From an archaeon (GTDB taxonomy: Archaea > Asgardarchaeota > Hermodarchaeia > Hermodarchaeales > Hermodarchaeaceae): a stretch of 37,601 nt of DNA. How positions within the stretch are numbered: position 1 is the stretch's first letter; each line of letters opens with the position of its first letter. Location of the stretch: the NCBI GenBank assembly GCA_016550425.1, contig JABXGS010000215.1, forward strand, positions 1-37,601. The letters run 5' to 3'. Below, in pieces: positions 1-37,601 of this stretch. The notes under the pieces were generated by a model. That model was given only the letters and a program-made list of their open reading frames with translations, was not told where the DNA came from and ran no database searches. The position numbers and the translations under genes were made by a program.

Positions 1-1265
1 CCGTTCTTGAATACGACACAGACACCAACAGATTCGGTACCCTGGAGCGTTGAAATATCAAACCCTTCGATATGGGTGGGTTCTTCAGAAAGATTGAGAA
101 CAGTCATGAGATCGTTATAGGCTTGTTGCTTGCGTCCTTCGTCTCGGGCCATACGTTCAACGAGTTGATGAAGATGGAATTGGGCGTTTTCATTCGCCAG
201 TTGTATCAAGCTCATAAGAGGATTTTTTATCGGATAGACGATTTTCACAGGATGCTGAATGCCACGCCGTTCTGTTAACCATTCTTCGAGGAACTGGGTA
301 TCGGTTAAGGGGACTGAGATGATGACCTCTTCAGGGATATCCGTTGCCCGGAGATAATATTGTTTCAGAAATGCCTCCATTACCGTTTCATCATCTAATT
401 CCGAGGGAGCACTGAGTGGGAAAGGTTGCTGTCCAATGACACGTCCTTCACGGACAACAAGCAACTGGACAAGGGCATCAGATCCTGCGCGGGCTAGCCC
501 TAATACATCGCGGTAACCGGGTAACTGATTCCAATAAGTGGCTCGTTGGGCTTGGCGTCCACGTTTAACCGCTCGGAGTCGATCACGGTATTGAGCAGCT
601 TTTTCAAATTCTTGGTCTTGGGACGCTTTGGTCATAAGTTGGGAAAGGTGAGCTTCTAATTCATCGAGTTGCCCTGTTAGCATTAACGTATATTCTTTTA
701 CAAGGTTGGCATAATCTTCTTTGTTGATTTTGTTAATACAAGGTGCTGGGCAATAGCCGATATCATATTTCAGGCAGGCGCGTTTGCGTTTTCCAGGCAC
801 GATTACGGGTTTACAGGTGGCAATCGGTACGATACGATTAATTGATTTTAAGAGCCCATCTAATGCTTTCACGTTCGAGTAGGGACCTATGTAGCGGCTA
901 CCGTCGTTGATCAAGGTTCGGGTTTTTTCCACTCGGGGAAAGGCCTCTTGAAGTGTGATACGGACATAGGGGAAGCTCTTGTCATCTTTTAATCGGATGT
1001 TATAACGGGGTTTGTATCGTTTAATCATATTATCTTCAAGGACCAAAGCCTCAGATTCGTTTGCGGTAACCATGTATTCGAGTTCAGTGACCTCTTGTCC
1101 AATTGGTGAAAAGACGCTGCCACTTCCTAAGCCACGAAAATGGGCGGGAACTCGTTTCTTGAGAGACCGGGCTTTCCCGACGTAGATTACGGCGTCATTA
1201 GCATCATATAGAATGTAGACCCCAGGTGCATCGGGTAAATCTTTTAGTTCCTGTTCAAGATTCAT
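1..1265 (-). CDS. uvrC: UvrABC excinuclease subunit C, 3' end cut by window edge
   Basis: The dual-incision nuclease of bacterial-type nucleotide excision repair. The frame is open from the ATG at 1265 to the window edge, giving about 421 residues; UvrC is usually about 600, so the C-terminal RNase H-like nuclease and HhH region lie outside. The N-terminus reads as a GIY-YIG domain (GVYILYDANDAVIYVG, about residues 15-30). A Cys-rich patch (ACLKYDIGYCPAPC) follows near residue 160, then a UVR motif (DQEFEKAAQYRDRLRAV) near residue 215 that would contact UvrB. It lies 50 bp downstream of uvrA on the same strand, so co-transcription is likely. No frameshift was found in the visible part. Confidence 0.95.
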   Translation of the reverse strand, partial: MNLEQELKDLPDAPGVYILYDANDAVIYVGKARSLKKRVPAHFRGLGSGSVFSPIGQEVTELEYMVTANESEALVLEDNMIKRYKPRYNIRLKDDKSFPYVRITLQEAFPRVEKTRTLINDGSRYIGPYSNVKALDGLLKSINRIVPIATCKPVIVPGKRKRACLKYDIGYCPAPCINKINKEDYANLVKEYTLMLTGQLDELEAHLSQLMTKASQDQEFEKAAQYRDRLRAVKRGRQAQRATYWNQLPGYRDVLGLARAGSDALVQLLVVREGRVIGQQPFPLSAPSELDDETVMEAFLKQYYLRATDIPEEVIISVPLTDTQFLEEWLTERRGIQHPVKIVYPIKNPLMSLIQLANENAQFHLHQLVERMARDEGRKQQAYNDLMTVLNLSEEPTHIEGFDISTLQGTESVGVCVVFKN

Positions 1266-1315
1266 AGCCCTAATCACCTACTAGATAACAACCAGGCTTG
1301 AAGAACCGTTCGCTT

Positions 1316-4294
1316 TTACCGGGAAAGGATTTTTACGCGTCCATTAGATTTTTGGGATTCCTGTTCAGCTTTAGACCCTAATGCTTCGCGGAGTACAGAC
1401 CCTGTATAGGAGTTCTTATTTTGGGCTACTTGTTCAGGGGTGCCTTGCGCGACAACATATCCGCCTTTATCGCCTCCTTCCGGTCCCAAATCAATAATGT
1501 AGTCTGCCCCCTTAATCACATCAGGTTGATGTTCAATTACAATGACAGTGTTACCTGCATCAACCAAATGATTGAGAACGTCTAATAGTTTCTGAACGTC
1601 CGCAAGGTGCAGGCCAGTAGTGGGTTCGTCGAGAATATAGAGGGTTTGGGTTGTGCTGCGTTTGCCAAGTTCACGGCTTAATTTAATTCGCTGGGCCTCT
1701 CCTCCACTGAGGGTTGGTGAAGGTTGACCTATCTCCATGTACCCTAAACCGACGGCTTGCAGCGTTTCAAGGATACGAGCAATCTTGGGGATATTCTTGT
1801 AGAATTCCGCAGCTTCATCCACTGTCATCCGTAAGATTTCGTAGATGGTCTTTCCTTTGTAGCGGACCTGGAGGGTTTCCTTGTTGAAGCGCTTGCCATG
1901 GCACTCATCACAAATGACATAAACATCAGGTAGAAATTGCATTTCGATTCGGAGAACTCCAGCACCACGACAAGTTTCGCAACGACCGCCTTTGACGTTG
2001 AAGCTAAATCGACCCGGCTGATACCCACGTTTTCGTGCTTCTTCAGTTTTCGAGAATAACTCCCGAATTGGACCAAAGACCTTAGTATAGGTTGCTGGAT
2101 TTGAGCGTGGGGTTCGTCCGATGGGGGATTGGTCGACTAAGATGACTTTATCGATGAGATTAACACCCTTAATTGTCTTAAGAGGACCTGGTTTCTGAAT
2201 CGAACTAGCTAGTAGTGCATCAGATTGACGGTGACGATTTCTTCGAAATTCCCAGAGGATACCAGGATATAGCGTATCTGTGATAAGCGTACTCTTCCCG
2301 GAACCAGAGACCCCGGTGATGCAAATGAAGGTTCCAAGTGGGAATGTCACATCAATATCCTTAAGGTTACGATGGTGTGCCCCTTTGATTTGAATACTGG
2401 CACCATTCCCGATGCGCCGTGTGGGAGGAACCGAGATAAATTTATCACCTCGGAGGTATTGCCCGGTGATGGAGTTTGAGTTGGCTTCGATTTGTGCTAC
2501 GGTGCCTTCAGCAACGACCTGTCCGCCATGAATACCAGCGCTAGGTCCCAAGTCGATGATCCAGTCTGCAGCCCGGATAAAGCCTTCATCATGTTCAACA
2601 ACCAATACTGTGTTTCCGAGGTCGCGCAGTTGTAGGAGCATTGAGAGGAGACGCTGATTATCACGCATATGTAACCCGATGCTGGGTTCGTCGAGAATGT
2701 AGGTTACACCCACGAGACGGGAGCCAATTTGGGTGGCAAGTCGAACACGTTGAGCCTCACCCCCCGCTAGTGTTGCAGATTTTCGGTTCAAGGTAAGATA
2801 ATCAAGCCCGACTGAAGAAAGAAATTGTAAGCGTTGCTTGATTTCCCGGAGGGTTTGTCGAGCGATTGCAGCTTCCTTCTTTGTGAGTTTTAGGGCATCA
2901 AAGAAGCTTAGTGTTTCGTCTATTGAAAAATTCGTAACATAGTCAATACTCTTATCTTGAATTGTAACGGCCAAGGCTTCAGGGCGTAATTTGCGTCCTT
3001 TACAAACGGGACAGGGTAATTGGGCCATGTAACGAGTAATGGATTCACGGACTACTTCCGAACTTGTATACTTGTAACGGTGTTTGAGTCCTGGAATAAC
3101 GCCCATGGTAGGTTTTTCACTAATCCATTCCCATTTGCGTCCAGATTCAGTGATCCCACGATGTTCAAATCGGATTTCCTCTTCACCCGAACCATATAGC
3201 AGGATTTGCTGATGTTCTGGACTTAATTCATTGAAAGGAGTATCAAGGCTGAAGCCATAGTGCTGGGCAATGCTGGTTAGACTTCGGTGACGCCATCCAT
3301 TTAGTGGAACGTGATAGGGAGCGATTGCCCCTTCACGAATGGACTTGGTGGCATCAGGAACTACAAGCTCGGGGTCGACTTCTAGAGTATATCCTAATCC
3401 TTTGCATTCGGGACATGCCCCATATGGGGAATTAAAACTGAAGAGTCGGGGTGCCAAATCTGGGAAGCTGATGCCACAGACGGGACAGCCCGCTGATTCG
3501 CTAAAGAGATATTCCTGATCTCCTTGAACATCGACGATAACAAGGCCATTACCAAACTCTAGAGCCGTTTCTACGGATTGCGTAAGGCGTTGTTCTACGG
3601 CTGGTTTGAGTACGAGCCGATCAACGATGATTTCGATATTATGGAGCTTGTACCGCTCGAGCTCGATTTCATCCTTATCCAATCGATGATCAGTCTCATC
3701 AACACGGACCCGAACGAATCCTTCGCTTTGTAACTTCTTGAAGAGCGCTTTGTAAGTGCCTTTTCGTCCCCGAACAACAGGGGAGAGAATGCGAACTCGT
3801 TTTCCTTCTTCAAACTCAAGAATCTGTCGTACAATCTGTTGAGCAGACTGCGGAGAAATTTGACGGCCGCACTGGTGGCAATGTGGAATCCCGATTCGTG
3901 CCCAAAGTAGCCGCATGTAATCATAGATTTCAGTTGTCGTGCCTACTGTAGATCGGGGATTTCCCCCTGCAGACCGCTGATCGATTGAAATTGCAGGGCT
4001 GAGCCCTTCGATGGAATCGACATCGGGTTTGTCCATTCGACCTAGAAACTGCCGAGCATAGGCTGATAAGGATTCAACATACCGGCGCTGACCTTCCGCA
4101 AAGAGGGTATCAAAGGCGAGAGAAGACTTGCCGGAACCAGAGAGCCCAGTTATCACTACGTATTTGTCCCGTGGAATTTTCACGGTGATATTTTTCAAGT
4201 TGTGTACACGCGCACCTTTGACGGTAATGTACTTGTCGTCGCTCACCCATCGTTCACCTTTATTCTCAGCGGCATCGATTGCACCAGCTGCCAT
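1316..4294 (-). CDS. uvrA: UvrABC excinuclease ATPase subunit A
   Basis: Damage-sensing ABC-type ATPase that loads UvrB onto lesions. The 992 residues carry both nucleotide-binding modules. The first has Walker [13 protein letters not shown], signature [13 protein letters not shown] and Walker [12 protein letters not shown]. The second has [24 protein letters not shown] and [11 protein letters not shown]. Zinc-binding CxxC pairs are present (CPVC/CPEC and CETC/CDEC), the latter forming the C-terminal zinc finger. Length is slightly above the usual 940. The start is the ATG at 4294, giving a 20-residue N-terminal extension before the conserved [15 protein letters not shown]. It lies between uvrB and uvrC on the same strand. 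This is a bacterial-type repair system, common in mesophilic archaea through transfer. Confidence 0.97.
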
Positions 4295-4359
4295 AAGAGT
4301 TACGGTTCTACACCCAGTCTGACCATAAGTTGTGTCCAGCGTGCCAGGTTAGCTGAATT

Positions 4360-4372
4360 ACTTTATCAGCTT
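4360..4372 (-). promoter_or_regulatory. Shared promoter-like motif upstream of uvrA
   Basis: On the minus strand this reads AAGCTGATAAAGT. It lies 66-78 nt upstream of the uvrA ATG and matches a motif upstream of uvrB (6577-6589) at 12 of 13 positions. The GATAAAG core could be a weak TATA element. The site also forms one arm of an inverted repeat AGCTGA-N9-TCAGCT at 4351-4371. Promoter role is inferred. Confidence 0.4.
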
Positions 4373-4437
4373 TCTCACACGTGAACATCTGTTTAATCAT
4401 ATAAGCGGAGGGGAGACCAAGGTGAAAGTAATCTACG

Positions 4438-6447
4438 CTATGCGGACTTGCTTTGTAACCCAAGATAGGCTTCAATCTCATTGATCAAATCCCGTAACTC
4501 GGCGGCACGTTCAAACTCTAATTCCTCTGCCGCTTGTAACATCTCTTCCCGCAATTCTACAATTAACAAAGCTAAATCACTTTCATCAGCTGTTCGCCAG
4601 TTTTTCGGTACTCGGACCTTAGTTCGTGATTCAGCAGCGACACGCTCGACCCCTTCAGCGATGTCAGATATGGATTTCACAATGGTGGTAGGTGTGATGC
4701 CATGTTCTTTGTTATAAGCGATTTGCATTTCACGGCGACGATTATTCTCACCAATTGCGCGCTTCATTGAATCAGTCATTCGGTCTGCGTACAAAATCAC
4801 CGTTCCGCGCACATTCCGGCTTGCCCGACCCATAATCTGAATTAAACTCGTATCCGACCGAAGAAACCCTTCCTTATCAGCATCAAGAATAGCCACTAAG
4901 GAGACTTCGGGAAGATCAAGCCCTTCACGCAGGAGGTTAATGCCAACGACCACTTCATACTTCCCACGGCGAAGATTGCGAAGCACCTCAATCCGTTCGA
5001 GTGTACCAACCTCCGAGTGTAGATATTCCGCTTTAACACCGGCGTGCACCATATAATCAGATAAATCTTCGGCCATACGCTTGGTCAAAGTGGTCACTAA
5101 GGCTCGTTCATCCTTCTTGGCACGGTCACGGATTTCTCCCAAGAGATCTTCCACTTGCCCTTCCGTTGGACGCACGATGATTTTGGGGTCAACTAAGCCG
5201 GTTGGTCGTACAATCTGTTCTACTATCTGATTGGAATGTTTTCGTTCGTATTTAGCAGGTGTTGCTGATGTATATAGAACAGTGCGCATATAGGGCTCGA
5301 ATTCTTCAAAGGTTAAGGGTCGATTGTCGTATGCCGCAGGGAGACGGAAACCGTAATCCACGAGGTTGCGTTTTCGTGACAAATCGCCATGATACATGCC
5401 TCCGATTTGTGGAACTGTGATATGAGATTCATCGATGACGAGGAGAAAGTCTTCGGGATAATGATCTAATAAGCAGTAGGGTTTTTGGCCTTCTTTTCGT
5501 CCATCGAAATAACGCGAATAATTCTCAATGCCCCCGGTCCAACCCACGGATCGCATCATTTCAATATCGTATTTCACCCGCCGTCGTAGGCGGTCTGCCT
5601 CAAGAATTTTGTTTTGTTCTTCCAATTCTTTCAAACGTATTTCTAAATCGTTTTCAATTTGGTCTAAAACCTCGGGCAGCATCCTCTGATCTGTAGTGAA
5701 TTGCTTGGCGGGAAAAATTTTAACCTTCTCCCGTTCATAGAGAACCGTGCCTTTCACTGGGGCGATGTCTGAGATGCTGTCGATTGTGTCTCCAAAGGTT
5801 TCTAGGCGAATTGGGTGGTTTGCATAAGCGGGAAAAATTTCGATTACTTCACCGCGAACGCGAAAGGTTCCCCTATGGAAATCAAAATCGTTCCGCGTAT
5901 AATTGATATGAACTAAGCGGGCAAAGAGTTCATCACGGGGGATTTCCTGACCTTTTTCTAGTTCTACTACAAGGTTTCGATATGAACCAGGGGCTCCGAT
6001 GCCGTAGATGCATGAGACGGTAGCCACAATCAATACATCTGTTCGTACCGCGAGAGAAGCCACGGCGGATAATCGCATCCGTTCAACTTCCTCGTTGATG
6101 GACGCATCTTTTTCGATATAGAGGTCCGGGGCGGGCATGTAGGCTTCCGGTTGAAAGTAATCGTAGTAGGAGGTGTAATATTCCACGGCGTTATTGGGAA
6201 AGTATTCACGGAACATACTGGTCAATTGTGCCGCTAAGGTCTTGTTTGGAGCAATGACAAGCGTGGGCTTTTGTAGCGCTTCAACAATAGAGGCAACGGT
6301 GAAGGTTTTGCCAGACCCTGTCACACCGAGTAGAGTTTGTTGTTGCTTGCCAGTTTTATAGCCTTCAATGAGCTTAGTGATCGCTTTAGGTTGATCACCG
6401 CGTGGTGAATAATCTGGATTGAGTTTGAATCGACGTGAAGTGGCCAC
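4438..6447 (-). CDS. uvrB: UvrABC excinuclease helicase-like subunit B
   Basis: Damage-verification SF2 ATPase of nucleotide excision repair. The 669 residues show motif I GVTGSGKTFT near residue 41, the strand-separating beta-hairpin region YYTSYYDYFQPEAYMP near residue 90, motif II as DESH, motif III as TSATPA, and motif VI within QIMGRASRN. A C-terminal UVR motif (LEFERAAELRDLINEIE) would bind UvrC. The start is a GTG at 6447; the N-terminus RRFKLNPDYSPRGDQPKAI aligns with the usual UvrB start, and no in-frame ATG fits better. uvrA begins 143 bp downstream on the same strand. The transcription order uvrB-uvrA-uvrC suggests one repair cluster, although uvrA may have its own promoter. Confidence 0.97.
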   Translation of the reverse strand: MATSRRFKLNPDYSPRGDQPKAITKLIEGYKTGKQQQTLLGVTGSGKTFTVASIVEALQKPTLVIAPNKTLAAQLTSMFREYFPNNAVEYYTSYYDYFQPEAYMPAPDLYIEKDASINEEVERMRLSAVASLAVRTDVLIVATVSCIYGIGAPGSYRNLVVELEKGQEIPRDELFARLVHINYTRNDFDFHRGTFRVRGEVIEIFPAYANHPIRLETFGDTIDSISDIAPVKGTVLYEREKVKIFPAKQFTTDQRMLPEVLDQIENDLEIRLKELEEQNKILEADRLRRRVKYDIEMMRSVGWTGGIENYSRYFDGRKEGQKPYCLLDHYPEDFLLVIDESHITVPQIGGMYHGDLSRKRNLVDYGFRLPAAYDNRPLTFEEFEPYMRTVLYTSATPAKYERKHSNQIVEQIVRPTGLVDPKIIVRPTEGQVEDLLGEIRDRAKKDERALVTTLTKRMAEDLSDYMVHAGVKAEYLHSEVGTLERIEVLRNLRRGKYEVVVGINLLREGLDLPEVSLVAILDADKEGFLRSDTSLIQIMGRASRNVRGTVILYADRMTDSMKRAIGENNRRREMQIAYNKEHGITPTTIVKSISDIAEGVERVAAESRTKVRVPKNWRTADESDLALLIVELREEMLQAAEELEFERAAELRDLINEIEAYLGLQSKSA

Positions 6448-6540
6448 TAAGTCGTTGCGCCTCCCAGTCGAAACAAGGCACTCAGGTTTATCATTCTTAC
6501 GGACTGTCCGTGATAGCTAAGGAGCCCCTTTCCCCGATTT

Positions 6541-6561
6541 ACACTTGAAAAAATCAAGTGT
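6541..6561. promoter_or_regulatory. Perfect palindrome in the uvrB upstream region
   Basis: The 8-bp arms ACACTTGA and TCAAGTGT are separated by five A. It lies about 95 nt upstream of the uvrB GTG and about 76 nt upstream of the oxidoreductase ATG at 6637. If the motif at 6577-6589 is the uvrB promoter, the palindrome would cover its transcription start, which suits an operator for a dimeric repressor. A hairpin in a leader RNA is the alternative. Confidence 0.45.
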
Positions 6562-6576
6562 GACACCTGTGCAACA

Positions 6577-6589
6577 ACCTTATCAGCTT
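6577..6589 (-). promoter_or_regulatory. Shared promoter-like motif upstream of uvrB
   Basis: On the minus strand this reads AAGCTGATAAGGT, one mismatch from the element upstream of uvrA at 4360-4372. It is 130-142 nt upstream of the uvrB start, so the leader would be about 100 nt if it acts as TATA. A role as promoter or common operator is inferred from the recurrence. Confidence 0.35.
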
Positions 6590-6636
6590 AAACAAAGCCA
6601 GACAAGCGTAATTAATTTAGAAGCAACGTGTTGTGC

Positions 6637-8115
6637 ATGGCAATTCCTTGTGTGCTTCTCATTGGATGCGGTCGAATGGGGAGTGGTATCGCGCAGATGC
6701 TCCTAATGGAGCAGAACCGCCAACGCTTTCCCTTTGAGCTTTGGATATTTGACCCATATCTGCCTGCAGAAACACAATGCCAACAAGATGTTTCTAATAA
6801 CCATATTTCAGGAACTATTCGATCACTTCGTGAAGTATTCTCCAAATCCGAGAAACAAGTGACGAGTGGTTTACAAATAAAGGATAAAGGAGTAGATTTC
6901 CGAAAGACTTCAAACCTTGTGTCGAAGGCTGTTCAACAGATTTGTCCCCGCTTAATCCTGAATGCTGCTACCTATATGGCTCACGAGATGTATATCCCCC
7001 TAGCACGAGAACTTGGATGCGATTACCTCGATTTAGGGCAAAACCTGCCACCTATACAAGAGCTGGCGACTCTTGATGCAACAATTGCTAAGAAGGAAGA
7101 AGGCACCCGCATCATCCAAGAAAATGGACTTGCACCCGGATTAGCAAACATTCTAGCGATGAGCATGTATCACAAAGCACGAAGCCTGAATAAAGGAAAG
7201 AAGATTAACTCCGTGCAAATGCGCGTCGGGGGGCTTCCCCAACATACTGCAAAAGGAGGAAAGCTACATTATGGTCCCACATTTTCACCCGAGGGACTCC
7301 TCTTTGAATACGAGAACACCGCTTATGGACTTCGCAATGGGCAATTAGTAACACCTACGACATTTACTCAACCTGAATATTGGGAATCACCCGAAGAAAC
7401 CCCCCAACCTTATGGTGTTACGCCATTTTCAATCACAGATCCCAGACTTAGAGCTATCCTGATTGACCGAGTTGAAGCCCAATTTCTACAAACAACTAAT
7501 AATGAGTTGCTTTTAAAGAACCTTGAAGCCCGTCCAACCGCTGATGGCACCTCTCGAATGTGTTTTGAACACCGATTTCAAAGCACCGTATCCCACCTAG
7601 AATACAAAACCCTCCGTTTTGCCCCACATTATGATACTTGGAAAGAAATGCAACAGAAAGGACGATTAACATCAATCCTCGCCCAATGGAGACAACATAT
7701 GAATGATCCAACCATTTCAGGATATCCAGACTTGGTCTTGCTTAGAGTCTGGGCTCAAGCTACATCCACTTCGCACCCACATACCGTGGAGTTGATTGCA
7801 TTACATGATGATGCCCCAACTGGCAGTCCAAAGGGCTTGACAGCAATGCAACATTTGACAGGATGGCCCACCGTATTACTTGCCATGGCATTATTACAGC
7901 AGCCCCCACAAGCTGCATTATCATCTCAACCTGAATTTTTCCTCGCATCTGATTTTAAAACCGCATTCGACAGAACAATTCAACAAGTGCTACAAACGGG
8001 AGGGATAATCGCACCCTTTGAATTGATTGATGGAATCAGACTCCTTGAGGAAATAAATCAACAGAACCGAATACCACTCATCCAGACAAGAATCGTCAAT
8101 ATTGAAACGGATTGA
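6637..8115 (+). CDS. Saccharopine-dehydrogenase-like NAD(P)-dependent oxidoreductase
   Basis: A 492-residue protein whose N-terminus is a Rossmann fold with the dinucleotide motif GCGRMGSG (about residues 9-16). A later segment (LILNAATYMAHEMYIPLARELGCDYLDLG) is typical of the saccharopine dehydrogenase/lysine 6-dehydrogenase family, in which it closes the first domain. The segment ENGLAPGLANILAM is also characteristic. The substrate cannot be told from sequence; an amino-acid dehydrogenase or reductase is the family expectation. The open frame begins with GTG-TTG-TGC before the ATG at 6637, and the ATG is preferred because the Rossmann strand starts just after it. No clear Shine-Dalgarno sequence is present, so the mRNA may be leaderless. 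It is monocistronic, divergent from uvrB, and ends in a T-tract terminator. Confidence 0.75.
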   Translation: MAIPCVLLIGCGRMGSGIAQMLLMEQNRQRFPFELWIFDPYLPAETQCQQDVSNNHISGTIRSLREVFSKSEKQVTSGLQIKDKGVDFRKTSNLVSKAVQQICPRLILNAATYMAHEMYIPLARELGCDYLDLGQNLPPIQELATLDATIAKKEEGTRIIQENGLAPGLANILAMSMYHKARSLNKGKKINSVQMRVGGLPQHTAKGGKLHYGPTFSPEGLLFEYENTAYGLRNGQLVTPTTFTQPEYWESPEETPQPYGVTPFSITDPRLRAILIDRVEAQFLQTTNNELLLKNLEARPTADGTSRMCFEHRFQSTVSHLEYKTLRFAPHYDTWKEMQQKGRLTSILAQWRQHMNDPTISGYPDLVLLRVWAQATSTSHPHTVELIALHDDAPTGSPKGLTAMQHLTGWPTVLLAMALLQQPPQAALSSQPEFFLASDFKTAFDRTIQQVLQTGGIIAPFELIDGIRLLEEINQQNRIPLIQTRIVNIETD

Positions 8116-8120
8116 AATGA

Positions 8121-8129
8121 TTTTTTTTT
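8121..8129 (+). terminator. T-tract terminator
   Basis: Nine consecutive T begin five bases after the TGA of the oxidoreductase gene. This is the usual archaeal intrinsic termination signal. Confidence 0.6.
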
Positions 8130-8194
8130 CAAAGACTTCTAAAAATTAATACAAAACGAGCGATGCATCTTATGGGCGAAAATCGACTCAGTAA

Positions 8195-9394
8195 TTAGAA
8201 ATTGTAAGGGTTGTAAAGCGGTAACTGTGGGAACCAGTTTTGGAGGAGTTCACGGTGTTGCTTGTTGAGCCCTTTAAGCCAATTCGCATATTCTAGGGCA
8301 TCAAGGGAATGGGTGCCGTAGACCAGTGCACTGAGTCCGTGTATAGTGCATTCGAGTTGAGCAGATCGCCTCGTCGAACTTACTGAAAGCTGTTCATTTG
8401 TAGCTTGGATAAGGTAGGTTCCATTATTCCAGCCACATTGCGGATCAGAAACCAAGATAGATAATTCACCATCAACGGGCGCAGGGAGCCCTTCGAGAGC
8501 TTCCCTAACGTCGATGACACGAACCATCCAGGGATGCCAAACTTTGATTTCAATCCAATCTTTAAGGTCTTCAAACCAGTGCTGGAAGTCAATACCAAAT
8601 GGCAAAGTCATACGAAGGATTTGAACCTGGTCCTGATGTTTCCCCAAGTAATTGAAGAGCGCGGCTCGGGCAGGAAGAGTGCGCCAGTATAGTTCTTCGA
8701 CGACTAGTTCACCCGGGTCTTCAAAATGCATGTAGCCTTTGATCTGGTAGCGAGCAAGCGCTTCGACTTTTCCGCGTTTTTTAATGAAGATGTAGTGACG
8801 GTTCTTGTTTCGACGCTTCCATTGCTCATCACGAATCTCTGGATTGAATGCATAACCGTGAAATGAGGATGGTGCAAAATCCTGGATAAAGGTCATATAC
8901 GCATCTTTAGCCTCATATCCCGAAACCCGTTCAAATTCCCAATCACTTTCGATGGCTTTATCGGATGGGACACGTAGCCCGTCGAGTGGAGCCTTTAGCC
9001 GAAATTTATCTTGGGCTGGAACATAGCCTAGGCGCGAGTAAAAGGTTTCTCTGAACGGTTCGAGCATACTCACAGAAAGTCCAGTCTCTTTCATTTCTAG
9101 GAACGCGGTTTGCATGATGGTGCGAACATAGCCTTTCATGCGGGCTTCAGGATAGGTACCGACCATGGAAATACCGCCCATGCCCTTTAGGACCCCGCGA
9201 ATAGATTGTTGAGTTCTCATAATGGTAAGAACGGAAAGCAGCTTATCGTTTTCATAGAGCCCAATGACGTTTTCAGGAATAATGTATTCGTGATCTTCGT
9301 CGCGGACTTCCTGGTCGGTCCAGAAGCCGTAGGCGTATTGGTGGAGTTTGATAACCTGGGTCATATCTTTTTTAGTGAGTTTTCGGATTTCCAT
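8195..9394 (-). CDS. Eis-like GNAT-family N-acetyltransferase
   Basis: About 400 residues with the Eis family plan: an N-terminal GNAT domain, a second GNAT-like domain and a C-terminal SCP2-like domain. The acetyl-CoA loop region reads VGTYPEARMKGYVRTIM, close to the V-x-P-x-x-R-x-x-G/K-[LYV] pattern. The family's terminal aromatic-Phe carboxylate ending is present as LYNPYNF. Eis proteins acetylate amines, including lysine side chains and aminoglycosides; the substrate here is unknown. A GTG at 9403 could also start it. The ATG at 9394 is preferred because GGTGG lies five bases upstream and it aligns with the paralogue at 17767-18975. The two proteins share the order EIRKxTKxxR/M, QQSxRGVLK, TYPEAR and SVSMLxPF. 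Confidence 0.82.
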   Translation of the reverse strand: MEIRKLTKKDMTQVIKLHQYAYGFWTDQEVRDEDHEYIIPENVIGLYENDKLLSVLTIMRTQQSIRGVLKGMGGISMVGTYPEARMKGYVRTIMQTAFLEMKETGLSVSMLEPFRETFYSRLGYVPAQDKFRLKAPLDGLRVPSDKAIESDWEFERVSGYEAKDAYMTFIQDFAPSSFHGYAFNPEIRDEQWKRRNKNRHYIFIKKRGKVEALARYQIKGYMHFEDPGELVVEELYWRTLPARAALFNYLGKHQDQVQILRMTLPFGIDFQHWFEDLKDWIEIKVWHPWMVRVIDVREALEGLPAPVDGELSILVSDPQCGWNNGTYLIQATNEQLSVSSTRRSAQLECTIHGLSALVYGTHSLDALEYANWLKGLNKQHRELLQNWFPQLPLYNPYNF

Positions 9395-9434
9395 TAGCGC
9401 CACCAGTTCTCAGGTGTCTGTAGGTCTTAAATGT

Positions 9435-9442
9435 CTTATATG
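9435..9442 (-). promoter_or_regulatory. TATA box for the Eis-like gene
   Basis: CATATAAG on the minus strand is centred about 44 nt upstream of the ATG at 9394. That predicts transcription start near 9412 and a short leader containing GGTGG. Confidence 0.5.
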
Positions 9443-9463
9443 GAATGGCTTGTTAAAATTATC

Positions 9464-9469
9464 TATAAA
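9464..9469 (+). promoter_or_regulatory. TATA box for the TfoX-N gene
   Basis: CTATAAAG lies about 45 nt upstream of the ATG at 9511 and predicts a start near 9492, just ahead of the ribosome site GGAG at 9498-9501. Confidence 0.55.
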
Positions 9470-9510
9470 GCAGAGAAGAAAGGCTGTTAGCCATACCGGA
9501 GTTGGTCGCT

Positions 9511-9858
9511 ATGAAATTTTACTCTGAAGACAAGATGAAGCAGATTCGCGAAGAATTCGAAGATGAAATCTTGCAGCACCCCCATTTGTCGACGAATAAG
9601 ATGTTTGGTTGTCCTTGTTACAAGGCTGACGAGAAGCTATTTGCAATATTAGTAACAGATAGTGTTGTGCTCACTCGATTGTCTGAAGACGAGCAAGTAG
9701 ATGCCTACAACGCACCTGGGGCTAAGTCGTTCGAATCTGACCAACGCATGATGAAAAAATGGGTGCAACTCCCTATCAAAGATAAAGCTTCATTGGAAAA
9801 AGTGATGCCTTGGGTAATGAAAAGTTACCAGAACGCGCTTGCACTAAGAAGTAAGTGA
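9511..9858 (+). CDS. TfoX N-terminal domain protein
   Basis: A 115-residue protein that is essentially one TfoX/Sxy N-terminal-like domain. The family signature is visible as KMFGCPCYKADEKLFAILVTDSVVLTRL, followed by an F-x(n)-MKKWVQLP stretch matching the second half of the domain. Bacterial TfoX regulates competence, but stand-alone N-domains occur widely in archaea without a known role. The open frame extends upstream to a TTG at 9502; the ATG at 9511 is chosen because GGAG lies nine bases before it and a TATA box is correctly spaced. It ends one base before the convergent methyltransferase gene. Confidence 0.72.
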   Translation: MKFYSEDKMKQIREEFEDEILQHPHLSTNKMFGCPCYKADEKLFAILVTDSVVLTRLSEDEQVDAYNAPGAKSFESDQRMMKKWVQLPIKDKASLEKVMPWVMKSYQNALALRSK

Positions 9859-9859
9859 A

Positions 9860-10606
9860 TTATTTCTTGGTTATAAACCAAACCCGTTTGCTGTTAGAAG
9901 TATAGGGGAGCCGTTCTTCGAGTTCCCCATAGCAAGCAAGTTCAGTGAGTTCCGCTTTGTTTAGACAGGCACGAATCTCGTCAAGGGTGTATCCGCGTTC
10001 ATGGTGAGTCTCGTCAACATGTCGTTTCCAGCAGTCATTATCCTTGATGAACCCGGTGATTTCGAAGGTAGCGATGCGAGTATCCTCGTCAAAAGAATGC
10101 CGATGCACTTGGAAAATGTCCTCCGTTTCACGTTCAAGGGTTACAGCATAGCGTTCAGCAAGAGTAGTTAACCAATAAACTGTATTCATATCAAAAAAGA
10201 AGAACCCGTCGGGATTCAGGTGCTGAGCGGCCTTAATGAATGTGGTTTCAAGGTCATCCAAAGTAAGTAGATAGTTGAGACTATCAAACCAGCATGTGAC
10301 CACGTCAAAAGACGCATCGAGGACTAATTTTCTGATATCCATCTCAAAGAGCGGAATGGATAACCTTTCGCTTTGAGCCTTTTTGCGGGCAAAGGCAATC
10401 ATATCAGGTGATTGATCGACTCCAGTTACTTGAAACCCCTGTTTAGTCATCGCCACGGCAAATGAGCCTTCACCACATGCTAGATCCAGTATCGTTTTTG
10501 GGTGAATATGGTATTCCTCGAAAATGGCGGGAAGAAATTCAGCGATTCGTATGCTAAATTGCGGGAAATCCCCATCCGTGTATAACCGTGCGAAACTCCG
10601 ATACAT
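9860..10606 (-). CDS. Class I SAM-dependent methyltransferase
   Basis: A 248-residue class I methyltransferase. Motif I is ILDLACGEGSFA (about residues 39-50), the acidic end of strand 2 is VTGVDQSPDMI, motif II is FEMDI and the post-motif region is FDVVTCWFDSLNYLL. This arrangement fits the small-molecule methyltransferase (Methyltransf_25/11) group. The substrate is unknown. The C-terminal half forms a strand-rich segment with several acidic residues, seen in some ubiquinone/menaquinone-like methyltransferases. A TATA box at 10641-10648 precedes the ATG by about 38 nt. It lies 98 bp downstream of the PEP carboxykinase gene on the same strand but appears to have its own promoter. Confidence 0.85.
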   Translation of the reverse strand: MYRSFARLYTDGDFPQFSIRIAEFLPAIFEEYHIHPKTILDLACGEGSFAVAMTKQGFQVTGVDQSPDMIAFARKKAQSERLSIPLFEMDIRKLVLDASFDVVTCWFDSLNYLLTLDDLETTFIKAAQHLNPDGFFFFDMNTVYWLTTLAERYAVTLERETEDIFQVHRHSFDEDTRIATFEITGFIKDNDCWKRHVDETHHERGYTLDEIRACLNKAELTELACYGELEERLPYTSNSKRVWFITKK

Positions 10607-10640
10607 GATACTACTTCGATTTCTTTGGTGATTAATTTTG

Positions 10641-10648
10641 TTTATACT
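10641..10648 (-). promoter_or_regulatory. TATA box for the methyltransferase gene
   Basis: AGTATAAA on the minus strand is centred about 38 nt upstream of the ATG at 10606, giving a predicted leader of about 12 nt. Confidence 0.5.
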
Positions 10649-10704
10649 GATTATTATTGAGAGAAAACGATGGATGTTGACAGAAGCGGAATCGCGATGG
10701 TCTC

Positions 10705-12639
10705 TTAGTCGTTTATTGATCCAAAGTGGGCATCATAGAAGGTCTGAATGGTGTTTTCTGTGGGTAATTTCACCTGCGTCCAGATATTTATAACATCATG
10801 AAGTTCTTCTGCATGTTCTTGTCCAGAGAAGAGGTCAGAGAGGTAGACTGTTCGTTCATTAATATCACGTTTGCAGAAGGCTAGGTATTCTTTAGGCGAA
10901 TAGAAGCGAAGGGGATTGAACCGTTTTCGATAATCAGGTAGTCCATGTGTTTTTTCTAGTTCGGTGGGATCTGGAATGAGATAAGCATCACCGAATACGG
11001 GGTGTGGAAGCCAGGTTTTGATTGCACGGGTTTCGGTGAGTTTTACAAGTAGTTTCGTGTCGTTGACCTTCACTTTTTCTCCGAGTCCCAAGTAGGTAGG
11101 TTTGCCTTGGGCGTTGAGATAAGGTTTTCCGGTTGCTTCGTCCATTTTTTGAATGGGGTCGCCATTTTCGTCCAGTTGACGACGTTGATTACCATCGAGG
11201 TCAAACTCCCCTACATAACCGGAATTGACAATAGCAAAGACTAGTTCTCCATTAAGATCGAGGTTCAAATCTGAATACATTTGCAGTTTCAACAGAGCTT
11301 GATGACTTTGCTCCCTGGCCATGAAATCTGTTGCTGCATAGGAACGAACCCGGGTACCCGGGATTTTGCCGCCAACGGCGGAAGTGATAACAGATTCACA
11401 AGCGGAGTCGAGGGCCACCGCCATTGTGGGATCAATGATTCGGACAACCAAAGGGAAGATGTCAAAGCGTCGAAATGAAAGCATTTCAGTTCGTAATTTC
11501 TTCTTTGAGCCGGGTGTCCAGTTAGGGTTCAAATCATAAAATCGAAAGACAAATCGACCATTTGTGGTGCCAGATTGTTCATAGCGAGTGGGTTGAAGAT
11601 GTCCCACCTGTTGACCAGAGAGGGGCCGTGGGACTTTGACATGATGTCCCGCGATTTGTTCAATTTTGTATTCGATGCCTTCACAATCGATATTTTGCGC
11701 TAGAACAATAGTCCGAGAGCCATCAGGTTGAGTGGTCTTCGATTTCATGAGGCCAGGCCATTCAGGGCTATCAGGAACTAAACCTTCGCTTTTCGCGTAG
11801 GAAGCTGCTTCAAGCCCAATTAGTTGCATCTCGTTGATTTTTGAGGTAGCATCATGGGTTGGGAGACCAAGAATGGCATCGTCTTGTTCTAGGTGTGGTC
11901 CAACTGTTAATGTGGTTTTTCCAGTGCCAGAAAGTCCTTTGAGAACCCGTGTGCTGGTACAGCCCGCATGATAGGAGACACAACCATCGGCTTCTCCGCG
12001 ATTCCAGACCATTGTTAGATTTGGTTTTTTGAACGCACCTCCAAAATAGTCGACACGCAAACTCATAACCCGACGATGGTCCTGGTCCATTCGAGTTAAA
12101 TCATAAAGTGTAAGAGGTTCATCAGGGTCGAACTCTGGCCAAAATTCCTGAATTTCTTTGATGGCTTCATCGGGTAGCCGTTCTTGGACAATATAGTTCC
12201 AGCAGTGAATAGCCATATCCTGCTCGGGTGGGTAAATCATAAGCCGGCCAAACCAGGTGATATACGCGGTCTGAGGATTTTCCACGCTAAGCACAACACG
12301 GAGCCCAGTCTTATATTCTCCTTCCCCTTGAATGCCATCCTGGACAATCACATTAGCATTTTTCAGATAACGGAGGACTACTTCGAACAATTGAAGACCA
12401 ATCTTTCGGTCAAAACTACGTTGTCCTTTTCCGAGTTTGTAACCCTTAGGAATCACATAAAAAGCACGATCGGGTCGACGCCCCGCTTGAGTACTCCCAA
12501 ACAGGTATTGACTATCAATGGTTTGCATGTAGTAAGGTTTGAGGTACTGAATAAACCATTGATCATCGGGATTATGGACAACGTTCTTTTCGTCAAAAAA
12601 TAAATCATCTTCGATATGAACTGGCAATAGGACACCCAC
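10705..12639 (-). CDS. pckA: Divergent ATP-type phosphoenolpyruvate carboxykinase
   Basis: Expected to convert oxaloacetate and ATP to PEP, CO2 and ADP. The P-loop GLSGTGKTTL (residues 235-244) is the kinase-1a motif of ATP-type PEPCK. Upstream, YFGGAFKKPN (198-207) matches the substrate-binding GGEMKKG segment, and SYHAGCTS (222-229) matches the metal-binding SMHCSAN. A kinase-2 aspartate pair follows (QDDAILG, 252-258), and NSGYVG matches the family's NTGW/F-x-G. At 644 residues it is about 100 longer than typical. The kinase-2 region lacks the standard GDDEHxW, so it is a distant member. The start is a GTG at 12639, supported by a TATA box about 36 nt upstream. Confidence 0.75.
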   Translation of the reverse strand: MGVLLPVHIEDDLFFDEKNVVHNPDDQWFIQYLKPYYMQTIDSQYLFGSTQAGRRPDRAFYVIPKGYKLGKGQRSFDRKIGLQLFEVVLRYLKNANVIVQDGIQGEGEYKTGLRVVLSVENPQTAYITWFGRLMIYPPEQDMAIHCWNYIVQERLPDEAIKEIQEFWPEFDPDEPLTLYDLTRMDQDHRRVMSLRVDYFGGAFKKPNLTMVWNRGEADGCVSYHAGCTSTRVLKGLSGTGKTTLTVGPHLEQDDAILGLPTHDATSKINEMQLIGLEAASYAKSEGLVPDSPEWPGLMKSKTTQPDGSRTIVLAQNIDCEGIEYKIEQIAGHHVKVPRPLSGQQVGHLQPTRYEQSGTTNGRFVFRFYDLNPNWTPGSKKKLRTEMLSFRRFDIFPLVVRIIDPTMAVALDSACESVITSAVGGKIPGTRVRSYAATDFMAREQSHQALLKLQMYSDLNLDLNGELVFAIVNSGYVGEFDLDGNQRRQLDENGDPIQKMDEATGKPYLNAQGKPTYLGLGEKVKVNDTKLLVKLTETRAIKTWLPHPVFGDAYLIPDPTELEKTHGLPDYRKRFNPLRFYSPKEYLAFCKRDINERTVYLSDLFSGQEHAEELHDVINIWTQVKLPTENTIQTFYDAHFGSIND

Positions 12640-12670
12640 CGTTCCTAGCCAATGGCACCGTATTAATTCC

Positions 12671-12678
12671 TTTTATAG
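12671..12678 (-). promoter_or_regulatory. TATA box for the PEP carboxykinase gene
   Basis: CTATAAAA on the minus strand predicts transcription start near 12649, ten bases before the GTG start codon. This supports the GTG start and a near-leaderless mRNA. Confidence 0.55.
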
Positions 12679-12787
12679 CTAGAAGCTTGCTTCAAGTTTC
12701 AGGAATCTGAGTTCAGGTGTGGCTCCTTCTCTTGGATGTTGGTTGCAATGACAAAGCAATTATAAGGATGGAAGCCTTGGCGTGGTT

Positions 12788-12820
12788 GAGCGGGTGGGAT
12801 GCTCGCACCGTGCTCCGCTC
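12788..12820 (+). promoter_or_regulatory. GC-rich inverted repeat upstream of queT
   Basis: The outer arms GAGCGG (12788-12793) and CCGCTC (12815-12820) enclose a second pairing GGTG/CACC. It ends directly against the TATA box at 12821-12830, so it is probably a DNA operator or upstream element and not part of the queT transcript. Confidence 0.35.
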
Positions 12821-12830
12821 ATTTAAATAA
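12821..12830 (+). promoter_or_regulatory. TATA box for queT
   Basis: ATTTAAATAA is centred about 29 nt before the ATG at 12855, so transcription should start within a few bases of the start codon. A GAGG at 12843-12846 would then be only partly transcribed. Confidence 0.5.
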
Positions 12831-12854
12831 ACCCCGGGCTGCGAGGTTTAATCC

Positions 12855-13358
12855 ATGAAAAAGGCTAGATTGAATCGTACACAAAGCATTGCCCTGATGG
12901 CAATTATGTCAGCAGTATATGCAGCAGTCACTATTGCACTCGGCTCTCTGAGCTACTATGGCATCCAATTCCGCGTGGCTGATGTTCTGTTACCGTTTCC
13001 ATTTATATTGGGCTGGCCGATGGCAGTAGCACTATTCATTGGTGGATTTGTTGCGAATATTTTTGGGGGACTTGGAGCTATTGATATGGTCTTGGGTAGT
13101 CTTCTGAACTTGGCTGCAGGCATTTTGGTCATGAACCGAAAAACCTGCCCACACTGGTTTCTTAGCTGGCTATACCCCACATTGATCATTGGCTTGGGTG
13201 TTCCTGCATATCTCCAGTTTCTGGTCTTCACCCCTTATTTGCTATTGATGCCAGGTATCGTGCTTAGCACTGCCATCCTATGTGCTATGGGAGTAGCCAT
13301 TATGTTTGGTGTGGAAAAAGCACTTCCCCAAGTCTTCGTGAGTTCCAAAGAATCCTGA
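12855..13358 (+). CDS. queT: QueT-family queuosine precursor transporter
   Basis: A 167-residue membrane protein with about five or six hydrophobic segments. The conserved block YYGIQFRVADVLLPFPFILGWPMAVALF followed by GGFVANIFGGLGAIDMVLGSLLNLAAG is the QueT (DUF988) signature: the R-x-[AS]-[DE] of the first block and the N-x-FGGxGxxDxxxGS of the second. QueT is the substrate-binding component of an energy-coupling-factor transporter for preQ-type deazapurines. Archaea use such bases for archaeosine or queuosine in tRNA. No ECF ATPase or T-component gene is adjacent, so it would rely on shared components encoded elsewhere. Confidence 0.82.
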   Translation: MKKARLNRTQSIALMAIMSAVYAAVTIALGSLSYYGIQFRVADVLLPFPFILGWPMAVALFIGGFVANIFGGLGAIDMVLGSLLNLAAGILVMNRKTCPHWFLSWLYPTLIIGLGVPAYLQFLVFTPYLLLMPGIVLSTAILCAMGVAIMFGVEKALPQVFVSSKES

Positions 13359-13425
13359 TTCTAGCTAAGCATAAAATAGTAGTATAACATTGCCCTTCGG
13401 CTAACGAAACGAGTGTATACCAGGG

Positions 13426-14889
13426 ATGCCTATGGATGCAAAAACATTCCAGCAGTTCGAAGACTTCATCCATTCTAAATCCGTCGCATTAATCGGCACG
13501 AGCCCATCAGCGGGATTCTACTGGCTCAAATCCTTTCTAAACTATGGCTTTCCTGGCAAAATCTATCCCATAAATCCCAAAATCGATGAAGCCTTGGGAT
13601 TCAAATTTTATAAAACCCTCAGTGATGTTCCAGATCCAGTAGATTATGCCGTTCTTCGTGTTCCTGCGCATATCGTGTCACGAGTTTTAGATGAATGTAT
13701 TGCCAAGGGTGTCAAAGCAGTTACCATTTTCACAAGCGGATTTAGTGAACTGGGGACACAAGAGGGATTACAACGGGAAAAAGAGATCATAAAGAAAATT
13801 CGTCAAAGCCATATCCGTGCTTTTGGACCCAATTGTATGGGACTCACCTGTCCTGAGTCAGGTTTTTCATTTCGACCAGATCTGATACCCAACCCAGGAC
13901 CCGTCGGATTTATCTCACAATCTGGGGGAAAAGCCATCGATGCCTACCTCGCTGTGACCGAAACCCAGTTGGGATGTAGCAAGGTCTTTAGCTATGGCAA
14001 CGAAGCGGATATTAGTAGCTGGGAACTCGTAGAATATCTGCACCAAGATCCTGAAACGCAAGTCATCGGTATTTACATTGAAGGGGTCCGTGATGGACCA
14101 CGTCTCCGAGAAGCCATTAGCGCCTGTGCACCAGCCAAACCTATTGTTGTATGGAAGTCAGGAGTAACTGATGCAGGCAAACGTGCGGTTTCCAGTCATA
14201 GCGCGGCTCTAGCAGGGTCCACGAATATCTGGGATGCCCTCCTTCATCAAACAGGTGCAATTTCCGTCGATAGCTTTGAACGACTTGTCAATACCATCGT
14301 GACCTTCATTCGGTGTCCACCGCCTCCAGGAAACCGAGTCGCTTTAATTGCTATTAGTGGAGGTGCAGGTGTCGCCGGAACAGACTCACTCGCCCAATAT
14401 GGCTTTAAAATCCCCCGACTAAATCCTCAAACCATTGACGCGTTATCGGATGTCATTAACGCGGTTGGAACCAATATTAAGAATCCCATCGACATGGCAT
14501 CTAGTTATTTCTACCCAGAAAATACTGTGGAAACAATTCGGCTAGTTGCTGAAGATACAAATATCGATTCGATAATTGTGGAAGCAGCGCCCCACTATGT
14601 CCATTTCATGGCTAATCACATGGATTTGAAAGATATGGCTACGGTATATTGGAATATGATGATTGATGCGGGACAGTATTGTGTCAAAGAACTGCATAAA
14701 CCCTTCTTTGTCGCTGTTCCTGCCATTGGATACCCAGAAGAAAATCTAGCCACACGAGTACAATTCCGCAAGGCAAACCTCCCCGTCTTTTCAAATATCG
14801 CAGAGGCTGCAGATATTCTGAAACTCATCTATAATTACTACCAACGCCATCCAAAGCTTCCTGTGCCTCCTAATCTTCAACTCAAATGA
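13426..14889 (+). CDS. NDP-forming acyl-CoA synthetase, alpha-type subunit
   Basis: About 487 residues resembling the alpha part of ADP-forming acetyl/acyl-CoA synthetase. An N-terminal CoA-binding Rossmann domain (SVALIGTSPSAGFYWLKSFLNYGF, about residues 18-42) is followed by succinyl-CoA-ligase-like domains with GPNCMGL and GFISQSGG. The segment SSHSAALAGS carries the histidine expected to be phosphorylated. The enzyme converts acyl-CoA, ADP and Pi to acid, CoA and ATP. No ATP-grasp beta domain is present in this protein or next to it, so a separate beta subunit is needed. Start: ATG 13426 or ATG 13432; AGGG at 13422-13425 is better spaced for the second. It is convergent with the region at 15234. 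Confidence 0.85.
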   Translation: MPMDAKTFQQFEDFIHSKSVALIGTSPSAGFYWLKSFLNYGFPGKIYPINPKIDEALGFKFYKTLSDVPDPVDYAVLRVPAHIVSRVLDECIAKGVKAVTIFTSGFSELGTQEGLQREKEIIKKIRQSHIRAFGPNCMGLTCPESGFSFRPDLIPNPGPVGFISQSGGKAIDAYLAVTETQLGCSKVFSYGNEADISSWELVEYLHQDPETQVIGIYIEGVRDGPRLREAISACAPAKPIVVWKSGVTDAGKRAVSSHSAALAGSTNIWDALLHQTGAISVDSFERLVNTIVTFIRCPPPPGNRVALIAISGGAGVAGTDSLAQYGFKIPRLNPQTIDALSDVINAVGTNIKNPIDMASSYFYPENTVETIRLVAEDTNIDSIIVEAAPHYVHFMANHMDLKDMATVYWNMMIDAGQYCVKELHKPFFVAVPAIGYPEENLATRVQFRKANLPVFSNIAEAADILKLIYNYYQRHPKLPVPPNLQLK

Positions 14890-15233
14890 AGCAGTAGAAC
14901 GAGTAGATATTGTGTGGATGCCGGCTTCCGTAGGTTTTTAGGGCTGAAAAGTAGTTTATAAAGCAGCGCCGAATGATAGTTTTAAATATCAAAAATGAGC
15001 GCTACATGTGGGAACATTGGGTTTGGCGAAAGATATTGGCACTTCCCTCCCCCCTAGAAAACCATTCCCTCTCCCCTCCAATTGTGTCCTAAAATTGGAC
15101 AAATGTCCTTTTTATGGAGGTGCCTAATCCGCCATAAGATCCAATGCCCTTCCTAGTTTTTCGAAGACTCAGTCTTTTAGCTAACTTATAATAGGTCTGC
15201 ATTCGACGCTAGTAAAAAGGAAAATTAGATGCG
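14890..15233. other. Gene-free 344-bp interval between convergent genes
   Basis: No convincing open frame, tRNA or repeat was seen. The interval separates the acyl-CoA synthetase gene from the frameshifted zinc-ribbon gene, which points towards it. It contains pyrimidine-rich runs around 15045-15078 and the overlapping inverted repeats at 15075-15120. A TTTATAAAG at about 14955 resembles a TATA box but no gene follows it. Confidence 0.6.
15075..15120. repeat. Overlapping, mutually exclusive inverted repeats
   Basis: TCCAATT (15077-15083) can pair with AATTGGA (15093-15099). CCTCCA (15075-15080), which overlaps the first arm, can instead pair with TGGAGG (15115-15120). A T-run lies at 15109-15113. 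It may act as a 3'-end or termination structure for the acyl-CoA synthetase mRNA. Confidence 0.4.
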
Positions 15234-15657
15234 CTAGTGGAGAAGAAGCGTGAAGCTTTGACGCACACGGGGTGGAAGCTTTTTCTCCGCAATAAGTCCA
15301 TCCACTGCTGGGAGAATTTTCTCCCGATCAATTTTTCCCTCATCACGCATTTGTCTGAGTGCGCGGCGAAAGGCGACTGCGAGTCGTATGCGGCGATCGA
15401 TATGGCGTTTTGTATATTGGCGAAGGGGTTTCGCATCTATGGCACCTTTTTCCGTGAGTAACCGAGTTGTGTGTAAGAGGTGTGCTCGAAGTGCACCTTG
15501 GCGGGTTCGCACCCCTTGGACGAGGAACTCCTCGACGGGTAACTTGCTGTTCGGGTGGCGGTGATATTCGGATGTTGATTGCACCGCAGTACTCGCAGAT
15601 GATTGAGGTGCCAGGTTGTAGGGCTTCGGGGGTGATTTTCGCTCCACATTCGGAGCA
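15234..15657 (-). pseudogene. Frameshifted zinc-ribbon protein gene
   Basis: Two adjacent frames together look like one protein. The first encodes a zinc ribbon, CSECG (15657-15643) and ICEYCG, with its four cysteines between 15657 and 15586. The second, from about 15575 to the TAG at 15234, encodes a basic helical domain (VEEFLVQGVRTRQGALRAHLL then RQYTKRHIDRRIRLAVAFRR). The join lies roughly between 15550 and 15580 and needs one indel. The zinc-ribbon frame also has no ATG: an in-frame CTG at 15663 follows a stop, and an ATG at 15698 lies in another frame. It could be a decayed gene, a sequencing or assembly error, or recoding. The function of the helical domain is not recognised. Confidence 0.55.
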
Positions 15658-15767
15658 TTTCAGGTTTTAAGTGTAGGGTCAGAAGGATTACCTTTCATAA
15701 GTTGTGTTTTCTGGGTGGAACAAGAAAAATCTTTACTGAAAGGGTTACAGAAACTGTTCCGTTTTAG

Positions 15768-17138
15768 TTATCGTGTTGAGCCGCCCCAATAAATAATGGT
15801 GATATCGCGAACATTGGTATGGGTGGGTCCGGTAATGAGCAAGTCGTCCAAGGCGTGGAAGAGGGAATAAGTGTTGTTTGTTGTTAAGAGTTGAAGAGGA
15901 GAGAGATTGAGTGAGGCGGCTCGGTGGAAGGAATCACCATCGCCGATGGCCCCAGCAGCATCGGTGGGCCCGTCGATGCCATCAGTTGCAAGACTGGCAA
16001 TCGCAAGACCCTCTGTTCCCTGAAGGTAGGAAAGTGCAGCAGTAATCAATTCCGTATTGCGCCCACCTTTCCCCTCATGTCGTACGGTGACGGTGGTTTC
16101 TGACCCGATGATGTAGACCTGTGGTTTAGCTTGTTTGGCAAGATTTTGTGCAATTTTGCCCAGTTTCTCACCAACTTCACGAGCCTCACCTTGACAATCG
16201 GTTGTAAGGATACGCGCAGGATATTGATTGGCTTTGGCGCTTGCGAGGGCTGCATTGCAAGCATCTAGGTTACTACCGATGAGCTTGTGAGTTGAGCTTT
16301 CAAAAATGGGATCACCGGGTTTAGGCGTATCAGATATTTCTCCGTTCAATCCCTTGGTAAAATGTTCCCTAATGGGAATGGGTAAATGCTCCCAGAGATG
16401 ATTGGTTTTCAGTATATTATTGACATCGGCGAAGGTGGTGGAATCGGGAAAGGTTGGTCCACTGGCAACCATATCAAGTTGATCGCCTGGGACATCAGAG
16501 ATGAGAAGCCCCCAATGATGGCGGGGGTATATATGGGACGCAAGCTGACCACCCTTGACCTGAGAGAGGTGTTTACGTATCGTGTTAATTTGAATGATCG
16601 GTAAACCTGACTGCAAAAGAAGACGCGTAACGTGCTGAAGATCCTGCAAGGTAATTGGTGGAGTGGGAAGGGTGAGGAGGGCAGAACCGCCTCCAGAAAA
16701 AAGACTTAGAATTAGGGCATCATTAGGAATCTCTTTCAAAAAAGTGAGGAGTTGCTGCGTGGCTTGAGTATTGGAGTGATTAGGTGTTGGATGTCCTCCA
16801 CCTAGCAGTTCAATGTATTCAAGTCGATAGTCAGTAATATTCGTCTTAGGTACAATGACTAGTCCGCCGTTTATGTGATCTTCGAGGAGGGTCTCTGTGG
16901 CTTCGGCCATCCGTCCAGAAGCTTTTCCAGCACCAATGACATAGATTCCATCGATGGCGTCTAATTTCAGGTGTTTGCGTGCAAACGAGAGGAGATTATC
17001 ATTGCATGTAAGGGCTTTTTGAACAAGGAGTCGTGGATCAACGGCTTGGAGCGCAGCTTCAAGAAAGTTAAGCACACTACACCGAGCGTGTTGGTTATGG
17101 TATGACCCTTTGACTAGTTTTGCTAGGTTACGAATCAT
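15768..17138 (-). CDS. Glycerate 2-kinase (MOFRL/DUF4147 family)
   Basis: Phosphorylates D-glycerate to 2-phosphoglycerate, feeding lower glycolysis. The 456-residue protein shows the family's N-terminal domain with YVIGAGKASGRMAEA, then GGGHPTPN, SLFSGGGSALL, and LLISDVPGDQLDMVASGPTFPD. The C-terminal MOFRL domain has SDGxD-like ATDGIDGPTDAAGAI. The open frame extends to an ATG at 17210, adding 24 residues, but a TATA box at 17163-17172 lies inside that extension. The box predicts transcription start near 17141, so the ATG at 17138 is chosen with a nearly leaderless mRNA. Nothing adjacent suggests an operon. Confidence 0.9.
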   Translation of the reverse strand: MIRNLAKLVKGSYHNQHARCSVLNFLEAALQAVDPRLLVQKALTCNDNLLSFARKHLKLDAIDGIYVIGAGKASGRMAEATETLLEDHINGGLVIVPKTNITDYRLEYIELLGGGHPTPNHSNTQATQQLLTFLKEIPNDALILSLFSGGGSALLTLPTPPITLQDLQHVTRLLLQSGLPIIQINTIRKHLSQVKGGQLASHIYPRHHWGLLISDVPGDQLDMVASGPTFPDSTTFADVNNILKTNHLWEHLPIPIREHFTKGLNGEISDTPKPGDPIFESSTHKLIGSNLDACNAALASAKANQYPARILTTDCQGEAREVGEKLGKIAQNLAKQAKPQVYIIGSETTVTVRHEGKGGRNTELITAALSYLQGTEGLAIASLATDGIDGPTDAAGAIGDGDSFHRAASLNLSPLQLLTTNNTYSLFHALDDLLITGPTHTNVRDITIIYWGGSTR

Positions 17139-17162
17139 TAGTTCTCTTTTCCTTTCGAATCC

Positions 17163-17172
17163 GATAAATAAT
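17163..17172 (-). promoter_or_regulatory. TATA box for the glycerate kinase gene
   Basis: ATTATTTATC on the minus strand is centred about 29 nt upstream of the ATG at 17138. It decides the start codon in favour of 17138 over 17210. Confidence 0.55.
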
Positions 17173-17299
17173 GATAGGTTGATGAGATGTCTATCTTCAC
17201 TATTACCCATTAGACAAGTAATGGTAAGCGTTTACTTCTTTTACTGAATTCGGTACCGATTGATGACCCGTGGCGAATTCTTCTTGCTGTTTCATAAGG

Positions 17300-17692
17300 C
17301 TAAGTTGTATTATCGAATTCAGAGCTGTCATCATCCATCGCTGAAAACATCGATTGTAAGACTTTTTTCATGAGTTCTTGGAGTAAATCCCCATTGACAA
17401 TTCCGTCGATGAAATCATACATCTTCTGGTATTCGTCTTCGGTCTCGAAATGGAGTAAGACTCCTTTTCCTTCAGGAAGCGGTTCAGCGGTGTATTGGAT
17501 ATCTTCATCCATGATGTTCTTTGCCATACGCTTTAATCCCTCTTCGTCTTCCAGCATGTCCCCAAAGGGCATCTCTTCGTATATAGTTCCTCTAAACTCT
17601 AATCGAATCGTACGAGTAATTGGATCGGCTTCAAAAGAGAGATATTGCTTAATTGCTGCTTGGATTTTCTCAAAGGGAATTTCAAAGCCCAT
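17300..17692 (-). CDS. Small acidic protein of unknown function
   Basis: I do not recognise this 130-residue protein. It is strongly acidic, with clusters such as DMLEDEEG and a tail AMDDDSSEFDNTT. Strand-like segments (TRTIRLEFRGTIYEEMP and GVLLHFETEDEYQKMYDFI) and a C-terminal helix suggest a compact alpha/beta domain. There is no membrane segment or cysteine motif. GAGGG lies seven bases upstream of the ATG at 17692, supporting the start. It follows the Eis-like gene on the same strand after 74 bp and may be co-transcribed with it. Confidence 0.6.
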   Translation of the reverse strand: MGFEIPFEKIQAAIKQYLSFEADPITRTIRLEFRGTIYEEMPFGDMLEDEEGLKRMAKNIMDEDIQYTAEPLPEGKGVLLHFETEDEYQKMYDFIDGIVNGDLLQELMKKVLQSMFSAMDDDSSEFDNTT

Positions 17693-17766
17693 GGAAGAAC
17701 CCTCATGTTATTTGTGGGTCAACCCAATGCTTGTTCTGCCTAAAAAGGCTCGTGTTTAGACCGGAG

Positions 17767-18975
17767 CTAGAAGTAAACAACATTATACAGGGAGAGAGGG
17801 GGAAACCAGCGTTGGAGGATATGTCTAGCCCATTTTTCGGAAACTGTGATATTGCCTTGGAACTCTAGTTCCTCAAGGGACTGCGTCCCATATAGTAATG
17901 AAGAAAAGGCTTGGATTGAGCTTTTGACAACAGAGTGTCCGGAGCTTTCAGTTAGACGCAATCGCCCTTTTTCCGATTGCAGAGAAAACACACCGTTATT
18001 CCAGGGACAATCACTATCCGAAAGTTCAACAGAAATGATATCCTCGCCGGCTCCTGGAAGGTCCTCAATAGCTTTTTTCGCATCGATGATACGAACCATC
18101 CAGGTTGTTTTGCGCTCAACTTTCAATCGAGTATCTTTGAACCAATGTTCCACTTTAGTTTCGAAGGGAGCATGGATACTGATGTTGTCGATTTGATCTT
18201 GATGCTTCAAATAAAAGGCGAAGAGTCGGTCTCGAGCCGCTCTAGATCGCCAAAGGGCATCAATCACATGGAATGTGGAACGGTATTGCCCTTTGATGCG
18301 TTCACCTTTGATTCGATAACGGCTCAATGCCTCAGTATTTCCCTTGTATTTTACGAAGACGATGACACTATCTTTTACTCGTCGTTTCCACATGGTATCG
18401 GGAATGGTTTTGAAAATGATATAGCCATGATATTGACTGGGACCTACCTCTCGGACGAAGTTTAAGTAATCCTCTTTAGCGTTGACTGCACGAACGCGTT
18501 CATAGGTCCAATCGGAGTCTTGTTTCTTTGGATGCCAGACTGTTAGCTGTTTGATGGGAGCTTCAATGAGATAAGGAGCATTCGCAGCGACGAAACCGAA
18601 TTGTTCATAATAGGTTTGTTTGAAAGGGTCGAGCATACTAACCGATTGCCCTTGCTTGTGCATGATGGTAAAGCTTTCTTGCATTAATTTACGAACAAAT
18701 CCCTTACGTCGGGCTTCTGGGTAAGTGGCGACACCTGCGATTCCTCCACATGATTTGAGAACACCGCGCACAGATTGTTGGAAATCATGAACACGTAACG
18801 ACGAGACCAAACGTCCATTTTCGAACACCCCAAGAGTTTCTTCTATGCGCATATCATCTAATTCTTCATCCTTCACGTCCTGATCTGACCATTCAGTATA
18901 GGCGTAGCGGTAGAGATCATTAAGGGCCAAGCGTTCATCTTTGGTAATCTTTCGAATTTCCAATGCTAATCCCAT
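17767..18975 (-). CDS. Eis-like GNAT-family N-acetyltransferase, second copy
   Basis: A 402-residue paralogue of the protein at 8195-9394. It has the same plan of two GNAT-like domains and a C-terminal SCP2-like domain. Shared landmarks are EIRKITKDER, QQSVRGVLKSCGGIAGVATYPEARRKGFVRKLM, SVSMLDPFKQTYYEQFGF, TTWMVRIIDAKKAIEDLPG and a terminal aromatic LYNVVYF. An upstream ATG at 19029 would add 18 residues; the ATG at 18975 is preferred because MGLALEIRK aligns with the first copy's start. The acetyl acceptor is unknown. It is divergent from the HDAC-fold gene, with 74 bp between the two start codons. Confidence 0.82.
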   Translation of the reverse strand: MGLALEIRKITKDERLALNDLYRYAYTEWSDQDVKDEELDDMRIEETLGVFENGRLVSSLRVHDFQQSVRGVLKSCGGIAGVATYPEARRKGFVRKLMQESFTIMHKQGQSVSMLDPFKQTYYEQFGFVAANAPYLIEAPIKQLTVWHPKKQDSDWTYERVRAVNAKEDYLNFVREVGPSQYHGYIIFKTIPDTMWKRRVKDSVIVFVKYKGNTEALSRYRIKGERIKGQYRSTFHVIDALWRSRAARDRLFAFYLKHQDQIDNISIHAPFETKVEHWFKDTRLKVERKTTWMVRIIDAKKAIEDLPGAGEDIISVELSDSDCPWNNGVFSLQSEKGRLRLTESSGHSVVKSSIQAFSSLLYGTQSLEELEFQGNITVSEKWARHILQRWFPPLSLYNVVYF

Positions 18976-19049
18976 CCTTAGCTTGTCGAGTAGAATAGCA
19001 TATCCTGTTAAATCCTTTTTCGCCCACATATATTAAGGCGGTTTTCACG

Positions 19050-20036
19050 ATGAGAAAGAAACCAACCCTTATTCTTTACCACCCTCTAATGGCGGTTGAA
19101 GGCTACCCAGTATTGGCGGGCCGAGTACAACCAGCCTTTGATTATCTTCGAGAAACTGGAACTCTCGATGCTACCCAGACCAAAGTAGAAGAAGCCCCGA
19201 AAGTAAGTGAAAAGTTGCTTCTAAAGGTCCATACTTCGGATCACATCAGAAGGGTAAAAGATTCAGGGTATGATCCTGCTTCATTGGTATCCAGTGGTTC
19301 AGCTATTCGTGCTGGTGAAGCTGTGTGGGTAGGTGACGCTGCGAATGCGTTTGCTTTTACTGGTTGTGCTGGGCACCATGCAAGCCGTGATTCCTTTTGG
19401 GGATTCTGCTATTACAATAACACAGCGTTATTAGTGCGCCATTTGCAGCAAACACATGGAGCGAAACGGTTCTTCATTGTTGATACAGATCCCCATCCAG
19501 GAGATGGAACTCGTGATACGCTTGGTGACGATGAAGGAGTATACCATCTGAATTTTGAAGCGAGTTTTCGAGAGAGCTTCGATTTGGTCACACACCGCCA
19601 TATAGACGTTCCCTTTCCCAGCAGCAGTAGTGATGACTCCTTTGTCACAGCAGTTCGCCGATTGGTGCACCCCTTGGCCCGTCAGATTCGCCCCGAGATG
19701 ATTCTATGGAATATGGGACACGATGCACACGCATTGGATTATGGTGGATTTAATCTGTCATTAGCGGCCTTTCCAGCTATGACGGAGATTCTTATGCAGG
19801 CCGCAGAAGAAGTCTGTTCAGGTCGATTAGTCGTATTACTATCCGGAGGATCCGAAGTGTCAGTCGCTAAACACGCCATCTCCGGAATTGTCCGAACACT
19901 TGCTGGACTCCCCCAGCTTCCTGCCGATGTTCGCGATGAACCAACTACGGAATCAGCAGCCACGAAAAAACAAGCTAAGGAGATCGTTGACAAGATCCTC
20001 ACCGAACTTGGAGTAGGAGCGAAGGAATCAGACTAG
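19050..20036 (+). CDS. Histone-deacetylase-fold amidohydrolase with altered active site
   Basis: A 328-residue member of the arginase/HDAC superfamily. The catalytic His pair is visible in GCAGHHAS (H109, H110). Metal ligands are D147 and H149 in VDTDPHPGDGT, and D225 in MGHDAHALDYGG. Two differences stand out: the second His of the usual DxDxHHGDG is Pro150, and the position of the catalytic Tyr in the usual GGY is Ser268 (LSGGSEVS). It may therefore deacetylate weakly or act on an unusual substrate such as an acylated polyamine or metabolite. It ends one base before the convergent SMC operon end. Its divergent neighbour is an acetyltransferase, which may hint at opposing reactions. Confidence 0.8.
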   Translation: MRKKPTLILYHPLMAVEGYPVLAGRVQPAFDYLRETGTLDATQTKVEEAPKVSEKLLLKVHTSDHIRRVKDSGYDPASLVSSGSAIRAGEAVWVGDAANAFAFTGCAGHHASRDSFWGFCYYNNTALLVRHLQQTHGAKRFFIVDTDPHPGDGTRDTLGDDEGVYHLNFEASFRESFDLVTHRHIDVPFPSSSSDDSFVTAVRRLVHPLARQIRPEMILWNMGHDAHALDYGGFNLSLAAFPAMTEILMQAAEEVCSGRLVVLLSGGSEVSVAKHAISGIVRTLAGLPQLPADVRDEPTTESAATKKQAKEIVDKILTELGVGAKESD

Positions 20037-20037
20037 C

Positions 20038-20475
20038 TCAGAAAAAGGGGTAAGGGTTGAGGAGACATTGGATTTCCTTTAGTTTGGAGAAAAACCGCCC
20101 TTTATTCTGTTTATGTTTTGTTTTTGACGGAGCTTTCTGTGGTTGAGATTTTACCGACTCTTTTTTCTTCGAAGGAAGCGGTTCAGGTGATGGGGAAACG
20201 CCTTTAGCGGTTTGCGCTGCTGCTTCTTGTGGAAGAATTTCTCTTTGGAAGATAAGGCTCAGGGGATTTGACATATCCAGTTGCCCATCAGCATATTGGA
20301 TTTCTTGATAGAATTGTTTCCATCGTCGAACAACTTGCTTTACCCAACTAGGAGATTTTGCGTCAACCACACCCAATAACTCCATATAGCACGCAATGTA
20401 AATTCGTTGAAAAGTTGTAATGGAGTGAGTGGTAAATAGTTTACGCTTTGTAGGGATTTTAGCCTGTAGTACCAA
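20038..20475 (-). CDS. Last gene of the SMC operon, basic-tailed protein of unknown function
   Basis: A 145-residue protein I do not recognise. Residues 15-65 look like a compact helical domain (FQRIYIACYMELLGV, then WVKQVVRRWKQFYQEI). Residues 85-130 are a disordered-looking linker rich in Lys, Pro, Ser and Gln, with KKKESVKSQPQKAPSKTKHK, followed by a short hydrophobic tail. Such a basic linker could bind DNA. The start is a TTG at 20475 overlapping the upstream RING gene by 17 nt; the next in-frame ATG (20385) would remove half of the helical domain. Translational coupling places it in the SMC operon. Confidence 0.55.
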   Translation of the reverse strand: MVLQAKIPTKRKLFTTHSITTFQRIYIACYMELLGVVDAKSPSWVKQVVRRWKQFYQEIQYADGQLDMSNPLSLIFQREILPQEAAAQTAKGVSPSPEPLPSKKKESVKSQPQKAPSKTKHKQNKGRFFSKLKEIQCLLNPYPFF

Positions 20476-20920
20476 TTTTTTCCCAAGTTTTCCATTTGCC
20501 CTGAGTTCGCTGAACTAAAACAAGACCGTAGCGTTGCCAAATTTCTTCTCGTGTAAGGGCTTCTTCAGGTTCGGGGTGGAGCCGACTCGAATGGTGAGGT
20601 TTTTCTAACCTTAGATCCTTAGAATAAAACAGAGTGTCAATTAAGACCCCGACCCGACCTTTCTGATATTGATCTTTTACAAAGATGAGGATTTGTTCTG
20701 AAGGAATGTCAGATAGCTGTAGAGTATGGCGAGAAACGCCTTGACTAAATGACGGACATGTACCACCCATGGTGTTTTGGACGATTTGAAGACAATGGGG
20801 ATCAATGAAAAATTGACAACGGAGACATTGATGCCACCCATTTTGAATTGCCTCTTCGAGTGTTGTTCGTGTACCACACGCCACACAACTAATCCCGACT
20901 GTAGAAAGATCAAGTTTCAT
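20459..20920 (-). CDS. RING-like zinc-binding protein of the SMC operon
   Basis: A 153-residue protein with an N-terminal zinc domain: C12-x2-C15, C32-x2-C35, then D40, H42 and C43, and C55-P. The spacing C-x4-[D/H]-x2-C after the second CxxC, followed by CP, resembles the variant RING of the Smc5/6 subunit Nse1. It is clearly related to the protein at 26831-27217: both read CVAC...TLEEA...C-x2-C-x3-I...C...CP. A role as an E3-like adaptor for the ubiquitin-like pathway is inferred. The C-terminal part (about 65-150) is unrecognised. The open frame extends upstream to 21028, but the ATG at 20920 is chosen because it gives an 11-nt overlap with the winged-helix gene. Confidence 0.7.
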   Translation of the reverse strand: MKLDLSTVGISCVACGTRTTLEEAIQNGWHQCLRCQFFIDPHCLQIVQNTMGGTCPSFSQGVSRHTLQLSDIPSEQILIFVKDQYQKGRVGVLIDTLFYSKDLRLEKPHHSSRLHPEPEEALTREEIWQRYGLVLVQRTQGKWKTWEKIGTTG

Positions 20921-21557
20921 TCTTTGTGTCCTCCCTTTGAGAAACGGCACCAGCGAGATAGAGGGTGGCAGCGTTGGCGATGGCTTCGCGACGTTCCGAA
21001 TCAAATTCAAGTTCGAGTCGTGGACCATAAGCCACTCGTCGAGTAGATCGGTTAATATATCCCAATTCCGTCAGACGCCTTAGGATTTTATCCAATTGAT
21101 AACGGGAAAGGCGCCCACGGGCAACGAGAATAGTTTCGATATCTTTCGTCGAGACGTGTCGCGGTCGGCGATGTTTACTAGCACGTTCCACCGTGGAGAT
21201 GATAACTCCGAGTACAGCATATTCGGGATCTGAGAGTTCTCCTGGAACGCCATAGATAGTTCGGATACAATAGAGGGTATCACGTCCCAATCGATATTCA
21301 ACTAATTCCAATCCAAGGGGGGAAATCTGTTGCCGGAGTAAATCCAGTAGACGAGTCAGCCCTGATTTGTTGATATGCAGAGCTTCTAGAAGATTTTGCC
21401 GTTTGACTCCGATGCTGAGTTGCCCTTCTTCATTACGAAATCGTGCGGTGAGTGCGGCGAATAATTGACCGAGGAGATGGCGTTGCTCGAATTCATCGTC
21501 TTTTGGCGTATCGGTGGGTTTGGCGGATTCAGAAGAGGGGGGATTGGATGTCGTCAA
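20910..21557 (-). CDS. Tandem winged-helix KITE-like subunit of the SMC complex
   Basis: A 215-residue protein with an acidic disordered N-terminus (residues 1-25) and two winged-helix-like units. The first spans about 28-105 (LLGQLFAALTARF through NKSGLTRLLDLLRQQISPLGLELVEYRLGRDTLYCIRT). The second spans about 108-190 (DPEYAVLGVIISTVERA through LDKILRRLTELGYINR). Two winged helices in a small SMC-operon protein is the KITE plan (ScpB, MukE, Nse1, Nse3). The first unit's order, a helix then INxxL-like, LxxL and yxLxx strand, recalls Nse1. It overlaps the kleisin-like gene by four bases (ATGA), implying coupled translation and probably fixed stoichiometry. A role bridging kleisin and the RING protein is inferred. 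Confidence 0.65.
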   Translation of the reverse strand: MTTSNPPSSESAKPTDTPKDDEFEQRHLLGQLFAALTARFRNEEGQLSIGVKRQNLLEALHINKSGLTRLLDLLRQQISPLGLELVEYRLGRDTLYCIRTIYGVPGELSDPEYAVLGVIISTVERASKHRRPRHVSTKDIETILVARGRLSRYQLDKILRRLTELGYINRSTRRVAYGPRLELEFDSERREAIANAATLYLAGAVSQREDTKNET

Positions 21558-22351
21558 TGTGTAACCTCCTCATGGTTTTTTGCAGCAATAGCAACAGCTG
21601 CATATATTGAATCCGCTTTTCGAGATGGTGATGATTTCCGGAAGTGAACTACAGTTTTTTCGAAGGTAGCCGGGAGTATATCATCTCGAATCAGTTGGCT
21701 TAATAGATCCAATTCCCAGTTTGTTAAGAGTTCTGATAATGCTATGTAGTTGTACCGTTTTCCTTGGAGGCGCTTCACGATTGAGGCTCGCCGGGCATCA
21801 AGATCATCGAACGAAATGTCTTTGAAAGGTATTCGATGTCGGCGCATTGCCTGCTGATCGTCGGGGGAAGGTGGTTCAGCCATTGCTACAGGAGAATCTG
21901 TAGGAGGTAAATCGAGCGGTGGAATAGTATGATCAGGATTGATTAGAAACAGAAGAGGAGTAGCCCGACGTTTAACCTCATTGGCAAATTGGGAAATCCA
22001 TTCTTCAGGGGCAATTTCAGGAGTAGCCAATTGGGAATCGCGATGGTGTTGCATTGAAGCAAGTGTGTAATAGAAGCGACCATCGAGGTTTCGTTCCCAA
22101 GGTGTTTCGAGTACGCGATATGCATCAGTGACTTCCTCGCGGTCTATTTCCGCTTCTTTAACGGGAAATACCTCATGTTGTTTGAGAGCTACTTCGTATT
22201 TTTTCGTGAGATTCCAGAGGGTGATGACCACGGTTTTTGTGCCATGTTTGGTTAGCTGATTCCGTTTGTAGTTATGCTGGAATGTGTCGTACCAGGCTTT
22301 ACGTCGCGGAAAGGCACGGAGGAAAGTAGAAGTATCATTGGAAATCATCAT
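21554..22351 (-). CDS. Kleisin-like subunit of the SMC complex
   Basis: A 265-residue protein directly after, and overlapping by four bases (ATGA), the SMC gene. It has an N-terminal helical domain (about 1-125), a Pro-rich linker (about 145-170, PPLDLPPTDSPVAMAEPPSP), and a C-terminal domain of about 90 residues. The last contains helices (DDLDARRASIVKRLQ, YIALSELLTNWELDLLSQLI) and strands, consistent with a winged helix. Globular ends joined by a flexible middle is how kleisins (ScpA, MukF, Nse4) bridge the neck and head of SMC dimers. Sequence similarity alone is not convincing by eye, so the call rests on layout and operon position. Confidence 0.55.
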   Translation of the reverse strand: MMISNDTSTFLRAFPRRKAWYDTFQHNYKRNQLTKHGTKTVVITLWNLTKKYEVALKQHEVFPVKEAEIDREEVTDAYRVLETPWERNLDGRFYYTLASMQHHRDSQLATPEIAPEEWISQFANEVKRRATPLLFLINPDHTIPPLDLPPTDSPVAMAEPPSPDDQQAMRRHRIPFKDISFDDLDARRASIVKRLQGKRYNYIALSELLTNWELDLLSQLIRDDILPATFEKTVVHFRKSSPSRKADSIYAAVAIAAKNHEEVTH

Positions 22352-25242
22352 TTCTTCACCTGCCCTTTAAGGAGGACCACGTGGTGCATTGTCTCTGGAA
22401 TCTGAAGCCCTACTGTGGATGGAGCCATTAATAGAAATTGGGGATTGATTAGTGATTCTTGCTGGGTCAAATCAAGGGCTCGCTGAACGACACTAAGAAT
22501 TGCTGCGCGGCTTGCTTCATCTAGACGTTGAGTGAATTCATCAATCACGTGAAGAGGACTCTTTGCAAGGGTATGCAGTGCTAAAATAAAGGTTTGAGTA
22601 GCCAGCACACGTTCCCCGCCCGACATTTCCTGATAGGTTCGCCATTCACCTCTACGATTGATAGCCAATTGGAGGTGGAGTTCTGCCCGACTGGGTTCGT
22701 CAGGAAAGCGAATAAGTAATTTGACTTGTTTGAGGAAGTGGCTAAGCAGCTGATTCATTCGTTGGTTCAAAGTTTCGACTGTTTGTTCGAGTTGTCGCCG
22801 CCACTCCAGTAATCGACGATCAACGTCCGTCATGAGATTTTCAAGATGAAGCTGTCGTTGAGTGAGATATTCTTGGAGTTGAGACACCACCTTTTCTTGT
22901 TCTTCAAAAGCGTGACGATCTTCTGCCGTTGCTGTGATAGTATCAATCATAGCCTGGATTTGGATTTGCTCATCACGGATCGCAGTAGGTTCTCGAACCA
23001 CCGCAGGGCGTTCCGCAAGCTTGGTTGCAGCTTTTCGGAAGTCCTTGGTTTGTTTCATGAGATGTTCGTATTCATCTTCTCGTTGTTTGAGCTCATCGGA
23101 TAAACGGTCAATTTCTGCTTGACGACGAGATTGCCGTGAGCTAAGAGTGTGGAGTTGTCCTGTGATTTCTTGTTGTCTGGAATTGAGTGGCGATAAATCC
23201 GAGTTACAGTCTTGATAATCTTGGCTGAGTGCATCACAGCCAGTTTCTAATTCAAGAATCTGCTGTTGAAGTTCTGTAATGCGACGGTCTGCATCCGTGA
23301 TTAAAGCAGTTCGTTCTTCACTAGATAGCTGAATGGTATGGGCTGCCTGCAAATCTTGAAGGATAGATCGAAGTTGGCTTATCTCTGCATTAATGCGCAT
23401 CCGATCCCGCATGAAATGAGCTTCCTGCTCCCGAAGTTCGCGAAGCTGGCGACGTCCGTCAGTAACGTCGTGTGTTAGACTCAGTTCATGGAGTGTGATA
23501 TCTAAGCTGACAGTTACTGGACGGGGAGGACGAGTAAATGCGCCTATTCGGAGATAATGGCTTGAACCTTCACTAGTGATGATGTTACCATTGAGCTGTT
23601 GAGTGGCATCTACTAACGTATTTGGATCAGCACCTTCTTCTGCGATGGCAGTATTTACTACACGGTTAAGAAAACTCACCGCGTACAGATCGCCTTCGAT
23701 GAGATCTGCAGCCCACCCAATTACAGGTGATGAAACAGCCGGCCGGTCTCGCGTGATTGCAGTGGTGGGATTTGTACGGGCGACCACCAAGTCAGGTTTT
23801 TCGTGAGGCCAGAGCCGATCATAAAGGTTCTTGGCTTCGACGAAAACTTCGCGGTTAAGTGCGATAAACGAGTAGGTGTAGCGACCTAAGGCGAGTTTCA
23901 CCGCAGTTTCATGTTGGGTATATTCAGGTTTCATCCGGATAAGCGTAAAAAGTGGACCAATGACTGAATCGGAGAGGGCAATTTTATCTAGTTCAGAACG
24001 AAAACGTAGACAGGCGCGAAGGATTTTTTCTTCAAAGTGTGGGTACCGTTGGGGCTGCGAGAAGAGTCCTTCTTCAGCTGATGCTACATCTTGACGAACC
24101 TGTGACAGTTGATCATCGAGTTTATCTCGCTCACTCACGAATTCGTCTAATTCTTTCTGAATGCTGTCGATTTTTGTATTAGCAGGTTTCTGACGTCTAG
24201 TATATCGTTTTGTCCGTGCTTTGAGTGCGTTAAGTTCATTTTCTAATCCTTGACGATGTCCTTGAGATTGCATTTGCTGGTCGCGGAGCTCGTTCATTGT
24301 TGCCAAGAGTTTTTCCCGTTTGGCCAGATTTGCATCCAACTTATCTTGTAGACTAGCCTGACGGGAATTGAGTTTGTCCAGTTTGCCATTCTCAACTGTT
24401 AGTTGATTGTCTAATGTCGTAATCTGTGATTGGAGTTGAGTTGCGAGTTCTTCGCGGTAGGAGACTTCTGCCCAAGCAGCTTCAACATCGAGGTCTTTTT
24501 GTCGTTGTTGGAGTTGCTGTTTTTGCTGAAAGGCTTCATAGGCTGCTTTCAAAACTTGTTGCCGTTGTTGTTCATGGCGAATGCGGTATTCAAGAGGTTT
24601 AACATTGGCTTTTGCCTGTAAAACTAATAGTCGGGCTTCTTCGAGTTTTTCCATCCAACTCCTTAATCCAGTTTCGTTGAGAAGCGTTTCGAATTTTCTT
24701 CGAGGTGATTGAGAAGCAAAATGATCTAATGTTTCAGCTTCTGTAACCGCTAGTGGAGAATCCCCGAACAACCCAGCCGCTTGAAACAGCTTTCGGATAT
24801 CCTTTCGCGCAATTTGGTGTCCATTTACCGATCGTTGCCCATTCAGCCAATAGGATACCCTGTTGGTATTATGAATCCGAAGGCGAATCGAAACCACATC
24901 TTTGTCCAGAAGTTTGGATAAAGCGGTATCAGGGCTACGTAAGACACGGCACCCGTTGATCTGGAAGTTATTAAGTTCTAATTCGACTTCGGCATATTTG
25001 CCAAATCGTCCAATGAAGGCGGAATTTCGTTGGCGTTGAGCCCGCCTAGATTCAACTCCAATAGCTAGCAGAAGCGCATCAAGAATGAGAGTTTTACCAC
25101 TTCCATTTGATCCGGTGATGAGAACGACGGGTGACTCATCGAGTTCAATAGTGGTGTCGCGATGAATGACAAAATTGACTAGGCGGATACTGCGAAACAC
25201 GACCGGTGAGGTTGAAAGGGTTGTCTCTTGCCTAGTGGTCAT
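22348..25242 (-). CDS. SMC-family ATPase with SMC5/6-like head and hinge
   Basis: A 964-residue SMC protein. The N-terminal head has Walker A GSNGSGKT (44-51) after LVNFVIHRDTTIEL. Coiled-coil arms span about 195-390 and 585-840, and a hinge spans about 400-575, starting near GPLFTLIRMK. The C-terminal head has the signature EMSGGER (872-878) and Walker B/D-loop LHVIDEFTQRLDE (897-909). Only about 20 residues separate signature and Walker B, and the DExxQxxD order with the final PQFLLMAPSTVGLQIPE resembles SMC5 (DEINQGMD, QYFxITPKLL) and not canonical archaeal SMC (LDEIDAALD). The hinge segment recalls SMC6. The arms are short for an SMC. It heads a five-gene operon with kleisin-like, KITE-like and RING-like partners. 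Confidence 0.88.
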   Translation of the reverse strand: MTTRQETTLSTSPVVFRSIRLVNFVIHRDTTIELDESPVVLITGSNGSGKTLILDALLLAIGVESRRAQRQRNSAFIGRFGKYAEVELELNNFQINGCRVLRSPDTALSKLLDKDVVSIRLRIHNTNRVSYWLNGQRSVNGHQIARKDIRKLFQAAGLFGDSPLAVTEAETLDHFASQSPRRKFETLLNETGLRSWMEKLEEARLLVLQAKANVKPLEYRIRHEQQRQQVLKAAYEAFQQKQQLQQRQKDLDVEAAWAEVSYREELATQLQSQITTLDNQLTVENGKLDKLNSRQASLQDKLDANLAKREKLLATMNELRDQQMQSQGHRQGLENELNALKARTKRYTRRQKPANTKIDSIQKELDEFVSERDKLDDQLSQVRQDVASAEEGLFSQPQRYPHFEEKILRACLRFRSELDKIALSDSVIGPLFTLIRMKPEYTQHETAVKLALGRYTYSFIALNREVFVEAKNLYDRLWPHEKPDLVVARTNPTTAITRDRPAVSSPVIGWAADLIEGDLYAVSFLNRVVNTAIAEEGADPNTLVDATQQLNGNIITSEGSSHYLRIGAFTRPPRPVTVSLDITLHELSLTHDVTDGRRQLRELREQEAHFMRDRMRINAEISQLRSILQDLQAAHTIQLSSEERTALITDADRRITELQQQILELETGCDALSQDYQDCNSDLSPLNSRQQEITGQLHTLSSRQSRRQAEIDRLSDELKQREDEYEHLMKQTKDFRKAATKLAERPAVVREPTAIRDEQIQIQAMIDTITATAEDRHAFEEQEKVVSQLQEYLTQRQLHLENLMTDVDRRLLEWRRQLEQTVETLNQRMNQLLSHFLKQVKLLIRFPDEPSRAELHLQLAINRRGEWRTYQEMSGGERVLATQTFILALHTLAKSPLHVIDEFTQRLDEASRAAILSVVQRALDLTQQESLINPQFLLMAPSTVGLQIPETMHHVVLLKGQVKK

Positions 25243-25484
25243 TCTATCAGATGAGCTCCCGCGGGTTATCCTGAGCAGATGCCATTTTCACTCTTGCCCA
25301 AGTCTACTAAGTCAGACTAGTCCGTGACTCTTAAACTTTCACTCCAACGAAGGAGTCGGCGCCATTTATCTGCGATATTAAGCCGACCTATTCTCTTTCA
25401 ACCGTTAAAAAGGATAAGAAGCCGCCTAAGGTTCACATAAAGTTAATGTGGATGATATAACCCTCACCTTGTAGGTGAACAGAC
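25243..25484. promoter_or_regulatory. Divergent promoter region between the SMC and ubiquitin-like operons
   Basis: All 242 bp between the two divergent start codons are non-coding. For the plus operon, GATATAAC (about 25453-25461) could be a TATA box, which would make the mRNA almost leaderless. For the SMC operon the best candidate is GTTTAAGA on the minus strand at about 25331-25338. Between them lie a palindrome GACTAGTC (25315-25322) and flanking AGTCA/TGACT arms (25310-25314, 25325-25329), a possible operator able to affect both directions. Confidence 0.5.
25464..25478 (+). promoter_or_regulatory. Hairpin covering the ribosome site of the ubiquitin-like gene
   Basis: TCACCT (25464-25469) and AGGTGA (25473-25478) are perfect complements around a TGT loop. 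The second arm is the only Shine-Dalgarno sequence for the ATG at 25485, so if transcribed the stem would hide it. If the TATA box at about 25455 is used the hairpin is not in the mRNA. Confidence 0.4.
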
Positions 25485-25811
25485 ATGAGTAACGAAGAAG
25501 GTTTTTGGCGCTCAATCATTGTCGACGTTGAGCCACGCCAAAAGGAATTCCGGATTGGCATTGATGAGGAAACTCGAGTCGAGGAGGTTATCCGTACCCT
25601 CGTTACACAAGCCCGCGATGAAGGTGTCAGTATTGACGATTGGGCGAAAGCGAAAATCGGCGATCAACGTGCTGAGTTCGTCTTGATTCGCAAAGCTCCA
25701 GAGCCCACACGGTTAAGTCCCGGTGTGGCCTTTGGTGAGCTTGAGCCGAAAATCACTGACGACGAATTCTTCCTCCTTGATGTCGTTCCCGAAGTTGGAC
25801 AGAAACAATGA
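25485..25811 (+). CDS. Ubiquitin-like beta-grasp protein
   Basis: A 108-residue protein predicted to have the ubiquitin fold. Strand 1 is RSIIVDVEP, strand 2 is KEFRIGIDEETR, and helix 1 is VEEVIRTLVTQARDEG. Then come AEFVLIRK and a typical last segment, RLSPGVAFGELEPKITDDEFFLLDVV, matching the ubiquitin pattern of L-x-P-x-x-[ST/F]-L...-x-D-x-L-x-[LV]. The C-terminus is PEVGQKQ, so there is no terminal diglycine. It would need trimming to expose PEVG, or it is used non-covalently like YukD/EsaB. It is the first gene of the operon with E2-like and RING-like proteins. The start is the ATG at 25485 with AGGTGA eight bases upstream. Confidence 0.72.
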   Translation: MSNEEGFWRSIIVDVEPRQKEFRIGIDEETRVEEVIRTLVTQARDEGVSIDDWAKAKIGDQRAEFVLIRKAPEPTRLSPGVAFGELEPKITDDEFFLLDVVPEVGQKQ

Positions 25812-25856
25812 ATAGAGCCCAATCAGGAGGGCAAAGCATCTGTGAGGGATTACACC

Positions 25857-26603
25857 ATGACACGACCCGTATTCTCGATTGAACTTTTCAACGCCCGAGT
25901 GGAAACACAGATTCAAACATTTTTTGATACTATCAATAATCTCTATGGGCGACGTGGATGGGATCCAGACCCGCCACGGCGAGAAAATACCACCTGGAGT
26001 AATCGTGATTTCACCGTTGCGATTATCGCCCGATATCGTGATGGTGCATACAAACGTATTCGATTCACCATGCGGAATCTACCTGGAATCGTCCGTCAAC
26101 CACGTTCACTCACGGATGAAGGTGCTATCCGATATGAACATCGATTCGTTTTTGATTTACCACGAGAATATCCACAAAATATCGGTACCATCCGACCTGC
26201 AGCTGAAACCCCCCTTTTTCATCCTCGACTCGCCGCCAGTGGAACAGGTCATGCGTGCTATTCCGTTCGAGGAGAGCTTGACCGAATTCTCGAGGATCTA
26301 CCATTCTTTGTGCTGCTAAAACCAGATCGCGTAGAGCCACCATCCCAGTTTGAATCAGATCATGGACTCAATAGTTCGGCGATGGCATGGTACGAACAGG
26401 ACACAAAAAATATCGTCGAAACCTTAGACCGGTTATGGGAAGCGAGACACCAAGCTGGTGCCTCTACCTCACCACGACAGGGCCGGGTCCAGATTCTTTC
26501 ACCTCATTCATCATCAGATACTTCACAACGAAAAACTCCCCAAATTCTAGATAAACCTGAAGAAAAATCAACTGTACGGATTCTTGATGATGAAGATCGT
26601 TAG
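25857..26603 (+). CDS. E2-like (UBC-fold) ubiquitin-like conjugating protein
   Basis: A 248-residue protein whose residues 1-200 fit a UBC/RWD-type fold. After strands with FTVAIIARY and KRIRFTMRNLP comes YEHRFVFDLPREYPQN, then the E2 hallmark PLFHPRLAASGTGHACYS, in which H122-P123 and C134 match the family's HPN...G-x-x-C. C134 is the presumed thioester cysteine. There is no N before the cysteine (HPR in place of HPN). Residues 205-248 form a disordered tail with three V-x-I-L-type motifs at 211-214, 229-232 and 240-243, the last followed by DDEDR. A GTG at 25842 could start it; the ATG at 25857 with GAGGG upstream is preferred. Confidence 0.75.
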   Translation: MTRPVFSIELFNARVETQIQTFFDTINNLYGRRGWDPDPPRRENTTWSNRDFTVAIIARYRDGAYKRIRFTMRNLPGIVRQPRSLTDEGAIRYEHRFVFDLPREYPQNIGTIRPAAETPLFHPRLAASGTGHACYSVRGELDRILEDLPFFVLLKPDRVEPPSQFESDHGLNSSAMAWYEQDTKNIVETLDRLWEARHQAGASTSPRQGRVQILSPHSSSDTSQRKTPQILDKPEEKSTVRILDDEDR

Positions 26604-26615
26604 GAGGAGAGTCTA

Positions 26616-26834
26616 ATGGCAGAGCAGCCACCTAATGATAAAAAAAATACCGAGGAACCCAATAAAAACGAGCAACCTTCACCAGAAGACCTCTCAAAGG
26701 ATAACGGGATTGTGATCTTACAAGAACGAGACATCCCATTTGAAGAAGAACGGCCACCGAATTTCTCCCCACATTATTCAGTCACTGTTCACCATGTCCG
26801 AAAAGAATCTGAGAAGGAGAACCAAGAAGAATGA
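26616..26834 (+). CDS. Small acidic protein with a SIM-like motif
   Basis: A 72-residue hydrophilic protein that appears disordered. Residues 1-30 are rich in Glu, Asn, Pro and Lys. The only hydrophobic cluster is GIVILQERD (31-39), followed by an acidic stretch FEEE, the layout of a SUMO-interacting motif. A second weak strand, SVTVHHV, lies at 55-61. No family is recognised. Strong ribosome site: GGAGGAG about seven bases upstream of the ATG. It sits 12 bp after the E2 gene and overlaps the RING gene by four bases, so it is a firm member of the operon and may be a scaffold or inhibitor of the pathway. Confidence 0.65.
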   Translation: MAEQPPNDKKNTEEPNKNEQPSPEDLSKDNGIVILQERDIPFEEERPPNFSPHYSVTVHHVRKESEKENQEE

Positions 26835-27217
26835 GTGTCCACGGGGCATCGCATATCAAATGTGTGGCTTGCGATTCACAAGTGACTCTCGAAGAAGCAA
26901 GGAGCCAATGGTGGATATGCACATCTTGTGGGAGCTACATTTGTGCTAGTTGCCGTGCCTTATTGTTAGAAGCAGGCGAAGACATTTGTCCAGGAGCCAT
27001 TGCACGAGGCACTGAAACGCATGTGCCCCATTTCAGCCGATTCCTCGGACCACGTCGCGAAGCCGAAATCTCTAATTCTAGTCGAGGTTCGAAAGTGGTG
27101 TTTTTGGGTGATGTTCACCGAAAACCACAACACACGTCTGAAGGTAGAGTTATTATTCTTGATGACGACGAGGCCCAGAGCGAGGAATCAACAACATCAA
27201 ATGGGCAGGAACCATGA
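26831..27217 (+). CDS. RING-like zinc-binding protein of the ubiquitin-like operon
   Basis: A 128-residue protein with an N-terminal zinc domain: C11-x2-C14, C30-x2-C33, C38-x2-C41 and C53-P. It is a paralogue of the RING-like protein at 20459-20920, with CVAC...TLEEA and the same later spacing. Seven cysteines are visible; the eighth ligand is not evident. Its position between the E2-like and transglutaminase genes suggests an E3-like role. Residues 85-128 are a disordered tail with SKVVFLGD (87-94) and GRVIILDDDE (105-114) followed by acidic and Ser residues, resembling a SUMO-interacting motif. It overlaps genes on both sides by four bases. Confidence 0.72.
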   Translation: MSVHGASHIKCVACDSQVTLEEARSQWWICTSCGSYICASCRALLLEAGEDICPGAIARGTETHVPHFSRFLGPRREAEISNSSRGSKVVFLGDVHRKPQHTSEGRVIILDDDEAQSEESTTSNGQEP

Positions 27218-28086
27218 TTTCAGGTTCAGCCATTCTGACTCATCGTCTAACCTACCAAACCCAAGTAGTGAATACCACTACGAGCCCCTTAACGAACATT
27301 CGAATTCTGCTTGCGTTTCCTCCACCCTTTGAACCGTATCAACAGCTGTTGGAGATTAAACCATATCCAAATACGAGTAGGCATGCTAGTGATAAAGAGG
27401 GAAATAACTGGCTGAATATCTCGTGTCCACACTTATCAGGAAATGATACATTCACCTGCGGATACATCGCTTTAATTCGAAATCGCTCCATCCACTATCA
27501 ACCATCACCAGATATTCAAAATCGCTTAATCCCCAACCGGCTGCAGTCATATATAGAACCCGAATATTTCATCGAGTCCCATCACCACTTGATAAAAGAT
27601 CTTGCCCGTGATCTTGCCAAAAAACATCGGAAGCTGATTCCCTTTATCAAAGCAGCTATGCGAGCAGTCACCAAAACTCTCCGTTATGTTCCTCAAGAGC
27701 ATGAGCGAGGGGCAGCATACGCAATTGAACAACAAGTTGGTGACTGTACGGAGTACTCAGCGCTATTTGCAGCAATCTGTAGAGCTAGAAAGATTCCTGC
27801 GCGGTTAATCTCTGGATTCGCAGCTTCGAAGAAGAAATGGGAGCGGCATGGATGGAGTGAGGTATGGATTCGGAATCAGTGGGTGCCTATGGATCCAACT
27901 TGGTTTGGCTCCAATGGATGGCTGGGCATCACGAATCGGCACCTTCCCTTGATTATTGGGAATTGGATGGATATCCGGGCGAATCGTGAATTCAAGGTCA
28001 GTTGGAGACAACAACCACACACTAGTCCTCCTCGGTTAAGTTCAACGTGGAAGGTGAGACAGGTCGTGGGTTTCCAAGCCTCTTAG
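27214..28086 (+). CDS. Transglutaminase-fold cysteine protease-like protein
   Basis: A 290-residue protein. Residues 1-115 look like a beta-sandwich (ILTHRLTYQTQVVN, IRILLAFPPPFEPYQ) and residues 125-235 like a transglutaminase core. The triad is visible as C178 in VGDCTEYSALFAAI, H212 in RHGWSEVWI and D227 in PMDPTW. No signal peptide or membrane segment is seen, so it is probably cytoplasmic. In prokaryotes this fold usually cuts peptide or isopeptide bonds. In this operon it may trim the ubiquitin-like tail, remove conjugates or cross-link proteins; that is inference. It overlaps the RING gene by four bases, and its 3' end overlaps the convergent E1-like gene by 45 bp. Confidence 0.75.
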   Translation: MISGSAILTHRLTYQTQVVNTTTSPLTNIRILLAFPPPFEPYQQLLEIKPYPNTSRHASDKEGNNWLNISCPHLSGNDTFTCGYIALIRNRSIHYQPSPDIQNRLIPNRLQSYIEPEYFIESHHHLIKDLARDLAKKHRKLIPFIKAAMRAVTKTLRYVPQEHERGAAYAIEQQVGDCTEYSALFAAICRARKIPARLISGFAASKKKWERHGWSEVWIRNQWVPMDPTWFGSNGWLGITNRHLPLIIGNWMDIRANREFKVSWRQQPHTSPPRLSSTWKVRQVVGFQAS

Positions 28087-28956
28087 AGATTGGGCATATT
28101 TTCGTTTGGAACGGCAGAAGGCCTCACTGCAACGGGGATTGGGCAGGATTGCTCCGGTTGATGTCTCATGTCGTTGTAAGTCGTATTTGATGTATCGCCC
28201 TAGAGCAGGTTTCAAGTCTTGTTGCCATTTGCCTGTTTTACGCCATTGTTGTAGACCTACTAGCACTTTGGTCGCCTCCCAGGACATCACTGCGCCAACA
28301 ATCGAGGTGACGAAACTAATCATGGGAAAGCGAGGCAGAGTATCAACGAAGAAAGGGTCACAGCGGGTGCGCACTTGATTCGCAACAATAGCATCGACAA
28401 AGTCTTTACTCCAAGAACATACTAGACATGCTGTGTGTGGTGGCGCCAGAACATCAATGGTAACGAAATCTTTTCCCATAGCTCCATTAATCAACGGTAA
28501 AGGGGAATCTAAGCTGAGATTCTTGGCGTTTAACAAGTAACGTGCATAATGATTATCCACCCCGACGAGCACGAGATCCACATCCCAAACACTATCAGGT
28601 GCTTCTTGAATAGGAATAGCATAAGGGTCGATTCGTGTATCGGTCGCTAGTTCAGGGAGTCGTTCCGCCACAGCATCGACTTTGGACTTCACATCATGAT
28701 CCTCAGGTCGAAAGAACACACACCGATTCAAATTCGAGGTCGCGACCTTATCAGGATCGACCAGAATAATTTTGCCAATACCCAGTAACCCAAGATTCTT
28801 ACATACCTCGTTACCCACAGCGCCAGCCCCAATCATGAGTACTGTAGACTGTCGAATTGTTTCTAGATTGGTGACCCCTAACCAGCGGCGAGTTCGATCA
28901 TGATGATCCTTCTCAAAGAAATGAAGATCAATCGGCGTGGGCGTTTTCCTCGTCAT
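28042..28956 (-). CDS. E1-like (ThiF/MoeB family) activating enzyme
   Basis: A 304-residue adenylating enzyme. The Rossmann ATP site is MIGAGAVGNE (41-50), followed by D67 in LVDPDKV, the arginine finger region SNLNR (74-78) and K90/K92. The presumed metal or adenylate aspartate lies in VGVDNHYAR (131-139). Zinc ligands are C177-x2-C180 and C276-x4-C281. C199 in TRCDPFF is the best candidate thioester cysteine, since it lies where MoeB/ThiF carry theirs, before SIVGAVMSWEATK. It lacks the ubiquitin-fold domain of eukaryotic E1, as is usual for prokaryotic forms. An upstream start at 29013 is possible; the ATG at 28956, overlapping the JAB gene by 29 bases, is preferred. Confidence 0.85.
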   Translation of the reverse strand: MTRKTPTPIDLHFFEKDHHDRTRRWLGVTNLETIRQSTVLMIGAGAVGNEVCKNLGLLGIGKIILVDPDKVATSNLNRCVFFRPEDHDVKSKVDAVAERLPELATDTRIDPYAIPIQEAPDSVWDVDLVLVGVDNHYARYLLNAKNLSLDSPLPLINGAMGKDFVTIDVLAPPHTACLVCSWSKDFVDAIVANQVRTRCDPFFVDTLPRFPMISFVTSIVGAVMSWEATKVLVGLQQWRKTGKWQQDLKPALGRYIKYDLQRHETSTGAILPNPRCSEAFCRSKRKYAQSLRGLETHDLSHLPR

Positions 28957-29560
28957 TACCGGGTTCAACCTCCTCAGGTGCGACCAAGTCTTTGCGAGAT
29001 TCAGGTTTACCAAGGGGAACAGAGGGACGATACGTACACCATTTTACTTGTTCAAGTTGTAGACCAGGCTCATCAAGGCGTTCGCGGAGCATGTAGACTT
29101 TAAAAATCTCACTTATTGGATCAATCAAAAAGAACACGTTTCCTTCAGCACAAAAGGGCGTATTAAAGAATGTGTTCAAATCGGTCGAGGAAAAGTGAGG
29201 ATTGCCTCCAAACGGATGTGAATGCCAAAGACCTACGACCCGAGGAGTATGAGGATTATTTCCGTACCGGTCATGGAGTGCAAGTCGATATTCGAGAATG
29301 CCTTCAGGTGTGAATCGTGCATGAGCAATACTGGCTTCAACACGTCCCGTTGCCCAATCGGTGACCCGAATGTATTTTTCTCCATTCCAGATTCGGCGAA
29401 AGCCCAGGATGACGCCTAAGGCTTCCCGTCGTGAGGGACCTAAAGCTGCATCAAGGCAGTAGTTGAATATCTCTTTGCAAGTCCTCTCGAAGATATACAC
29501 AGGAAAGACCGGTGGAATCCGTGATTGTTCTTCATTCGATTGAATTTCTTGTTCGACCAT
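28928..29560 (-). CDS. JAB/JAMM metalloprotease (deconjugase-like)
   Basis: A 210-residue protein with the JAMM zinc site: E46 in SRREALGVILG, H113 and H115 in LWHSHPFGG, and S124 and D127 in FSSTD. The spacing between the second His and Ser is eight residues, one more than the canonical seven. JAMM proteases cut isopeptide or peptide bonds next to ubiquitin-like C-termini, so it should mature or remove the nearby ubiquitin-like protein. The acidic C-terminus (APEEVEPGNDEENAHAD) is likely disordered. The frame is open to an ATG at 29632, but a TATA box at 29617-29624 lies within that extension, so the ATG at 29560 is preferred. It is co-transcribed with the E1-like gene. Confidence 0.82.
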   Translation of the reverse strand: MVEQEIQSNEEQSRIPPVFPVYIFERTCKEIFNYCLDAALGPSRREALGVILGFRRIWNGEKYIRVTDWATGRVEASIAHARFTPEGILEYRLALHDRYGNNPHTPRVVGLWHSHPFGGNPHFSSTDLNTFFNTPFCAEGNVFFLIDPISEIFKVYMLRERLDEPGLQLEQVKWCTYRPSVPLGKPESRKDLVAPEEVEPGNDEENAHAD

Positions 29561-29616
29561 GCGTGATTCACATGTTCCAACATTGTTTTGAATTGTTAAA
29601 TCCTTGTAATACAGAG

Positions 29617-29624
29617 ATATAATT
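29617..29624. promoter_or_regulatory. Candidate bidirectional TATA box
   Basis: ATATAATT on plus and AATTATAT on minus. It predicts starts near 29594 for the JAB-E1 operon and near 29646 for the membrane protein at 29684, both sensible leader lengths. Confidence 0.45.
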
Positions 29625-29683
29625 GGAGTCATGCTAGATAGGACACACTAGTAACTGACCCCGAGGTTCGGAGTTGTTTGGGC

Positions 29684-30178
29684 ATGGATCGAATAGTAGA
29701 GTTATATCCTGGTTTTAATCGTGTCTGGCGAGTAGGATTCATAATTCTGACAATTGCTATCATCAGCTTATTTGTGAGTCAACTCGTTCTGTTTGAATTG
29801 GTCAGACAAGCCATGCTGCAATCCGTTTGGTGGTTGGCAAGCCCCAACTCGTTCTTTAACTTCATATTAATCGTGTCAATTACAGTGCTTATTGGTGCTT
29901 GGTATAGCATGATTGTAGTCTTTGGATGCACTCACCCAAAACACCCCAAATATGGCGAATGGGTGACTAACGGATTGTTAGTTGCCACGTTTGTTAGTCT
30001 TTGTTGGGGAGAATTCATACAGTACTTCCATTGGGCTAATTTGATGCCTCCCCCAGATTGGGGCATTTTGAATATCTTAGTAGCGAACTCAATTATTTTT
30101 ACAATTATTGGATTCTTCATTGCCATACAAAGCATTGTCGTGTGGTGGAAGTGGCTCAACCCTAGACCTTTGAAGTAG
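29684..30178 (+). CDS. Four-helix membrane protein, first of a related pair
   Basis: A 164-residue integral membrane protein of unknown function. Hydrophobic segments lie at about 17-40 (VGFIILTIAIISLFVSQLVLF), 57-78 (FFNFILIVSITVLIGAWY), 95-112 and 132-153. It begins YPGFNRVWRVGF and ends IVVWWKWLNP; the next gene begins YPGRRLYWRILF and ends IAVWYRWLTN, so the two are tandem paralogues. The open frame begins at a TTG (29678); the ATG at 29684 is chosen, with GGAG about ten bases upstream. Whether it belongs to the neighbouring ubiquitin-like system is unknown. Confidence 0.65.
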   Translation: MDRIVELYPGFNRVWRVGFIILTIAIISLFVSQLVLFELVRQAMLQSVWWLASPNSFFNFILIVSITVLIGAWYSMIVVFGCTHPKHPKYGEWVTNGLLVATFVSLCWGEFIQYFHWANLMPPPDWGILNILVANSIIFTIIGFFIAIQSIVVWWKWLNPRPLK

Positions 30179-30278
30179 ATCCATAATTAGAGAATCACAC
30201 ACAAGAAAAACGATTCAAGTCATCCCTATCCGTGCATTTTAATACGAAAGCCTCCGTTTTGTAAACGAGGGAGCTTCT

Positions 30279-30830
30279 TTGGCATTTACATATGATTTTT
30301 CAGTATATCCTGGACGGAGGTTGTACTGGCGAATTCTGTTTCTATTATTCTCAGCTGCTGTAACGGTTATCTTGATTGTTGCTTTTGTGTTTCTCGTTGA
30401 AGCCTTGAGTGCTGTATCGATTCTGCAAAATACCACTCTGCCTCCTGAAAGCATAGTGGTTCATCTCATCGGGGTTCTTCTTAGTTTTCAGTCATCAATG
30501 ATTGTTGTCACATTCCTGTTTGGTCCGTGGCTTTGTATGCTGTTGATTAGTGTGGCATCACATCCAGCAAACCAACCGCATCATTTACGGTGGTTTCTGC
30601 TGAGTACAGCTGTAACAGTTGTGATGGTGGCATTATGGACGCAGTGGTTTTTCTTTATGCCAACCCTGTTTAGTATAGCTGAGATTTCCATGCCACCCTT
30701 TCCTCAAAACCCATTGTATCTTCCAGAGACGATTTCCGTACTTTGGGGCATTGCCATTTCAACTGTCTTCCTTTCAATGTTTGTTAGTCTTGTCAGTATC
30801 GCAGTGTGGTATCGATGGCTCACGAATTAA
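30279..30830 (+). CDS. Four-helix membrane protein, second of a related pair
   Basis: A 183-residue integral membrane protein of unknown function. Hydrophobic segments are LFLLFSAAVTVILIVAFVFL, a stretch around HLIGVLLSFQSSMIVVTFLFG, FLLSTAVTVVMVALWTQWFFF and ISVLWGIAISTVFLSMFVSL. Its first loop and C-terminus match the upstream gene product. The start is a TTG at 30279 with CGAGGGAG just upstream; no in-frame ATG occurs before the second helix, and the ATG at 30290 is out of frame. It lies 100 bp after its paralogue. Confidence 0.6.
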   Translation: MAFTYDFSVYPGRRLYWRILFLLFSAAVTVILIVAFVFLVEALSAVSILQNTTLPPESIVVHLIGVLLSFQSSMIVVTFLFGPWLCMLLISVASHPANQPHHLRWFLLSTAVTVVMVALWTQWFFFMPTLFSIAEISMPPFPQNPLYLPETISVLWGIAISTVFLSMFVSLVSIAVWYRWLTN

Positions 30831-30870
30831 CATCCATCTGAAGATAGGTTCAAAAAGAAGCTGATTGAGT

Positions 30871-32340
30871 TTAGTACAAGGCGCTTGTATTGCCATATCG
30901 GGTGGACCAAGGATATCGGTCCATAATGTTATTTAGGAGACGTCGTAACTTTCCGACTTCGGATGTATTTGCATAGACTAGAAAGCTAACTCGTCCACCC
31001 CGGCTGCGTTTCATTTTCTGGTAAATCGTCTTCACCGTATTTACAGTATCACAGATAATAAGAAGATCAGCATCGGGCAAGTCGAGATCTCGTTCACCGA
31101 CTGGCGAGAGAATCACAGCCGCTGGAGTTTTAGCGTGTTTGAAATCGGCTAAAACAGCTTGTTTGTCTGGAGTTCGTCCAGTAAGCTGGAAAGTGTGAAC
31201 GCCTTTCTCCTGTAGCAGTCCTTCGATTTCGCTCACGACATTGAGATATGAGGAGAGGATGATAGTTCTTTTCGCCTTCAATGCTAGGTCTCGAGCTTTC
31301 AGAGATTTAGGGGTAACTTTTGGCCAGTCTTGCATCATGCGGTTAATATCAATCTGGGATTTGATCGTGGGATGATGAAGATATCGGCGAAAGCTCTTGG
31401 AGGCCATACCGTAAAGATATTTTCGGGTCATGAGGAGTCCACTATATTGCTGGGCGAGCTCTTCGGGGATGGGGAGTTCATGGAGCATCAAATGTAGCAT
31501 GCGAGTGGATTCTGGGAGTTCTCTGATACTTTGCTCTGAGTTTTCTCGGACCATTTGATAAATTTGATCGCGAGTAGATTGGATTAGTTCATCGACGACA
31601 AGCGAAGTTGCGCGTATGACGGAATCTTCGACAGGGATGACATCGAGGATAGTGTGTTTGATATATTGATCCAAATCGGTGTCTATGAGTTCATCCATGC
31701 TAATGAGTTCAACGTTGGGTAGAAAGTTAGCAAGTGTTTGAAGTTCGTCACGAATCTGGAGTTGAGCTTGGTTGAATACTACATGGTCATCTCGGAGTGT
31801 TCCACTAAGCCCGATAATCCAATTTTCTTTGAAAAACTCTAGCAAATAACTCCAAGGTTGAATGAGAACTCGAGTATCTCCTACCCGTCGAAGAAGCGTA
31901 TCCACCTCATTAATTAAGAGTCCCTCAAAATCTGAGCTCGAAAAACCTCCCTTTTTGAGGATATTAGCTAGCACACGTGGCGTACAGAGCACAACTCGGG
32001 AGTCATGAAGAAGTTGTTGACGACGACGCCCCTGAATACGGGGAGAAAGGACCCCTAACCCATCAACACCTCCATACTCTTCTTCAAGGTATTGCGCAGT
32101 TTCTTGAAGCGAGGAAGAAGAATTCACAGTGATGATGAATCGCGTCTCCGGAAAATATTCCGTCACCAATTTGAAGGTGATAACACGTTTCCCAAGTCCG
32201 CAGTCCAGTTCCACCAAAATATTGTGTTCCCGATTGTCCTTGATTCGTTGAAGGATATGTTCTTGATACTGCCGTGGTTCAAATCGGCGAGTATCGGAAA
32301 TGTTATCCTGTGAATGTGGGGGAGGAGAGGAAGGGCTCAT
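30871..32340 (-). CDS. Divergent SF2 helicase/translocase
   Basis: A 489-residue protein with the layout of a Hef/FANCM or DEAH-type SF2 helicase. A Q-motif-like FEPRQYQEHIL (20-30) precedes motif I, VELDCGLGKR (43-52), where the usual GKT/S ends in Arg. Motif Ia is IITVNSSSSL, Ib is VVLCTPRVLA, II is LLINEVD (141-147) with Asn in place of Asp, and III is GLSGT (177-181). The C-terminal domain shows IILSSYLNVVSEIEGLL, FQLTGRT, VILSPVGERDLDLPDADLLI and QKMKRSRGG for motifs IV-VI. The changes at motifs I, II and VI suggest altered or lost ATPase activity. It follows the membrane-protein pair in convergent orientation. Its link to the SMC system is only positional. Confidence 0.72.
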   Translation of the reverse strand: MSPSSPPPHSQDNISDTRRFEPRQYQEHILQRIKDNREHNILVELDCGLGKRVITFKLVTEYFPETRFIITVNSSSSLQETAQYLEEEYGGVDGLGVLSPRIQGRRRQQLLHDSRVVLCTPRVLANILKKGGFSSSDFEGLLINEVDTLLRRVGDTRVLIQPWSYLLEFFKENWIIGLSGTLRDDHVVFNQAQLQIRDELQTLANFLPNVELISMDELIDTDLDQYIKHTILDVIPVEDSVIRATSLVVDELIQSTRDQIYQMVRENSEQSIRELPESTRMLHLMLHELPIPEELAQQYSGLLMTRKYLYGMASKSFRRYLHHPTIKSQIDINRMMQDWPKVTPKSLKARDLALKAKRTIILSSYLNVVSEIEGLLQEKGVHTFQLTGRTPDKQAVLADFKHAKTPAAVILSPVGERDLDLPDADLLIICDTVNTVKTIYQKMKRSRGGRVSFLVYANTSEVGKLRRLLNNIMDRYPWSTRYGNTSALY

Positions 32341-32364
32341 GACTACTTTCCTTCTTTCGGCAAG

Positions 32365-33042
32365 CTAGATAAGGTGCACAATCTCTGCAATTGAATTGAT
32401 TACATGGGTAGCAACGGGAGTTAAATCATCAATGGTGCCAAACCCGGTGAGAACACCGATGGTGACATAACCAAGGCTTTTCGCAGCTTCCAGTTCCCCT
32501 TTTGAATCGCCAACTACCCATACATCACCTTCAGTTTTGACATCTTTGAGTGCCAACTTGATTAATCGCTGACGGTGTGGTACAAATGGAAAAAGGGGAA
32601 TCCGGTCTTGACCTTCAGCAGTAGCTAAGTCTCCTCGTGTGACAATATCTTCAAACCATGAATCCAGCCCAAAATGCTTGATTTCTTGTCGTGCCTGGTG
32701 ACTATCTTGTCGTGAAGTGATTATGCGCATATGTTCGGTGAGCGGTCGAAGATGTTTTAGGGCGTGTATCGTGGCTGGAAAGACTCGTGAGTGGTGGATA
32801 GCAGAGAAGAAGTATTCTCGGAACCCTGAGAGATATTTCATGTATTCAGACTTAGAGAGCTGTATGTTCAACCGATTGAGCAAGTCCCGGGTATCAAAGG
32901 AGTAGTAGTATAATGAGCGGATTTGCGTAGGAAGCACAGCGTATCCAACGGCATGTAATCCGTTGGAGTGAGCATGTATCGCTCTTTCCCGGGTATCAAT
33001 GAGAGTACCATCAAGATCAGATAAGAAAGCCTTCAACTTCAT
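32365..33042 (-). CDS. HAD-superfamily phosphatase, tandem copy 1
   Basis: A 225-residue haloacid-dehalogenase-type hydrolase of the phosphoglycolate phosphatase-like group. Motif I is DLDGTLID (9-16), motif II is IITSR (about 110-114), and motif IV is VVGDSKGELEAAKSLG, with a C1-type helical cap between motifs I and II. Lys in motif III is probably within RQRLIKLALKD. It would hydrolyse a small phosphate ester; the substrate is unknown. The neighbouring product at 33103-33780 is the same length and collinear (RGDLAxxEG, P-x-FPF-x-HRQRLI, VGVLTGF-x-TI), so the pair arose by tandem duplication. It lies 24 bp upstream of the helicase gene, suggesting co-transcription. Confidence 0.85.
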   Translation of the reverse strand: MKLKAFLSDLDGTLIDTRERAIHAHSNGLHAVGYAVLPTQIRSLYYYSFDTRDLLNRLNIQLSKSEYMKYLSGFREYFFSAIHHSRVFPATIHALKHLRPLTEHMRIITSRQDSHQARQEIKHFGLDSWFEDIVTRGDLATAEGQDRIPLFPFVPHRQRLIKLALKDVKTEGDVWVVGDSKGELEAAKSLGYVTIGVLTGFGTIDDLTPVATHVINSIAEIVHLI

Positions 33043-33102
33043 TGTAGATGAGAAGAATTGAGCATTAGTTCGGTTATAAGGTTGACTATGGTCTTTTACC
33101 TT

Positions 33103-33780
33103 TTACTTGAGAAGTGTCTCAATTTCGGCTACGGAGTCGATGATATGAGTACAGAAAGGTTGCAAGGCTTTTATGGTGTAAAATCCAGTTAATACGCCTA
33201 CTGGGGTGAAGCCAAGCTCCTGTGCCGCTTGCATTTCATTGGGAGAATCGCCAAGAATCAATACTTCGTCGTCCTGGTAATTTACATCTGCGATAGCAAG
33301 TTGAATTAATCGTTGGCGATGGTCCAAAAAAGGGTATAAGGGGACTTCCTCAACTCCCTCTGAACGAGCCAAGTCTCCACGTGTATAGACGTGACAATTA
33401 AAAACCTGGTCTAGCCCAAAATATTTGACTTCTTGTCTTGTCTCTTCGACCCATGCCCGTGACGTGATTAGCCGTAAGGTGTCAACGCGTGGTCGAATTG
33501 CGTTCAAAGCCTCAATAACGCCTGGAAATACAAAGGAATGTTGCCAACCTTTGTAAAATTCTTGTTCGATTCGGGGGAAATATTGGATTAATTCATCCTG
33601 AGAAAGGGAGATGTCCAATCCGCCCAGGAACTGATCATAATCCATAGTGAATTCAACAAGGGGGTTAATCTGTTCAACTGTCACCGTGTATCCAAAATCC
33701 GCTAATGCGTTAATTTGGGCGTGGATGAACCGGTCTCGAACATCGATAAGGGTTCCATCTAGATCAGATACTATAATCAT
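33103..33780 (-). CDS. HAD-superfamily phosphatase, tandem copy 2
   Basis: A 225-residue paralogue of the protein at 32365-33042. Motif I is SDLDGTLIDV, motif II is LITSR, the segment TRGDLARSEGVEEVPLYPFLDHRQRLIQLA is shared, and motif IV is ILGDSPNEMQAAQELG. All catalytic positions seem intact, so both copies should be active, perhaps on different substrates as the cap sequences differ. It is 60 bp upstream of the other copy on the same strand. Confidence 0.85.
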   Translation of the reverse strand: MIIVSDLDGTLIDVRDRFIHAQINALADFGYTVTVEQINPLVEFTMDYDQFLGGLDISLSQDELIQYFPRIEQEFYKGWQHSFVFPGVIEALNAIRPRVDTLRLITSRAWVEETRQEVKYFGLDQVFNCHVYTRGDLARSEGVEEVPLYPFLDHRQRLIQLAIADVNYQDDEVLILGDSPNEMQAAQELGFTPVGVLTGFYTIKALQPFCTHIIDSVAEIETLLK

Positions 33781-33880
33781 CGCTCAGAAATTTCTCCCAT
33801 GAACTTTCAAAGATAATATTGCCTGAAAAGGAGTCTCAGAGTTAAAGGTTTACCCTTTTAGAATCCATAGATTTTCAACT

Positions 33881-33887
33881 AAAAAAA
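33881..33887 (-). terminator. T-tract terminator after malic enzyme
   Basis: Seven T on the minus strand begin about 22 bases after the malic enzyme stop codon. Confidence 0.5.
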
Positions 33888-33909
33888 GGATAGAAAAGCA
33901 CCCACCAGG

Positions 33910-35271
33910 CTAGATTGGTGCTTTGGGTATGAATCCATTATCCATCAGTGATTGCGTCACATCAATAGACCGTTTAATGATTTTCGTGGCATGCTTGAGG
34001 AGCTCTTCTGTTTCCCATTCTTTTCGGGCCACCCCTTGTTCGATGGCCTTCATACCTACTGCTGTGGCTTCACGGGGATAAAGTTCCCATTCATGCATAC
34101 TGGGAATCACATATTCTTCACGAAGGCCACGTTCTTCAGCAATGTCAGCAAGTGCATTAGCCGCAGCAATACACATTTCATCGGTGATCGTGGTCGCACG
34201 AACATCTAGTGCTCCGCGAAAGATTGCGGGAAATCCTAAACTGTTGTTTATTTGGTTATCGAAATCGGATCGCCCGGTGCCCACAACCTTTGCTCCCGCC
34301 TCTTTAGCTTCCCATGGCCAAATTTCTGGTAGAGGGTTTGCACAAGCAAATACAATTGCATCTGAGGCCATTTGTTCAACCCATTCTTTCTTGATGAGCC
34401 CAGGTTGTGGCGATGAAGCCGATATACACACATCGGCACCACGAAGAGCGTCACCAAAATTCCCGGTACGTTGTTCGGCGTTAGTCAGAATCGCGAGATC
34501 ATACTTTTCATGTTCCTCATCCTTCATGACCTTCATATCTTCGCGATCCTTATACAAGAGTCCATGACGATCACAAAGAATGAGGTTTCCTGCAGGCACA
34601 CCGGCCTCCATAAGAATTTCAGCGGTTGTGGTATTTGCCGCCCCCACTCCGAGCATAGCAATTTGAACTTGATTAATTTCTTTTCCGACAAACCGTAAGG
34701 CACCAAGGAGTCCTGCTAAGATAATTGCGGCGGTTCCCTGTGCATCATCATGCCAGACAGGAATAGTCATGTCCGTTCTGAGACGATGTAAGATATTGAA
34801 ACATTTGGGTTTAGAGATATCTTCGAGATTGATACCACCGAAGCTGGGTTGAAGAAGTTTTGTCGCCCGAATAAAATTTTCAGGGTCTTGAGTATTCAAA
34901 CAGATTGGTACCGCATCGACACCACCTAAATATTTGAAAATCAGTGCCTTTCCTTCCATCACGGGCATGGCCGCTTCAGGACCAATGTTACCCAGACCGA
35001 GAACCCGGCTTCCGTCGGTTACTACGGCTATTGAGTTGGCTTTATTGGTATGGTCCCAAACTTTTTCGGGGCTAGCTTGGATGTCACGGCAGGGTGCAGC
35101 GACACCGGGAGTATACCAGATGGCAAAATCTTCAAAGCCCCGAATAGTGCATTTGGGGATGGTCTGGATTTTCCCTTTATAATATGGGTGGAGTTGCATC
35201 GCTTCTTTAGCCGGTTGTTTGGCTTTTTCGAGAAGTTCTTCTTTGGTTGGTGGTCGTTCTGCTTTGGTCAT
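33910..35271 (-). CDS. NAD(P)-dependent malic enzyme
   Basis: Oxidative decarboxylation of malate to pyruvate and CO2. The 453-residue protein is the short MaeB-type form without a phosphotransacetylase domain. Family blocks are VTDGSRVLGLGNIGP, AMPVMEGKALIFKYLGGVDAVPICL, and IPVWHDDAQGTAAIILAGLLGALR, which holds the metal-binding acidic residues. The Rossmann site is IAMLGVGAANTTTAEIL, and IVFACANPLPEIWP follows. Cofactor preference cannot be decided by eye. With the PEP carboxykinase at 10705-12639 it links C4 acids to C3 metabolism. The start is the ATG at 35271. It is divergent from the S9 peptidase gene. Confidence 0.93.
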   Translation of the reverse strand: MTKAERPPTKEELLEKAKQPAKEAMQLHPYYKGKIQTIPKCTIRGFEDFAIWYTPGVAAPCRDIQASPEKVWDHTNKANSIAVVTDGSRVLGLGNIGPEAAMPVMEGKALIFKYLGGVDAVPICLNTQDPENFIRATKLLQPSFGGINLEDISKPKCFNILHRLRTDMTIPVWHDDAQGTAAIILAGLLGALRFVGKEINQVQIAMLGVGAANTTTAEILMEAGVPAGNLILCDRHGLLYKDREDMKVMKDEEHEKYDLAILTNAEQRTGNFGDALRGADVCISASSPQPGLIKKEWVEQMASDAIVFACANPLPEIWPWEAKEAGAKVVGTGRSDFDNQINNSLGFPAIFRGALDVRATTITDEMCIAAANALADIAEERGLREEYVIPSMHEWELYPREATAVGMKAIEQGVARKEWETEELLKHATKIIKRSIDVTQSLMDNGFIPKAPI

Positions 35272-35399
35272 GTATTTGCATCTCGATAAAGTGTAATTCC
35301 CCTCCAGTTGGGGTTTGAATTGTTCGGGGGAGATAGTTAAGTGTATTTCTCTTCTTCGAGGTTTACCCGGAGTAGGTTGAGTGAAAAAAATGACTTTGA

Positions 35400-35407
35400 T
35401 TAAATAT
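35400..35407 (+). promoter_or_regulatory. TATA box for the S9 peptidase gene
   Basis: TTAAATAT predicts transcription start near 35430, leaving a leader of about 32 nt with GTGAGG seven bases before the ATG at 35462. Confidence 0.5.
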
Positions 35408-35461
35408 TTCAGATAGAAGATGGCATAGATAGGATTAGTACTTGTTTGGTGAGGTTTGGTA

Positions 35462-37276
35462 ATGGAATCGCTGAGAAAAAAAGCTGCGAAGATTTTTGAA
35501 ATTCCAGATTTAACTTTGTTAGATGTGGCCCCCGATGGGAAGTTTTTGCTCCTTGTGAGTAATAAGGATAATGTTCATCATGTTTACAAGCTTCCTCTTG
35601 AAACGCCTAAAACTTGGGTCCAGGTGACATCAGGAGAAGATCGTGTTGTAAGTGGTACGCTATCAAAAGATGGTTCACAGTTTTTGTTTCCGATGGCGTC
35701 TGGAGGCAGTGAAAAACATCACTTGTACTTGTATGATTTCATAAAGGGTAAAACCACGTTACTTCAAGCGCTGGATTCGATGCGAGTAGGATACACGAAG
35801 TGGACACCAGATAATTTCATCCTATTCGAAGCCTCTACACCAGAAACCTTGGGAATATGGAAATATGATGTCTCGGAGAACGCGATTTCCCAAGTCTATC
35901 AAACGATGCAATTTGGTGAAATTGGCCCTGTGAATCCGAAGAGACCACTGATAGCGTGGTCGGAGTATCGCGAGGGTTCTCGTACAGCTATGCTCGTTAA
36001 AACGTTTGATTATCACAACGATGAATTGGTTGATACCATATTTGTATCTGAAGAGAGTCAAAATACTCATTGGGTATGGGATGAAAGGGGCGAGAATCTG
36101 GTCATTTCTACTAATGCTCCAGGTGAGCCGACTTTAGCCGTGTGGAATCGAAGAAGCCAGGATATCCACTATCTTCAAGCTACGGAACTGGGACTAGCGC
36201 TAGATTACGTGGATGTGAAAGCGATCCCTAAGACCAAGGACATTCTCTATGCAGCGAAGAAAGAAGGAAAAACACAATTATATCGTGAACCACTCGATGG
36301 ATCCACACCCCCAATCGAATTACCTTTAGAATCTGGGTGGGTTAGCGCGATTCGTATTGCGAAAACTGGAGAGATTTTTCTTTCGTGGTCTAGCTCTGAT
36401 ACACCCACCCAAGTTGGTGAGTATCTACCAACAGAAAGCAAATTTAGGGTGTTAGCGGATTCCAAACCAAAAGGTGTTACAAGCTTATCTTATGGCGAAT
36501 TTGGCTGGTATCCTGGGTTTAAGGAATGGTCGATTCCTGCCTTCGAGTTTCCGCCTCATGAAGATGCCCCGAAATTACCAGGTGACCCAATCATTATCCT
36601 GATCCATGGAGGTCCATCCTGGGAATTCTCTCAAGATTGGGCATCAATGGGAGTTGTAATTCAAATCTATGCAGCTTCTGGCTTTCGTGTGTTTTGTCCC
36701 AATATCCGGGGAAGTACGGGGTATGGAAGAGAATTCTTGGAAGCCAATATTTTGGATCTGGGTGGAGCAGACCTAGAGGATATCTTAGCGGCTCGCAACT
36801 ATTTGAAAAAGAAGTTTCTGAATTGTAAGAAGATATTTCTTACGGGGGCTAGCTACGGCGGATTTGCAACCTTCCTTGGATTGACTAAATATCCTGGAAT
36901 GTTTGATGCGGGAGTAGCAATTGTGGGTATCACTGATTGGTTTGAAATGCACCGTCTAGGTGATGCGGTTTTCAAAGTCTTCACAGAGCACTTCTTTGGA
37001 AAACCTGAAGAAAACACGGAACTCTACCAAGATCGTTCTGCAATTAATTATGTAGATCAGCTGCAGGAACCACTCTTTATTATTCATCGTGCCAATGATT
37101 CACGATGTCCTGTTGAGCCCATCTATACCTTTGTTGGCAAGGCAATATCACTAAATAAACCAGTGGATATCTACGTAGAAGCCGAAGCGGGCCATGGAGC
37201 TCAAAGAATCGACCATTTGCAGAAGCAATATGGAAAAGCGGTTGAATTCTTCTTAAACCAGGTTTATGAAAAATAA
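35462..37276 (+). CDS. S9-family prolyl oligopeptidase-like serine peptidase
   Basis: A 604-residue peptidase of the acylaminoacyl/dipeptidyl peptidase type. The N-terminal 350 residues are repeated WD-like strands of a beta-propeller (for example FLLLVSNKDNVHHVYKLP and FLFPMASGGSEKHHLYLYD). The alpha/beta-hydrolase domain follows from about IILIHGGPSWEF. The nucleophile Ser is in TGASYGGFATF (AGC at 36851), the Asp in HRANDSRCPVEP and the His in EAGHGAQR. No signal peptide is seen, so it is likely cytoplasmic and acts on short peptides. A TTG at 35456 opens the frame, but the ATG at 35462 is preferred because GTGAGG is seven bases upstream. Confidence 0.92.
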   Translation: MESLRKKAAKIFEIPDLTLLDVAPDGKFLLLVSNKDNVHHVYKLPLETPKTWVQVTSGEDRVVSGTLSKDGSQFLFPMASGGSEKHHLYLYDFIKGKTTLLQALDSMRVGYTKWTPDNFILFEASTPETLGIWKYDVSENAISQVYQTMQFGEIGPVNPKRPLIAWSEYREGSRTAMLVKTFDYHNDELVDTIFVSEESQNTHWVWDERGENLVISTNAPGEPTLAVWNRRSQDIHYLQATELGLALDYVDVKAIPKTKDILYAAKKEGKTQLYREPLDGSTPPIELPLESGWVSAIRIAKTGEIFLSWSSSDTPTQVGEYLPTESKFRVLADSKPKGVTSLSYGEFGWYPGFKEWSIPAFEFPPHEDAPKLPGDPIIILIHGGPSWEFSQDWASMGVVIQIYAASGFRVFCPNIRGSTGYGREFLEANILDLGGADLEDILAARNYLKKKFLNCKKIFLTGASYGGFATFLGLTKYPGMFDAGVAIVGITDWFEMHRLGDAVFKVFTEHFFGKPEENTELYQDRSAINYVDQLQEPLFIIHRANDSRCPVEPIYTFVGKAISLNKPVDIYVEAEAGHGAQRIDHLQKQYGKAVEFFLNQVYEK

Positions 37277-37317
37277 GAAGAACAAAGAGAAATAATTACG
37301 GGAATTTCCTGTCTACT

Positions 37318-37601
37318 TTAGAATGCGGGAGTCATCAGCGATTGGGGTTCCGAAGTGGTTAACCGGGTCCACATAAGATTAGCAATGGTTTCAAATGTTT
37401 CACTTACATTCCTGTCCTCTTTAGAACTTGTCTCGAGGTATCCTGCTAGATTGTTGACTTGCGTATAATCAACTGCTAAATCAGTATTTTTATTCCCTGC
37501 ATCACACTTTGTTCCCACAAGGAGAATGGGAATGTTAGCAGTATTACTACGGACCAGATCTAACCAGGCATCCAGATGGTAGAAGGTTGGTGGGCGTGTT
37601 A
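37318..37601 (-). CDS. Ras/Rab-like small GTPase, 5' part outside window
   Basis: The C-terminal 94 codons of a small GTPase; the frame is open to the window edge. Visible are the helix AWLDLVRS before G4, the G4 motif LLVGTKCD (TKxD in place of NKxD, as in Rho/Rac) and G5 LETSSKED. A final helix (VSETFETIANLMWTRL) follows. The tail ends in MTPAF with no cysteine near the end, so a prenylation signal is absent. The P-loop and switch regions lie outside. Expanded Ras-like families are a hallmark of Asgard archaea. Confidence 0.88.
   Translation of the reverse strand, partial: TRPPTFYHLDAWLDLVRSNTANIPILLVGTKCDAGNKNTDLAVDYTQVNNLAGYLETSSKEDRNVSETFETIANLMWTRLTTSEPQSLMTPAF

Follow-up and report, generated by a model that had tools for sequence, protein, structure and literature searches.

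A predicted ubiquitin-like conjugation pathway encoded beside an SMC complex resembling Smc5/6 in Asgard archaea

Organization of the locus

The window analysed here, a 37,601-nucleotide stretch of DNA from a Hermodarchaeota-like Asgard archaeon, contains a compact gene block at positions 20459-29560. It consists of a minus-strand operon for an SMC ATPase and kleisin-like, KITE and RING-like proteins, a divergent series encoding a ubiquitin-like modifier (Ubl), an E2-like enzyme, a small acidic protein, a second RING-like protein and a transglutaminase-fold protein, and a convergent pair encoding a JAB protease and an E1-like enzyme (Table 1). All the ORFs that a sequence-only reading of this DNA had named as an SMC operon and a predicted complete Ubl pathway in one block are present. 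The coupling of genes by ATGA overlaps that it described holds for SMC/kleisin, acidic/RING and RING/transglutaminase, but not for kleisin/KITE, where the overlap is TTGA. The RING-like gene of the SMC operon starts at ATG 20920, instead of at 21028 as first read; the E2 and E1 starts were likewise corrected, to the ATGs in Table 1, and the JAB start at 29560 agrees with homologue lengths of 198-220 aa. The ORF at 20038-20475 was considered as a further member, has a match in only one locus (L002) among the 19 compared and was left out as unconserved.

Among the window proteins, Pfam matches were obtained to SMC_N (2.6e-22), Transglut_core (1.2e-20), ThiF (2.4e-35) and Prok-JAB (2.7e-6). No Pfam match under E 0.004 was obtained for the window's own Ubl, E2, kleisin, KITE or SMC-operon RING; their identities were assigned via relatives.

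Table 1. Features of the SMC and Ubl gene block (window coordinates; motif positions counted by hand, those in the E2 from the translation).
Feature	Position	Strand	Remarks
RING-like zinc protein, SMC operon	20459..20920	-	153 aa; start ATG 20920
KITE subunit	20910..21557	-	215 aa; predicted tandem winged helix, nearest ScpB/Nse1
Kleisin-like subunit	21554..22351	-	265 aa; from position and conservation
SMC ATPase	22348..25242	-	964 aa; SMC_N domain and motifs
SMC/Ubl divergent intergenic region	25243..25484	.	242 bp
Ubiquitin-like modifier (Ubl), predicted	25485..25811	+	108 aa; beta-grasp model, conserved VG end
E2-like enzyme	25857..26603	+	248 aa; start ATG 25857
SIM-like motif VQIL, E2 tail	26487..26498	+	hand-counted
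SIM-like motif VRIL(DDED), E2 C-terminus	26574..26585	+	hand-counted
Small acidic protein	26616..26834	+	72 aa; one conserved IVIL motif
IVIL motif, acidic protein	26709-26720	+	conserved; hand-counted
Second RING-like zinc protein	26831..27217	+	128 aa; tail motif VIILDDDE
VIIL of VIILDDDE, second RING-like tail	27149-27160	+	hand-counted
Transglutaminase-fold (papain-like) protein	27214..28086	+	290 aa; Transglut_core
E1-like adenylating enzyme	28042..28956	-	304 aa; start ATG 28956; ThiF
JAB/JAMM protease	28928..29560	-	210 aa; Prok-JAB

The SMC complex

The SMC subunit carries the Walker A motif GSNGSGKT, the signature SGGER, the Walker B motif HVIDEFTQRLDE and a Smc5/6-like hinge. For profiles of the full-length protein, the hinge, the N-lobe and the C-lobe alike, the top PDB match is Smc6 or Smc5, with other SMCs close behind for the two lobes. 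By profile the protein resembles the Smc5/6 class, and a rooted tree agrees in grouping the query with Smc6 (support 89/81, with a long-branch warning); the alternative grouping with canonical SMCs was not rejected (p-AU 0.123), and the tree without an outgroup left the placement undecided. Two proteins for the tree were taken from a Rad50 zinc-hook search, which gave matches in 4 of 14 genomes. ATPases of 650 aa also cluster with Smc6 and the query (97/91), so that this clade is wider than Smc5/6. In the 45 strong genomes, the SMC has a single match in 37 and is split over separate contigs, as pieces of one gene, in 6; further, weaker paralogues occur in G061 and G062 alone. The locus holds one SMC of the family, and a pair of different paralogues corresponding to Smc5 and Smc6 was not found.

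The identity of the kleisin-like protein is suggested by its place between SMC and KITE and by its conservation. It gave no fold match, and the PDB profile search returned Nse1 (7dg2_A, E 0.021) and two ribosomal proteins, which were taken as chance matches. For the KITE subunit, the predicted model is middling (pTM 0.51) and the fold search places ScpB and Nse1 together, with TM-scores of only 0.28-0.38 for the three best Foldseek matches. Its assignment as a plain ScpB was dropped: hhalign against 30 Asgard ScpBs scored 18.4, not significant beside the best of 40 shuffles (17.6). Profiles of KITE, RING and Ubl alone found nothing significant in the PDB. All 43 genomes with a KITE match have one each, and a second KITE, as in the Nse1 and Nse3 pair, was not found. 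Together, the SMC profiles and the KITE model strengthen the analogy with Smc5/6 drawn in the sequence-only reading.

Both operons contain a RING-like gene, as had been proposed; by Pfam the products are not clear RINGs and are better described as treble-clef-like zinc proteins. The best RING-model match, at E 0.003, comes from a single orthologue (L077), and in the Hermodarchaeota proteins one zinc-ligand position is Asp. The RING-like protein of the SMC operon is encoded apart from KITE and is matched weakly by Pfam RING models; its gene adjoins KITE and belongs to the SMC core in 28/28 loci. No Nse2 SP-RING SUMO ligase was found among the Pfam matches.

The predicted conjugation pathway

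The Ubl is predicted to be a modifier with a C-terminal glycine. AlphaFold gives it a beta-grasp fold that ends at an invariant Gly (Gly105, 34/34), so the fold stands up to structure prediction, and the C-terminus looks processed, with a conserved VG, not GG, followed by a variable tail (QKQ). The top VIA matches are non-modifier beta-grasp chains, and CsUb from Caldiarchaeum (6fnn) also appears in this comparison.

The E2-like protein has Cys134 (139 counted from the GTG start) at the catalytic position, invariant in 19/19, and HPR in place of HPN. Its profile aligns with canonical E2s with the catalytic Cys in register (hhalign 1.4e-5 against shuffles), which supports the homology proposed earlier. 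UQ_con matches 7 of the 19 E2s, at best with 2.3e-4 and with 16.2-19.4 bits among the matches listed, under the Pfam cut-off of 27; it has no match on the window's own E2. The protein is predicted to be an E2 of UBC fold with a catalytic Cys, and its tail carries VxI[IL] motifs.

The E1 consists of a single ThiF domain, in which Cys218 (numbered from the TTG start) and the CxxC/Cx4C motifs are conserved in 12/12, and is predicted to be an E1-type adenylating enzyme. In the JAB protein, E70, H137, H139, S148 and D151 (numbered from ATG 29632) are invariant in 14/14, which completes the JAMM residues, and the window's transglutaminase-fold protein has GDC, HGW and PMD motifs.

Distribution, gene order and viral relatives

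Of 227 Asgard genomes, the same 19 contain Ubl and E2, and each of them also has the SMC. Rare adjacency of the two modules in related genomes would have spoken against the sequence-only reading; the SMC lies on the same contig in 15 of the 20 Ubl loci (the window and the 19 genomes), in two different layouts, and in the other five (L030, L033, L036, L037 and L038) a contig end truncates the neighbourhood. The layout is preserved in eight Hermodarchaeota loci, up to where their contigs end. These loci alone prove little, because their flanks (histone deacetylase, helicase, HAD and malic enzyme genes) are conserved too. In a Heimdallarchaeota-type lineage, the genes form a single operon in the order SMC-kleisin-KITE-RING-JAB-E1-Ubl-E2-acidic; the SMC is 27-29% identical and the neighbours are almost wholly different, the sole shared flank being a 25%-identical match in L029 to window positions 35456-37276. 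Vertical synteny as the only cause of adjacency is rejected on this other layout and the near absence of shared flanks.

In G062 (locus L037), 9 kb of unrelated genes lie upstream of Ubl, which is incompatible with both known gene orders, and SMC, Ubl and E1 are on three contigs. The SMC-kleisin-KITE-RING core occurs without this Ubl or E2 in 25 further genomes and can therefore do without the Ubl arm. The Hermodarchaeota genomes also have a canonical E2 elsewhere (8/8) and a canonical SMC (7/8), which marks the SMC and Ubl block as a dedicated second system.

A Ubl homologue with 69 extra C-terminal residues is encoded on a 90.5-kb IMG/VR contig that also carries genes for terminase, DNA polymerase, tape-measure and tail proteins; no E2 was found on this contig, a negative of little weight. 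A search of 50,697 phage records gave no match to the Ubl, and 24 viral SMC matches were dropped since they are confined to some 30-80 residues of the ATP-binding end. A mobile origin was set aside, with one viral relative, that of the Ubl, to support it.

Proposed mechanism and alternative explanations

With somewhat better than even confidence, we favour a Smc5/6-like SMC-kleisin-KITE-RING complex with a dedicated predicted Ubl pathway that likely tags the complex or the proteins it meets on DNA. The data show the genes, their folds or homology, their linkage and their co-occurrence; every binding and catalytic step, as well as the biological role, we infer. JAB, or the transglutaminase-fold peptidase, would expose the Val-Gly end of the Ubl, which E1 would adenylate and hold as a thioester before E2 accepted it on its conserved Cys. 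The SMC-operon RING may correspond to the KITE-RING of Nse1 in split form; it would bind KITE/kleisin and deliver E2~Ubl to the complex on DNA, and the VxI[IL] motifs that E2, the acidic protein and the second RING carry in their tails may dock on Ubl, as SUMO-interacting motifs do on SUMO. The favoured substrate would be kleisin, by analogy with Nse4, and JAB would take the tag off. Such marks could regulate how the clamp is loaded, retained or released during genome maintenance. The proposals of the sequence-only reading, Ubl modification of the SMC complex, a loader or sensor function and a role in maintenance or defence, are likewise inferences.

A purely defensive role appears unlikely. 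The SMC complex would recognise foreign DNA like Wadjet or Lamassu, and the Ubl cascade would mark viral proteins or arm a response. The viral Ubl homologue fits a mimic or hijacker, some bacterial Ubl operons, the group that includes Bil, are antiviral, and the SMC distantly matches LmuB (5.9e-21) and JetC (9.4e-14, partial) models. However, the nearest solved SMC is Smc6, not JetC; among the ten locus proteins the SMC alone matches Wadjet models, with no JetA/B/D match for kleisin or KITE, and no JetD nuclease, LmuA effector or other nuclease-like gene was recognised in the block. PADLOC gave no match for kleisin, KITE, either RING, Ubl, E2 or transglutaminase, and the locus is syntenic with its flanks across the Hermodarchaeota loci, unlike a mobile defence island.

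Less probable still, the modules could share a locus and act separately, the Ubl pathway modifying other proteins and the SMC being an ordinary second SMC. The 25 genomes with the SMC family and no Ubl and the gene order in G062 point this way; against it stand the linkage that persists through rearrangement in the Heimdallarchaeota-type lineage, with JAB and E1 between RING and Ubl in one operon, the SMC in every Ubl genome and the constant RING-like gene of the SMC core. It is highly improbable that the Ubl is a sulphur carrier or otherwise non-conjugating protein of MoaD/Urm1 type and the E2-like protein an inactive scaffold. The single-domain E1, the VIA ranking and the missing HPN would suit this, whereas the invariant E2 Cys, the complete JAMM residues, the RING-like genes and the processed-looking Ubl C-terminus argue for conjugation.

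If the favoured reading of a tagged Smc5/6-like complex holds, it would bear on the unexplained puzzle of why an SMC complex carries ubiquitin and SUMO ligases. A prokaryotic complex with its own modifier, E1, E2, RING and protease at the locus would make both origin and mechanism testable with about ten proteins, in archaeal relatives of eukaryotes. In addition to the ubiquitin system already known from Asgards, these archaea would have a further, dedicated Ubl pathway, and a virus would encode a relative of the modifier. A bolder, tentative extension, which we consider less likely than not, is that Asgards, the Heimdallarchaeota-type lineage included, possess an autonomous 'SMC-Ubl machine', in which a Smc5/6-like clamp comes with a modifier, E1, E2, two RING-like proteins, recruiting motifs of SIM type and a protease of its own. 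It would be a living form of the ancestor of ligase-bearing Smc5/6 and SUMO/SIM chromosome control, and Asgard viruses would carry a copy of the modifier to counter it.

Comparison with known systems

Smc5/6 is, to our knowledge, the sole SMC complex with ubiquitin/SUMO ligases. The block resembles it in SMC class by profile, in the kleisin and KITE alongside, in the constant presence of a RING-type zinc protein and in the link to ubiquitin-type modifiers. It is not classed as Smc5/6 because it has one SMC gene and one KITE, as against two of each; in addition, the RING is on a separate polypeptide rather than on KITE (the Nse1 vRING), Ubl, E1, E2 and JAB are encoded at the locus, and the host is prokaryotic. 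Yoshinaga and Inagaki reportedly described an archaeal 'SMC5/6-related' SMC in 2021. Such an SMC is cited in PMC9389158, which contains neither 'ubiquitin' nor 'kleisin'. It probably belongs to the same broad SMC group as the query.

Wadjet combines an SMC-type ATPase, kleisin and KITE with the nuclease JetD, and Lamassu an SMC-type ATPase with the effector LmuA. The block shares the SMC-type ATPase with both, and kleisin and KITE with Wadjet, and differs in an SMC nearest Smc6 and in its Ubl pathway. On the modifier side, UFM1 ends in Val-Gly, UBA5 is a single-domain E1 and UFC1 is an E2 without HPN, all features found here; UFM1/UFC1 Pfam models gave no match up to E 10, with HMMER filters that drop weak matches. 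The titles, abstract starts and, for a few papers, passages covered, from literature other than bioRxiv and most subscription papers, gave no report in which an SMC complex and a Ubl pathway are encoded together.

For the Caldiarchaeum ubiquitin operon, we know of no SMC link. According to the accessible part of PMC5654768, it likewise provides an archaeal set of Ub, E1, E2, small RING and JAMM; the Hermodarchaeota differ in that 8 genomes carry a canonical E2 elsewhere besides. Bil and related operons, described among bacterial Ubl operons in the portion of PMC11354881 available, encode Ubl, E1, E2 and JAB together as here and, in that portion, without an SMC complex, whereas the Asgard block joins such a set to an SMC complex, a RING pair, a transglutaminase-fold protein and an acidic protein.

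Gene block in the window

The open reading frames, strands and overlaps that the sequence-only reading had described for the SMC/Ubl block agree with a check of ORFs and junctions, four of which carry an ATGA or TTGA overlap. The gene set is established, as are the folds or homology of its products set out below.

Block genes (with direct Pfam matches) and other genes of the window
Product	Positions	Strand	Match
UvrA and UvrB, adjacent	1316-6447		
Histone-deacetylase family	19050-20036		
RING-like, SMC operon	20459-20920	minus	
KITE	20910-21557	minus	
Kleisin-like	21554-22351	minus	
SMC	22348-25242	minus	SMC_N
Ubl	25485-25811	plus	
E2	25857-26603	plus	
Acidic protein	26616-26834	plus	
RING-like, second	26831-27217	plus	
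Transglutaminase-fold protein	27214-28086	plus	Transglut_core
E1	28042-28956	minus	ThiF
JAB	28928-29560	minus	Prok-JAB
ResIII/Helicase_C	30871-32340		XPB-type, weak

The transglutaminase-fold protein has 290 aa in the window and 291 aa in locus L005, and 533-550 aa in L001-L004 and L006, with additional regions at both ends. The histone-deacetylase-family gene adjoins the SMC operon and is retained in Hermod loci L002-L007. The helicase gene, separated from JAB by two small membrane-like ORFs, is kept near the JAB position in L001-L006. UvrA and UvrB represent a bacterial-type excision repair set on an Asgard contig.

Linkage of the SMC core and the Ubl module

Among 227 Asgard genomes searched, the E2 and Ubl profiles match an identical 19: eight Hermod genomes, nine of a second lineage (G063-G071), G061 and G062. 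The E2 profile finds eight Hermod-type loci in GTDB genomes (five Hermodarchaeota, one Hermodarchaeum yapensis and two Hermod bins), all keeping the window gene order as far as their contigs extend; because the flanks there are conserved too, these loci alone do not prove linkage. The second lineage is called Heimdall-type because the Ubl of one of its genomes, G065, is identical to the Heimdallarchaeota-named protein P0181. Its layout is a single operon, SMC-kleisin-KITE-RING-JAB-E1-Ubl-E2-acidic, with an SMC 27-29% identical to that of the window and almost wholly different flanks. The second RING gene lies 6-9 kb past the acidic gene in four of these loci, and the transglutaminase gene adjoins it in three (L030, L031 and L032).

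The adjacency first read from the window recurs in two layouts, with an SMC on the same contig in 15 of 20 Ubl loci (window plus 19 genomes), and SMC and Ubl genes co-occur. Loci L030, L033, L036 and L038 have a contig end on the SMC side; L037, from G062, carries 9 kb of other genes on its upstream side, and downstream its contig runs out. In G069, G070 and G061 the SMC contig breaks inside or just after JAB, with the G069 break within the first 36 positions of E1, the pattern expected if assembly had split this operon.

The core also occurs by itself. The SMC profile matches 51 of the 227 genomes at E <= 1e-15, 45 of them strongly (3e-79 or better): the 19 Ubl genomes, G179 and 25 others. 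Of 13 loci examined from these 25, 12 contain SMC-kleisin-KITE-RING and, in the stretch read, no Ubl, E2, E1 or JAB match; the thirteenth, L076, stops within the kleisin gene. Core-only genomes do not all form one clade: in the SMC tree, G014 groups with P0090, a planctomycete protein. The four-gene order is present in 28/28 loci of sufficient length, so this SMC complex regularly includes a RING-like protein, whereas the Ubl module was gained by, or lost from, the core in some lineages. P0090 (FJ291_16415, 980 aa) is a full-length, 28% identical bacterial relative of this SMC.

A canonical SMC hinge protein of ~1200 aa is encoded separately in 7/8 Hermod and 9/9 Heimdall-type genomes, with ScpB about 2.4 kb from it in G001, and canonical E2s are found in 69 of the 99 Asgard genomes that were sampled, among them all eight Hermod. 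The window block is a second set, separate from the housekeeping one. Among nine core-only genomes searched, the canonical hinge gives a strong match in G022 only; the match in G016 is the family SMC itself. With one strong match in these nine, the genomes of core-only loci L069-L075 and L081-L085 mostly show no such hinge, as if the family complex had replaced canonical SMC; several of the loci have a transglutaminase-fold gene ~5-6 kb away.

Affinities of the proteins

A profile of 13 aligned SMC members was searched against PDB chains. At full length the best matches are human Smc6 (6e-35) and yeast Smc6 (9e-26), followed by prokaryotic Smc 5xei (8e-23) and Smc4 (4e-16). The hinge alone matches Smc6 (1.2e-4; next JetC, 0.56), the N-lobe Smc6 (4.4e-13) and then SMC 1xew (3.4e-11), and the C-lobe Smc5 (1.2e-14), with a mixture from 7e-12. 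A Rad50-rooted head tree, built without any Smc5, joins the query to Smc6 (support 89/81, with a long-branch warning) and sets both, with a 650-aa archaeal group, apart from canonical SMC (97/91); grouping the query with canonical SMC instead is not rejected (p-AU 0.123). The Smc6 identity of tree sequence P0158 was checked, and that of P0169 was assigned solely by its Walker B motif. Several of the ~650-aa SMC-related ATPases grouped here (P0091, P0094, P0101 and similar; Walker B DEYDIHMDPKNRE) carry the name Bathyarchaeota or a related one. In addition to the family SMC at full length, paralogues with weaker matches lie on other contigs of G061 (two, one in a 987-aa open frame) and G062 (one, at a contig edge), and may be a second SMC partner.

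The SMC-linked E2 conserves LPREYP...HPR...G..C and then DxGLNxxAM, which align with the E2 pattern YP..HPN..G..C and DPLNxxA. Compared with 18 canonical Asgard E2s, chosen from 30 loci by the HPN motif, its profile scores 41.7 (E 1.4e-5, probability 80%). The best of 40 column shuffles reaches 22.7, the reversed comparison 14.5, and either profile with four unrelated ones 10.8-15.9; the PDB matches of the SMC-linked E2 are mostly E2s, weak (best 0.027). JAB has a complete JAMM in 14/14. E1 conserves Cys218 and two Cys pairs in addition to its ThiF domain; among 14 Ubl genomes searched for E1, G061 gave an edge fragment only. The SMC-operon RING-like protein follows CxxC/H-x16-CxxC-x4-[CD]xxC-...-C-...-H, and Pfam RING models match the RING-like proteins at 0.003 at best, in L077 only.

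Proposed mechanism and comparison with Smc5/6

The 52 Hermod-type E2 tails contain 98 copies of [VI]x[VI][ILV], the SUMO-interacting-motif pattern (5.8 expected, each tail shuffled), a count that reflects conservation among related sequences and not independent events. Parsed Heimdall-type E2 tails hold 2-3 copies and the L037 tail none; the acidic protein has a single copy in 17/17 loci listed, and the second RING tail one to three in both lineages. From this pattern a docking step through the tails of these proteins is predicted. Transfer of the Ubl by thioester, recruitment by a RING protein, the choice of substrate and the biological role are likewise inferred. The kleisin is a candidate substrate by analogy with Nse4, on which Nse1 is reported to act as a ubiquitin ligase in fission yeast (PMC8750328).

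Positions 4959-5495 of IMG/VR contig IMGVR_UViG_3300005253_000098 (L235) encode a protein homologous to the SMC-linked Ubl that continues for 69 residues past VG at its C-terminus; the 90.5 kb of this contig carry tailed-virus genes (terminase, DNA polymerase, tape measure, tail). The homologue fits either a virus hijacking the Ubl pathway or defence by that pathway.

The system would work as Smc5/6 does, using a modifier of its own. Its single SMC and single KITE are departures from two defining features of Smc5/6 that were tested, and for this reason it is not classed with that complex.
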